Source of the DNA: Laccaria trichodermophora
Taxonomy: Eukaryota > Basidiomycota > Agaricomycetes > Agaricales > Hydnangiaceae
Direction: 5' to 3'
Assembly (NCBI GenBank): GCA_018417955.1
Contig: JACTVC010000020.1
Coordinates: 558,001 to 622,000, forward strand
DNA length: 64,000 nt
A program made the translations under genes and the position numbers. Below, piece by piece: positions 1-64,000 of this stretch (positions are counted from its first letter, which is position 1; each line of letters starts with the position of its first letter). The notes under the pieces are model-generated. The model made no database searches. It was not told the DNA's origin and was given only the letters and a program-made list of their open reading frames with translations.

Positions 1-235
1 AGAAAAAGTAAGAGAAAGCAAAGATTGTTGACATTTGTCAATTTTATGCAAGAAAGTGGAAGAAACTTGGACATTGTTGAAGTTGAAATATAGTTATAGA
101 TTGTCAACAATTGTTACCAAAAAAACACATAACTACATTGACAATTGTTCAAAATTGTTGAAAATCTTTGACAAAAGCTGAAGATTGTCAAAGATTGTTA
201 ACAATCGTTGACTTTTGTCAACAATATTCCTTGAA
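1..235. repeat. AT-rich low-complexity tract built on TTGACAA/TTGTCAA
   Basis: The first 235 bases are AT-rich and repeat variants of TTGACAATTGTT and its complement many times at irregular spacing. No reading frame is supported here. It could be the edge of a degenerate satellite or of a transposable element that continues left of the window. Confidence 0.6.
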
Positions 236-725
236 AATTGGGTTCCTCTAAAAAAAAAACAGTTTTGTCCACAGACAGCCTTCATACAAGGACATTGCCA
301 AACAAGTGTCATGATCGCCTCAACTTGGCCTCAACACCATCCAGATTCCGTTCATCAACTCAAGCACCTACTCGTGCAATGAAAGCAAATTTTGAAAACC
401 TGGCGCGGTGCTGTATAAATGCCGCAGCGGATATCTCCATAAACGCTGGGTCGCAGCGTATTCGCTAGACATGGAAAAATATTGTCAAGCAAGGTCATAT
501 AACTGAAGAATGACTCGAAACATCCGCAGGAGCTTTGGAAACAAAGCTGTCATCTTTCAACTTTCAGCGACGCCGCAGTTTCTCAGTTTGCGGCTCGCAG
601 CCTGACTTTCCGTTTCATGGCACTGGGACACTGCGGATTCGCGACTATAACATCTGCGAACCACCTCTGCAACGATCGCCCCTCACAGGATAAGCTATAC
701 TCGCGTCTCTCACATTGCAGTACAA

Positions 726-2346
<1,621 letters not shown>

Positions 2347-3191
2347 ATACTTACTGGTTATCGTTGTTATTCAAAACTGACGTTGCCTAGTAGGCTGGTG
2401 TTGTATACACATTTAGCTCATGCTCGCCTGTTTGTATAATTTCGAATGGAACAACCCTACCCATCTTATCATTCTGAGTTACGAGATCATGGACAGACAA
2501 GACGAAAAACCCACAAGTATCAATCATCGCAGCAAAGAACAATGGAAATGACACAGATTGAAAGGCTTTGCGTAGTATTTATGCAAATGATGATCGTTTA
2601 TTTTGATCAACTTGAACTGCAACTTCCACCATATCGAAAATTGGAACACTGTGGTTCTCATGATGATTCAAAAGCTCAGGTCTCGAGAGCAGAACGAAAG
2701 GACGACAAGATCAAGGACCTATCGGGAACCCACAGTGTGCCTAGCGAAGACCTGAACCCGAGGACCAAAATACAACAATGATGCACCAGGCCTCAACGAC
2801 GGTCGAGCCCCCAGCTTGCGCCGTCCTCCACCTTTCCGATGGGCCCGAAACTTCCCTCATTTTATATCTCGTTTGATCTGCCGGCGAAATGGTGAGTCGA
2901 GGCAGCCGCAAGTAAAATTTTGGGCGCTTAGATATCGACACGTACCGTTGATAGGATGCCATCTACCAACACCTCACAATGGGCTCAACTCACGTGGAGC
3001 AAGCACCACGATGGTGGATCCCATTCAGATGAACAACATGCGCGAGATCGCTTTTGCACCCACTGCCTCTCGAGTACTTCTCTATGGCTGATGGCTATTT
3101 AAGTTGGCTGTCGCGCAACAACCATGGCTGGCATCTCTCGCGACCTCTCCCCACACCGCATTTCTTTCTTACGATAAATTGTTTCCCAAGC
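2347..3191. other. Intergenic, actin 3' end to GTPase start
   Basis: It contains the actin 3' untranslated region and the GTPase promoter. Open frames here are short and overlap on both strands without intron-consistent coding. I see no RNA gene or repeat. Confidence 0.5.
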
Positions 3192-5230
3192 ATGTGTCTT
3201 ACAATGTATGTGCTCCATATACTTACTTCGCTACTGCGCTTACTCATTACCATACTCAGTGACGTTAAAGCGATGTACGGGGTGTCTTCAGTGCCGGAGA
3301 ATTCGGAGCCGAATTTCAAGAGTACGGTGTCGTAAGTCTCTTTGACATTCGATTCATCATTCTGCCCAACATTCTGGTAGCGTCAAGATTCCGGTAAAAA
3401 CGAAACCCATTGAGGTAGAAGAGGCAGCACATGTCAAAGTTGAAGCGTCACCCGCCGATGAAACTGCGCCTCAGCTGAAGTAAGTGGACCGTTAGGAACC
3501 TACGCGCGAGTGATTGATTCGCATCATAGCAACGTCTCATCGTTTGGTAAAGGGAATGTGGAAACAACAAAGTCTAACGCAGAGTTTACCATACTGCTTG
3601 TCGGTACGTGCATCTGTAGTAGCGCTTTTGATATGCGGCTCAAACTGCAACAGGCGAAACTGGAACGGGCAAAACATCATTTTTATCATTGCTTGTAAAC
3701 GTCTTAGCGGGTCGCGGCCCTGATGAATACGATTTGGAACCGTACGATGTAACGAACGAATCCGGCAGTGGACAAATGCACAGTCAAACGAACGCTGCCA
3801 AAATCTACAAGTTCAAAAGTGTGAATGGTGTACAGGTCACCGTGCTTGACACGCCTGGTCTCGCCGACACACGCGGACTCGAGAAGGACAACGAACACAA
3901 ACAGAGTATTACTACCGCTATCAGAGACAGTATACCAGAAGTCACAGCAGTGATCATCCTCGCTAATGGCACCAATCCACGCCTCGGCGTTGCCACCGAC
4001 TACGCAATCACCACACTCTCCTCCATCTTCCCTCGTACTCTCGCGGATAATATCGGCCTGCTCTTCACGAACATCTCCAGCCCTCTCGATTGGAACTTTG
4101 AAGTCGAAACGCTTCCTGTAGAGTTGCAGGGAGTGAAGACCTTCCTTCTCGACAATCCTCTCGCCCGTCACAAAAAGTTCTTGAAGATTAAAGAGAAGGC
4201 TGAGGCGCAAGGTTCAGTCACCAGCGCTAATCAAGCAGTCTTGCGAAAATTGAAGAAAGCAGTCGACGAAGGTCATGAAACAGCCTTGGGCACGCTTGCC
4301 GAGATCTTCGATTGGCTTGACGGACTCGTCCCTCAAGCAACGACCGAAATTGCGTTACTCTACGACCAGTCGATGGAAATTGAGAGGAACATCAGCAGTA
4401 CGCTGGCCCGTATGACGCAGCTGGTAGAGAAAAAGGAGAAGTTAGATGAGCTTCTCAACAAATCTGATGGTATGCTGTTAGTGAGTCAGGCTATCCGTTC
4501 GCTATTTGTTACATCCCACTCACCGTATTGTCCACAGACCGTCAACGAAATGGCCAACTTTAAGAGCGTCATCAACAAGAAAACGTGGATTCTTCAGGAT
4601 CGACCGTTCCATAGCACTCTTTGCGTTTACCCGCAGTGTTACTCCAATTGTCATATCAAGTGCCACCTTGAATTCACACTCGACCCCATGAAGCTAAATC
4701 ATTGTTGGGCTTTTCCGTCACAAAGTGCCTGTCAAGTTTGCAACCACCCCATCCAAAACCATCAACACTACAATTCACTCTGGTACGAAAAGCACGAAAC
4801 TGAGGACTACGTTGACGCCCAAAGAAAACGGCGCCACGACGAGGCGACGAAGATTTACAAAAGTACCCAGGTTTCGATCAAGGACGTTCGGAGTTTCATC
4901 AACATCATCGGGAAAGAGATGGCGGATGCAACTGAGGAGATCGGTCGGCTCGCTGAAGAGTACTCGAAGCTGTCGCTCTCTGGAAGCTTTTCTGGGCAGG
5001 TCAAGAAATCCGTGAAAGTTCTCGAGACGCACTTGGAGGCCATTCGCAACAAGACGGACGAAGCGAGTGTCAAGCGCATGGAGGCGAGTTTGGAACAACT
5101 TAAGGGGAAGCTCAGGGTACTCGAGGTCGCGGCGGATGTAACGCAGAGGGGGATTTCAAAACCTACTATCCTCGAGCGGTTGGGCAGGCGGGCTGTCCAT
5201 GTTGCGGAAATTATGATTGGCATATCGTGA
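3192..5230 (+). CDS. AIG1-like GTPase with C-terminal Cys/His region (copy 1, about 592 aa)
   Basis: Predicted P-loop GTPase. Exons: 3192-3205, 3260-3331, 3381-3479, 3530-3603, 3654-4480, 4538-5230 (1779 nt). The Walker A GETGTGKTS is split by the fourth intron; the G3 motif is DTPGLAD, preceded by VQVTVL. A helical region follows (about residues 220-340), then a Cys/His cluster (CVYPQCYSNCHIKCH ... CQVCNHPIQNHQHY) likely to bind zinc, then another coiled-coil-like stretch with GQVKKSVKVLETHLEAI. The last intron (57 nt, multiple of three, no stop) was placed by comparison with the paralogue at 55007-56934, where reading through would terminate. Such proteins are expanded in basidiomycetes; their function is unknown. 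The AIG1/septin-like superfamily label rests on the motifs. The short N-terminal exons are the weakest part of the model. Confidence 0.8.
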
Positions 5231-6665
5231 GTCCGCGTCCTGCTTCGTGTCCCACTCCCTGAACCGTTTGTCACTCAGGGGTTCCTCCTAAAACTTGCAT
5301 ATTCTCCCTATGCCTCGGGTTATAAAGCATCTTGTTTCCACGCGTTCTTGTTGTATTTGTTATGTGTGTAAAGGCAGCTAGAAGAACTCAATGAAAACAT
5401 ATTTCGATCGGAAAGCTGGGTAGAATAATTAACAATTTCGCCGATCGTGCCTAATGGTATTTCGCGCGATCGACGACCTCGGTCTTCACACCTTGTGAAC
5501 ATCAAGTGAATTATCATTCGAGAATGATGTGCTTATGCATTCAGGCGAACAGAGTGATTCACCAATCTCACTTCAGAACTATCTTTTTCCAGCGTGACCT
5601 ACAGTCCTCAGGATCAAAAATATCGGTCAGCGAACGGTCACAGCAGCTTTTCCTTTAGCACCTGTTCAATATCCGTCTCGCAACCAATATCCTCGCAGCT
5701 CCGACTGTTACTGTTGGTTACCTCGAAAGATAAATGACGACCTTCGTTCTCCTTCGTTATGGGCTAGTTTCTGACACGGCAATCATCGGATCCGGCTCTG
5801 CGCTCCCTGTGCGGTCATCGTCGAGGGGAGCCCCTGCGCTGATTGACCGAAAGCTCTCGACTCGGAGTGCGCCAAGTAAGAGTGGCATTATCGTTTACAA
5901 GTTTAAGCCTCCTCGGACGGAAAGCTTCTGAACGGCTCTGTGAACATCCTCAGACTGCTTATGATTTGACTTTTGCTCTTCCCTCGTTGCTGGATCAATT
6001 GCTGGATCCAATATTCTCGCGCAAAGGTACGCGGATGGCATACTTGTAAGTACGGGCATCTGGTTGACCGTTTTTAGCGATGAAATCTCAGAGTTGAAAT
6101 TCTTAGAGGCAGAGAAAGGAGCTTGCCGGTTGTGCCGTCGGCGGCACGTCGTGTGCGCGAGATTTCCAAGCTACAACCAAGCTAAGTACTCCAGGCTATT
6201 CCCGGTCCAACTTGCTCTCTTGAGGGTTACCTAGCTTGATTCCCGACATTTGAGTCTCGGTGGCAATTCGAAATGCGCGATATACACAACGAGCTCAGCT
6301 CAGCTGTGCATTCATGACAGCAGAAGGAGACAGCAGGCCCAGTCGGGACTTAGGCTGACCTATACTTACTTGGGAGGTTGTTTATGGCCGGCGCTGTCGA
6401 ATCGCGATGTATATGAAATTCAACTCTCAAATGATCCGTCAGATGGTATGTGGCTTCAATAAAAATGTTTTAATTCAAGTTGAATTCAAGGATGCATTTG
6501 AATTTTGGAAGATTTTGGATCACGGGATGCGCGGTAAAGACTATACCCAGGAACGAGACTAACCTTGCCATTGGAGTCGAGTTCCTCCATGTCCTGCAAC
6601 CCCCTGTGTAGCCATACTTCTCTCAAAGACCGACATCTGAAGACACTCAGCTTTCTAGCGCAAGG
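5231..6665. other. Intergenic region, no supported gene
   Basis: The first 100 bases are the GTPase 3' region, also present after copy 2 (near 57060-57100). The rest holds only short overlapping open frames. A GC-rich stem (GTGCCGTCGGCGGCAC) lies near 6134-6149. Nothing else is assignable. Confidence 0.4.
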
Positions 6666-8278
6666 ATGGTGCAGGTAACTGTGGGGAATACTGTCGGCGC
6701 TCTCCAAATCGCGATTACTGTCGCTACGTTGCTCTTCGGGTTTGTTACTATGCAATGTATTCAATACATGAAACGTTATCCAGACGATCCGGCTATCTTG
6801 AAAACAATGGTGAGAGATTTGCTGCTATAGTTTGAGGTGGTCGCTAATCTCACCCATAGGTTGCTTTGAATTGGTATGCTTTTCGTGCTACCCTCGTGAA
6901 AAATACGCGCTAAAGCAGAAACACTTAGGCTTATGGAGCTTGGACAATCAATCGCCGTGTCTTATGAAATGTACAGGGTGACGGTCGAAGGGTCCAAATC
7001 GACTCGTTTCGTCGGCCTCGGAGCTGCAGTGGTTCTCGGAGGGTTGATTACGGCGATTGTGCAGGTGCGTCTGGCCTGATTAAAATCGTTGCAGTGTGCA
7101 CAAGGCTAATGGCAGAACAACATATAGAGCTTCTTTTCCTGGCGCCTATACAAGCTGCTTCCTCAGCCATTCAGCTACATCGGCATTCTTTGCATCGTGA
7201 TTTCAAATCTTCGATGCGTTGCAGCTTTCATATTTAGTCAGCGAGTCATTAACCAAACCGTTGTGGAGTGGAGAGCGGATTCTTTCAGCTTGGCCACGGT
7301 GTTGTTGTCGTCTGGTGCCGTAATTGACATCATCATTGCGGTTACTTTAGTAACGTTTTTGTTGAAAAAACGGCGAAAGGCTTTTTCTAGGTGCGGCCCC
7401 AGTCGTTGGCATTTAACTCGTATTCAAGGACGTCATTGTACAGGGCTGCAGGATTCATTGAGCGAATTGCAGCATTTACGATCCGTACGTGACCTTTAGA
7501 GTTGGTTATCACACATGACATTAACCTTTTCAAAGGTACTGGCCTTCTCACCAGGTAAGAGCTTATCATCCCATTCAAGCTTGCCAAAAACCAATAGAAT
7601 GGACAGTATCACGGCAACCTCTGTGCTTGTTTGCGTGAGTTACTTAACTCTTTCAATTTAAAATTTCACCTTTATCATCGCTCGACAGTACCTTACTATG
7701 AGGGAGACCTGTGAGGCTACTTCTCGAGATCAATTAATTTCCTATTTCTGATATTATTTTGCAGACGTTTGGGTCGCCATATACACGGTCCTTGCAAAAT
7801 GTGTGCTTATTCGTGTGGCTTTCGTTGACCATGATGCTTATTTCACTTCGAAAAGTGTACTCCAATTCTTTCCTTTCAGCGTATGAGTTTACGATGCTTT
7901 CTCAAGACCATGATTAACAAGATCCCAGACTGAATGGACGTCAATCATCATCATCAGATAGCGGAACCCACTCCTCTTCGCTTACACAACGAGTGGGCGT
8001 AACAAAGCCACCTAATGTTGATTCTGATATTTCTTGCGTCGTCGTTATTACTCATTTGTTTGCCTCTAGCCCCGTCCAAATCAAATGATTACAGTCGAGA
8101 TGACTTCAGTCGTCAAATCCGATAAAGACCAAATGGGTATACCGCAAGACAGTCACGAATGGCAAGACGTAAAATACCAGGTCGGTATTCCCTCTTCTTT
8201 GTTAATTTTCACCGGATTTATGTTGGAACTCAGGATCCTACTACCCAGCTAACGCCGCCACCGTCATCTGCGGTTTGA
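6666..8278 (+). CDS. DUF6534-type multipass membrane protein (about 333 aa, 13 exons)
   Basis: Membrane protein of the Agaricomycete-expanded DUF6534 family, function unknown. Exons: 6666-6809, 6860-6873, 6929-7064, 7128-7390, 7444-7484, 7536-7554, 7598-7634, 7689-7710, 7765-7800, 7856-7880, 7929-8037, 8070-8180, 8234-8278 (1002 nt, in frame). Hydrophobic helices include GALQIAITVATLLFGFVTM near the N-terminus, VGLGAAVVLGGLITAIV, YIGILCIVISNL and LSSGAVIDIIIAVTLVTFLL. The family hallmark end of the core is recovered only after splicing: VWVAIYTVLAKLYSNSFLSALNGRQ spans three exons. A Ser-rich cytoplasmic tail follows. The last two introns are less certain; retaining the final one would stop translation near 8240. 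Two exons are 14 and 19 nt long. Confidence 0.82.
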
Positions 8279-8369
8279 TTTATTGCAGCTGATATTTCAC
8301 CTCTCATATCCAGGCTCCGTGCAGTTTATATTATTTTTATGCTCAAATTGCTGGTTAATTTGGATGGTA

Positions 8370-8740
8370 TCGAGCACCAGAACTTCGCAAACTCAACGGG
8401 TTCTTTCCCAATAGCTTAAGCTGGCGTCTGGATACAACTTCAACTCTAGATCTGGGAACTACACTGCCTCTGGCTCCGGGACAATCCATTTGACATGCCT
8501 ATCCCCGAGGCCCATGCTGAATACCACAAGGTGTGACGGCGATTGCGTCTAATGTCCCACACCGCTAGGAATATATCAGCAAGACGTCCATTGGAAGATC
8601 TCAACTCGACATCCGACCCCAAAATTGCTTTAAGAAGGCAAATACTCTTAGCGTTGCGCTAAAGCCTAACATTCATGGGCTCGTCTCCGCTGACGACGAT
8701 TATTTCTACAACCTTGCAAGACTAGAACCTTCAAAGCTCA
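8370..8740 (+). pseudogene. Degenerate copy of the 10848-11514 gene
   Basis: Nucleotide stretches such as AAACTCAACGGG followed by CCCAATAGC match the neighbouring gene at about 11093-11122, and later blocks (CGACGATTAT) also correspond. The reading frame is broken by stops and indels. It lies between the DUF6534 gene and the minus-strand nucleotidyltransferase gene. It is best read as a decayed tandem duplicate. Confidence 0.6.
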
Positions 8741-8898
8741 AAGTGTTTTTTGAGGGTAAAAGTTACTGTAAGTTACGTCCGTATATATTGAACTACATCT
8801 GGCATAGTGCTAAATTTGTATTGTTTTTCTTGAGTTACGGCCAGTCTCAACTTGTCAGAATCCTACGAAAGAATTGCGTGACATTCATGCCACAGAAA

Positions 8899-9578
8899 CT
8901 ACTTAGTGATTACAACCGCTGCCGCTGCTGTCTTGTTGGCACCCTTCCCCTCCAGATACCGCTCGAGACCCGCCCGTGCAGATTTGGAGGTGTCACTGCT
9001 ATCCTTAATGTCGAGCTTCAAGTGGTGATTTTGACAGTACCCCAAAAGGAACCCAATGTCGAAACTGTCCGACTCTGACTTCGCTCCTTTCCTCTCTCCA
9101 TGTGTGACCAATTTCTCCCTCAAAAGCAAAGGCGGAGCCACAACAGACACATGCCCGCCTGGCCCCAGGTTCTGCACTACATGACCATGGGGCGTCAAGA
9201 ACTCGGTGTATTGGGGGCGGTTGGGCCAGGACTTGGGATCAAACGCCTCTATTTCTGTTCCATCCAAAGTGAAGGTCGGTTCACCAAAGGATCCATGCCC
9301 AATTTTGAAACCCGCGTCGGTTTTGGCTAGGGTCTGGAGGGCTTTGTCGATGTCCTCGCCCTTATTGGATCGGAGAACAAGGTCCACGTCTTCGGTTGCT
9401 CGGGTGCTACCCAACGCGACGCATGCTGCTCCTCCTAGCACAACGTATGCGATGCCTGCTTTTTCACAATGCGCAGCTAGTTTTCCCAAAAATTGTGGGG
9501 TTATCGGTTTACCGGCGGGATCTGTGGGTCGACGTTAGAAATTAGCTTGGATGAGCGGTCTGTATACGCACGACTCAT
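8899..9578 (-). CDS. Nucleotidyltransferase-fold protein (about 209 aa)
   Basis: Exon 1 is 9572-9578 (ATGAGTC) and exon 2 is 8899-9521, joined by a 50-nt GT-AG intron; the spliced start is MSHPAGKPITPQFLGKL. The core AYVVLGGAACVALGSTRATEDVDLVL fits the minimal nucleotidyltransferase pattern GG-x-A ... S-x-R-x-T-x-D-x-D: a Gly-Gly helix start followed by a D-V-D metal-binding pair. A third acidic residue may be in TEIEAFDP. Related bacterial proteins include antitoxin-linked transferases, but the fungal substrate is unknown, so I assign only the fold. A second divergent gene of possibly the same fold lies 1.3 kb to the right, with a pseudogene immediately to the left. Confidence 0.75.
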
Positions 9579-10847
9579 GGCTGTTGCGCTGAAGGTAGGT
9601 TTGAAGTTATTGAGTTATCTGAGAACTGGAACTGATGAAGCTTTCCACCATCCAGCCGCTTTAAGTACCTTTATGTGCGCCAACTTACGATGACGTACGA
9701 AAACATAAGAAGCGATTGTTGGAGCTGAATTGTTCATCAAGTCTCCGTCTGTCAAGGGATGAGCGAGTGCGCGCCCGTTAGGCCGCTGGACCTATTTCGA
9801 GGTTGCGCTTCACATGGATGCACTGGACCGTCGGCCATGGCAAAAAAAAAAAAAGACAAATTTTTTTTTCAAATGGATTTACGCTGGCCGCGTAAAAATA
9901 CTTAGCGCTGTGGGTAGCGGGAGTGAGGAGAAGTCAAAATTCAGTTCGCGTCGCGCAAGGTCACCTGGACACGAAATCTATCTTTAACATGCGACAGGCA
10001 TCTTTCCGAGTCCGTCGGGAGATTGCACCATATCTCCTCCCAGTGTTATCTGCTCTTCTACTTGCTCAGACAAATTCGAAGTGCCGTGAACCGCCTAGCC
10101 CAAACATAGACGTGGTGTTAGACGGGCGCCGAATCAAGTAAGCCAAGCTTCGACTGCGTGCGCAGTTTAGGAGGGACGTGCACGACTGATGTTTTTTTTT
10201 GTGTCTGAGGACCGGAACTGGCAGGAACGTAGGAAGGCCGTTTGTTCTAGATACAGTAAGTGCCAGGCTCAGGCTGCCAGATTAATTTTTTCCCAGGTTG
10301 CTGCAAAGTTGGGAGGAGACACTGGATCGTTTGCCGTAATAACAACGAAAGAACTTGAAGGGACCGAAGAGAATGTCCCCTTATGCTCGTTTTCAAGGTT
10401 CAGCGCCGCAGCGGCCAAAAATCGTGTCGCGCAGAGCACGTATTAACCGCTAGGTACTTACTTTATATGTAAAGCGTGTCATGCTGCGCTTTCTAAAACC
10501 TGGCGCTCGCTTTCAAGTTTTCTGAGCACTGCGAAGCTGGACTTCAACGTGAAGGTCAACTTGGGACCGTAAGCCAAATTTGAAACCGCAACTCTGCAAT
10601 TTGAAGGCAGAGAAGTAAGCGATAGCCTATTACCAAATTGGCAGGCATTGCTTAGACATTCGGAATCGTACCTATCACCCCTGTCATTTGCTCTCCAAGA
10701 AATTTAAGAATGAACGAGATAGAGTATTGAAACGCTGAAGATCGACACGACTCCGAGCAGAGCGGACTCTGAAAATCGCATGCATCCTACCACTCAACTG
10801 AATGTAGCAAATAGCGCTCTTCAGCAACTCTTCAATACTCAGATTCT
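9579..10847. other. Intergenic region, no supported gene
   Basis: It contains a poly-A/poly-T tract near 9841-9870 and short overlapping open frames only. No domain, RNA gene or clear repeat is visible. Confidence 0.4.
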
Positions 10848-11514
10848 ATGATCCAACCCGACATCCAAACCGTCAACACAGTTCTGCACGAAGCAGGCAT
10901 CCCTGTAATTTTATGGGGAGAGCACGCGATGAAGGAGTCTAACATCCCAACCATGATCTTAGTGCGGCCATCAGCTTCCTCCCTCCCATGACTTCTCCTT
11001 ACCTTCAAGTTTGTTCGTATAGCGCGAAGACATACTTGTCCCAGATTCCCACCTCGACACCGCCGCATCCGCCCTCTTAGCCAACGGATGGACAAACTCA
11101 ACGGGCCCCCTCCCAATAGCCCGAGCGGGTTTCTGGATGCCCGGTTGGGAAATCGTCGCGGCCGCTTGTCGCAGATTCCACTACCCCGGACGCCAAGACG
11201 ACCCATTCGCCAACGAACTTCTTATCCTGCCTACATCTTTTGTCGGGCTCGGCGCTGAGCCGGTTTTGGACAAGACAAAGGACTTTACGTGCCATGACGA
11301 TAACATATATTGTCCCTCGTCCGAATTGATGCTTACGACGATTATCCGTACGATTTTGAGACACCCAGATGCGGAGAGCGTTCTGTCGCTGATGAGGGCG
11401 TGGATGTCGTATTTTCAGTTGTATGCTGGGTTTGATGAGGCTTCGTTGGATGGTGCGGATGATGAGGTGAGGGAGTTTTGGAAGGCGGAAGTGGAAAATA
11501 TGAAAGATACCTAA
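10848..11514 (+). CDS. Uncharacterised protein, possible degenerate nucleotidyltransferase fold (about 201 aa)
   Basis: Exon 1 10848-10961 and exon 2 11023-11514 join in phase 0 across a 61-nt GT-AG intron. The N-terminal pattern IPVILWGEHAM followed by REDILVPD resembles the helix-then-D-x-x-V element of nucleotidyltransferases, but the GG and the acidic pair are not convincingly preserved, so activity is doubtful. The rest (ARAGFWMPGWEIVAAACRRF, CPSSELMLTTIIRTILRHPD) is well-behaved coding sequence without a domain I recognise. A broken copy lies at 8370-8740. No signal peptide or membrane segment is visible. The ATG chosen is the only one in frame before the conserved segment. Confidence 0.65.
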
Positions 11515-12247
11515 TTTGAATTTTCGGTGGTTGGTGGCAGGTTTTAAGCTGTAAGTTAGTTCTTATAGTAGCGTTTACTTCTTACTAACTTGTCGGCCAG
11601 TTTACACCCTCACAGTCCATGTATGCGCAGTGTACATGTCATAGGAATTACTATTGCGGCTTTCAGATGCCATCGATCATCACAGATCGCTAGCTGACAT
11701 TTGGGTTTGCATATATGCAGAGTATGAATTGAGAGCGAGCAAGCAACCCGAATGACAAAGCCTCGCATGGAGGTCGCCTGCAAGTACTTTGTGGGTTAGC
11801 TATCTTTATACGAATATCATCTCAAGCGCTGACTAGGCGCTTTCTTTAGTTCAATCCTCACGAAAAGCATACCGCATAAACGTTACGATCGGTTACTCCA
11901 ACTATGACTTTGAAGGTGACTACCTGCTCAGCGTTGTATATCGTGGTCTTTTATCAATTGAGCCTCTATCTCTAGTAACGGCCAGACCCCACACACAAGC
12001 AACATGAGTGTATGCGCGTTAAACTCGCCTGACTGCGAGTTTATCTGGTCTGCATCACCAGTGAAATCGAAACACAACACGTGGATCATGACTTTGCACT
12101 TGCCTTGAAGAACCCACCAGGAGCTGGGACGAAAGCCATGCGGTTCTGCGCCCGCGGGCATCAGCCCTATAACCAGGCAATACCCTACGCGGGAGAGTTA
12201 CCCAATTCACAGTTACCACAGCACCACACCTCGACGACCGTAGCAGA
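11515..12247. other. Intergenic region, no supported gene
   Basis: It covers the 3' region of the preceding gene and the 5' region of the DUF2470 gene. Small open frames on both strands overlap and lack coding character. Confidence 0.4.
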
Positions 12248-13132
12248 ATGCACATGCCAGCCGACCCAGTTGCTGCCGATTCTAGATTTCTGAGCATGTA
12301 CATGTCCAATGGCCACCCACAGACTTTGATCGCCTACGCGAAATGGTACGGGAAAGTGAAGGAGGGGATATCGAGTGCGGAGATGATGGCGATCGATTCC
12401 AAGGTAAGTAAAATCCTATATGGCAGTTTTGAATTACTTGAACCAACTGGGGAATTGTAAACAATGTAGAGCATGACGCTGGCGTGTACGCTCGAGTGTG
12501 GGTCTAAGAAAGAGGTGCGGGTAGCGCTTAACCCGCCTTTGTCGGGGTACGACCAAGTCACGTCCCGACTCATCGAAATGAAGGCTATATCACAGGAAGG
12601 CCTTGGGATGGTCAGTCCGCCTTTCCTTTTCAAAAAAAAAAACATTTGAATCCAAGGTGCTCATCAACCCTACTCAGATCGAGGTTCCGAAAATAACCAC
12701 ATTCAAACTTGGAGTGCCCAAAGGTAGTAGTATTGCAGTCACCATTGGGATTACTCTCCTTGTAGCCTTTACGTGGTACATCTTCTTGGCCCCCAAAAAC
12801 TCGGCCTGTCCATTTTTCCTCCCTGCAAATATCGTCCGGTCATACCTTGGCTTGCGCGCTGTGGAGCTCGGAATGGGATTCATCGTTCTTTGTCATTTGC
12901 TGGAGAGCTTGTATACGTTTTCGTTATGTCGGAAACATTGTACGGGTTTTTTTGTTGGCGTACGTCTTGTTGTTTTCCTACTTTTTTTGTGCAGTGCTCA
13001 TTTGCTCTTTTCGTTCGTGATTAACAGGCGCAATATGTCATTGCGACGATCGTAGTGGGTTATCTTAGCTGGATTAGCCTTAGAGAACACATCCGAATCG
13101 CAAGAATTGGTTCTGTGATGAAAATGGAGTAG
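12248..13132 (+). CDS. DUF2470-domain membrane protein (about 234 aa)
   Basis: Exons 12248-12403, 12470-12610, 12657-12959 and 13028-13132 are all in phase 0 (52, 47, 101 and 35 codons including stop). The N-terminal half has the DUF2470 pattern typical of fungal members (SRFLSMYMSNGHPQTLIAYAK, MMAIDSKSMTLAC, GYDQVTSRLIEMKAISQEGLGM). The C-terminal half carries hydrophobic segments (IAVTIGITLLVAFTWYIFLA; LGMGFIVLCHLLESLYTFSL; YVIATIVVGYLSWISL), matching fungal DUF2470 proteins with a three- to four-helix membrane tail. DUF2470 is related to haem-utilisation flavoprotein C-termini, but the role of the fungal membrane form is not established. The start is the first ATG before the conserved segment. 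Confidence 0.85.
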
Positions 13133-13830
13133 GCGAGTTTGTTTGTGGTGGTACCTTTTAGCCTTCTTCTATTAGCCTGTAGTGCTTTTTTCCGTCGAAA
13201 GGGTTTTCAATCCATCGTACCTTGATATCCTTGTTTGCCGCATGGTGAATTACGGTGCTGATGGGCTCATTATCAAAGAGCCGTGAATGTGCCTATTTCA
13301 ATGGACATGAAATTTATGAGAATGCCTATGGAGTTCATGGTGAGTTGCAGCAGCTTTGGATCCAGGATTGTCTCCCAGCGACAACGAAGGCAAGGAGATA
13401 TTTTGTCGACACTGCAGAATAAAAAGTCATGTCTTATCACGCGGGAAGCAAATGGTCGCGTTAGGCGTGTCACCCTCGATATCAAAAACTTTCTCTACCT
13501 TTCCTGATAGTCTAAAATGCTGCTGGAGGCTATCATGACGACTAGGTGTGCATGCAGAGTTGCTGCGGAACGGCGACTAGCTGCTAATGCCAGTGTGGTT
13601 CGACGCCCAATCCGATGTCGACAAGTTGAGATATTGTAGGCCAAGGAGACTCTTGCTATGTGTACTCAGGATTTTATTGACGGTTTGAATCGGTAGAAAA
13701 GAGTGAATTGAGTGATATTCACACATGATCGCCAAATCCAAAAATAGCTTGCTCCTCTCTTCTGCTCGTACCATGACTCGTCTTGGAAGTTGTGTGACTA
13801 GGCTCAGTCATGGTCCGTGCACTTAAACAG
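13133..13830. other. Intergenic region upstream of the U2 copy
   Basis: No coding or RNA feature is supported. Short open frames overlap on both strands. Confidence 0.4.
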
Positions 13831-13835
13831 AATCA

Positions 13836-13842
13836 TATATAA
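13836..13842 (+). promoter_or_regulatory. TATA box of U2 snRNA copy 1
   Basis: TATATAA lies about 28 bases upstream of the U2-like start at 13864, the spacing expected for a TATA-directed start. The equivalent stretch upstream of copy 2 (18635) has no such TATA. Confidence 0.5.
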
Positions 13843-13863
13843 GGTCCCCACCAGCCTCCTTGC

Positions 13864-14045
13864 ATCTTCACCGCTCTGGCCTTATTGGCTTAGATCAAGT
13901 GTAGTATCTGTTCTTGATAGTTTAACCGCTATTATTGAGGCTTGACCTCTATCTGGTTATCCTATTTTTGCTGCCTCGGTTCCTTGGGCTCTGCTTGCAC
14001 CTCTTGGATGGTGATGACCTTGCTGCTGCAGAATCGGCTAGCGTC
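13864..14045 (+). ncRNA. U2 spliceosomal RNA (copy 1)
   Basis: U2 snRNA pairs with the intron branch site in the spliceosome. The sequence contains GGCTTAGATCAAGTGTAGTA, holding the invariant branch-site recognition GTAGTA, followed by TCTGTTCTT. A stem IIa can form from TGATAG and CTATTA around the TTTAACCG loop. An Sm-like site TATTTTTG follows (about 13967-13974), and then a stem-rich 3' part beginning GCTGCCTCGG. The 3' end is approximate. Homology with copy 2 continues about 100 bases past the likely mature end, so the duplication was of genomic DNA, not of a processed transcript. Confidence 0.85.
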
Positions 14046-14743
14046 GTCTGAGGATCTTTATTCTTTCTTCGCATGTTCCCTTTGCTGGAAGTTTCAACTG
14101 CCCATAACATTTATGGAACAGCGGATTTCAGCAAACATATCATCGTTTCGCTTCTTTTCTGTTGTTCTCAAGTGAGCGAGGGGTCTGTTCTCCGCCCATG
14201 AGCTATCTCGTGTAGTTTAAATTACAGCAGTAGTGTGTCGTTTGATTTTACAGCTTGGTTTCGGGCAAAGTCTTTCCACAACCAAGGTATGCATGGCATA
14301 CGAATTTCTTGGCTTACCCTTGTACGCTACGCAACAGTTATCTTATCAGTAGGTTGTCTTTTGTTTTCATAAGTCTGCCAAAAGTGTTGATCGTCACATA
14401 CCATAGATGTGTGGACTCAAGACTCTGAAGAAGAGAAGTGCAACAAACGGACCTGATATAACTGCTGTTCAGCAAGATAACGAAAGTTCGTAGACAAACC
14501 AAGAACGAACAGTCTCGAAGACTCAAACAGTTGACGAGTGGTAGGCCCGGGATGGGCTGCCTGGTTATATATGTCGGTGCTGGCCGTTCCAATTTCACTT
14601 TTTTTCATCTGCGCACAACTAGATATGCGGACCGGTTGAATGAATAATAATAACTCCATCAATGAGGACACCACCGGATGCTGAGGGCCAAGAAACGGGT
14701 ACTACCGAGGAAATCCTTGTCGATTGCGTCAATCCGTTTATCT

Positions 14744-15088
14744 TTATCGTTGTATATGTGTGCCCTTTGCTTCGAAAAGTTTTCGGACCGACTCATAAGT
14801 CTCGGCGTCTATGAAAATCAACTCATCGTCTTTAGCGGCTTGGAATAAATCAAATACGGTGGAACAAGCCGATAGGGGGACCAAAGTTATGACACGTTGA
14901 ACGGCTGTCGAGAACAAGTTGAGAGCTGAGCGATTCTGTTGCTCCTTTAGAAAAGTTTGCATTGCTACAGTCGAGGAAGGAGCAAGAGCGGTCCGTCCTC
15001 TTCTTGATCTATGACCCTCCATTTCGTTAGTTAACAAGGAATGATGGTCACAAATGCTGCGAACATACCCCGGTTGAACTTTGGACAC
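14744..15088 (-). CDS. Unidentified 114-aa open frame
   Basis: Uninterrupted frame with plausible composition: an Ala/Ser-rich middle, then ALNLFSTAVQRVITLVPLSA and KDDELIFIDAETYESVRKLF. No domain or signal peptide is recognised and no intron evidence supports it. It could be a small gene or chance. Confidence 0.25.
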   Translation of the reverse strand: MSKVQPGYVRSICDHHSLLTNEMEGHRSRRGRTALAPSSTVAMQTFLKEQQNRSALNLFSTAVQRVITLVPLSACSTVFDLFQAAKDDELIFIDAETYESVRKLFEAKGTHIQR

Positions 15089-15429
15089 TTTGTACTGCTG
15101 CCTCCAACCTCTTCGGACCCTCGCCTTTTATAACCCCAAGACGGTGGCATCGTCATGAACAACAATGCTAGGCTATGCTAGCTGCTTGAGATCATCGAGG
15201 CTTGCAAGCTTTGTTGTCGGCTTCAACGTTTGTGCATTGGTGCCATGATCCATCGACCAACTCGATAGCGGGCCGCACTAGATTGTCCTCAGCAGCGGGT
15301 ATCGCCTTATTCGGCCTCGTGTCGAGATCGAATCCGTCAGGACGTAGAAAGACCTTCCAAACGCAGTCTGTTTGCGGCAACATGACTGAGATCCGGTAGA
15401 AGAAATACGGCAAGTCTACCGTTATCCTT

Positions 15430-15467
15430 CACCTTCCTAATTTGACCTTACTCAAATTGGGAAGGTG
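15430..15467. repeat. Short hairpin repeat, copy A
   Basis: Inverted repeat with arms CACCTTCCTAATTTGA and TCAAATTGGGAAGGTG, one mismatch, separated by a few bases. Copy B lies at 15514-15550. Confidence 0.6.
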
Positions 15468-15513
15468 TTCACTGTCCAGTGTCCCCAAACGACTTGGATG
15501 GGCTTCTCCTCTT

Positions 15514-15550
15514 ACCTTCCTAATTTGGACTTACCCAAATTGGGAAGGTG
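15514..15550. repeat. Short hairpin repeat, copy B
   Basis: Same hairpin as 15430-15467 with loop variation (ACCTTCCTAATTTGG and CCAAATTGGGAAGGT). The two lie in direct orientation about 46 bp apart and may be termini of a miniature element. Confidence 0.55.
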
Positions 15551-16018
15551 TCAGGATGGGTTTCCGGGGCCAATAGTATGAGGAGGCACCTAGGCACAAA
15601 CGATATTAATAGTACTAGTAGCCATCGTGATGGTGGTGACAAGAAACTTGTGAGAACACAAGGAACCCTTACTAACGTAGCGGGTGGCAAAATTCCAAAG
15701 AAAATGCACCAAAAGCTTGAAAGATATTTTTCAAGCTTTCCAAAGCAAAATTACATGACCTAATGGCTAGGGCGGTACATGTCATTGTTTAGTCATGAAA
15801 ATCTGGCCTTTAATGCATAGCAGGGTTGCTCGGCATCTAATCAATGTGCCCATCACCACAAAGAATCTTCCTTACAACCAGCCTCTTCTCACGAAGTAAC
15901 TTGTATGTAGCAGGGTTGCCCAGGGTCCAATCAATGCCATAGAAATTGAAAGCTATATATGATGTAACTGATGTTGAACAACATCATAAACAATCCGGGG
16001 TCGATGCTTGAATTCCCG

Positions 16019-16025
16019 ATATAAA
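16019..16025 (+). promoter_or_regulatory. Conserved TATA-like element of zinc-finger gene 1
   Basis: ATATAAA within GATATAAAG lies about 40 bases before the ATG at 16063. The same GATATAAA stands at the corresponding place before the paralogue (minus strand, near 35075), so it survived duplication. Confidence 0.45.
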
Positions 16026-16062
16026 GCAAAGAGAACCCCAGCAGTAAGCCCCAACACCCACC

Positions 16063-16753
16063 ATGCAACCAGACACTTACTGCAGCTTGTGCCTCTCCCC
16101 TCTGACATTATGCTTGTGCTATTCCAAGCTGTTTCAAAGAATGCCATCCGCTGATTTTGCCATTTTTGATATTGGAACTATGGAACGCCGACCAGTGGTA
16201 GCGTCGCCACAATATCAGCATCTTCTTGCAATCCATACTCCGTTCCATTTCATACCGGACCTGCTATCAGGTACGCAGTCGCTCTACAATGCCACGGCTG
16301 TAGCCTTGCCATTAACTATCCAAGAATTTGGAGAGGGCGGGACGATCAACCCTCTAGGACTCCAAGATCACTGGCAGCCACTTCCACTGCCAACTGACCC
16401 GACCGTCTCCAGCGTTGGCGTAGCAGGACTGCCCCCCCAACCAGTAGTCGCGTCGCCAGCACAGGTTTCTGCAGCGCATAGACGCAGGACAAATCGTTCA
16501 CCCAGGCGATTTGCGTGTGGCTTCTGCCCACGAGATTTTACCGCCAAGCACAATCTACTGAGTTAGCACTCTTTTTTCTTTTTTTCTTTCACGACCTCGA
16601 ATCTAATTTCACTTTAAATTAGACCATATCAACTCTCACTTGAAGAAAAAAAATCACAAATGCGGTAGCTGTGGGAAAAGCTTCGCGACGAGGTCCTCTT
16701 TGAATCGCCATTCTAAGAAGTGCCGAGAGAACACTGGGGCCCTGGCTGTGTAG
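16063..16753 (+). CDS. C2H2/C2HC zinc-finger protein, copy 1 (about 209 aa)
   Basis: Probable DNA-binding regulator. Exon 1 16063-16561, exon 2 16623-16753. The N-terminal 130 residues are low-complexity and Pro-rich (AGLPPQPVVASPAQVSAAHR). A basic linker (RRRTNRSPRRF) precedes two adjacent fingers: C-x2-C-x12-H-x3-H starting CGFCPRDF, split by the intron, and C-x2-C-x12-H-x3-C starting CGSCGKSF. The second finger ends in Cys rather than His, a C2HC variant. The N-terminus also has CSLC and CLC pairs that might bind metal. The gene lies in a segment duplicated in inverted orientation at 33.8-35.1 kb. Confidence 0.82.
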
Positions 16754-18634
16754 AAACATTCATACCCTAGGCCCGTAGAATCGTACGCCTTGTTCGTCTG
16801 TTATTGTATGGAGGTTTTTCTATTTTTCTGGCACACCCGTTTCCTGTAGTAGATCACTTCTTGTCATTATGTTAAGAAGTTGAAAGGGCAGTGTACTTAG
16901 CTCCCCTGTCATCGTGTGTTGGAAATATTTTCTGATTGAACCTCCCGTTTCGACGCACAGCCTTAGACACAGGAGCGATAGGCGGGCCATTCACGGATTC
17001 TTTCTTTCCTCTGGATTGTAAAAGCTGTGACTCTGTTGACGCTAGGAGATCAAAAGCTGAAATTATGTATATTTGTTTGATGCTTGTAATGTTTGGCTCC
17101 CGCCTTTTGAAAATAACAGCGGTAATGTCGAAATATGGTCTGTAACGCTCAAATGTGTCATAAGAGAATGGTTACTTACCGAACTTCTTGTAATTGGTTG
17201 GTTCTCCGTAGAACATGAAACAGCCCCCCCAAATACATCTGCAAGGCTCCATCCACAGCTCACCGTCCTCCTAGTAAGCCTGCTCTACCTCCTCTTCGCC
17301 TCTCCCGTTCCTCTCCTTCAAACACTCTCAACCCTCCTTGAACTCTCCTCATGTTCCGCATAATGCTTCGCACTACACAACTGAATAATTTCTTCCATAG
17401 AACACGATCCCGAAGCGGAAAAGATCTTGGTAGATTTATTGCTGCAGGGTTCGTTGTCGAATATGAGGGAGGGGGGAGGATAGCGTGGAAGGAGAGGGTG
17501 AATGAGTTTGTTGTTGAAATCGAGAGGTTGTTCGGGATGATGTTGGAGGACGCTGACGAGTGGAGGGCTACTCCTTGACGCTGTTGACACGTTGAATCTG
17601 CGGTTGGTTTGGTATATGGTTAGGTTTTTTACTATTTAAATTCTTGAGATACCAAGTTGATATTTTTGGGTTAGATTGCAGCCGTTGTGGACACTTAAAA
17701 TACCTCCGTACGTTAATCATCCCTATTGTTCCAGCGTTAAGCGTTCTACGCAGTCAATTCCAGGATGCCGCGTCCTTCCATGTTGGTATCGCCCCCATCG
17801 ATCAACAGTGAAACTACCCGTTATTTTTGAACCATGTTGGCGTATGTTTCCCTCACCCTATATGGTATCTCTCTCTCATTCAACACCAAGAATGGGATCG
17901 TACTCAAGTATCTCATTGGTCCATCATCATGGGCTCCTCTCCTGGGACGTGCGTTCATCGGCACGGATCAACCCCGTCTGCTTGCTGCGCCTCACGATCT
18001 CCATCTTCCAAATTCAAGGGCGCCCACCCCTTGGTAACTGGTATTCATTCTTAAATCACTTGGGAATCTTTCTCTGAGACGACCACAACGCCCACCAAGG
18101 ACCCAGCCCTGATAGCAACCTGACGAAGGTTTTACGTTTCAGCCGCGACGCTGAGGTTGGCGCTCTGGCTGATATATTTTTTCGGTCGCTTAAACTGGAT
18201 AAGCGTGGTGCTGTGAAGGCGGCATTGACACAGGGGACGACAGCTCAGGCACAGAATTGGAACTCTTGGCTTCGAATCAACCTGCGATGGGTACAAGACT
18301 CGAAGGGGGAGGACAAATATGGGCTGCAATTTTTTTTTGTGGTAAGTTCTGTCCTGTTTCTGAAACCACAATATTGTAATAAAAAAAGGATACAAGTGAC
18401 ACATTTTTGAAGAAGAAAAAAGCTACAAGACGGGAGGTAAATTTTGAGACTTGACATTTGACAGACTCGAAGTACCCCAAGGTAATGGTATCGCGGTTAT
18501 AATTCAACCTCGTTTTTTTTTTTGCAATGAGTTACTCCAGGCATCAGAATTCGTGTGATTTGTCTCAGGTTCAAGTCATGATCATCATGGTTCGTGCAGA
18601 ATCATTATGGTCTGTGTGCTATCATCCTCCTTAC
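16754..18634. other. Region with gene fragments
   Basis: The proximal part (to about 17630) is shared with the inverted duplicate at 33.8-34.4 kb. Within it, 17351-17578 (plus) is an open frame with FVVEYEGG and RLFGMMLEDADEW; the other copy stays open beyond this point, whereas here a 1-nt difference brings a stop. A separate exon-like stretch at about 18143-18339 (plus) reads EVGALADIFFRSLKLDKRG and ends at a GTAAGT donor. Neither belongs to a family I recognise. Confidence 0.35.
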
Positions 18635-18820
18635 ATCTTCACCACTCCGGCCTTCTTGGCTTAGATCAAGTGTAGTATCTGTTCTTGATAGTTTAACCGC
18701 TGTTATGGAGGCTTGACCTCTATCTGGTTATCCTTATTTTTGCTGCCTCGGTTCCTTGGGCTCTGTTTGCACCCCTTGGATGGTGATGACCTTGCTGCTG
18801 CAGAATCGGCCAGTGTTGTC
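18635..18820 (+). ncRNA. U2 spliceosomal RNA (copy 2)
   Basis: Close copy of 13864-14045: the same branch-site recognition segment AAGTGTAGTATCTGTTCTT and an Sm-like site TATTTTTG. Stem IIa is kept as TGATAG with CTGTTA, a substitution that turns a U-A pair into U-G. Differences elsewhere include an extra T in TCCTTATTTTTG and ACCCC for ACCTC. No TATA lies 25-30 bases upstream, so this copy may be silent or use another promoter. Confidence 0.78.
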
Positions 18821-18829
18821 TGAGGATTT

Positions 18830-19349
18830 TTATTCTTTACTTCGCGTGTTCTCTTTGCTGGAAGTTTCAACTGCCCATAAAATCTATGGAGCGGCGTATT
18901 TCAGCAAACAGATCAGCTGGCAGTCGTTTCACTTAACCAGTTGAAATAATTTCCGCTCAGCTAAAGAACCCGGCAACTTGGTGGCAGGCGTTGCCTTCCC
19001 GCCCTTCCTGCTTGTCGCGTATGGAGAAAGCTGGTCAAGAAGTTTAAGGGACTTGAAGCCGTTGTCCCCACCTTTATTCTCATCAGAGTGAGGCAGCTTT
19101 TTGGATTAGTAGGTATCGCTTGTTGAACCCATATGGTCTGGCACTCCTATAATTGCAGGCCAATATGATCTTGGTTTATATTTCTCTCATACCCCGACCG
19201 CCTTCTCTGACTTCTCTTACAGAAATATCTCAACCTATCATTCGAATTTCATTCCTCACACTGTATTTAAGAATCGGCTCCTGCGAAAGTCCACGCGCTA
19301 AGGAAAAGTTGAGGAGGAAAAGGTTCCAGCGACAGCGAATATGCAGGCA
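18830..19349. other. Intergenic, between U2 copy 2 and CGI121
   Basis: The first 100 bases continue the U2 flanking duplication. The rest holds the 3' region of CGI121 and nothing else recognisable. Confidence 0.4.
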
Positions 19350-20116
19350 TCAAGCCATGACAGTCTTCATCGCAACCGTACTAATAACAATGTTATCAAC
19401 AATCGCGCGTTCTCTACTTGTGTTCCCCTTTGATTCTTGTACCGCCACCTCCCCATTAAGTTTGTGATACTGGGTGACATGAATAGGACGTCGTGGGTAT
19501 TCAATGGATCGCACCTTCTTGATTGAAGACCAATCGGTGACATCCTTGAGTTCAGAAAAAGGAACTATTTTCCCCAGAACAACTTCTTCCATGAGTTCCT
19601 GAATTTTCGCGGAATCGAGGTTCGCTTCGCCTACTCTCACGACGATGAGATCCGTTGTGGTGTCGGAAACGCCATACCGTCGCAGGGCTTCAGTAATCTG
19701 CGATGTGTAAAGCTTATCCTTGGAGACATAGGCCTAATAATGAACACTTACATTATTAGTCGGGTTGAGAGCCCACAAAATCTCGGAATGCACAGATTTC
19801 GTTCTGATTGCACCCTGCGAGTCAGCAAGTATAGCCTGAGAAATCGCGGTTTGTAGGTGAAGTCGACCCGTTATCTAAGACCATTCAGGTTGAACATCGC
19901 AGGCAAGATCCATGTATATAATAGGCGACGGACAAGACGAGCATCGATGAATGCAAAATTCACTGTTTTACGTTCTTGATCGCCGGCGGCGCCTTCAATC
20001 GTCGCCGCCGCGATAATACGTTTCCTCAAGGCCTGAGAATTCTTGACGTCTCTGAAGAGCGCGAAGTGGGCCACGGATTGGCTGCTGTGATGGTGGGGGA
20101 AATGAAAGGAATCCAT
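19350..20116 (-). CDS. CGI121: EKC/KEOPS complex subunit CGI121 (about 202 aa)
   Basis: CGI121 is the tRNA-binding accessory subunit of the KEOPS complex, which makes the t6A modification at position 37 of ANN-decoding tRNAs. Exons (minus): 19934-20116, 19752-19874, 19515-19697, 19350-19469, all phase 0 (61, 41, 61 and 40 codons including stop). The signature VNFAFIDARL ends exon 1; LHLQTAISQAIL, SVHSEILWALNPTNN, the TDLIVVR strand and the C-terminal YHKLNGEVAV ... VAMKTVMA follow. The 45-nt last intron could be read through in frame, but removing it restores the family's WxxIKKYxKL pattern. It is divergent from the PDI gene, with start codons 99 bp apart. Confidence 0.88.
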
Positions 20117-20215
20117 ATCTCCCCGCAGGGGTCACATGCCAAATTTGACACATCGTGGTCAGACGTGTCAGGCGTCTCAACAACCTCACCGTACGACATT
20201 GGACAAACGGCAACG
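20117..20215. promoter_or_regulatory. Bidirectional promoter, CGI121 / PDI
   Basis: Only 99 bp separate the two divergent start codons. The interval contains an imperfect palindrome at 20146-20170, with TGACACA at one end and CGTGTCA at the other. No TATA is evident for either gene. Confidence 0.55.
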
Positions 20216-22247
20216 ATGCTTCTCCTTTCAGTGATTCGAGACTTGCCAGTCTCGGTCCTTGTCACATCCTTCGCGCTCGCTTCGTTAGCACTTCCAACCG
20301 TGCGGACTGCTGAACTCACACCCACTACTTTCAAAGAGTCGACAGCGAACGGACTATGGTTTGTCGAGCATTTTTCGCCTCATTGCAGTCACTGCCGCAA
20401 CTTCGCACCGACATGGGAGAAGCTGGTCGTTGATATGGAGAAGGAGACGCCGAGTGTGAACCTCGCACAGGTTAATTGCTTGCTTTACGGAGGTGCGCAA
20501 TTGTTGACGCCGTACCATGTTTCATGAGCTGAACGGCGGCGGTAGACCTTTGCGACCAGAATGGCGTCAAAGGGTATCCTACGATATTTATGTACGAGGC
20601 GGGCAAACAAATCGAGGAATATAACGGCAATCGAGACCTTGACGACCTCAAGACGTTCATTAAACGACACGTCAAAGACACGCCACCAGTCGTGAAACCA
20701 CCAACTGCCGTCCGACCACCCGCAGCGGCTGCGCCTAAACCTAAAACAACTCTAAACGTTGACGGCGAGGTCCTGGAACTATCCAACGAGATCTTCTCTT
20801 CCACACTTGATCAAGGACCTGCCTTTGTGAAATTCTTCGCACCTTGGTGTGGGCATTGCAAAAAGCTTGCGCCGCTGTGGAAGAAGCTGGCGAGGCATAT
20901 GAAGGACAAGGTCACTATTGCCGAGGTTAACTGTGACGACCATAGCGCGCTATGCAAGTCCCAAGACATCAAAGGTTACCCAACCCTCGTATTCTTTTCT
21001 AATGGTGGTCGGTCAGAGTACAATGGAGGCCGAAAACTGGATCAGCTAAAAGAATTTACTGAGAAGGCCTCCGAAGAGTAGGCCTCATCCTCTCCGTTTC
21101 AATTTTCCGTCCTGACCATTATTTTAGTGTCGTGCAACCACTCGAAAAACCTACAGATCTCGAGGCCCATGTCGCTAAAGACAAGGTGGTCTACCTCCTC
21201 CTTCATTCAGAACTCGACACCGGAATTCTTGTACGTGCACATCATTTCTTCCCGAACCTAAGCTTAAACCTCACCAGGATAAAATTCGCAAGGACGCGGC
21301 CGTGCTCCTTGGCACACCAACAGTCTACAGTTCCTCATCGCCAGACCTCCTCCTTAGATATAACATTCCCTCCTCAGTCTCCTGGTCACTCGTCGCTCTC
21401 AAAGATCACGACTCTCAAACCCCCTCGTCGATTTTCCATGGCAGCTCCACCAGCACGTCTGAAAAAATTAATGCTTGGCTGCTCTCGCACCGCCTACCCA
21501 CGACGCTGGAACTCACTCAAGACACCTTCCAAGCAGTGATGAACGCACCTCATGCGCCTCTCGTGATGATCGCGGCCTCTACAAGTAAAACGGAGGTCAT
21601 CATCGAGGAGCGATTCCGGGACATTGCAAAGAAGTGGAGGCTGAGGACAGGGGGGACGGGTGTGTTCAAGGGAAGAGAGGTGGTGTTTACGTGGATGGAT
21701 GCAGGGATGTGGGCGGATTGGATGAAGAGTATGTATGGAATCAAGGTCTCTGGGGGGCAGGAGCAGGAGGTGGCTGATGATTTGGATAATGTCAAGATTG
21801 TTATTGCTGATCATAAAGTACGTTCCCGTGCACCTGTTTTGGCTTGAGCTAACAGGTTTTTGTAGCGACTAAGATATTATGATGTGGATCGTTCTGGATC
21901 CCCCATCAAATTCAGCTCTTCCACGAGTATTTTCTCGGCGGTTGAGGATGCTGCGTCGGGGAAATTGAGTTACAAGAACTCGGAAAACTTTGTAGAACGA
22001 TTGGCGAGGGTATGGTGTTTCCGTTACTTCCTCATTTCCAAAAGATTGATCAAATCTGCTGTAGTTCCTGAGCGACAAGATGTTGGGTATACAGAACTAT
22101 GTCATCGCGTACCCCTTCCGTGCCGCCTTCTTCCTCTTCGTCGGACTGGGCGTCCTCTTTTGGGTGCTTCATCGCCTCGTTAGCAATGACGTGAATGCAG
22201 ACCCAAGAGTAGACCACAAGACGGGCAAATCGAGTCGGTTGGATTAA
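20216..22247 (+). CDS. Membrane-anchored protein disulfide isomerase-like protein (about 592 aa)
   Basis: Thiol-disulfide oxidoreductase of the secretory pathway, like TMX3/Eps1-type PDIs. Exons: 20216-20492, 20546-21077, 21128-21230, 21278-21817, 21866-22009, 22065-22247 (1779 nt). A signal peptide ends near LALPTVRTAEL. The first thioredoxin domain has active site CSHC (SPHCSHCRN, about residues 60-63) and cis-Pro GYPTIF. A Pro/Ala linker (KPPTAVRPPAAAAPKPK) joins it to a second domain with the canonical CGHC (APWCGHCKK) and cis-Pro GYPTLVF. Two redox-inactive domains appear to follow. A C-terminal helix (FRAAFFLFVGLGVLFWVLHRL) and a short polar tail replace KDEL retention. Exon 2 ends GA before GTAGGC; reading on would give an immediate stop, which supports the intron. 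Confidence 0.88.
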
Positions 22248-22506
22248 CTTTGCGTTAAGCGTTGTATTATAGGCGTCTCTATTTAATATATGGCACGCAG
22301 CCTTTCACCTTAGTAGTACCAGTGCGCCGAGGTGCTGGTAGGGCATAGTAATATAATATTCGTTAGGAACAGTGGAACTGGCGGATCGGCGGGGGAATTA
22401 CTGCAGATCGGCCCTCTCGCGAGGTCTAACAATTAGGAGCCTAGGGTGAGACCCTCGACGGGTATAAAGTTGTCGGTGCAATTTGGGTGCAATCATTGTT
22501 ATCAGT

Positions 22507-24330
22507 ATGACTAATCGAGAGTCCTCCGCGCGCCACGAACTTCTCTTCCAGGACGACGATGCCTCGAGTAATGAATCCTTCACGTCCTCCGTTCACGACG
22601 TTCCCAAGCTCGAAAAGAATTGCTTTTATTCCGACGTCCGTGGCGACTGTCGCCTTGGTCCCAAACTCATCTACAGGACTTCGAAGGAGAAGTTTACGCT
22701 TCCTACTGACGATCCATGGAACTCCCCTCGCCCTATACGGCTTCTTGAAGTCGAGGACCATGCCCAACTAGGTAAGGACAACTTGTGGGCCACTATTCGT
22801 GACAAGGTTTGTAACCTTTTATGAGCGTAGTCTTTGCGGACTGACATTATTCGTTCGAAGGTTGGCGAACTCCTCCAGAAGCGACACATCCCGTTCACCT
22901 CCATCGACCTCGTCCGCTTTAATTGGAACGAGTTTGCTGCAGACGGCCGAAATAATACGGTGACCGGTGGCGTCACCATATGGGTCGGAGTCCAGGAAGA
23001 CACCACCACCGGCGACGTCGCGTTCGAGTCCTCTCAAGACATCCTTGGTCTCCTTAAGCAACATGACATCGATGATGTCGAGGTGGCATTCCGTGAATCT
23101 GAGGTCCGATTTCTCAGTGGTCCCCCGTTATTGGCACCCGTTGAGGATAATCATCCACTCAAAAACGTTATCCATTCCGTCACCACTGCTCTCGGCCTGC
23201 CCATCGCTGGCGAGAATATGCCGCAGACGCAGGGGACATTTGGTTTTTACTTTCATATTGGCGAGGCACTTTATGGCGTTACTGCACGCCATGTGCTGTT
23301 TGGGTTAAATCAAGCCAACGAAGAGTACAGCTACGTCTGTACGTCCGTTTTCTTGCGACGATGGGCGCAATTTTGACAACTCCTATTTAGCCGGGCCTAA
23401 GAAGAAGGTCATCCTAATGGGAACCAAAGCTTTCGACGACTTCTTGAAATCTATTCAGGCCGAAATCGACCGCCTGTTTAACACCGTCACCTTCTTGGAC
23501 AGCTGCATTAAGGCGTTCACCGGTAAGCCACTGCGGGCAGGACCATTGAAGACCGCCAAAGCCGACTTGAAGCAAACAAACGAGAAGATCGAGGCCCTCA
23601 AGGAGTTTTATAACATGATGCAGATGGACTGGTCCGAACCGAAAAGCCGCGTCATTGGCCACGTCGTGTGGGCCCCACCGATCACTGGCAACACTCCTCC
23701 CCATGGGTACACACAGGACGTCTGTGTCGTCAAACTCGACAAGGATAGGTTCATGCCGAATTTCGTTCAGAACGTTATTAACTTGGGTGCGTGCTGAGCC
23801 CAGCCAACCAACCAGAGGCACCCGATACAACTATTTTTATTTCAGGCGTGAAGATCGACCCCGGCGAATTTATGAGCATGATGTACAACGACAAGACCGA
23901 TTTCGACTACCCCTTGGACCGTCATCTCTTCAAGCTCTGGGGCATCCTCCCCGCCGAACAGATCAGCCATCCTACCGCTGGCGACGTTCCCGTGCGGTTC
24001 GTTATCAAAAATGGCTCCTCAACGGGAACAACCGTTGGCCGTCTGAGTCGGTTCCAATCCAAAGTGCGCATGTACGGTCTCACCGGCACCTTCACTTCCA
24101 CCGAAACCCCAGTCTTCCCCTACGGCTCGAACTCATACTTTGGCGCATTCTCTGAAGATGGGGACTCTGGGGCTGTTGTCTGCGGTCCTAACGGCGAGTT
24201 TGTTTCGCTGCTCACGAGCGGCGCTGGTCGTGCGGAGTCAGTCGATATCGCGTACACGACGCCGATGCATTGGCTTTGGGAAGAAGTCATCCTGGCTAGG
24301 TTCCCAGGCGCCAGCCTTTACTTTGACTAG
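22507..24330 (+). CDS. Trypsin-like (PA clan) protease-like protein, intracellular (about 552 aa)
   Basis: Exons 22507-22806, 22861-23338, 23391-23786 and 23846-24330 sum to 1659 nt in frame. The C-terminal two thirds fit a chymotrypsin fold: His in YGVTARHVLFG, a candidate Asp in QDVCVVKLDKDRF, and Ser in the classical SEDGDSGAVVCGPNG, followed by IAYTTPM. A helical insertion of about 90 residues (FLKSIQAEIDRLFNTVTFLD, KADLKQTNEKIEALKEFYNM) separates His and Asp. There is no signal peptide, so a cytosolic or nuclear role is likely. Related uncharacterised proteins are common in mushrooms, and the substrate is unknown. The first 120 residues have no recognised domain. Whether it is catalytically active is an inference from the triad alone. 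Confidence 0.75.
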
Positions 24331-24409
24331 TTCTCTGCCTCCTGCCTTTAAATTTGTCTTTTAACTAAGTAAAGTAATCGGACATCTGCGACTCGGTCGG
24401 AACTCTCCT

Positions 24410-24690
24410 TACATAAAAGAGAGTGCTAATCCCATCGACTCCGTTTCCGAACTAATACACGAAGATTGACCGCATATTTGCCACTTGGTCCTTCTGGAGG
24501 TTGTCCCTTGTATTTTATCTTGGTGGGTGAATGATGAGCGAGTCAAATTGCGTCTGAGGTAGAAAGCACTGTTGATTTCACCCAGGTTCCCAACTCGAAC
24601 TGTGACGCCGATCCCTTGGCAGCTAACCCTGTTTTTGTGAAACGGTCTGCCTCAGAGGGCATCACTTCCTTCGGAAAGTCCACGATGGGG
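24410..24690 (-). pseudogene. Partial duplicate of the MYND gene 3' end
   Basis: Sequence from AGAGTGCTAATC through CCTTCGGAAAGTCCACG matches 26795-27110, which holds the last exon and downstream region of the MYND-finger gene. Shared landmarks are GCATATTTGCCACTTG, TGAATGATGAGCGAGTC and GATTTCACCCAG. It has indels relative to the functional end and no upstream exons, so it is a truncated copy. Confidence 0.7.
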
Positions 24691-25287
24691 AATTAGAGGG
24701 CTCAGGCGACGATTTCTAAAAATCTATTTTTAGGTGGGGTCTTGATAACCCCTAAGAATCACGTCTTAATTAAGGCTTCACCAAAAGTCCGGGGGTTAAT
24801 AACCAACCCTGCCCACCGCATTGTCGGCAGTGTTGGTGGTGTCACTGCATCACGGATTTTCTTCGGACGACCATGTTTAGGCGCGTCAGGGGGCCGTGCC
24901 ACTGGCAGTGGTTTGCCTTTCGACCCATTTGGACGACCTTCCCCTCGTGCAGCGTTCATGAGGTGAGAGGCCGGATGGCTGATGACGTCTAGACCGGTGA
25001 CCGTCTGTATATATTTTTGCGACGCGTCGAAGCGTCGCGTGAGCCTGCTCCTTTACTCACTCAATTAAGCTGTTTGGATTTAACTATGTGACCAACCCCT
25101 TCAAACCGTTATTTTTGCAGCCAATAGTTCAGACCAAATTCCAGCGAAGAATCTCATTAAAATTTTAACCGTGCATTATCTGAATTTTATTGAGTCTCAC
25201 TACAGATGTGGCTTTTTGTCTTTTACTCTTGAAATGTGTTCTATTTGGTAGGTTTCAGCGGCGCCCGCCAAAAGGAGCACCGCCTTG

Positions 25288-25490
25288 AAAACTCGAGTGC
25301 AACAACACAGGCCCGAATACTACAGACTATACAGACATCTTAGGCTCGTTCATTTGTGTGACGCTATCTACGCTATCGAGGACTCCGCGAACACGGATTG
25401 CTGGAGTGAGGTTACCAGCCGCGTGACGGAGCACTGCATACTAACTCGAGTGCACAACACAGGCTCGAATACTACAGACTATACAGACTC
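25288..25490. repeat. Direct repeat of about 50 bp, two copies
   Basis: ACTCGAGTGCAACAACACAGG ... ATACTACAGACTATACAGAC at about 25292-25338 recurs at about 25442-25489 with a few changes. The two copies lie about 150 bp apart. No function is evident. Confidence 0.6.
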
Positions 25491-25604
25491 AGTGCAGAAC
25501 AGATAGCTGGCCGAACCTCAACTCTATGACTCATGCGTTCCTTGAACATTCATAAGTAAGCTCGCTAAGTCGAGTGACGATCCATATTCATTCCCACCGG
25601 CGCG

Positions 25605-26320
25605 ATGAACCAATGGAACCCATACCTCGACGAGCCAGAGATGCAGAGAAGGGCCTGGGCCCAATGGTATGGATCAACCACTATGATCCTGCAACCCCTA
25701 TCACCAGCTGCCTTCACCCCACGTTCGTTCTTTTGAGCCTGTTTCCTGTCGTTTAGCTCATCAGGCGCATCTCTTCAGACACCGCACCCTTCCCTCCTGC
25801 TCCTGCGAGGAATGGTCGAAAGATTAAAGCCTCCATGATGGCCGGAGCACATGGGGTGCATTTCACCGGAAGGCCCATTTTCATGAACGTGGCCGCTGAC
25901 TTGGTTCTCAACGGAGCAACCGTCGAAGGCGTCCATTTTCGTGACGCCATAGAAGGGTCGGAAGGAGAGGAGATAGAAGTGGACTACCTTGAACATTCGA
26001 GCGGCCTGAGGATGGATGGGAGTGGTCAACATGTAAATGTCGGCGGGGCTGTCAGGTACATTCCCGCTGGTCAACATGGTGTTGCTCCGGTGTCCTCTCG
26101 AGTGCAGAAGGCGGACATCAACGCGCACATGTTCAAAAATCTCAGAGACTCCGAGATCAACGGCGGACAGTTTACAAATGTTGCAGGAAACATGGACTAC
26201 GTCGGAGCTTCCGAATCTGCCCCGTCCCATTCGCAAGGTAATTTATTTTGAAGGCCTGCTTCTTATGTGCGTTAATATGCATAATCTTTAGGCAGGAATT
26301 ACAGCGCCAGATATTTATGA
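25605..26320 (+). CDS. Basidiomycete protein with INGGxFxNVAGN motif (about 187 aa)
   Basis: Exons 25605-25666, 25765-26237 and 26292-26320 (564 nt). The 98-nt first intron was chosen because only the GT at 25667 and the AG at 25764 keep the downstream frame open. The body is hydrophilic and contains VHFTGRPIFMNV, DYLEHSSGLRMDGSGQHVNV and, near the end, FKNLRDSEINGGQFTNVAGNM. That last motif recurs in many uncharacterised mushroom proteins that pair it with nucleotide-binding or helical domains; here no such domain follows. Function unknown. No signal peptide or membrane segment is visible. Confidence 0.62.
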
Positions 26321-27010
26321 CAGACGACGAACTTGAAAGGGGTGATATGCCTGACAGTTGGTGACAAGACCAAAGTAAAGAAAGGAAGAGAGGAAGTCAT
26401 TAGTCTCTCGTAGACAGACTTCGATATTATCTGAAGTCGTACCTTGGTTCAACGATAATATGGACTGTGTTTGTAAATTAGTAATTGATTCACACTGGGG
26501 TTTTGACGATATTGCTGAAATAGAAAACGACATGAGCACACCGACGGATGTTCTGCAGACAGTGACTCAAGTCTGCAGTGATTGAGGTTCTTGAGCATTC
26601 AAGATCGCAATCCAGCCTGAAAATCTTGGCTTCCCAATTTAACCTTAACTTACCTATCCAGGTCAAAGGGAGATACAATGGGTGTAACAGCTATATTGAT
26701 AAACCCGTTCTGAAAATATAAAATTGTAAGTCGAAGTGCGGCTGAGTCAGAACCCGCCTTATATAAGCTGAAAAAAGAGTGCCCTGGCGAATAAAAGAGG
26801 GCTAATCGCATCGACTCCGTTCTCAAACTAATTCGCAAAAGCTGACCGCATATTTGCCACTTGATGGCCTATTTTTTCTGGCTCTAGTCGAGGTTGTCCC
26901 TTGTATTTTACTCAGTCGGTGAATGATGAGCGAGTCGATTTGCGTCTGAGGTAGAAACCACAGTTGATTTCACCCAGTATCATTTTCAATCGGGTGTGAT
27001 GACATGGCAA
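26321..27010. other. Intergenic, 3' regions of converging genes
   Basis: The right part (26795-27010) is the 3' region of the MYND gene and the source of the copy at 24.4 kb. No gene is supported between. Confidence 0.45.
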
Positions 27011-28955
27011 TTATCCCTGTTTCTGTGCAAGCAGCGCAGCGAGTTGGAGCAACTTGCGCAAATCGATACCGTCTGCCTCAGATGGCATCAATTCCTTCGG
27101 AAAGTCCACGTCAACCATAACATCCTTCTTCGGGCCAACCTGTACCCGCACAAGTAAGTAGTAAGCACGCATCTCAATCCCACCATGTCTGACGAACGCA
27201 CCAGAATTGGAAGAAGAACAGACTGCCCCCTCCCCGGCACATAATCCTTCAACACAGCACCGAACCTCCCCAGCCGCTTCAAACACCCCAACGCATGGTC
27301 TATCTCCTGCCTCGACACTTTACCAGGGCTCCCCGGCGGCTTGCCCGCCTTGTCCGCTCTCAACACCCTCTCCCACGTCTCGCCGTACTCCTTCCCAAGC
27401 TGTTTCCGGAGTAACGTCTCCTCCATCTCTCCCTCCGTCACACTCCGCTGTAAGACTCTATACATATACAGCATAGCGCTGTCCACGCCTTGTTCAGCGG
27501 ACAGCCCCATCATCACTCTATTACGCATGATGATGAACGCAGCTGCGCCGTGGGGCGTGTCGAGCGATACGCCGTTGAGTTCTTCGTATGGCGAGTTTTT
27601 GTCGGGGGGAAGTTGGAGGACGTAGTCTTTTGTTGGGTAGTTTGTGAGGTACTCGATTTGACGGATGAGGTGAGGGGAGCGGCGGTAGCCTGGTAGAGCT
27701 TTGGGGATGTCGGGCCGTGGGGAGATCTCTATGTCGTGTGTTGAGAAGGAGAAGGGGACTACGTCGTTCAGGACCTGGGATATGTCTATGGAGGTGGTTG
27801 GCTGGTGCTAGCTTGCAAAGCAAAAGGAGAGGGGAAGGCCGTACCGTATGGTTTACCGCATTCGAGTTTGTGTGTTTTCCATGCGGCTTTTTGGCACGTC
27901 CTGCGGGAGCGGGGGGGTTAGTATTTTCCGACCAGGGAAGGTCCACTTACTTGTTACAGTAACGGATCTCACGTCCAATCGCTTTACACTTCGTGCATGC
28001 GGGCATCTTGCCGGTCACATCCTTCTCTTCGGGTTTCAAGCACGCAGAGCAAAAAAGTACCATCTCTTTTCGCTTCTGCGCTTCGTCTCGCTGCCATTGA
28101 TCGGCGAGTTCTGGGCCTACAAAGTGGTCCATCATGGGTTTCATCTTCTCGAGTGTCTCCTTCGTCTTGAAATGTTCGTTTGTATATTTTACGCGTTTGA
28201 TTTTTCGGCCGTCGATGGACATGAGAACGTGTAAGCAGAAACTCGCTGTATAAATTTTAGCTTCGGCAATAGAACCATAAAAAAAAGGGGGGGCACGTAC
28301 AAATATGATACGTCCTCATCAGCCTCCTCAATCCCAAAAATACTTTCCGATTCTTGCAAGGATCGTCATCCCCCATCCACCCAATAATCTGATCATACCT
28401 CTCATTCTCCAGAATGAAAGGCTGTGTCGGCGGCGTCTGATTATTCTCCAACAAGAATACCTGCAGCAGCTCAATAAACCCCTTTCCATCCCCTCGCATC
28501 AACTGATCAGAACACAATTCAGGACAATCCGTCTTCCCAATCGAAAGGCTTCCCATCGGGCTATTGTCCTCCTCATTCTGCTCTCTGTGCGCTTTAAAGA
28601 TATGCACCTCCTGACCAGCTTTACCCAGTTCAATCCAGGTGTTCTCAAAATCCCGTTGTGTGAGGTACTCCATTGCGATTTGGGAGAGGTGCAGGTGGCT
28701 TGCACACCCTATCCGACGCGCATTGATGATCTCCTGCAGGACATCGTCGTTCATCATGGCTTCAAAGTTTGACTCGCTTTGCCCGCGCTGGAAGTCGCGT
28801 GGAAGTGGCTGCGAGGGGTCGAATCTTCTTTTGGCGATCGCGTCGGTCGCCTTTACCCAGGCTGCCGTGTCTGTTTCGCAATCCGGGAGGTCGTGGACGT
28901 CCCCGATGAGCTCTAGAGGAAACATTGAGATGCTGCGATTCTTGCCGCGTGCCAT
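27011..28955 (-). CDS. MYND-type zinc-finger protein (about 572 aa)
   Basis: Exons (minus): 28301-28955, 27951-28245, 27845-27900, 27202-27785, 27011-27139 (1719 nt). The MYND finger lies near residues 290-335: CSACLKPEEKDV, CTKCKA, then RYCNKTCQKAAWKTHKLEC, completed across the third intron. The finger probably mediates protein contacts. The N-terminal 280 residues (SHLHLSQIAMEYLTQRDFEN, FIELLQVFLLENNQTPPTQP) and the C-terminal 240 residues are helical with no domain I can name. The exon 3-4 junction uses the AG at 27786-27787; the nearer AG would shift the frame. It lies 152 bp downstream of RPN10 on the same strand. Its last exon is partly duplicated at 24.4 kb. Confidence 0.82.
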
Positions 28956-29107
28956 TATGACAAGGAGAAAAGGAAAGAACGTTACTTGGACTGGGACTGT
29001 GCTTTCGGATATCGCAGTTGTTTGGTTACACCCTTGCATCCTAACATCATTGAATTGCTCCGCTGTTGGAACAAAAAAAAATATGAGTATGTAGTGAAAA
29101 TAGCAAA

Positions 29108-30340
29108 TCATTTCTTCTTCTCTGCCTCATCGTCCTCTTGCCCTCTCATACTCATCTCAATCGCTCGTGCAATCGCAGCATCCTCGTCCTCCTCCTCCTC
29201 GTCCATCTCTTCAGATTCCATATCCACATCCTTCTCTTCCGACATCGCAAGGGCCTCTTGTAGGAGCCGCTCCTCCTCCTCGTCGGTAGGATCAGCTGGA
29301 ACAGTTGTTGACGCAGCCGTCGGAGGGACAGTCGTCGTCGATGTTGATGATTCTGCAGGGGGCGCTTGCGCAGCAGCTGCCGCCGTCTCTGCTGCTTCTC
29401 GTGCTTGAGCCTCTTGCATAGACATACGCAGTGCCTGAGATGTAAAAGGTATATAATAGTTTATGTACTACAGAAGCGAACAAAACGTACCATTGCAAGC
29501 TCAGGATCGAGACTCGGGTCCACTCCAAACTCAAAGTTGCTAGCACCACCCGCAGCAGCGGATGGTCCAGCACCTTCACCAGTCCCGCCGAACTCTTCAG
29601 GGATACTGGCACTACGGTCTCCGGAAAGTATCGGTGACGAAATGATAGCGTCGGAGAGGAGATGGGCCCCCGGTGGAACGCTCAACAAGTGTCTGTGATT
29701 CAACATCAACCATCCGTCTCACGCTAAACCAAAACCAAAGAAGAACCCACGAATTATCACCACTCGTAACAGCCTCTACAAAAGTCTTCAACACCGTCTT
29801 CCCATCCTCACCCGGCTCCTCAATCCCATCGCCAAAGCATATAACATCAACAGCCACATTATTCTTCTTCAGCTTCTTCGCCAACTTCACCATCGCCTTC
29901 TCGTCGGCCGCCTGCCCTTCCAAAGGCGACGCCACGAACACGATTATCCGCTGTCGGAGGTTCTTGTTCTCTCTATGTTTAAGCGCCAGCTGAGCGACGG
30001 CGATGGCGGTGGGAATGTCAATCTCCCCCCCGATCTTGTTTGAAGCTTTGTGTACGGCTCCTATTATCTGCCCCACCTCTTTTGTGTGTGTTACTAGAAC
30101 TTCTGGACTATGTTTTGATTGTGTTCAGTATTCGTGCGTTTAACCGCTAGAGTGGAAATCGAAATACCCTTTCCCAGCCATAGTCATAATCCCGACGGTG
30201 TTTTCTGGATTTGAATCCACCTTTGTTTGGAAGACGATGTTGACGGCGTCGGATTGGGCATCGAACCGCGTTGGTTGGTAGTCCCCGTTCCGCATGTACT
30301 CCGAGTCGTCAACGATCATCATTGTAGCCTCCAGCGGCAT
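29108..30340 (-). CDS. RPN10: 26S proteasome regulatory subunit RPN10 (about 352 aa)
   Basis: Ubiquitin receptor of the 19S regulatory particle. Exons (minus): 30168-30340, 29751-30107, 29492-29692 (junction base 29491 included), 29108-29434; total 1059 nt. The N-terminal von Willebrand A domain starts [20 protein letters not shown] and includes [32 protein letters not shown] and [18 protein letters not shown]. The C-terminal part carries two candidate ubiquitin-interacting motifs: [14 protein letters not shown] and [15 protein letters not shown]. An Ala/Thr/Pro-rich linker separates VWA and UIMs. The tail ends in a Lys run (EAEKKK). The length and domain order match fungal RPN10. Confidence 0.95.
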
Positions 30341-31172
30341 TTTGGGAGACTAGGAAGGGGGGAATGAATGGGTTTGTGGTTTCGAGGAGGAAGGTGACGC
30401 GTCGAACGCGATCACTGACAAGTTATTTGTGTCTGCTTATTCCTCAAGGCCTCAAGCTCAAGCGTGATAAGATAAGATATGAGCTTACCCAACCACTTCC
30501 ATCTGCTGGAACTCGGAGAACACCCGATACTGAAACTCACTGTGAACTCTGGGGGAATTCTCGTGAGCTGTATAGGAACGTTAGCAGCTCAGCGCTCAAC
30601 CCCTCTCGACAACAAGAACAACTTGAACCTTCCACGTCTCTCCCCTCTCGTCAGAGGCGTTCCAAACGCCTCCCTGTCCGAGGGTAACTCGGAAGTAAAG
30701 TTGACGTTGACCGTCACCGCCACCGCTTTGAATGCAGCGACAGTTGATAGATGCTTCGATGTCCACTTTGCAAGTTGCAATCAAGTATCCGCCGGGGAGT
30801 AAAGCATTCTTTCAAGACCGCGAGCGTTTTTCGTTTTCAGCTCTAGTCACTATCAGGTGAGTACTTACATGGTGCATGAATATTCACACTCGAGCGCTCA
30901 CTACTCACGTCAATGAGGATTTAGCGGCTGCCTCAGTCGAATATTGCGACCCAACCGCATTCACCTCTACCCCTGCTCAACTCTACCTGACCACTTGTCA
31001 ATGACAGCAGCCTTGTGAGTCTATGAAACTGGAATCCTTACGTCTGATTCTGGTAGACTTTGTGTCCTTGTGAACAAGACTCTTCTCACGCCGCCGCTCG
31101 GACTTGATCATCTGGAAACCACCACCCACGGGCGACTATGAAAGCTCAAAAGCATATCGTCAAAGAAAATTC
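30341..31172. other. Upstream of RPN10, with possible minus-strand exons
   Basis: On the minus strand 30790 to 30480 shows coding-like sequence: GYLIATCKVDIEASINCRC, LGQGGVWNASDERGETWKVQ, then across a GT-AG intron ENSPRVHSEFQYRVFSEFQQ and a stop. I found no start consistent with the upstream sequence and recognise no domain. It may be the 3' part of a gene or a remnant. Confidence 0.35.
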
Positions 31173-32910
31173 ATGGCTCCCAAAGACAGCCAATTGTCCG
31201 CTCTTGTGGCCCTAATCGCAGACGCAACAAAGATGCTGGAAGCGCACTACAAGAAAGTCCAAGTGATGCCTTATGTTTCTTCACTAGACAATCCTGATGC
31301 CCACCCCCTGGACACTGTTATAGCAGATGATAAAGAACTGTGCAACGCGATCCAGACAATCGAGGGTGCCTGTTTTCAGTTACGTGCTACCATCGCGCGT
31401 CCGAACCATACCGTGCTCAACGTACGTACCGCTAACTTATCGATGTTCTGCGAAGTGACTCGATAATTCGAACAGCGACTTATGGGGGTAAACTTTATCG
31501 TGTTCATGCTTCGGTTTGATAGGGTCTTATTGTCGTGCAGGGATACGAGCTTGCTTGTTTGAGGGCCGTCATGGAATTTAAGATCGCAGATATTCTTCAA
31601 GAAAGCCCCTCCAGCTCTGGACTGCACATCTCAGATATCGGAAAGAAGGCAGGCATTGAAGAAGGGAAACTTGGGGAGTTTTTGCGCTTGTTGGCGTCGA
31701 AACACATCTTTAGGGAAGGTTAGTTGATCACGACAAACAATTCAGTAAAGTATTTAACTCTGTTAGTTCCAGCAAACGTCTTTGCGAACGATCGGCTCAG
31801 CATGTGGCTTCTATCAAGCAATCCTTTAATTAACATGGGGTTTCATTTGTTCGTCCATTTTTCGAGAATATCCACGTTGATTTGAAAAAAATTACAGCAC
31901 CGACTTGGGCTTCAAATCTGCCGCACTACTACCTGGGGTCCTCGCGGATCCCGAGTGGAGATCCTCTTCAAGTTATGAGCCTCATCACACTGCGTTCAAT
32001 AAATGCACCGGTTTCCCAGGGAAACTGTTTGAGTACTTTGAAGTGCGTTCAAGTTGAGGTTGCCAGTGGGGTTTACTTCGGTCAACGTTCAAAGCGTATA
32101 GACCTCTGAAGGTACGAAAATAGGTGCCCAATTTGCTATTGGGATGGCCGGGTGGAGTGATGCTGTCAAATCAAATGCTATCGTGCAAGGTTAAAGTGAA
32201 AATACAAGACTTGTTTCTGTCTATGTCAATACTAATGTTCTGCGACAGGGTACAGATGGGAAGCACTTAGTCAAGGCGCTTCCGTTTGTGACTTGGGCAG
32301 TGGGATCGGAAACGTCACCATTTTACTGACCAAACGATTCCCGACTTTGCAACTGAAACTGCAAGGCCTCCCCAAACGTATTTTACAAGCGAGGAAAGAA
32401 TTTTGGCCACGAAACTGTCCAAAGCTATCAGAGAAAAGGGGGTCGAGTTCTAGTCAATGGATTTCCTGATCGAGTCCCCAATCCGTCTGGTGGGATGAAT
32501 CTCGGCGCTTCTGTTGGCTGCGTTGAAGCTTTACTCATTTTTATCAATTATAGTAGCTGAAGACTATCATGTACTAGGTATCAGGTCTTTGATTTCATCC
32601 TTGGCTCAAAGTCCACGTACGTACTCTTTCTCTGTCATATCAGTCACAACTGGCCTGATGCCGATAGCATCAAAATTCTGACGGGCGTGCGGAAGGCAAT
32701 GGCTCCATATAGTCGCGTCTTCGTCCGTGAGTGATCCCCATTTGCCCTCCATATCATAATTGCTAAAGTTGAGTAATCACTACATTGAAATAGATGAGTA
32801 TGTTCTACAGGGCGCCAACAAATGTTGCGCCGACTTGCCTGCCAATGGTTTATTCAAGCCCACTCACGGCCCTCTTCTGTCTAATTTTGAGGAGGGCAGG
32901 ATTCGGAAGT
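31173..32910 (+). pseudogene. O-methyltransferase pseudogene, truncated by an LTR
   Basis: SAM-dependent O-methyltransferase of the type common in basidiomycete secondary metabolism. The N-terminus (ACFQLRATIARPNHTVLN), the winged-helix part (FKIADILQESPSSSGLHISD), the SAM-binding SVCDLGSGIGNVTILLTKRF and the late ILTGVRKAMAPYSRVFVHEY are recognisable across several introns. Near 32436-32455 the frame is broken by an indel and an in-frame TAG (after KGVEF). At 32911 the final conserved segment stops within GRIRK, where TGTGGAAG begins a solo LTR. Without the catalytic middle and the C-terminus it cannot encode a working enzyme. Confidence 0.8.
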
Positions 32911-33680
32911 TGTGGAAGAAGGAAAGTTCAACAGCGAGAGACGGAAACCGGTCGTCTACCAAAATAAGAGAGGGGAAGAAAGGAACGAGAGAATAAGGAC
33001 AAAGGAATGATGGGAGAAGAACTCAGCATCTAAGCGTGTGAGTGCGCGCCGATAAAGAGGCTATACACGTCGCAACGAGAGAATCTTCCCAACAGACTAT
33101 ATGCGTGGAAGGGAATTCTTTGTATGCGTAGGGATCCGTTCTTGGAGTACTTTGTAACGTCGTAGATCGTCTTGAAAGAAAGGTGTGGGAACGTCGTCGA
33201 GGGACAGTCTTCAGTTCTTGAAGTTCTTAGAAAGAAAGAGAAAGTGGGAGGGGAAAAGAATCTCCATTCGAGAGGTGGGAGGGCACCTTATATACTTTTA
33301 CAAACATTCACGAGGCGAACGCACGTACTCGCGTGCTGCCTGTCCATAATGCAAAGAGGGTTCTAAAAATAGAAATAAAACCGAAAATCTGAAAATATAA
33401 CTTCACCTCCGCCCTCTCTCGTCTAATCCTTCGGGTTTGGAATGACTCGGGGAACTGACGATGTGGGAAGAGGTCTATTTCCGTGCGTCACTGCCGCCCT
33501 CAGTGCGGACGTCCCCAGCGCCGATGCTCAACCCTACCGTCCAACCTTCAAGAAAAACTTTGAGTGGAGAAGGGTCTGTCGAAAGAAAGATAAAGGGGCA
33601 AAAAACAACAAATAAAAGCAAAAAGTCAAAAGAAAAGCCTGAACCATTCCTTCAAAGTAACAGGAGTCGACGGATGATGA
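32911..33680 (-). mobile_element. Diverged solo LTR related to the 41-55 kb gypsy element
   Basis: It starts TGTGGAAGAA like the gypsy LTR and shares ordered blocks with it: GAATAAGGACAAAGGA, CACGTACTCGCGTGCTGCCTG, AATGACTCGGGGAACTGACGA, GAGGTCTATTTCCGTGCGTCACTGC, GTGCGGACGTCCCCA. Spacer regions differ by many indels, so it is an older or sister family. Homology fades after the CCATTCCTTCAAAG block near 33650-33675, so the distal end is missing or replaced. Strand is given by analogy with the full element. Confidence 0.75.
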
Positions 33681-34369
33681 CGTCATCCGGTCCTCCCATT
33701 TGCAGCAAGTTGCCGGAAGGAGCAGTCTTGATGCGGAGGCAGCATCTGACCGGATCAATTTGTCACCACAAGAACCTAAAGAAGTTAAAAGAACGGTACT
33801 CACCAAAAACCAAACCAACGGCCGAATCAAGGTGTCAACAGCGTCAAAAAGTAGCCTCCTCGAGTCGTCAGCATCTTCCAACATCATCCTGAACAAGATG
33901 ATGGGATGATCGATGACGGATAATCTGTTCTGTGTACATAGAAACAGCTACAAATAATTCGGTAAGTTCTTACGTATCAAGAGATTGAGCGCTTGAGCGT
34001 TACAGACGTCAATGATGATCTGGATAGATATCTCGACACTACCCTCACCGTGCGCATTCACGGCTGGTCGCGGCGCCGATGATCATGATGTGGCAATTTG
34101 TATCACCAGCGCCTTTCAACCTGTTTAAAGTCCAGAGTCGCTCCTACCAGTGTGTCCTCAGGCTGGCGCTGTGCAACGGAACGAGGTTCAGAAAATATAT
34201 CCAAGGGACGATGACAGAGCTAAGTACACCCTTTTGAACATGATGATATGAAGTGACCTATGTACAGGAAACGGGTGTTGTGCCAGAAAAAAAATCTTTC
34301 ACACAATAATAGACGAACAACTTGAAGGCGTGCGAGACTGGTGTTTACAGGCCCAGGGTATGAATGTTT
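33681..34369. other. Distal part of the inverted segmental duplication
   Basis: 33800-34369 read on the minus strand follows 16754-17630 with many indels. A minus-strand frame (33534-33896) includes MMLEDADDSRRLLFDAVDTL, corresponding to the stretch near 17540. No complete gene is supported. Confidence 0.45.
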
Positions 34370-35027
34370 CTACTCAGCCGGAGCCATAGTATTCCATCGG
34401 CACTTTTTAGAATGGCGAATCGAAGAGGACCTCGTCGCAAAGCCTTTCCCGCAGCTACCACATTTGTGACCTTTTCTCTTCAGGTGAGAGTTGATATGAT
34501 CTGAGTCAAGGTGAAATCAGACTGGAGGTCGTGAAAAAAAAAGAGAACTAACTCCGTAGATTGTGCTTTTCGGTAAAATCTTGTAGGCACAAGCCACATA
34601 TAAATCGCCTGGATGAAGGGTTGGTTCTGCGCCTATGTGCTGCAGAAATCTGTGCTGGCGACGCGACTACTGGTTGGGGGGGTGGTCTTGCTGAGCCAAC
34701 GCCGGAGACGGTTGGCGGAGGTGGCTGCCACTGACTCGGACCTCGAAGTCCGATAGGGTTGCTCATGTCGCCCTCTTCCAATACTGGGATAGGTAATAGT
34801 AAGGCAACAGCCACGGCGTTGTGGAGGGACTGCGTACCTGATAGCAGGTCCTGCATGAAAGGAAACGAATTATTTGCAAGAAGATGCCGATCTTCTACCA
34901 CTGGTAGTTCCGTGGTTCCAATATCAGATGCGGTGAAGTTAGTGGATGGTATTTCGGACAGCTCGGAATGGTGCGGGCATAATGTCAGAGGGAAGAGGCA
35001 CCAGCTGCAGTCAGTGTCTGGTTGCAT
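34370..35027 (-). CDS. C2H2/C2HC zinc-finger protein, copy 2 (about 201 aa)
   Basis: Paralogue of the 16063-16753 gene, opposite orientation. Exon 1 34553-35027, exon 2 34370-34500 (606 nt). It keeps the N-terminal start MQPDT, the segment PQPVVASPAQISAAHRRRTN, finger 1 (CGLCLQDF ... NHINSH, split by the intron at the same place) and finger 2 (CGSCGKGF ... RHSKKC, again C2HC). Several small deletions shorten the low-complexity region. All ligands are intact and the frame is open, so both copies may function. Confidence 0.8.
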
Positions 35028-36508
35028 GGTTGGGGGTTGGAGCTTACCAGTGCTGGTATTCTCTTTATTTTATATCAGAATTCAAGCATCCCGGATTGTT
35101 TATGTTGTTGAAGCAACATCAGTGACACCACATACAGCTTTCGGTTTTTATGGCAATGTGGCCCAATCGCAGGATTGATGCAGAGCGAGGGGTGCGCATG
35201 ACCATACTCAAGTGAAATGAGCCCCCAAATTTGTGTTCCCGATCCACACAAGGAAAAGCTTCATTACCTTTTCTTCAACCCGCAATGCGTATTTTTCTTC
35301 AAGCTCTCGTGAAGTTGTAGAAACACGATGTCCTCAAAATTTAGCCTGAATGATCTATCTCAGTATTCAGAATATTCAAGGTTTGTAGCCACCTCAAAAA
35401 CAACATTTTGCTGCCCCTAATAATCAACCAGGAGAATCGATCTTGAAAATCCTTGACAACTTCACGCCCTCTCCGGCCTCGCTCGACCTTTCGGTGTCTA
35501 GGATCCAATTTTTTGAGCACGTCGTTTCGGTCTGACAGCCCGACATCGCGGACCTGCAGACTCAATTTTGCCACGTTTTGGTTTGCGGAGGTAAATCGAA
35601 AAAGCTAATCTAGATCTTACTATTGATATTATATTGTTTAGCAGCGAGCCAGCCCGCCCGCTTTCCTCGCTTTGCCACCGTGTCGCATTTTTTCCCCAAG
35701 CGCAACGTTCAAGTTGGAACCCGTCTCTTCAACAACCCTTATCAGTACCAGCACAAACGCGAAGGCACCTGGGATGTTTACGTGAGTCTTCCTCTCTCTT
35801 ATTATCACATGTTTATTCACGCCCTAGCCCGCGTTCTCGGATTTTACTTCAATCTCAACTTTGAATTTTTCACACTCAGGCGTGCCACCCCCATCCATGT
35901 CATTGGGAGCCAATCTTTTTTCTTTTCTCATGTGTATTATCTTTCACCTATAGGCTACTATCTCTCTGAGTCAATATACATAGTAAATTCCACACCGCAT
36001 TGAGCTGCGAACGTCTCTTTAAGGTTAAAGCTTTTAAAGACGTGAACCTACGAGCAAAGGCAGGAAAGTCTTCGAACGCACTCCAATGTCAGACACAATT
36101 TAGATCACTGCTGAATATCAGCACGGGAATTTATCAATTATGTACAAATGCAGATGTACCCTTTAAGGCAAACATCACACATATCGTCACACATAGTGAC
36201 AACGTTGAAAGCGTTGGAGATGCAGCATGCGGTATGGATCCCGCTTGTCACGTAACCCTTTTACTAGCTCGACTTCCGACTCGCCAGGCGCGAGACGACA
36301 GCCGCCAAGACCTGGTCGCACCAACGAAGGTCTCGACGCATTGACACACAAAAGGAGAGGTTAGACAGGGCGCAAGCGGAGTAGGTCGCGCGTCGGATAA
36401 TAAGGCCGTGCGTACCCGACCTTTTATTTCTGCAGGATTGGCTAACAGCACCCACTCTGGCCCATTTGATACACCAATCACGCCACCCTATATCTATTTC
36501 CCATCACC
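35028..36508. other. Gene-poor stretch
   Basis: 35028-35130 is the shared promoter segment of the zinc-finger duplication. A minus-strand frame at 35341-35574 (RDVGLSDRNDVLKKLDPRHR) and an exon-like plus stretch at 35640-35779 (FFPKRNVQVGTRLFNNPYQY, ending at a GTGAGT donor) look protein-like, but I cannot place them in a family or complete them. Confidence 0.35.
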
Positions 36509-36510
36509 TA

Positions 36511-36726
36511 CAGTGTCTTGCATAATGCTTTGCAGCACGAATTTTTTCAAATCATATTTGATTATATTTGTAGTGAGCCTGAGATGTCACAACTAAGGCC
36601 AAACGAAATGATCCCTGTCCGGAATAGGCAAGGAATAGGCCAGAGTGTGACATCTCAGGTCCAGTTCAAACACAGCCAAATACGATTTAAAAAAATTCAC
36701 GCTGCAAAGCATTATGCAAGGCACTG
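36511..36726. mobile_element. Tc1/mariner-type MITE, 216 bp
   Basis: Terminal inverted repeats of about 80 bp begin CAGTGTCTTGCATAATGCTT on the left and CAGTGCCTTGCATAATGCTT on the right (complement), and are flanked by TA on both sides (36509-36510, 36727-36728). A CAGTG start plus TA duplication is typical of Tc1/mariner non-autonomous elements. There is no coding capacity. Confidence 0.8.
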
Positions 36727-36728
36727 TA

Positions 36729-37950
36729 ATGCGCTGCTTGACGTCTCTTGACGTGCGCCGGTCGCTTGGGGTGTGCGTGTCATCCGACGTGCTCATGTCT
36801 ATACCCAAAACAATCAGCTCTATCCCCATCGCAAACGCTATGGATACCCGTCATTCTTGCCCCTCGATCACCTTCTCATCAAAAACAACATTACTACACG
36901 CCAAACCGCATGTACCCGTATGATCGACGCGTTCAGGTGCATCCCCGTCAACTTCGTTCACGGTGCGTAAAACCGACACCTGGTCCACTTCAAATCCACT
37001 TCGTAGTTCAAACACTCTTCCTCCTCCCACCATCCTCATCACCGTCACCACAGTATGTGACAGCTGCCTCAGTGAGCGCCCGCCAGGGGCTACACGACGT
37101 TGAGACCCTTACATCCGAGTAGACTGCCTCATCATGCACTGGAGGCTCAGCAACAACAGCCATGGCATGCCACGTCCTCCACGTGTGAATGCGCTACTCC
37201 TCCTATTATACAATTCTATCATTGCCCAATCCTCCCTAGTTTCTCTGTAATATGCACCATGTATTTTATATAATCATCCAATTGTTTATGACCACGGAAA
37301 TACAATGCTTTTCCAACCAATATCCTGAATTTCAAGAAGATGGTATCCTTATGATAAGTAGTATGATTGATCTCCTGAGATTACCTCCCCAGGCATCCAG
37401 AGGATATTCATGAACACCAGCTGAGGATATCCTGAGGCAGATATCCAGAGGATAGCAGACGAGGATAGTTGGAGGTTGTGTATGTGGATAACCCAGAACA
37501 CCGGAATTCAGTATCCCTGAGTGATCGCCTTGATATGGCCACATGCACAGGGAAAGATCACCTATCAACTCCCCGAGATTAAATTTAATGTGCCTGAGGC
37601 TGCGTCAAACCCCAAACTAAGTAGTTAAAGTACACGACGCAGGTTGAACGGGATCTCTTCAAACTCCCTAAAACGGCGTAAATGATTTTGCCGACGCACC
37701 AGCTCGTAACTCGTCAGGCTTCAGCGCACGAACCACCCATGCAGCCGTCTTTCTGATCGTCTTCTTGTCTTTAGGATACCAAATCCAACGGCAAACGACG
37801 ACATGAACCATCATAGCAAGCACGACCACCCTCTCACCCTCGCAGTGGCGGGGCTGAGATATGGGAGCTAACTAGGCGAAACGCACAGCCAACAGCATGA
37901 TTGGTGAAGTTAGACGACACCCTCGAGGCCTTTGGACTTACGTTTTCCCA
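36729..37950. other. Intergenic, no supported gene
   Basis: Short overlapping frames only. 37366-37460 has irregular repeats of ATCCAGAGGATA and CTGAGGATATCCTGAGG. Nothing else is recognised. Confidence 0.4.
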
Positions 37951-38455
37951 GCTGGCGCAGTGGGCAAATAGCTAGCATTGCAACCTGTCCTTTTGACGTT
38001 TTCAATTACAGGCGCAGAGGGGGTTCTGGGACAGCCGAGTTATCAGGGGATTGCTAGTGAGTAGGATGCATATCCCGAGTCATTTTCATCTTCTGATCAA
38101 AAATTCTTTTGTCTCTTTTGAAGGGACGGAAAGAACGATCTTGAGCAAGGGTTTTGGGGCTTGTACAGAGGTCTGGGACCTACTATTCTCGGCTACCTCC
38201 CTATGTGGGTTATATGTTTCGCCGTTTACGATGGGATCAAGAATATTTTTGGGGAACCGCTGGGCACTAGGGAGAGACTCTATCCCGCAGCTCAAGTGAA
38301 GGGATACCAGCCGGTAATGCGCGAGCACCCCTGGTCACTCCACATCTTGTCTGCGATGACTGCCGGTGCAGCCAGTACAATATGTACGAATCCATTGTGG
38401 GTCATCAAAATGCGGTTCATGGTGCATGGCACTGCCCCTCCTCGATCTGGGTAGC
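37951..38455 (+). pseudogene. Mitochondrial carrier (SLC25) pseudogene fragment
   Basis: Pieces of a mitochondrial inner-membrane carrier, nearest to the NAD/folate group: IASIATCPFDV near 37970, then after an intron-like gap YRGLGPTILGYLPMWVICFA, a linker YPAAQVKGYQPVMREHPWSL and HILSAMTAGAASTICTNPLW with the second-repeat signature P-L-W-V-I-K. Frames do not join: at least two shifts (in the first segment and at about 38150-38165) are needed. Only about one and a half of the three carrier repeats are present. Confidence 0.75.
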
Positions 38456-38937
38456 ATCTGATCCTTCCCTCCCTCTCAGACTCAGCTGCCGGAGACATCA
38501 GAATTGTGTTGGCAGTTTGGATGTCGGGTTCTTGGGAACTCTAGAGCGCTATTGACTTATGGGTGGCAGGATGCGCGACTTTCAAAGTCCACCTCTTCAA
38601 AACTCTCATCTCTCGTTCATTCTCAAAATTTCTTGGAGAGCAAGTGACAGTCTTGGGTGATAGGTACGATTTCGAAGGTCCAAGTGATGCCTGCTAATTG
38701 GGAAGTAGACTATAGCGAACTTTGCCTTCAAATTGCACGGTTGCGGTTTCAAATTTGGCTTGCGATGGACTCCTCTGGTGACCTTCATGTTGAAATCCGG
38801 CTTCGTACATGATTGAAAAAGTGAGGGAAGCGCGGGATGACACGTATTCTGGGGCAGCTTAGGCTCTTTCTGGCCCTTCAAACATGACAAAACATGCTTT
38901 GATCACGCGATTTGCTTCGCATCGTCAGAATGAGTTA

Positions 38938-39573
38938 CTTGCAGAGTAGGCTCGTGACCAGCCTGTATATGAGAACTTCGATATACAGGCTGGTACGTCT
39001 GAGTTTAAATCCCCGTACCGCGCGGCTCCCACGCCAGTTGCCATAAAAGGTTCGTAATTTTTGACCTCCCCTAAACAATCCGGTCCGGCCCACGCCAAAT
39101 CTATCCGGTCTACGATTTGCTTTTCTCTCTGGCCCTTGCTTCCAACGCATAATCATCTTTCTGCTATGACATCTCAGAAGCGCAGCCAATATATTGGCGT
39201 CTGCTACATTTGCACCGACAAAAAATCCCGTAAACGTGCAGTAAGAACATCAAATGCAGGTTTGAGAAGTGTGACAGGCAAATTTTCAAATTCTTGAAGT
39301 GCCTTGTTGGTGTTAAATGATACAGACATGTGGTCCATGAGAAAACGCGTCGATTTCATGAAATGGAGATCATAAATTCAGTGGAAACGCGGTGCGCGTC
39401 GCGCGTACGCGTGCAGATTTTGCGTGCATGTTTAGGGGAGGTCAGAAATCATCGAACCTTTTATGGAAAGAGGCGTGGGAGCCGCGCGGTACGTGGATTT
39501 AAACTCAGATTTACCGGTCTGTATATCGCAGGCACTTCTCATATACAGAACGGTCACCGGTCTACTTGCAGAG
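38938..39573. mobile_element. Mutator-like MITE (618 bp) with 9-bp target duplication
   Basis: The element 38947-39564 is flanked by CTTGCAGAG on both sides (38938-38946, 39565-39573). Its terminal inverted repeats run about 140 bp: the left begins TAGGCTCGTGACC, the right (complement) TAGACCGGTGACC, and both include CTGTATATGAGAA, GAGTTTAAATCC, GTACCGCGCGGCTCCCACGCC and GACCTCCCCTAAAC. A 9-bp duplication with long inverted repeats fits Mutator-like elements. The left terminus also folds on itself (CCAGCCTGTATAT / ATATACAGGCTGG). The internal frame at 39166-39297 has no transposase motif. Confidence 0.75.
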
Positions 39574-40555
39574 CGTGATACCGGCAAGCTCGTAAAGCGG
39601 AAAGAGAGCACAAGTCTAAGCAGTGCGTCCACTTTGAGGGAGAGGCGTTAATACAGCAGAAAAATCTTTAAAGAGTCTCAAAGGAGACGGGGTGTAACAA
39701 GAGTGTCAAACGCGAAGTACAGAACCCCGATTCGACGCGGCGGCGGATGCAGCATGGAAGTAATAGCCATCAGAGGCAGCGAAGATCGTTGAGACAGTTG
39801 GGAAGACCGATTATTATAAGTGCGGTGCTGAGCCCCTCGAGGCGGCCAGGGCGCTGACGGTGCCACTTGATCAACCAGATGTACTAGGAGGAAGTTGGTT
39901 GAGTCACTGTGGTCATAGTGAGCTCTTATAAATCCCTCGTGGCGTGTTGTACGTTATGAAAATGCGCCGACTTTTGAAAGTCTACCCGGCGACTGAGGGA
40001 AGACTATCAGAGACGATGGCAAGTGGTAACCGGCGAGACATGTCGGCAGGCGGAATGTAGAAAACTTGCGACTTCCACATCTATTCATGAGCCCGACGTA
40101 AGTACGGGTTTCTCCTGTGGTTGTCCACTTTACATGCCAGTTGGGTCGGATGTTTGTGTTGTGTTTGAAGTGCTATTGCTCCCGTGCCTTCCTCTGCGCT
40201 GTCTCCTTGAAGTATATGAATTTGATCTTCCATTCGTGTCTCCCGTCGCTCTGTACCCATTCGAGGACAGTTATCGAACAAGAATTCTCGCTCCTTTCTT
40301 TTGTGGGCTCATTCTTGCCGCGTGCAGTGGTGGCCCACCCCAAGAAGTCAGAATGGGAGGTTTGGCGCAAGGTCCCAAATCGCTGTCATGCCTCAGAATG
40401 GTACGCGAATCACCAGATAGATAACCACGCCTGATCATTTTGGGAGTACAGGTTCACTTCGAGGCCGTACTGATTCTTAGTGTTAATTTCTGAGCCGCGA
40501 GAAGACTTGCAAAGGCCTCACTTAAACGACGCCGCTCCCATTTCGTTGTTCCAGC
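39574..40555. other. Intergenic, no supported gene
   Basis: Short frames only; upstream region of the transmembrane pseudogene. No repeat or RNA gene recognised. Confidence 0.4.
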
Positions 40556-41319
40556 ATGTCCCCAATGAAAGTCTTTTCTGTGCTTTGCTTGTCACTGTCA
40601 TTGCTCGCTCAGGCGCATGTCGTTGATGACCATGACTCTGCAATGATATACTCAGGCTCATTTGGATCGATGCGATTCTCCGATGCGTCTGTGCATAGTG
40701 GAACAACGTGAGCTCAACACTTTCTGCATGATCCTTTCTGACCTAAAATCTTCATTCGTTGTTGTGCTGGTAGAGTTGTCATTCTACCCATTGGATCAGC
40801 GTCCGCAATATTGGGGACCACCACCTCCGGTTCTTCAACATCCGAAACAACGTCTGCAAATCACTCAGAAACCTTACTTCCACTGGCCGCTCCGGGCTCA
40901 AAGTAAGTCGCTCATTCTGCTTTTCGCCCCAAATTCATAGCTGTACCACAGAAGAACGCGCAAGGGTTCCATAATCGGTGGAGTAACAGGAGGCACAGTG
41001 CTTCTTATCCTCACAGGCGTCTTGTTGCTTGTCTTCTTGAGACGAAGAAGGCGACGGCAAGCTCGAGTCGAGTCGCCGCTGCCAGATACTCGTGCCTTGA
41101 AACGAAGTTGTCACCAATCAAACCTACTTCAGACAGTGATCGGGCGACGATGCCCCTTGCTAAATCCTCTGCGGTAGCATCTCCTCCGCCCGGTCTCTTC
41201 CCCTTTAATACAAACGCTACCGACAGCTTGATCTTGACTCAAAAGCCTTACTTGCCGCCACCAGTCTCACAAGCTTTCGACACTCCAAGAGTGGGATTGC
41301 CTCAGGCGTCGATAACCAC
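40556..41319 (+). pseudogene. Single-pass transmembrane protein gene, frameshifted and split by a retrotransposon
   Basis: Exon 1 40556-40707 begins MSPMKVFSVLCLSLSLLAQA, a signal peptide. Exon 2 40774-40902 is a Ser/Thr-rich ectodomain (TTTSGSSTSETTSANHSE). Exon 3 from 40952 has GSIIGGVTGG, a membrane helix TVLLILTGVLLLVFL and a stop-transfer RRRRRRQ. This architecture is the common fungal sensor or mucin type. At about 41094-41098 the cytoplasmic frame loses one base, since the neighbouring frame (LETKLSPIKPTSDSDR) reads on. At 41320 the frame runs into the LTR; its continuation lies beyond the element, at 54932-55006. Coding is therefore broken twice. Confidence 0.7.
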
Positions 41320-42322
41320 TGTGGAAGAACGAAGGTTCTACACAGGAGACAGTAATCGGTCGCCAACCTCGAAAAGCGGGGAGAAAGAAGGGAAGTGGTG
41401 AATACGGACAAAGGAGTGGAGTGTGAGAGACTTAGCGTGAAAGCGTGTGATTGCACGTCGCGACCTTATCAAGCGCGCGTTGTGTCAAGGTCGTCGAAGA
41501 CAATCGTGAGAGTACGTGTAGAGTCGACAATATGCGTGGTGTGGGTGTTGTGAAATCTTGTTAAGTCGCCTTGAAGAGCGTCGTCGTTAACGAGGCCGAA
41601 AAGACGGTGGCGTGCGTAAAAACTTTGAATACTTAAAAATCTTGTGAAGGGAGTTTTTGAGGGAAAAAGGGAGGATGCTCCATTTGACAGGTGGGAGGTC
41701 ACCTTTATACGAAATACAAAAATCACAAGGCATCGCACGTACTCGCGTGCTGCCTGACCAAAATAAAAAGAAGGTACTAAAAATAAAAACGAGCCAAAAA
41801 TAAATGATTCTGTTGTCACCTGCTTCCTCTCTCGGCTAATCCTTCGGGTTGGGAATGACTCGGGGAACTGACGACGTGGGGAGAGGTCTATTTCCGTGCG
41901 TCACTGCTGCCCTCAGTGCGGACGTCCCCAACGTCGATGCTCAACCCTACCGTCCAACCCTCAAGAGAAGCTCCAAGCGGAAAAGGATCTGTTAAAGAAA
42001 TAAAAAAATAAAAAAAAGACGAAGACACAACGACTAAAAGCGAAAGAGTCAAAAGAAAAAAAACGCGCGACTCAATTTAAAGTCCCAAATCCCATTCCTT
42101 CAAAGCTGCGAGAGTCGACACAAATAGCCGGAAGAGGCACAGCCACCGGTCTTCTTGAATCAATGTCTTCTGGCGTATTTCCTGGTTACACACATCGTCT
42201 CGCATTCTCTCGACTTTTAGTAAAGGAAATCGGGTAAAACAGAAAAATAAAAATAAAATAAAATAAAAGTTAAGACTCGAAATAAGGAGGGCGTCGTGAG
42301 TGGAACAATGCGCACTTCCACA
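41320..42322 (-). repeat. 3' LTR of the gypsy element
   Basis: 1003 bp, TGTGGAAG ... CTTCCACA. Matches 53925-54927; differences noticed at GTGGTGTGGG versus GTGGCGTGGG, CTCGCGTGC versus CTCGCATGC, CCTTCGGG versus CCTTCAGG and CTGACGACG versus CTGATGACG. Confidence 0.95.
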
Positions 42323-42397
42323 ATAGGTAAAACTTAAAAGCGATGCCCCCATCGTTTCGCGAACAGAAAAAATGAAATATCAAAAAAGAAAAAAAAC

Positions 42398-45300
42398 TTA
42401 GCGAAGAGGGAGAGCGTCCAATGCCCAAGACTCGAGATCTTCGATGCTTGTCTTTGCAATATAGTTTTGACGGTTTTGCGTGATGACCATGTCTGACGAA
42501 GCGTTGTATCGAATACAATGGACTGATCTGTCAAGTCCTGGATTGAGTTCTGCAATAGAAGGATAAAATCCGAAATGGGGATTAGGATTCAAAAGCGATG
42601 TTGAAGTAATCGTTGGAATGTGTGACAAGGAGCGATTTTCTGGGAGGAAAGCATCCCCAACTTTGACCGAAACCGGAAACGACGGCGTGACGAGTAGAGG
42701 TTGGTTTAGAGTTCCAATAATGAATGAAGCGTGAGACGACGAAGAAGACGTGGCAGCCACATGAAGTGCGTATTCGGTGTGGTTGACTGTTCTGACCGTT
42801 TGATGTTCTTTGCGATAATAGAAAATCTTTAAACGATTAGCGGCAACTGCACCTCGTATTACTGTACCGTTGAGTTCTCGCAACTGGTAAGTTGTGTCAC
42901 GAAGTTTGCGATGAACGATGTAAGGTCCAGTCCAACGCAGCGCTCCCTTGTTACCCATCTGAGAGTCTAACCACGTCTCGTGTAAAAGAACCCAAGTCCC
43001 TAGAAGGAAGTCACCTGAAGAAAGTTGACGTTCATGCTTACTGTTAAAATCATCTACCGCCTGCTGGCGTACACGTTTCTGTTGCTCCATGGCTAGTACC
43101 AGCTTCTTGTCTCGACGAAGTATCTGTTGCATACACATAGTGAGAAGATCTTCGGTTGACGCTACGGTGTGCCAGTCGAGTGCTTCCCAAGTCCTATCTG
43201 CGATATCAAAAGAGAAAAGGGGGTGTAAGCCGTAAAGTAAAAAATAAGGGGTGTAACCGGTGACTCGAGAAGTCGAACATTGCATAGCCCAGAGTCCTGC
43301 ATGGAGATAAAGTGGCCAACGATGCGTATCCTTGCCGCAAGCGCGAAGGATGGAATTGACGAGTGTCTGATGTGAACGTTCAGCGTGACCATTTCCTTCA
43401 GGATGGTAGGGCGAAGAAACAATGACGACGATACCGTACTGCTTGAACAAAATGTCAACTGCGCTTTTAAATTCTGAACCACCATCAACAAGACAAAGAA
43501 GAACACAGCCAAAGCGAGAATATACTTCCTCATACAGAAATTTCGCCCAAGTTTCGGAGTTTGGTTTGCGAGCTGCGCGGGCTTCCACCCATGACATCGC
43601 CGGGTCCGTCGCTTGAAGTAAATATTTCATCCCGCCAACGCCGTCTGGCATGTGGATAGTATCCAGGTCGAAGCGTCGCAAAATCCCCGAATTCCAGGTT
43701 GGACTAAAAGCCACAACTGGACGAGCCTTCGAGCGGAGCTGACAGATGTTGCATGATCGAACAAAGTAGGCTATCTGGTCATACATATTCGGCCAATAGA
43801 AGCGTTCCGAAAGCGTTTTGTAGGTCGCGTCTCGTCCACGATGTCCGACACTGTTATGGGCCTCTGCAACTAAAGTCGCACGGCGGTCAGTGTCCATTAC
43901 CACGAGTCGAGGCAACCTTCCATCTGATTCGATCTTCCAAAGTCGATCTCCGTCATGCAAGAAAAAGCCTTTGGTTCGACGGATGAAGGCTTTTCTTTGA
44001 ACAGGGTCTTGACAGCGAACAGGTAAAGCATCCGTTTTGAGGTAAGTGATGATTTCTCCCCACATCTCAGCAGAGTCTTGGTCTTTCACTCCGTACGCAT
44101 GAGTCGCACACGTAACGCAAGTCTGGGGATCTATATCTTCATAGTGAAGCCTATTGTCAGTTCGTTGAAAGGAGTCTGGGATTCCTGGAAGAGTAGACCG
44201 ATCAGTCAAAGTAGGCAGCGGCGCACCTTCCTTCAAAGTCGACATGAAAGCGCGAGGGTATCGTTGTATTTCAATTGTGAACACTTCACCAGCTAACTCA
44301 CATGTTACCAGTTCTGACACGTTCACCTGACGGTGTTCGAATTCCCGACCTGTATACGAAAAGTCGTCAGTAACCGAAAGAAGAGAACGCTTAACAAGTG
44401 ATCCTTTGCTGGAATCCTTCTTTGCAAAGTCAAATTTTGACTCTGTCAACCGACGAAGTTCAGTTGCCAAGGCAGGTGCCGGGTCTGTGGTCTGAAGCAT
44501 AGAAAGGTCTTCAGCAATGGAAGTAGTACGAAACGAAGCAAAAGGGGTATGAGGAGTACGACGCATAGTCAACAAAAGGTCCTTGAAAAAGTTGTTGTCA
44601 AGACGCGTCGAGCGATAAGAATTCAAGGATCCTATAGATAAGAAGTTTGTCAATGATGCTACTGAAGGTTTACGGAACGAAGCTGAGCCCATAAATTTGT
44701 CCAAGTATTCCTCGGCGTCCTCGTCTTCGGAGTCCTCGGGAGCGCGTCTTCGACGAGAAAGTCCATCCGCCCCTGTATGCGAAGCTGCTGGGACGTGATT
44801 CATTACGTAGTCGAACAATGCGATGTAGGAAATCCATCTTGTCATTGGAGCGTTGGGAAGATCCGGCTGCTTTACCATTTCAATCAAAAACTTCGCGTCA
44901 ACGTCGATTCGGAAATGAATGCCCCAAATTCGATGGCGAAGGTCCTTGATCGCGCGAAATACACCATACAGCTCTAATTTTGCCTGGGAGTATCTGGATT
45001 CAGTCTCGTTAAATGTGCAAGAGCCAAAAATCACCGGGTGTTTTTCCTTTTCAACCATTTGAAACAAAATCCATCCCGTACCGTTTTGACATGAGTCGAT
45101 TCCAATGATGACTAGTCCATTGTCCGAAGCTCGAGGTAATGCGTCCAGCTGCGACATCCGTTTTGCTGCATCGTAGTCAAGCTTAATTAAGACAGGAGCC
45201 GTGGAGATAAGACGCTTGAGTTCATTTTGCGCCGCTTCTGCTTCTGGAGAAAAATAGAATTCCCGTTGGACAGCTAGACGTGTGAGTTGGGTAAGTGGCT

Positions 45301-46705
45301 TTGCAATAAGAGAAAACCCTCGTATCCATTTTCGTCCGACCCCTGCTGTACCAAGGAACGACCTGACATCTGTAATGCTGGTCAAAGGTCCCCAATTCAA
45401 AATTTTGGTTACCAGTCCGTGTTCGAGATGCCACCCGTCTTTCGATACAATAGTTCCGACGATGTGAAGTCGTGGCGTCGCAAGAACGAGTTTTGTTCCA
45501 GAGGCAGTAATTCCTGCTTCGATAAAACGTGTCAGAAAATGGTCCAAAGTAGTAGCATATTCAAAAACGAAGCGTCTGATCCCAGGAGCGACTTCTTCGT
45601 CCCCATAAGTCGATTTTGGTCCTTTCAACCCAACGTCGTCCACAAAGACACCTCCGTTTTGGGGGATTTCTTCTTGCAAGGTGTGAGTCATGCATCGTTG
45701 GAATTCTGGAAGCGAGTTGGTAGCCCCTTGCGGGAGCACACAAGAACGATGAGGGCCTATCAAAGAACTAAAAGTGGTAAGAGGCCTCGATGCAATACCA
45801 AGCCTTTGGCCATCATAACCTGAAAATAAATCTGCGAGACCGTATATTACATGTCCGACAAAGCTCTCTGCAAAATCATCAGTTCTCGGAGGTAGCCCAG
45901 CATCACGCACCGTAACTCTGTTGAGTTCTTGTACATCAGCCACAAGACGAATTCCTCCTTTCGGTTTGCCGACTGCGAAGATCCGGGATCTGTATGATGC
46001 GGTAGAATATTCGTACTTTCCTGCCGCTTTTTGCTCCAGAAGCATCTGGCGAACTGTATCTTCTATTGCCTTCGGAACGCGAATAGGTGCTTGTACCCAT
46101 GGAACATGTTCAATCACTGGGATTTCATAATCTGGAAAATATTTTTTAGAAAAAGTACCACGCTCTGAATCCTCGAACGCTAAGGCGCGCTCTCGGGTTT
46201 TCAACACAACAACCAAGAGATCAATTTCCCGAGGCCGTAGAAAGTCCTTAGGAACACTCGAGAGAATTTTTGCGAGACGATTTTCGGTCAAGCGTTTTGT
46301 TGGGAGAAATTCTGTAAGAAGAGGTGGATCTAAAGGAAGAGGAGGCAGTAAAGGAATAATAACAGGGAGAAATACTTGCCCTGAGGGATCCGGCATGTAA
46401 CTGGGCACTGGTCGAACCTTCTTGTCCACTGTCTTATATTTAGTCCTCGTCTGGAGTGGACAAGATTCATAGGTGAGCGCGCGTCGAGTCCAAGGTGTCA
46501 AAAGAGGGCGGGAACTCCGTGGAGAACAATGTGCTACATTCTGTAAAATAAAATCGTAAGCTTCAGGGGGTTCTAGTTCAGAAACGAAAGAAGGAGAATC
46601 AAATCCGTAGGTTCCCATCAAAGAATGAAGCGACTGTCCAAGAGTAGGAACGGACACGTCCTGGATTGATCCAGGCTTGGGATATGCGTCTGCTTCTATT
46701 TTCCC
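42398..46705 (-). CDS. pol: Gypsy pol polyprotein: RT, RNase H, integrase (about 1419 aa, -1 frame)
   Basis: Intact polymerase polyprotein. Reverse transcriptase: KPKGGIRLVADVQELNRVT near residue 231, VLPQGATNSL near 307, catalytic FVDD at about 338-341. RNase H: GIDSCQNGTGW near 519, then acidic LELYGVF and DADGLSRR-like end. Integrase: zinc module His934/His939/Cys969/Cys972 (HNSVGHRG ... CNICQ), then the catalytic triad around FDLDTIH (about 998), LVDGGSEF (about 1058) and HPEGNGHAERSH (about 1093), and a GPY module (RWTGPYIVHRKL). No chromodomain is visible. There is no ATG at its start; the frame opens shortly upstream in the -1 frame relative to gag-pro, so it is probably made by frameshifting at 46699-46705. 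Confidence 0.93.
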   Translation of the reverse strand, partial: GKIEADAYPKPGSIQDVSVPTLGQSLHSLMGTYGFDSPSFVSELEPPEAYDFILQNVAHCSPRSSRPLLTPWTRRALTYESCPLQTRTKYKTVDKKVRPVPSYMPDPSGQVFLPVIIPLLPPLPLDPPLLTEFLPTKRLTENRLAKILSSVPKDFLRPREIDLLVVVLKTRERALAFEDSERGTFSKKYFPDYEIPVIEHVPWVQAPIRVPKAIEDTVRQMLLEQKAAGKYEYSTASYRSRIFAVGKPKGGIRLVADVQELNRVTVRDAGLPPRTDDFAESFVGHVIYGLADLFSGYDGQRLGIASRPLTTFSSLIGPHRSCVLPQGATNSLPEFQRCMTHTLQEEIPQNGGVFVDDVGLKGPKSTYGDEEVAPGIRRFVFEYATTLDHFLTRFIEAGITASGTKLVLATPRLHIVGTIVSKDGWHLEHGLVTKILNWGPLTSITDVRSFLGTAGVGRKWIRGFSLIAKPLTQLTRLAVQREFYFSPEAEAAQNELKRLISTAPVLIKLDYDAAKRMSQLDALPRASDNGLVIIGIDSCQNGTGWILFQMVEKEKHPVIFGSCTFNETESRYSQAKLELYGVFRAIKDLRHRIWGIHFRIDVDAKFLIEMVKQPDLPNAPMTRWISYIALFDYVMNHVPAASHTGADGLSRRRRAPEDSEDEDAEEYLDKFMGSASFRKPSVASLTNFLSIGSLNSYRSTRLDNNFFKDLLLTMRRTPHTPFASFRTTSIAEDLSMLQTTDPAPALATELRRLTESKFDFAKKDSSKGSLVKRSLLSVTDDFSYTGREFEHRQVNVSELVTCELAGEVFTIEIQRYPRAFMSTLKEGAPLPTLTDRSTLPGIPDSFQRTDNRLHYEDIDPQTCVTCATHAYGVKDQDSAEMWGEIITYLKTDALPVRCQDPVQRKAFIRRTKGFFLHDGDRLWKIESDGRLPRLVVMDTDRRATLVAEAHNSVGHRGRDATYKTLSERFYWPNMYDQIAYFVRSCNICQLRSKARPVVAFSPTWNSGILRRFDLDTIHMPDGVGGMKYLLQATDPAMSWVEARAARKPNSETWAKFLYEEVYSRFGCVLLCLVDGGSEFKSAVDILFKQYGIVVIVSSPYHPEGNGHAERSHQTLVNSILRACGKDTHRWPLYLHAGLWAMQCSTSRVTGYTPYFLLYGLHPLFSFDIADRTWEALDWHTVASTEDLLTMCMQQILRRDKKLVLAMEQQKRVRQQAVDDFNSKHERQLSSGDFLLGTWVLLHETWLDSQMGNKGALRWTGPYIVHRKLRDTTYQLRELNGTVIRGAVAANRLKIFYYRKEHQTVRTVNHTEYALHVAATSSSSSHASFIIGTLNQPLLVTPSFPVSVKVGDAFLPENRSLSHIPTITSTSLLNPNPHFGFYPSIAELNPGLDRSVHCIRYNASSDMVITQNRQNYIAKTSIEDLESWALDALPLR

Positions 46706-46948
46706 GAATCCTCGTCAATGACTTCCTCCATTCTCGGTTGCTTGTCCATGTTGAGCGTCAACGTGTTACGGGGAGCGTTTGGCGTGCAAAGAGGAATTAA
46801 AATGGAAGGACCTTGACGGTTGCAGTCAAATTTGTCGCCATCTCCATCTTGCCAAATGCGCATGTTCATAGATCCTTGACGCGTGTACTGAATCGATGCT
46901 GAATACCATTGTAACCATGGTTGGCCGAGAATGTTTTCCTGTTTTCCA
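46696..46948 (-). CDS. 3' part of the gag-protease frame, left of the foldback
   Basis: On the minus strand, beyond the foldback, the protease frame resumes with GKQENILGQPWLQWYSASIQ, the ILGxxWL segment that closes a retropepsin fold. It runs to TAG at 46696-46698, just after the heptamer. It has no start of its own and is the displaced end of the gag-pro open frame at 51293-53595. Confidence 0.85.
46699..46705 (-). promoter_or_regulatory. GGGAAAA slippery heptamer (-1 frameshift site)
   Basis: On the minus strand the gag-pro frame ends TCG GGA AAA TAG. The heptamer G GGA AAA has the X-XXY-YYZ form in the zero frame, and slipping back one base enters exactly the pol frame. A perfect 6-bp hairpin (CCTGGA, loop TCAA, TCCAGG) lies at 46661-46676, 22 bases downstream of the heptamer. 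Confidence 0.6.
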
Positions 46949-46958
46949 GTGCCTTCTC
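46949..46958. repeat. Left 10-bp target-site duplication of the foldback
   Basis: GTGCCTTCTC, identical to 51293-51302. On the coding strand it is GAGAAGGCAC within the protease frame. Confidence 0.85.
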
Positions 46959-47109
46959 CAGCCAGTGCTGTTACCTGAAGCCTTCAGAATGGGAAGTTGT
47001 CCAAAAAGCATCTTATATCAGAATGGGTAGTTGTCTGCTGGACAGTTTACCAAGAGTCATGATGTGTCGTCAACGTAGGCTATAGAGGACGTGAGTGAGC
47101 TCAGTGGTT

Positions 47110-47720
47110 GTGCTCACTGTTGGTGACGACGTCGGGCACTGTTTTCAGGGTCCAGGGCGCATTTCCAAATAAGGAAATATGCGCATTTCCAAATGAAAAA
47201 TAGCAATAAAATAGGGAAAAAATCAGAAAAAAATGGGGGATGGTGCTCACTGTTAGTGACGACGTTGGGGGCTGTTTTCAGGGTCCAGGGCACATTGCCA
47301 AATATGGTAATATAGCCAAGAATAGCCAGAAAATAGCCAAAAAATCAGAAAAAAATGGGGAATGGTGCTCACTGTTAGTGACGATGTCAGGCACTGTTTT
47401 CAGGGTCCAGGGCACATTGCCAAATATGGTAATATATCCAAAAATAGCCAGAAAATCAGAAAAAAATCGCAGGTGGTGCTCACTGTTAGTGATGACATTG
47501 GGGTTGTTTGCAGGGTCCAGGGTGCATTGCCAAATATGGTAATATATCCAAAAATAGCCAAAAAATCAGGAAAAAATGGCAGGGTGGTGTTCACTGTTGG
47601 TGATGACATTGGGGTTGTTTTCAGGGTCCAGCGTGCATTTCCAAATATGGTAATATATCCAAAAATAGCCAGAAAATAGCGGAAAAATTGGAAAAACATA
47701 TGAATGGTGTACAGAACATC
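47110..47720. repeat. Tandem 105-140 bp repeats, left arm
   Basis: About six degenerate units, each starting near GTGCTCACTGTTAGTGACGA, continuing TTTTCAGGGTCCAGGG and GCCAAATATGGTAATAT, and ending in a run of AATAGCCA and AAAAATCAG. Unit starts fall near 47110, 47250, 47371, 47476, 47588 and 47704. The mirror array is at about 50499-51109. Confidence 0.8.
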
Positions 47721-48239
47721 AGGCACTGCCTTCAGGGTCCATCCCAAAAGGGAAATATGACCTGGTGTGACTAAAAGTGAAGAAAAGCAAGATGAGAATG
47801 ATTTTAACTATCAGGGTCCATGTAATGGGATGTTGGGATGTTGGTCACATGACCAATTACCAAAAATGGTCAAAAAACGAAAGTTGTAGCCCTATGCTGT
47901 AGCTTTCTGAATCTGTTTGAATTATGTTCTGAAGTGCTCCCATTGTGGAGATATGAGGTAAAGGAAATTCAAAAGCGTCGCGTTTTTTTTTGTTTTTTGT
48001 GTTTTTCTCCATGAAAACAAAACCAAATAACATGATTTCAGTATATTTAGAAAGCTAAAAGAAAGGGCTACAAATATTGTATCGTGGGAAAAATGACCAA
48101 AAAAGGAAGGTGCATGCCCTACAGATATAGACTACCAAGTTTACTGATAGACTACGAAAAAGTCGGACTTAGACTACAAAGTTTACTGACACATACAAAA
48201 GACTACAAAAGTTTATAGACTACCAAATTTACTGATAGA

Positions 48240-48700
48240 CTATAAAAGTGAGATGCAGACTACAAAAGCTTGGACTTAGACTACAAAGTTTGTAGTGTCC
48301 GCTTTTTCATTAGAAAGTCTGTGTTGTCTGCTTTTTGAGACTACAAAAGTTTGTAGTGTGCGCTTTTTCATTAGAAAAGTTTGTAGTATCCGCTTTTTGA
48401 GACTACAAAAGTTGTAGTGTGCGCTTTTTTATTAGAAAAGTTTGTAGTATCCACTTTTTGAGACTACAAAGTTTGTAGTGTGCGCTTTTTCATCAGAAAA
48501 GTTTGTAGTATTCACTGTTTGAGACTACAAAAGTTTGTAGTGTGCGCTTTTTCATCAGAAAAGTTTGTAGTGTCCGCTTTTTGAGACTACAAAAGTTGTA
48601 CTGTGCACTTTTTCATTAGAAAAGTTTGTAGTATCTACTTTTTGAGACTACAAAAGTTTGTAGTGTGTGCTTTTTCATCAGAAAAGTTGTCTGCTTTTTC
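48240..48700. repeat. Tandem repeats of about 62 bp with internal micro-palindromes, left arm
   Basis: About six units combining GACTACAAAAGTTTGTAGT, GTGCGCTTTTTCAT, TAGAAAAGTTTGTAGT and ATCCGCTTTTTGA. ACTACAAA and TTTGTAGT are complementary, so each unit can form a small hairpin inside the large one. The mirror array is at about 49519-49979. Confidence 0.8.
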
Positions 48701-48925
48701 ATTTAAAAAAGTAGGTAATTGACATGTAGTTTATGGTGTCCTTGGACCTATCTATGTTATGGGGATGAGGTTGAAGGATTGCCATCATATTGCCAGTGCT
48801 GCAGCATTAGTTTTTGACATCATGCACAAGTTGTCTTGCACATCAGGAAAGGCCATCCTAAGCCTTTCATATTGATACATGCTGTCCTATCTGAAAAGAT
48901 AATTGGAAGCTCATGTGGGGATATG

Positions 48926-49293
48926 ATGAAGGATTGACATGACTTTAAATATTGCTATTGCCACATCAGCAGTTTCTCACATCATGCCCAAGTTGGCTTT
49001 CAGGTAGAGGAGGCTATTCATGTTGATATCTACTCAGTACATGGTCAACTTACAACATGACCTGACTTGAAGACACCTCCAAGGATGGATCAGCCCATCA
49101 TCAAAAGCCAAGTTGGTCATGATGTCAAAAACTGGTGATGTTATGTCAATCCTTCAGTGATACCCCCACATGAATGTATCAAAGTTGACGATGTTTCATA
49201 CAGGCCAGTAACTGTAAATGTGAAAGCAGACAGGATGAAAGGTAACTTGGTCATGATGTCAAAAGACTGATGATGTCATGTCAATTTTTTAGT
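48926..49293. other. Loop of the foldback element
   Basis: Unique spacer between the arms where complementarity stops (GATATGATGAAGG versus GATATGACTAAAA on the complement). It contains shorter internal similarity (GTTGGTCATGATGTCAAAA appears twice, near 49112 and 49246). No coding frame. Confidence 0.75.
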
Positions 49294-51265
49294 CATATCC
49301 CCACATGAGCTTCCAATTATCTTTTCAGATAGGACAGCATGTATCAATATGAAAGGCTTAGGATGGCCTTTCCTGATGTGCAAGACAACTTGTGCATGAT
49401 GTCAAAAACTAATGCTGCAGCACTGGCAATATGATGGCAATCCTTCAACCTCATCCCCATAACATAGATAGGTCCAAGGACACCATAAACTACATGTCAA
49501 TTACCTACTTTTTTAAATGAAAAAGCAGACAACTTTTCTGATGAAAAAGCACACACTACAAACTTTTGTAGTCTCAAAAAGTAGATACTACAAACTTTTC
49601 TAATGAAAAAGTGCACAGTACAACTTTTGTAGTCTCAAAAAGCGGACACTACAAACTTTTCTGATGAAAAAGCGCACACTACAAACTTTTGTAGTCTCAA
49701 ACAGTGAATACTACAAACTTTTCTGATGAAAAAGCGCACACTACAAACTTTGTAGTCTCAAAAAGTGGATACTACAAACTTTTCTAATAAAAAAGCGCAC
49801 ACTACAACTTTTGTAGTCTCAAAAAGCGGATACTACAAACTTTTCTAATGAAAAAGCGCACACTACAAACTTTTGTAGTCTCAAAAAGCAGACAACACAG
49901 ACTTTCTAATGAAAAAGCGGACACTACAAACTTTGTAGTCTAAGTCCAAGCTTTTGTAGTCTGCATCTCACTTTTATAGTCTATCAGTAAATTTGGTAGT
50001 CTATAAACTTTTGTAGTCTTTTGTATGTGTCAGTAAACTTTGTAGTCTAAGTCCGACTTTTTCGTAGTCTATCAGTAAACTTGGTAGTCTATATCTGTAG
50101 GGCATGCACCTTCCTTTTTTGGTCATTTTTCCCACGATACAATATTTGTAGCCCTTTCTTTTAGCTTTCTAAATATACTGAAATCATGTTATTTGGTTTT
50201 GTTTTCATGGAGAAAAACACAAAAAACAAAAAAAAACGCGACGCTTTTGAATTTCCTTTACCTCATATCTCCACAATGGGAGCACTTCAGAACATAATTC
50301 AAACAGATTCAGAAAGCTACAGCATAGGGCTACAACTTTCGTTTTTTGACCATTTTTGGTAATTGGTCATGTGACCAACATCCCAACATCCCATTACATG
50401 GACCCTGATAGTTAAAATCATTCTCATCTTGCTTTTCTTCACTTTTAGTCACACCAGGTCATATTTCCCTTTTGGGATGGACCCTGAAGGCAGTGCCTGA
50501 TGTTCTGTACACCATTCATATGTTTTTCCAATTTTTCCGCTATTTTCTGGCTATTTTTGGATATATTACCATATTTGGAAATGCACGCTGGACCCTGAAA
50601 ACAACCCCAATGTCATCACCAACAGTGAACACCACCCTGCCATTTTTTCCTGATTTTTTGGCTATTTTTGGATATATTACCATATTTGGCAATGCACCCT
50701 GGACCCTGCAAACAACCCCAATGTCATCACTAACAGTGAGCACCACCTGCGATTTTTTTCTGATTTTCTGGCTATTTTTGGATATATTACCATATTTGGC
50801 AATGTGCCCTGGACCCTGAAAACAGTGCCTGACATCGTCACTAACAGTGAGCACCATTCCCCATTTTTTTCTGATTTTTTGGCTATTTTCTGGCTATTCT
50901 TGGCTATATTACCATATTTGGCAATGTGCCCTGGACCCTGAAAACAGCCCCCAACGTCGTCACTAACAGTGAGCACCATCCCCCATTTTTTTCTGATTTT
51001 TTCCCTATTTTATTGCTATTTTTCATTTGGAAATGCGCATATTTCCTTATTTGGAAATGCGCCCTGGACCCTGAAAACAGTGCCCGACGTCGTCACCAAC
51101 AGTGAGCACAACCCCGAGCTCATCAGCACACCCTATGTACAGCCTACACCAATGGCACATCATGACTCTTGGTAAACTACCTTTAGGTAAACTGTCCCTT
51201 TGGCAAACTGTCCAGCAGGCAACTACCCATTCTGATATAAGATGCTTTTTGGACAACTTCCCATT
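49294..51265. repeat. Right arm of the foldback
   Basis: Reverse complement of 46988-48925. Every arm-derived open frame on the left has an identical translated mirror here (for example 47240-47542 with 50677-50979), which implies no differences over at least 508 bp. Extra sequence of 34-36 bp near 51170-51215 (TTTAGGTAAACTGTCCCTTT) is not on the left. Confidence 0.85.
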
Positions 51266-51267
51266 AT

Positions 51268-53595
51268 TCATATATGAAAGTAACAGCTACTGGTGCCTTC
51301 TCTACTGACGAATACGTGATGATCAAAACGCAATCCCGAGATCTTGATTTCCGCATCTCGAACGCAACCGCCTAGAGGGACCGGCCTACCGTTTATACCT
51401 TTGAGGGACCAACGCGTACCGTCGAGATCAATTGCCATAGCGGTTCGGTTGTAAAACTCCTGGGACATCAAGTTCAGTTCAGACCCAGTGTCAACCATGA
51501 AAATTACGTCCAAGCCTGCAAACTTTCCCCTGAATCTCCCCGTAATCATCGCAAAAAGAGGTTGAGGTGTCAAATGCATCTTGACCGCGGAAGCATAACA
51601 TATCATAATCTCTTCCTTGCTTTCAGTTGCTTCGTTGAACTCCAAGCCTATACGCGACTCGACGTATCCTGAATTTGTAGAGATATCAGCTGTGGGGAGA
51701 GACCGAAAATACTCCTCGTCATCAGACTCATATCCTCCGGTCAGTTCTGTCGTAAGTTCTTCATCCCAATCCTCCTCCTCGAGCGCCTCTACCACATTCG
51801 CAACCACGGGCTTCGTGTTGTACTCCCTTCGAGTTTTCGTCAAGTTGCTGACGGATTTTTGCAAGAACGCCGAAAGCGCAAGCAATTCCCCGAGTTCGAG
51901 TTGAACTACCGTCTTATTGACCTTTTCGCGTACAATCTTATCTAGATCATACATCTCTTGTATGTCAGATGTAAAATGATACGCTGAGGTTGGCTTAGCT
52001 TTTGAGGACGCCTCCTTCATTTCTACATCCTTATTTTTGGTAGGCGTGGCGCGACGATTCTTAAACGCATCTTCTGTGTTCACCTTTGGAGGTCGTAGAT
52101 TAAAAGCTTGAGGTGTCGACTGTACAGGGGCAATTGGAGGTCTTGAAATGCTTGGAGGAGGTCCCAAATTACTGAGGGTTGGAGTTGGAGGACGATTTTT
52201 GTGCTCTTGAGGTTTAGAAAAAGACTTAGCTTCGGTATCTTTCTTTTCAGGACGTATAATAGGATCAAATCTTGCTTTGTCTTTTTGAGAACGCGTAACC
52301 GCTAAAGCTGAAGAAGGTCGCGCGCGCCATGCCGGAACAACCGAAGTAGAGGACCCGTTAAAGACCTCCGACTCCAAAACCTCTTGTCCATCGAAAAGAA
52401 GACCGGCGTAATTGGCCATATGGGGAGGTAGGTCTCTTGTGACCTCCCGGCCTTTACCTTTTAAATGGCTAGACGCAGCCTGTTGTTCTCGAAGGACCTT
52501 CGCTACGCCTCCATCACTTCCAAAAGATCGAGGAAGTTCCAATCCATCAGTGCGCGCCAACCTACCTAGAGGGGTGTAAGCAACTAAACCTTCCTTGATA
52601 CATATCTCGACTTCAGGGCAAAACTTGAGGCCAAGCCGATGCGTAGTCTTGTCACAAAAGAAACATCTTGCTTCCCTCATAATTTGCTGATTAGTCAAAT
52701 TAGCGTTTGGAGTTATATTGACAGAGCGCAAAAACTCAGCGTGCGCCAGCCTGAGATCCTCCATTTGTTTTGTAAGTCGATCAACCGAACTGATGCCTAT
52801 TGGTTCCACAATAGGAGCCGCCGGAACAGTTTTCTCAAACGCGACCTTCTTAGCAGGCTTTTTCTTCTTCTTCACAACTGGAGCTTTGTCGATGTCGTCG
52901 TCGGATTCACTAGAACTCGTATCAGAGTCCGAATCTAAGTCTAAGCTTACCGGACCAATTTTCGCATCTAGATCCTCTTCGTCGAACTCCGCTCTAAGCC
53001 ATCCTAGCAAAGAAGAAATGGACAGGGGTGACGATGTCTTCAAATTTGTTGCTGGGATTTGTTTTTTAATTTTCATACGAAGCGTTGACGGAATCCCTCT
53101 ATAAAAACAAAGAGACACTTCAGTTTCTAGCATGCGTAAAGGAGCAAGGCCCGAAGAAAGCACCGTGAATTCTCTGTAATACTTATCCACGTCTCTTCGA
53201 GAGAGCATCATCCCTGATTCACCATGCTTCAAACTCCACTGCCGAAGTCGGTCAGGTGAGTTTACAGGGATCGCGTCGTTCGAGCTATAGAGGTCAGCTA
53301 GGAAAGTTCTTGCCTTAACCCAGTCATCACCGGCCCAAACGGCTGATCCTTCAATAACAATCCGCACTTTCGTGTGACAATAACGAAGTACGTAACCAGG
53401 GAGCTGTGTATGCGCAACTCGCGCACTATCTGCGTGCTGCTCAAGCGAGTCTAGAAAATCCTCTACGCGCTTTCCTTTGAAATAAGGAGCGGTAGGAGTG
53501 CCTGGAGTGGGCATCGGAATCCCAAGCGTCGTAATGATACTCGATTCAGAAGAGGACGGCGCCAATGGCAAATCGGCCATCGAAGGTTCAGGCAT
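51268..53595 (-). pseudogene. gag: Gypsy gag-protease frame, interrupted near its 3' end
   Basis: Structural Gag with a retropepsin at the C-terminus. The ATG at 53593-53595 (MPEPSMADLP) is the first in frame. A Gag-like helical region follows (YFKGKRVEDFLDSLEQHADS), then a Ser/Asp-rich stretch, KKKKKPAKK, a zinc-knuckle variant CFFCDKTTHRLGLKFC (C-x2-C-x4-H-x6-C, about residue 314), a disordered Pro-rich part, and the protease active site FMVDTGSELNLMS near residue 703. The frame then enters the foldback at 51292 and ends after a few foreign residues (SSCYFHI). The proper end lies at 46696-46948. This copy would yield a protease lacking its C-terminal strand. Confidence 0.88.
51293..51302. 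repeat. Right 10-bp target-site duplication of the foldback
   Basis: GTGCCTTCTC, identical to 46949-46958. Confidence 0.85.
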
Positions 53596-53905
53596 TGAAA
53601 TCAAACAAAAGAAGCGAAGGAAAACGGAATCAACGATAGGTAAAACTTAGCGTTAAAGGTTCCGTTCTTGACTTTTCTCGGAGAAGAGAAGCGACCCGTT
53701 TCAAGGGATGCGAAAGGGATGTATATGTCTAATAGCCGAGTAATCAGCGCGCAATCGAGAAAGTCGAACGTACCAAAAGTGCGAATCAGGAGATTTTTGT
53801 GATTATATGCGTCTGAAAACCGAGTAATCAGCGCAAAAACGATAAAGAAAACCCTACCAAATGAGTTTTCAATACTCAGAGGAGGAGGTCGAACGGAATA
53901 CCGAT

Positions 53906-53923
53906 CCCCTGTCTCGGTCACCA
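53906..53923 (-). other. Putative primer-binding site
   Basis: One base inside the 5' LTR, the minus strand reads TGGTGACCGAGACAGGGG. It begins with TGG, as expected for pairing with the CCA end of a tRNA whose acceptor 3' strand would read CGGTCACCA. The tRNA identity was not determined. Confidence 0.6.
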
Positions 53924-53924
53924 C

Positions 53925-54927
53925 TGTGGAAGAACGAAGGTTCTACACAGGAGACAGTAATCGGTCGCCAACCTCGAAAAGCGGGGAGAAAGAAGGGAAG
54001 TGGTGAATACGGACAAAGGAGTGGAGTGTGAGAGACTTAGCGTGAAAGCGTGTGATTGCACGTCGCGACCTTATCAAGCGCGCGTTGTGTCAAGGTCGTC
54101 GAAGACAATCGTGAGAGTACGTGTAGAGTCGACAATATGCGTGGCGTGGGTGTTGTGAAATCTTGTTAAGTCGCCTTGAAGAGCGTCGTCGTTAACGAGG
54201 CCGAAAAGACGGTGGCGTGCGTAAAAACTTTGAATACTTAAAAATCTTGTGAAGGGAGTTTTTGAGGGAAAAAGGGAGGATGCTCCATTTGACAGGTGGG
54301 AGGTCACCTTTATACGAAATACAAAAATCACAAGGCATCGCACGTACTCGCATGCTGCCTGACCAAAATAAAAAGAAGGTACTAAAAATAAAAACGAGCC
54401 AAAAATAAATGATTCTGTTGTCACCTGCTTCCTCTCTCGGCTAATCCTTCAGGTTGGGAATGACTCGGGGAACTGATGACGTGGGGAGAGGTCTATTTCC
54501 GTGCGTCACTGCTGCCCTCAGTGCGGACGTCCCCAACGTCGATGCTCAACCCTACCGTCCAACCCTCAAGAGAAGCTCCAAGCGGAAAAGGATCTGTTAA
54601 AGAAATAAAAAAATAAAAAAAAGACGAAGACACAACGACTAAAAGCGAAAGAGTCAAAAGAAAAAAAACGCGCGACTCAATTTAAAGTCCCAAATCCCAT
54701 TCCTTCAAAGCTGCGAGAGTCGACACAAATAGCCGGAAGAGGCACAGCCACCGGTCTTCTTGAATCAATGTCTTCTGGCGTATTTCCTGGTTACACACAT
54801 CGTCTCGCATTCTCTCGACTTTTAGTAAAGGAAATCGGGTAAAACAGAAAAATAAAAATAAAATAAAATAAAAGTTAAGACTCGAAATAAGGAGGGCGTC
54901 GTGAGTGGAACAATGCGCACTTCCACA
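53925..54927 (-). repeat. 5' LTR of the gypsy element
   Basis: 1003 bp, TGTGGAAG ... CTTCCACA, near-identical to 41320-42322. Confidence 0.95.
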
Positions 54928-55006
54928 CCACTCAACCTGCAGTGGCCAGACAGTCGATAACATCTTCATCAGCAATTTGGCTGCCCCTGCCACCACTTCC
55001 ATCATC

Positions 55007-56934
55007 ATGAGCGCCTCCGCGCCCGGATCGCTACCTTCAAAAACCCAGCCAGTAAAAGCTGCTAGCCAGGAGCACAATTTCGAGGATTTGAGCTCGGTGA
55101 CCAGTATCACCTCTCCAAAAGACTCCGTGATCGATAGCGTGACTCTGTCCATTGCTTCATCTGCATTGCTGGTCCCACAGATCACACGATGTCTCGCGGA
55201 TGAAGAACCTGTAGAATTTGTGGCTTCACCTATTCGGCAGCGGTTGGCGCCACAAGCCGTTAAGGGTATCATAGATGAGTAAGTGGATCGTTAGGATCCT
55301 ACACGCGGGTGATTGATTCGCATCATATCAACGTCTCATCTTTGGGCCAAGGGAATGTGAGAACAACCAAGTCTAATGCAAAGTTTACCATACTGCTCAT
55401 TGGTGTGAGCATTTGTGATAGCGCTTTTGATATGAGGCTCAAACTTCGATAGGCGAAACAGGGACAGGCAAGACGTCGTTTTTGTCGTTGCTTATAAACG
55501 TACTAGCAGGTTGCGTCCCCGACGAATACGACTTGGAGCCGTACGACGCAACGAACGAATTCGTCAGTGGCCAATCGCACAGTCGAACCAATGCTGCCAA
55601 AGTCTACACCTTCAAAAGTGTGAATGGTGTGCAGGTCACCGTGTTGGACACGCCTGGTCTCGCCGACATACGCGGGTTGGAGAAAGATGACGAGCACAAG
55701 CAGAGTATCACTGACACCATCCGAGACAGCGTCCCAGAGATCACAGCGGTGATCATTGTCGCGAACGGCACCAACCCACGCCTCAGTGTTGCCACCGACT
55801 ACGCAATCACTATGCTGTCATCCATCTTCAGTAGTACTCTCGCAGATAACATCGGCGTTCTCTTCACCAACATCAGCCCTTTCAACTGGAACTTCGACAT
55901 CGAAACGCTTCCTGTAGAGTTGCAGGGAGCAAAGACCTTTCTCTTGGACAACACTCTTGCACGACACAAGGAATACTTGTATATGAAAGCCGCTGAGGCG
56001 AGGGGCTCAGTTGCCAGGGCCAGTCAGGTGGTTTTGCAAGAGTTGAAGAAAACAGTCGATGAAGGTCATGAAACGACCTTGGCCACCCTTGCCGAACTAT
56101 TCGACTGGCTCAACGGACTTGTTCCTCAAGCAACGACTGACATCACGTTGCTCTATGACCAGTTGATGGAAATTGAGAGAAACATCAGCAGTATGCTCGC
56201 CCATATGACGCAGCTGGTGGAGAAAAGGGGGAAGTTCGATGACCTCCTCAAAAAATCCGACGGAATGCTATTGGTGAGTCAGGCTAATCCATTCACCAGT
56301 CGTTACATACCACTGACGGTCTTTTCTGCAGACCTTCAATGAATTGGCGAACGTCGAGAGCGTTATCCACAAGAAAACGTGGATTCTTCAGGATCAAGCG
56401 TATCACAGCACTATTTGTGTTCACCCGCAGTGTTATTCCAACTGTCATATCCAGTGCCACGTTGAATTTACTCTCGACCCTATGAAGTTAATTAACTGTA
56501 TGGCTTTTCCGTCAGAAGGTGCCTGTCAGTTTTGCAACCACTCCGTCCATGCCCATCAGCATTACAATGCTCTCTGGTCTGAGAAGCATGAAACTGAGGA
56601 GTATGTCGATGCCCAAAGTGAACAGCGTTACGACGAGGCGACGACAATGTTCGAAGGTACTCAAGTTTCGATTGAGGACATTCAAAACTTCAACGACAGC
56701 ATCGGGAAAGAGATGGCGGATGCAACTGGCGAGGTTGGCCGTCTTGTCACGGAGTACTCTAAACTTTCCCTCTCCCGAGGCTCCTCTGGCCAGGTCAAGA
56801 AATTTGTCAAGGTTCTCGAGACCCATTTGGAAGACATTCACCACAAGATGGACAATGCGAGTGTCAAGCGCATGGAGCCGAGCTTGAAGCAGCTTAAAGA
56901 GAAGCTCAGGGTACTTGAGTTGCGGCGGATGTAA
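55007..56934 (+). CDS. AIG1-like GTPase, copy 2, C-terminally truncated (about 578 aa)
   Basis: Paralogue of 3192-5230. Proposed exons: 55007-55278, 55362-55402, 55453-56273, 56332-56934. The GTPase core is intact: GETGTGKTSFLSLLINVLAG, DTPGLAD, and the Cys/His region CVHPQCYSNCHIQC ... CQFCNHSVHAHQHY. Exon 1 codes for a different N-terminus (MSASAPGSLPSKTQPVKAAS). The acceptor used in copy 1 before CAACGTCTC has changed from AG to AT; an AG 32 nt downstream (55360-55361) keeps the frame. Near 56920 a lost base relative to copy 1 ends the protein at RVLELRRM and removes about 30 residues. It starts 80 bp from the retrotransposon LTR. Confidence 0.72.
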
Positions 56935-57427
56935 TGTTGAAGGAGAATTCCAAGCCTACCATCCTGGAACGGTTGAGCCGGCGAGCAGAAATTATGATCG
57001 GCATATTGTGGGTCTGCATCCTGTCAAGCCTTCGCATCCCATCTTTGAACCATTTGTCGCTCAGGGGATCCTCCTGAAACTTGCATATTCTCCCCTCCGG
57101 CGTCATCGTTTGTACAGTATTCTGTTTCCGCGTGTTCTTGTTTGTGTATTTGTTAGCTCTCATTGTGCACGAATTGTGGTTCCTGATATACGCTTCAGTA
57201 AAAGAAGCTCGAAGAGAATGGAGACGTACTTCGATCAATGATCTGGGTAGAGAAATCATCAATAAATGCGTACTCAATGGTCACCCATAACAAAGACATG
57301 ACGACAACTTTCACGCACCGTCCTGGCACATCGAGTATTTTGTAAACGGGTGAATTTACCAGACATGCACACATTTAGAATGGATTCTTTTCATGACTGC
57401 TCAATCTTACATCGTCCTACCAAGTAT
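56935..57427. other. 3' region of GTPase copy 2
   Basis: The first 170 bases still match the region after copy 1, including the frameshifted remnant of its C-terminus (AAGCCTACCATCCTGGAACGG) and CTCAGGGGATCCTCCTGAAACTTGCATATTCTCC-type downstream sequence. Beyond about 57150 nothing is assignable. Confidence 0.5.
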
Positions 57428-58738
57428 CTACTCATCCAATTTCATCCGCAACGTCCTGAAGAGCTGCACCATCCTGATAGGAATCAAGGTCGGATCGACC
57501 GCTTCAAGCCCCCCAAACTTCCTGACAAGATGTTCACCACACATCGACATGATCCAATCGTCATACCAGTTCATGTTCTGCCAAAACGTCGTCTTGGCCC
57601 AACCCTTCCCACTATCAATGGCAGCCTCCACAGTCGGCGCCAATACCACCTCGACAGGTTGAGGGGCAACGAGCCCCTCCTTGTAACGTGCCCCCGCAAC
57701 CAGGACTCCCGAAGGGAGGTAAACTCCTCGAACGACATGAACTCATCAGAGACTTCTACTCGCTGGCTTTCGGATCGCCTCATGTCCTTGTCATGATCCC
57801 AAATTTCTTTAAAGCCCCACGAAAGCTTCTTCAGCTGTCATACCCTCAGACCAGTCATCGGAGTCGATATCGTCGTCATCATCAGATTCCCAGTCTTCGG
57901 CCTCTTCATCTGACACATCGTCATCGTCTTCATCTTCTTGGTCGTCGAATACAGCCCTCGGCTTGTTGTCCTTCGCCGAAGCCAAAGCATTACATTCCGG
58001 AGTTCCAACCTGCCACTCACAATGGGGAAGTAGAAATACCCCTTAGGCATGTCTTGGATACTAAACCGCTTGGCGATGACATTCTGCAGATACCCAATGG
58101 CGCCGTTCTGGGTGTCAGAGAACAGCTCCGGCTGAATCCTAGCCAGCGTGTCGATGATATCCGTGAGGTGTGGTACCCCAAAGCAGTTGGCTGGACGACC
58201 TCCGAAATTCCTCAAAAAGAATGCCATGTACATGTCGTACGTGTTAATCCAACCAAACACGGACTTGGTGGCTGGGAGCTGGCGGTGCAGTTCAACAGTA
58301 TGCTGATCAACGTCCTTCTGGACAATGACAAAACATTTCATCTTCATCAAACTTCGAAAACCGCAACGAATATCGCCCGCCGGCAACCCCTCGCTTCTCT
58401 CTTGCCAACCATGGCAGACCTAGTCTCGGGTTGTTCCAGCCCGACGATATATACTTGAGCCCAACGGTGTTTGCGTGAATCTGCGGTAGTGACGACGATA
58501 AGGTGATAACAACAAAAGAGGGAACCAAAGTAACCTTGAAATCCTTCACCTCCTTCAATATCCGCTCAATACCGTCCTCTATGTATCGTGAAGTTTCCGG
58601 CCTAGCAGTGCGTTTTAGTTGCCGTCCGAACACCATTTGTTTCATGTTGGAAGGCTGCGTAACCTCTTTAGGGTAGTGAGGCGACAACTTCTGTCCCTGG
58701 TTGTGGCGGTAAAACACAACAGAGAGAAGCGGCGCCAC
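57428..58738 (-). pseudogene. Possible rvt-type cellular reverse transcriptase gene, C-terminal fragment
   Basis: On the minus strand an exon-like series includes SVFYRHNQGQKL-like and RYIEDGIERILKEVKDFK (about 58550-58600), KMKCFVIVQKDVDQHTVELH, KSVFGWINTYDMYMAFFLRN, DIIDTLARIQPELFSDTQNG, AKRFSIQDMPKGYFYFPI and, after gaps, YDDWIMSMCGEHLVRKFGGL and VDPTLIPIRMVQLFRTLRMK before a stop at 57428. The wording and order resemble, from memory, the C-terminal part of fungal rvt proteins, single-copy reverse-transcriptase-related genes. The YxDD palm region is not visible upstream, and frames between segments need several introns or shifts. A helical frame near 59000-59130 (GAQVVGDIVECHFDTVYISK) may belong to it. 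Family assignment is moderate. Confidence 0.5.
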
Positions 58739-59209
58739 TGCAAAGCAGGGTCTTATGTGAGCGTTGAAGAGAGGCTATATTGTTGTCGTCCGTCGTTGAT
58801 ATAAGGGAAGTATGTGAAGGGCTTTCGTTCGCAATTCTCGATTTGAGCTTAACGTTGTGGTGACGTCGGATGAGGACTTGTAGTCTCCTCGCGAGGAAAG
58901 TTGGTTCAAGAGATATAGGGATTTTAGCATGAGAGCCAGCTGTGTGTAGACTCATCAGATACTGGCATCATAGGAATGAAAATAGCCTCACTTGGAAAGC
59001 ACCTGTAGGTATATGCAGCTTGGAGATGTACACCGTATCGAAATGACATTCCACAATATCCCCGACCACTTGTGCACCAGCGATCTCCTTGTTGGATTTC
59101 TCCGACTGGCCACTCGATGATACCTGCGTCGACTACGAGACCTCAAAGCTCCGCATCCGTGGTCCGTGAAAGGTCTACCCAACTGGTCCGGTGGTGGGTA
59201 ATGCATGAC

Positions 59210-60673
59210 GTGAAGGGCTAGCTTATGGGAGAGAAGGGGAAAGGCGCCACTGCAGAGAAGGTTTTATGTGAGGGCGTTGCAAAGTCGTCATCCGTCGTTG
59301 ACATGACGAAGTTAAGTGGAAGGGGTCCGTTTGTGAGGCTCAACTTTATTCTTGGTCTTGTAGCAGCATTGTCACAAAGAGTGTGTGTGTTGGTTTAAGA
59401 CATAAAGGGACTGCATTAGAAAAGGTGTTGGATCTATAATGAGGTCAGTACCTATGTTTCTCATCCTGCGAGATCCAGCTGACCTGTTAGCTGCCGCTGC
59501 TGTAACTTGTAGGCATGAAGACAAACTTACTTGCAAAGATCAACAATTGAGCCAAGAACCCTTGACCTCATGTCAATGGATGTTGAATAGAAACGACCCT
59601 TTCATGTACCCATGAGCGCTTTTCAAGCATCGTCATCATCTTCGCCAACGAACCTCGAAGACGTCGACGAATCTCCAGCTCATTGTCGAAACCTCAGCCC
59701 AATCGACATTTTTAACCGCGCGCAGAAGCCGGCTCTGCCGAAATGGGCCATCGTTGCAGTGAAAACGGGTGAAAGAGTCGCTCGAATTTGTGAAAAGCTT
59801 TCGCAAGACGTATGGGGCGAGCTGCTACAGCGTTGATTGGGACATGAAAGGCAGTTTAGAGGTAGGAGGGTAGCGGAAAGTGCACACCTTTTCCGTGGGC
59901 CGTGGCTGTAAGTCGGAGAAGCTTCCTTGGGTATCAAGGGAGCGTACGGACGTAGAATCTTGGATCAGAGAGTATGTAGAGCTACAGGTCGACTTTCTTG
60001 TGGTCGTGCATCCCAGCGTCTTTGAGAAAAACGAGTGACATTGTTAATATGACTACGGCAGCAGGGGTATACAGGGACGATGCAAACAAGTCGAAGATAC
60101 GGTGATCAAGAACGAATGTCAAGCTGCGCTCGTGAGGCATCGCAGATGGGGCAGCGAGGAGGTGCAGAGATGGGCTGACGTGGCTTGTGGTAGGAGAGAC
60201 TTGACCAGCGATCTGCTGAGTTTGAGGGTATGATACCCATCCCGTGGGGACGTAGATGTCCGCGGGACCATCAAGATCGTTTTCTTACCTCTTCTGCTCC
60301 ACCATCAACTATCGCCCACACCGTCTTCGTTCACGTTCCCGACGAGTTTGTGCGATCGTCGAGGAGCTCCATTTCAATTTCGGCATCAAGCTCGTACTTG
60401 AGGAGGGGAAGAAGTCGGATGTCGTCTCGCAGGCTTGGATCAGAGCTTCTCCAATTCGCTCGCATTGCAAATCCACTTCAGCTCGAAGAGATTTGAGAGG
60501 AGTAATATCGTCGGCTACACCATGGGGACTCTCCATCCTATCCACATCAATTCCAGCCAAAAGTCATCCCAGTGCAAAGCTTGTCGACGTTCCAATCCCG
60601 TGAAAAGAGGGTTAACCAACGGAACTGGCAGTCCATCTGAGAAACGCAGACCGTGTTGAATCTAGACCCTAGA
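59210..60673. other. Low-information stretch
   Basis: A 74-aa plus frame at 59612-59836 (ALPKWAIVAVKTGERVARIC) is protein-like but unidentified. Other frames overlap on both strands. No family recognised. Confidence 0.3.
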
Positions 60674-60720
60674 TGATAAGGTAAGGAACTCAGTCTCGGT
60701 ATAACGGACTCTATTAGGAT
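60674..60720. repeat. Fragment of the copia LTR
   Basis: TGATAAGGTAAGGAACT followed by CAGTCTCGGTATAACGGACT matches the LTR at 62263-62482 with an internal deletion of about 60 bp. Both copies are preceded by CCTAGA. Confidence 0.6.
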
Positions 60721-62262
60721 CGTTTAGTGGCGCAAGCACCAGTCCCCGACTCTGTTTGAAATAATGTAATTTATACATCCCACCTGAATAATGTTCTATA
60801 TTACTATTAGTGGCCTGCTCGTCGCCGAACCGCTAGCGTGGTTCGCTCCTCGCAGGCCAGCCGAGGCTTTAGGGACCCTTACCAAAAGGTTGTTAACAAA
60901 GAACGGAACAAGCCGAAATTCGTGGGAAGCCATCACACAACAGTTGGCTGGAGTTGAGCATTCTCGTTCTGACAGAACCCTCTCTGTTCCAGAGTCGGGG
61001 ATCTGTGTACCTAGGCTATTGTGTGGTGTCTGGAACCTCCAATAGCCCGATTTGGGCTACTAATTCTGAAAGCGGTAATTTGTTCACACAGCCTCCTTCC
61101 ACTTTAGAATTTAGTACAAATCCGGCTATTGCTGATGGATTTGGCTAATTGTTCACATGGCCCACAGCACATATTATCTGTAGTCAAAATTCAATCCCCC
61201 ATTGCCACATCCAAATGTCTTCATTTAGAGTGAAGAACTGAACCAAAAAATAGTACATTGTGACAATGACAGTCATAATAAAGAAATAAATTGCCATCAA
61301 AAGGTGCTCAAATTGAGAAAATGATATCAGCCACCCTTCTGAAATCTGTAATGCCACCTGGTTGCCAAAAAAAAATCAAAAATCAACTAATTCAAAGATG
61401 ATTCCTTCTCTGAGCTTCAAAATATTAAAATAAACAACTTCTATAGCAGCCATGAGCAGTCTGAAATTTATTCTACAAAAATGGGCATAATTGTAAGAAA
61501 CAAAAGACTGACAATGTGATTGTGAGAGGAATCTATTGGAAAAAATTAATGTCAATGTATACAAGTTGTAGAAGCTCTTGAGTCATTGCTGCATTTCTGC
61601 AATGACAAGATGCAGAATTAGCATCAAAAGAGCAGAAAAACAAATAGTAAAGCAACATCTGCAGCTGCAATTAGATGTCCATCCTTCAATAGCTAATATA
61701 TCTATGGCTACATAATATGGGCTAAAATCTTGTATCTGGGTAGTTGCATGGAATTTATTTTACCACATGCAAAAGCAGGTATGCAAGTTTCAAATAAAAT
61801 GTACCCTAAATGCACCAGACACTCTTGCACATGAAAGGCAAATTAACAATCAATTTATGCAGTTGAGGAGGATGTTGAATGTCAACATATTCATGAAAGA
61901 AAGGAAAGACAGGTGATAATTTTCACAAATGTCTTTCTAGAATGGCTCATTGTGCTTGAGCAGGTATCTCATCATTCAACAAAATGTCAATAAAGATAAC
62001 CAACACCTTGCATAAATATTTCAAGAAGAGGGAGAGCTGACTGGATTAGCTATCAGGAATCAGAAGGGGAAAAAAATACCTCATGGAGGAATTGAACTCA
62101 GCACATCAGGCAAAATGAAATAAATACAGGTAAATTCCACTAGACTAAATAACTGTATAGAACTGAGAGTAGTGGTCTTACATGCATTGAATTTTTGAAT
62201 TTTTGAATTTTTGATTCTTTTTAAATTTGGTTCCAGACATGGCATGATAGCCTGTACCTAGA
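60721..62262. other. AT-rich noncoding stretch
   Basis: Marked shift to AT-rich sequence from about 61100 to 62220, with no gene. A tRNA-like pol III promoter pair lies inside (62081-62150). A microsatellite (GAATTTTTGAATTTTTGAATT) is at about 62188-62212. Confidence 0.45.
62081..62150 (-). repeat. tRNA-derived SINE or decayed tRNA
   Basis: On the minus strand TAGTCTAGTGG (62137-62147) matches an A box and GAGTTCAATTCC (62088-62099) a B box, 37 bases apart. This is close to tRNA geometry. The T stem pairs poorly, and a run of T follows downstream (62068-62074). Confidence 0.45.
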
Positions 62263-62482
62263 TGATAAGGTAAGGAACTAGGTACTATGAGTAACAACAT
62301 CGTAAGTAGAAGATAGAGTGGCTCACCTCAGTCTCGGTATAATGGACTGAGGTGCCCCAATACTACTGTGTCTCTATATACTATGTAAGATAATGAGCCA
62401 CTGATGTAAGAAAGAGATAAAGGAAAAAGGAATAAGAAAAGATGTAACCGCATGTTCACGGTGTTGTGATATTATCACAACA
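62263..62482 (-). repeat. 3' LTR of the degraded copia element
   Basis: About 220 bp. On the minus strand it starts TGTTGTGATAATATCACAACA directly after a purine tract (GGTGAGGAGGAG, 62483-62494), a polypurine tract, and ends CCTTACCTTATCA. Confidence 0.65.
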
Positions 62483-63620
62483 CTCCTCCTCACCGTGAAC
62501 ACTCCTCCTCGCGTGGAATCTTGTTTATTTGAGGCCTAAAAATCCCCTGAATCGAGAGAATTTCTTGGGTTCGAGTGCTTTAGTGAATATATCGGCGATG
62601 CTATCGTGCGTATTGATGTAGGAGAGTGAGAGTTCCTCCGTTTGAACACGTTCTCGCATGAAGTGATATTTTATATCGATGTGTTTAACTTGGTCGTGTA
62701 GTAGCGGATCTTCAGAGAGATTTATGGCTGCGTTGTTGTCGCATAGGATTGTCGTGGAATTTATTTGCGTGTGACCGATTCCGTTTAATAGTGTGCGTAG
62801 CCAGATCGCTTCTTTAGATGCTGCAAATGCAGCGACATATTCGGCTTCACATGAAGATGCGGCGATGGTCTTTTGCTTTCTTGCCTGCCAGGAGACAACG
62901 CCTGAGCCCAGAGAGTATGCGTGGCCTCCAACGCTTTGTCAAGTTGTGTCTAAACAGTTAGCCCAGTCTGAGTCGGTAAAACCAAGTAGTTTGATTGGAT
63001 TTTTGCCGCCAAGGCAGAGTTTGTGTTCTCGTGTTCCGGAGAGATAGCGTACGACTCAGACTGCCGCGTTCCAGTGCGCGTAGGAATAGCAATCAAGGTA
63101 TTGAGAAAGTTGTTGCACAGCATACTACGTGATATTGGGAAGCATTCCAATCGACAGGTAGAGTAGGCAACCTACAAGTGAGCGATATGGGAGTTTCTTG
63201 ATGTCATCGAGTTCAGCTCATGACATCTTTTGTAGTCAGCACGTCGAAGCTTTAGCCCTGGATCCATTGGTACTGTTGAGGGTGAAGCGTTTCTTTGACC
63301 GAACTGTGCAACAATCTTGTCAATTAATGCGGTCTGAGAGAGCATTACTGTTCGATTTGGTCTGTCCCAATGTACGGCAATGCCGACAACGAATCAGACA
63401 ATGCCTAGGTCTGAAATTGTCCATACTTGGCGCATTTGATTTTTGAAGTTCTCATTTTCTTCTTTGGTACTTGAAATTGAGAGGAAATCATCGACGTTTA
63501 CGGCGCATATGACGATGCCGGTGTTGCTCTTTCTGTAGTAAATGCAAGATTCACAGGATAAGCGATCGAATCCCCATGAGATCATCTTGTCAAGTTGTCA
63601 TTCATAGTTTTCATCAGGAA
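62483..63620 (-). pseudogene. pol: Ty1/copia pol remnant (RT and RNase H)
   Basis: Minus strand: the RT active-site variant CAVNVDDFLSISSTKEENEN (about 63460-63510), MRQVWTISDLGI, then the C-terminal RNase H GFTDSDWANC, VVSWQARKQKTIAASSCEAE, WLRTLLNGIGHTQINSTTIL, CDNNAAINLSEDPLLHDQVK, HIDIKYHFMRERV and ADIFTKALEPKKFSRF. This is the conserved end of copia pol. In-frame stops occur (for example TGA after CLDTT at about 62940, and TAG/TGA near 63060-63125), so it is dead. Sequence left of it is its own 3' LTR. Confidence 0.88.
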
Positions 63621-64000
63621 AATCGCATTCCATGTGGTGGGTGTGGCACCATGCTTACCACGCCAGCCACGACACCAGAAGTGAGTGTGGGGACATTATA
63701 CTTGCGGTGGCGGCTTCAGCGCCACGATCCCGACTTCAGTCACTAAAATTTTGTTGTTATTCCATATAATTTTGTTATTCCATATCTCCTACCAAGCACT
63801 TTTAAGTACTGAAGATTGTGTTTATCTTAGAGTCTTCGTTGTCGGATTAGTGTAATTACAAAATTTTGGTACTTAACAAGACTTGAACTCAAGATCTCCG
63901 GATCTTGGAACAAGGTGGAAGACATGCATACATGTTAACTCCGAGTCTTAGACTATGTGACACTTCAAGACCAGCCTAACACCATGTCCTACAAGCTTCA
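63621..64000. other. Window end, possible tRNA-like repeat
   Basis: Copia homology stops near 63620. On the minus strand GAGTTCAAGTC (about 63883-63893) resembles a B box and a weak A box lies upstream. No gene is supported. Confidence 0.3.

Follow-up and report, generated by a model that had tools for sequence, protein, structure and literature searches.

A multi-copy foldback transposon family in the mushroom Laccaria trichodermophora, with arms that appear to evolve in concert

The window analyzed here, a stretch of 64,000 nucleotides of the Laccaria trichodermophora genome, contains a foldback element of 4,337 bp (46959-51295). We consider it very probable that this is a non-autonomous, multi-copy foldback DNA transposon whose arms are homogenised internally and which is moved by a foreign transposase; that this enzyme belongs to the KDZ group and is Kyakuja-like is the least certain part of this explanation. 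No recognised gene lies in the window's element, and Rfam gave no match to it at gathering thresholds.

The left arm (47106-48926, forward strand) and the right arm (49293-51113, reverse strand) are 1,821 bp long and 100% complementary. The constant coordinate sum of 98219 given in an earlier sequence-only reading holds (47106+51113), and the alignment of the 1,821 nt of the arms contains no difference. The loop between them, for which 368 bp had been given, measures 366 bp (48927-49292, forward strand). The identical translated frames reported for both arms are there, and restate the palindrome. The tandem units described inside the arms are real: the outer left arm carries an array of 110-133-bp units (47063-47680, forward strand, repeat families D6 and D7), mirrored on the reverse strand at 50530-51127 (family D3), and the inner left arm carries an array of units of about 61 bp, each formed by two halves of about 31 bp (48253-48688, forward strand, families D1 and D4), mirrored on the reverse strand at 49531-49966 (families D2 and D5). 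Two arms of this length with tandem units inside place the element in the foldback structural class. Drosophila FB elements have long inverted arms with tandem units, and by general description this is the feature that they share with the present element. The outer ends are alike, not identical. The left end, LE1 (46959-47105, forward strand), starts with 5'-CAGCCAGTGCTGTTAC... and its tip is unlike that of the right end, RE1 (51114-51295), which reads 5'-CACCAGTAGCTGTTAC... on the reverse strand. A 66-bp stretch (46988-47053 versus 51200-51265) is a 97% inverted match, and 30 aligned sites in 46961-47103 distinguish the left end from the right one.

The element is flanked by two exact copies of the 7-bp target site duplication CCTTCTC (46952-46958 and 51296-51302). 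The sequence-only reading had proposed a 10-bp duplication, and a search for further copies with duplications of 9-11 bp. The match appears to be 10 bp long because GTG adjoins the 7-bp repeat on the right, and these three bases are the element's own conserved terminus: on the reverse strand the right end has the tip CACCAG, common to the other seven subfamily-1 copies. We found 17 copies with both ends, and the 7-bp duplication is exact in 13 of them, has one mismatch in two and is absent in two. The window's element interrupts a Ty3/gypsy-like retrotransposon lying on the reverse strand, with LTRs of 1,014 bp at 41309-42322 and 53914-54927 that differ by 6 mismatches. The host pol reading frame (42398-46657) has an RNase H domain and an integrase zinc domain (PF17917, PF17919 and PF17921 above cut-offs), and its match to the reverse transcriptase PF00078 is below the cut-off. 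The gag-side frame (51268-53604), putatively gag/protease by eye, has its final codons within the right end of the foldback. The search for the empty site gave 18 matches, of which two are the window's own flanks and one is partial; the other 15 are relatives of the host retrotransposon (75-78% identical) that span the joined flanks without interruption over 378-397 of 400 bases. These uninterrupted sites and the 13 exact duplications show that the foldback is mobile.

Elsewhere in the genome the window's ends, arms and loop recur, and the refuting outcome named in the sequence-only reading, a lack of further copies with these ends, did not come about. LE1 matches the full 146-base query at 97-100% in 10 places, including the window, and at 89% in one more, and RE1 is identical over all 182 bases in four places, the window's among them. 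This multi-copy foldback family comprises three or more subfamilies and also has a miniature relative, about 828 bp long. Subfamily 1, that of the window, has 5'-CA..TG-3' termini, whereas subfamily 2 and the one copy of subfamily 3 that was viewed in full finish in ..TC; the end sequences of subfamilies 2 and 3 are CACTAG.. and GACTGG... The set of 17 copies leaves out L013, L015, L017, L019, L022 and L029, which are rearranged or have one end missing. The loop is present in 15 of the 17, in either orientation: direct in six and inverted in one of the seven subfamily-1 copies that have it, direct in two and inverted in six of the eight subfamily-2 copies. L012 and L026 are loop-less palindromes.

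In the median, the arms of a copy resemble each other more than copies resemble one another. Counting substitutions only, the median arm difference inside a copy is 0.64% (17 copies; 0-0.7% in 12 of them), and the median between copies is 5.55%. In a tree of the halves, both halves of a copy are sisters in 12 of 17 cases, the exceptions being L011, L014, L016, L025 and L028, and the nearest half is the own partner for only 18 of the 34 halves. States specific to one copy are mirrored in both arms 98 times and confined to one arm 17 times in 14 of the 16 copies counted; L027 alone contributes 47 mirrored states and no one-arm state, which leaves 51 versus 17 for the remainder. The exceptional copies are L014 and L016, with arms about 5% apart and 3 mirrored versus 71 one-arm states. 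L030 was excluded from this count, and its arm difference of 10.4% is inflated by a 1.77-kb stretch absent from the references. Partial tracts are also seen: in L018 the arm differences are confined to 47122-47338, and in L010 the correction extends across the junction between end and arm, a junction that is different in the seven remaining copies of subfamily 1. The tips, roughly the outer 30 bp, remain unlike between left and right in all 17 copies. Concerted arms, opposite loop orientations and partial tracts together argue that element-internal recombination maintains the similarity of most arms, as it does in Drosophila Galileo. The sequence-only reading had left the choice between a recent origin and gene conversion, and conversion is favoured over mere youth, as the arms co-evolve in most copies while the copies diverge.

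Arms could also be identical if the palindrome were rebuilt from a single arm at each move, without conversion in resident copies. Such rebuilding would likewise yield near-identical arms and mirrored substitutions, and could produce the two loop-less copies, but it fits poorly with tips that are unlike in every copy, with the differences that L018 keeps in part of its arm and with the passage of the L010 correction through the junction, and we consider it unlikely. The data separate conversion in resident copies from one-arm copying at transposition only in part. The pairing of the L025 and L028 arms in the tree was considered as proof that transposition leaves arms unhomogenised, and dropped, the sites involved being those of the loop shoulder (48881-48926). 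Large perfect palindromes are also a known form of sequencing or assembly artefact, from a self-ligated or template-switched read. The chance that this accounts for the window's element is negligible, since the design recurs elsewhere in copies that have duplications and differing ends, with a loop 94-99% alike in 14 of them: the window's foldback is neither a chance arrangement nor a lone artefact.

The process that we propose would start with a transposase from another element, which would recognise the two distinct tips and move the foldback. Breaks in the palindrome, or stalled replication, would then be repaired from the opposite arm; gene conversion during this repair would erase the differences between arms, and crossing over would sometimes flip the loop. 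The supplier of the transposase may be the KDZ group, and more precisely a Kyakuja-like element.

Several transposon groups could provide such an enzyme. The sequence-only reading had favoured a Mutator-like one, and the window does show a 10-bp match when GTG is included; moreover, the Tetris foldbacks of Drosophila and Tm1 of nematodes, with duplications of 8-10 bp, are placed in Mutator in passages of the papers describing them, one of which says that most foldbacks appear to be Mutator. Yet GTG is part of the conserved right end and the duplication has a length of 7 bp instead of 10, so that the Mutator assignment lacks support and a MULE foldback is highly improbable. A foldback of the P superfamily, like Galileo, is hardly more probable. 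Galileo (Newton/Kepler, Drosophila) also makes 7-bp duplications and has long, internally repeated arms, and in passages of its descriptions these are >99% alike within two copies and about 7% apart between them, with a middle segment that runs in opposite directions in two copies, and chimeric copies exist (PMC2775673; PMC3573991). The profile PF21787 had no match in the genome, but it matched 0 of 14 controls too and says little. A non-autonomous hAT-type (hAT7-like) foldback, moved by one of the genome's own hAT transposases, deserves more weight while remaining rather unlikely: hAT7 families of rusts reportedly make 7-bp duplications, LE1 starts with CAG, and the genome has 89 matches to the hAT dimerisation domain, without a link to the foldback ends. 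Against this, our search found no hAT element bearing these ends, and the CACTAG.. and GACTGG.. ends do not resemble typical hAT ends.

Among transposon groups, Kyakuja would be the best match for the 7-bp duplication together with the 5'-CA..TG-3' termini. Kyakuja elements, KDZ transposons of Agaricomycotina, have both features in the passages describing them (Kojima 2025, PMC12730594); the family shares the duplication, and the window's subfamily alone the termini. Zisupton, also of the KDZ group, differs from the family by its duplications, described as 8 bp long. The Kyakuja families described in passages of PMC12730594 carry TET/JBP genes and are without terminal inverted repeats, in contrast with the 66-bp inverted stretch shared by the foldback ends, but derived foldback forms may depart from their parents. 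The genome paper of Marasmius oreades states that terminal repeats of KDZ elements are displayed in one of its supplementary figures (PMC8290104). The KDZ transposase is abundant in the genome (182 matches from 150 of 355 candidates scored), and one KDZ element nested in a foldback is itself flanked by 7-bp copies, GTACATA, which speaks for the KDZ link. There is a fair chance, somewhat below even, that this is the first KDZ (Kyakuja) foldback lineage, in which a KDZ transposase reads two unlike tips, element-internal conversion and loop inversion keep the arms identical, and subfamily-specific ends surround a shared arm-loop core. The word foldback is absent from the main text of the Kyakuja paper, and we found nothing on basidiomycete foldback transposons or Kyakuja foldbacks in the open-access papers searched.

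We found no transposase-bearing copy with these ends. In subfamily 2, exact end motifs bound 49 pairs, none of them longer than 5.87 kb. A 15.9-kb region with foldback ends at its edges (C34:1902850-1918850) contains CxC2 and KDZ, along with a weak hit to TET/JBP (PF12851, 22.3 bits for a cut-off of 34.9); it was rejected as an autonomous parent because the KDZ element has its own termini and sits inside the foldback right end, nested between 7-bp copies of GTACATA. Unpaired subfamily-2 left ends lying upstream of a KDZ gene in the same orientation were considered as autonomous elements; 16 of 19 exact unpaired ends were inspected, and both KDZ genes inspected beside foldback ends belong to other elements. 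L038 is a third-subfamily foldback of 4.06 kb, flanked by the duplicated GAGTACC and adjoining a match to a KDZ gene, and flank translations suggest that its insertion split this gene; ten further unpaired ends belong to the same subfamily. L043 and L051 are miniatures, the latter interrupted, L056 has a diverged right-end-like sequence, and for L048 and L050 some 9 kb of sequence holds no partner end. The L048 stretch also has a frame (4785-6695) that, by eye, is a candidate transposase of another kind.

Among known systems, Tm1 and Tetris are described, in passages of the same papers, with composite tandem-unit arms and miniature relatives with common ends, and Tm1 with asymmetric outermost motifs; both differ from the window's family in the length of their duplications, and Tm1 also in a lower arm identity within elements (mean 93%). 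By description, Galileo is alike in its duplications of 7 bp, in long inverted arms that contain internal repeats, and in arm concert and flipped middle, and differs in its host and end sequences, in that the two tips of the window's family are unlike, and in the P-type transposase, which belongs to Galileo alone so far. Concerted arms in divergent copies, previously known from Galileo in flies, are now found in a fungal family. As there is no established kinship between the two, the pattern points to a general property of foldbacks rather than of one transposase. The many copies with both loop orientations in one genome make the tract length and the direction of palindrome repair measurable in a mushroom. 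If the KDZ link is true, foldbacks would arise in one more transposon group.

The window covers 558001-622000 of contig C13. The element occupies positions 46959-51295 of the window, where a script locating its end motifs found the heptamer CCTTCTC flanking it on both sides. The sequence-only reading had described complementary arms of about 1820 bp, and our alignment bears this out: the left arm (47106-48926) and the right arm (49293-51113) each span 1,821 nt and are 100% complementary, with 0 differences, and they enclose a loop of 366 nt. Flanking the perfect arms, the left end (46959-47105) and the right end (51114-51295) are alike at 97% over 66 bp yet differ at 30 aligned sites. The arms contain tandem units of about 61 bp and of 110-133 bp, their open frames are repetitive and reach at most 115 aa, and no Rfam family matched the element at gathering thresholds.

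The element is inserted within a minus-strand retrotransposon with LTRs of 1,014 bp that differ at 6 sites, a pol frame encoding RNase H and integrase zinc domains, and a gag-side frame that we recognised by eye. We joined the two flanks of the element into an empty-site query of 400 bases and searched it against the assembly (59 Mb, 77 contigs). The 18 matches comprise the window's own 2 flanks, one match to just part of the query (118 bases at 86%) and 15 other places with related host sequence, all at 75-78% and continuous over the join (378-397 of the 400 bases). Across the insertion site the other host copies of this assembly reach 78% at most, so we see nothing to suggest that the foldback was simply duplicated together with its host. 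Elsewhere in the window, 3479-4792 and 55278-56586 share three blocks of 116-300 bp (79-83%) about 51.8 kb apart, with a frame at 55482-56342 that by eye resembles a GTPase gene, and a direct duplication of about 290 bp (13852-14142 and 18623-18915, 89-94%) has its copies 4.77 kb apart.

The element is a member of a real, repeated and well-bounded family of foldback transposons. Its first 341 bases have at least 136 matches in the genome (40 of 273 candidates scored) and its loop at least 65 (40 of 199 scored). The left end alone, with all 32 candidates scored, is found full-length at 97-100% in 10 places, window included, in one further place at 89%, and in partial ones. We fetched 22 other places (loci carry L numbers below) and, together with the window, obtained 17 copies with both ends: 8 belong to subfamily 1, whose ends are those of the window, and 9 to subfamily 2, which has other outer ends (CACTAGTAGCTGC.. 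and GACTGGTAGCTGCC..) and matches the window at mostly 86-92% in the best arm pieces and 94-96% in the loop. Of a third subfamily we have one whole copy of 4,061 bp (L038, G000:C1:3694500-3704450), with arms 92-94% alike and the duplication GAGTACC, and ten further places with its left end. The expectation of other copies sharing these ends thus held in the genome search, but the anticipated duplications of 9-11 bp are in fact of 7 bp, exact in 13 of the 17 copies, with one mismatch in 2 (L016, L024) and absent in 2 (L014, L028).

From 68 left and 53 right exact end motifs of subfamily 2 we obtained 49 paired elements, with 19 left ends unpaired. Among the pairs, miniatures of 460-838 bp outnumber foldbacks of 2.4-5.9 kb by 35 to 14. 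At either end, one element of 828 bp (L057, G000:C1:549321-550148) matches a subfamily-2 foldback over about 165 bp; the foldbacks therefore have a miniature relative, which probably uses their enzyme. At another locus (L059/L051, G000:C77:1127500-1137390), one of two 100% identical inverted copies of 1,164 bp, about 2.8 kb apart, interrupts a miniature element.

The arms of most copies clearly evolve in concert. We aligned all half-elements (one arm side of a copy each) and computed distances over the window's arm, from substitutions only. The median difference between the arms of one copy is 0.64% (17 copies), against 5.55% between halves of different copies; the window's arms differ at 0 of 1,821 sites, and L011, the copy closest to it, stands at 0.82%. 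When gaps are included, the 16 other copies have best inverted stretches that are 89.6-99.8% alike, with L014 and L016 lowest. The two halves are sisters in the tree in 12 of 17 copies (not in L011, L014, L016, L025 and L028). By distance, a half has its own partner as the single closest one in only 18 of 34 cases, in part because recent copies hardly differ among themselves. Copy-specific states, scored within subfamilies with the loop shoulder left out (16 copies, L030 left out), are more telling: 14 copies together have 98 such states mirrored in both arms and 17 confined to one arm, L027 contributing 47 of the former and 0 of the latter, whereas L014 and L016 together have 3 mirrored and 71 one-arm states. 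The same change would hardly arise at mirrored sites this often by independent mutation. Among transitions between arms of one copy (16 copies), 36 of 98 lie at CpG, whereas CpG accounts for about 3% of arm sites in the window; these arm differences come mostly from L014 and L016, and the excess hints at methylation of cytosines.

Three observations suggest that the two arms of an element are kept alike by recombining with each other. L009 carries its loop in the orientation opposite to that of the other six subfamily-1 copies with a loop, and of the subfamily-2 loops two point one way and six the other, as crossing over between inverted arms would produce. Correction runs in tracts: the arm differences of L018 are confined to 47122-47338, and in L010, unlike the other seven subfamily-1 copies, left and right no longer differ at the end/arm junction. 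L012 and L026 no longer carry a loop and have become near-palindromes, about 4.1 and 3.8 kb long. The outermost 30 bp or so differ between the two ends in all 17 copies, from which we infer that a transposase needs two unlike tips. L014, with unmatched flanks and a right half closest to that of L016, looks like the product of exchange between copies.

The best clue to the mover is the length of the duplication. At 7 bp it counts against the Mutator-like transposition proposed from sequence alone, and it speaks against Zisupton (8 bp). Kojima 2025 (PMC12730594) describes duplications of 7 bp both for Kyakuja, with 5'-CA..TG-3' termini, and for hAT7 in rusts. Subfamily 1 termini fit Kyakuja, and subfamilies 2 and 3 end in ..TC; the genome holds at least 182 matches to KDZ transposases (the group including Kyakuja and Zisupton) and 89 to hAT domains. 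A P-type transposase search gave no match, and none in its controls either. Leaving aside a few ends (L048, L050, L056 and three unpaired left ends outside the fetched set), we found no element with both foldback ends and a transposase. Two promising transposase-bearing cases proved to be nested insertions, not parents: inside one foldback copy (L033+L034, G000:C34:1902850-1918850) sits a 13.5-kb element with its own 7-bp duplication (GTACATA), termini TGGGGAGG../..CCTCCCCA, CxC2 and KDZ transposase domains plus a weak match to TET/JBP, and L038 seems to have landed in a gene for a KDZ-type transposase. The KDZ/TET-JBP content is in keeping with a mushroom host. KDZ is the likeliest candidate for the superfamily of the foldbacks.

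In its behaviour the family closely resembles Galileo, for which PMC2775673 and PMC3573991 describe long repeated arms, 7-bp duplications, arms with more than 99% identity within a copy and a divergence of about 7% between copies, a middle segment in either direction, and chimeric copies. The present family works like Galileo, a likeness that lies in behaviour and need not extend to membership of the P superfamily. Tetris and Tm1 have the composite architecture in common with it, but their duplications are longer. The family is not categorically new; it adds an independent example of something already known in flies.
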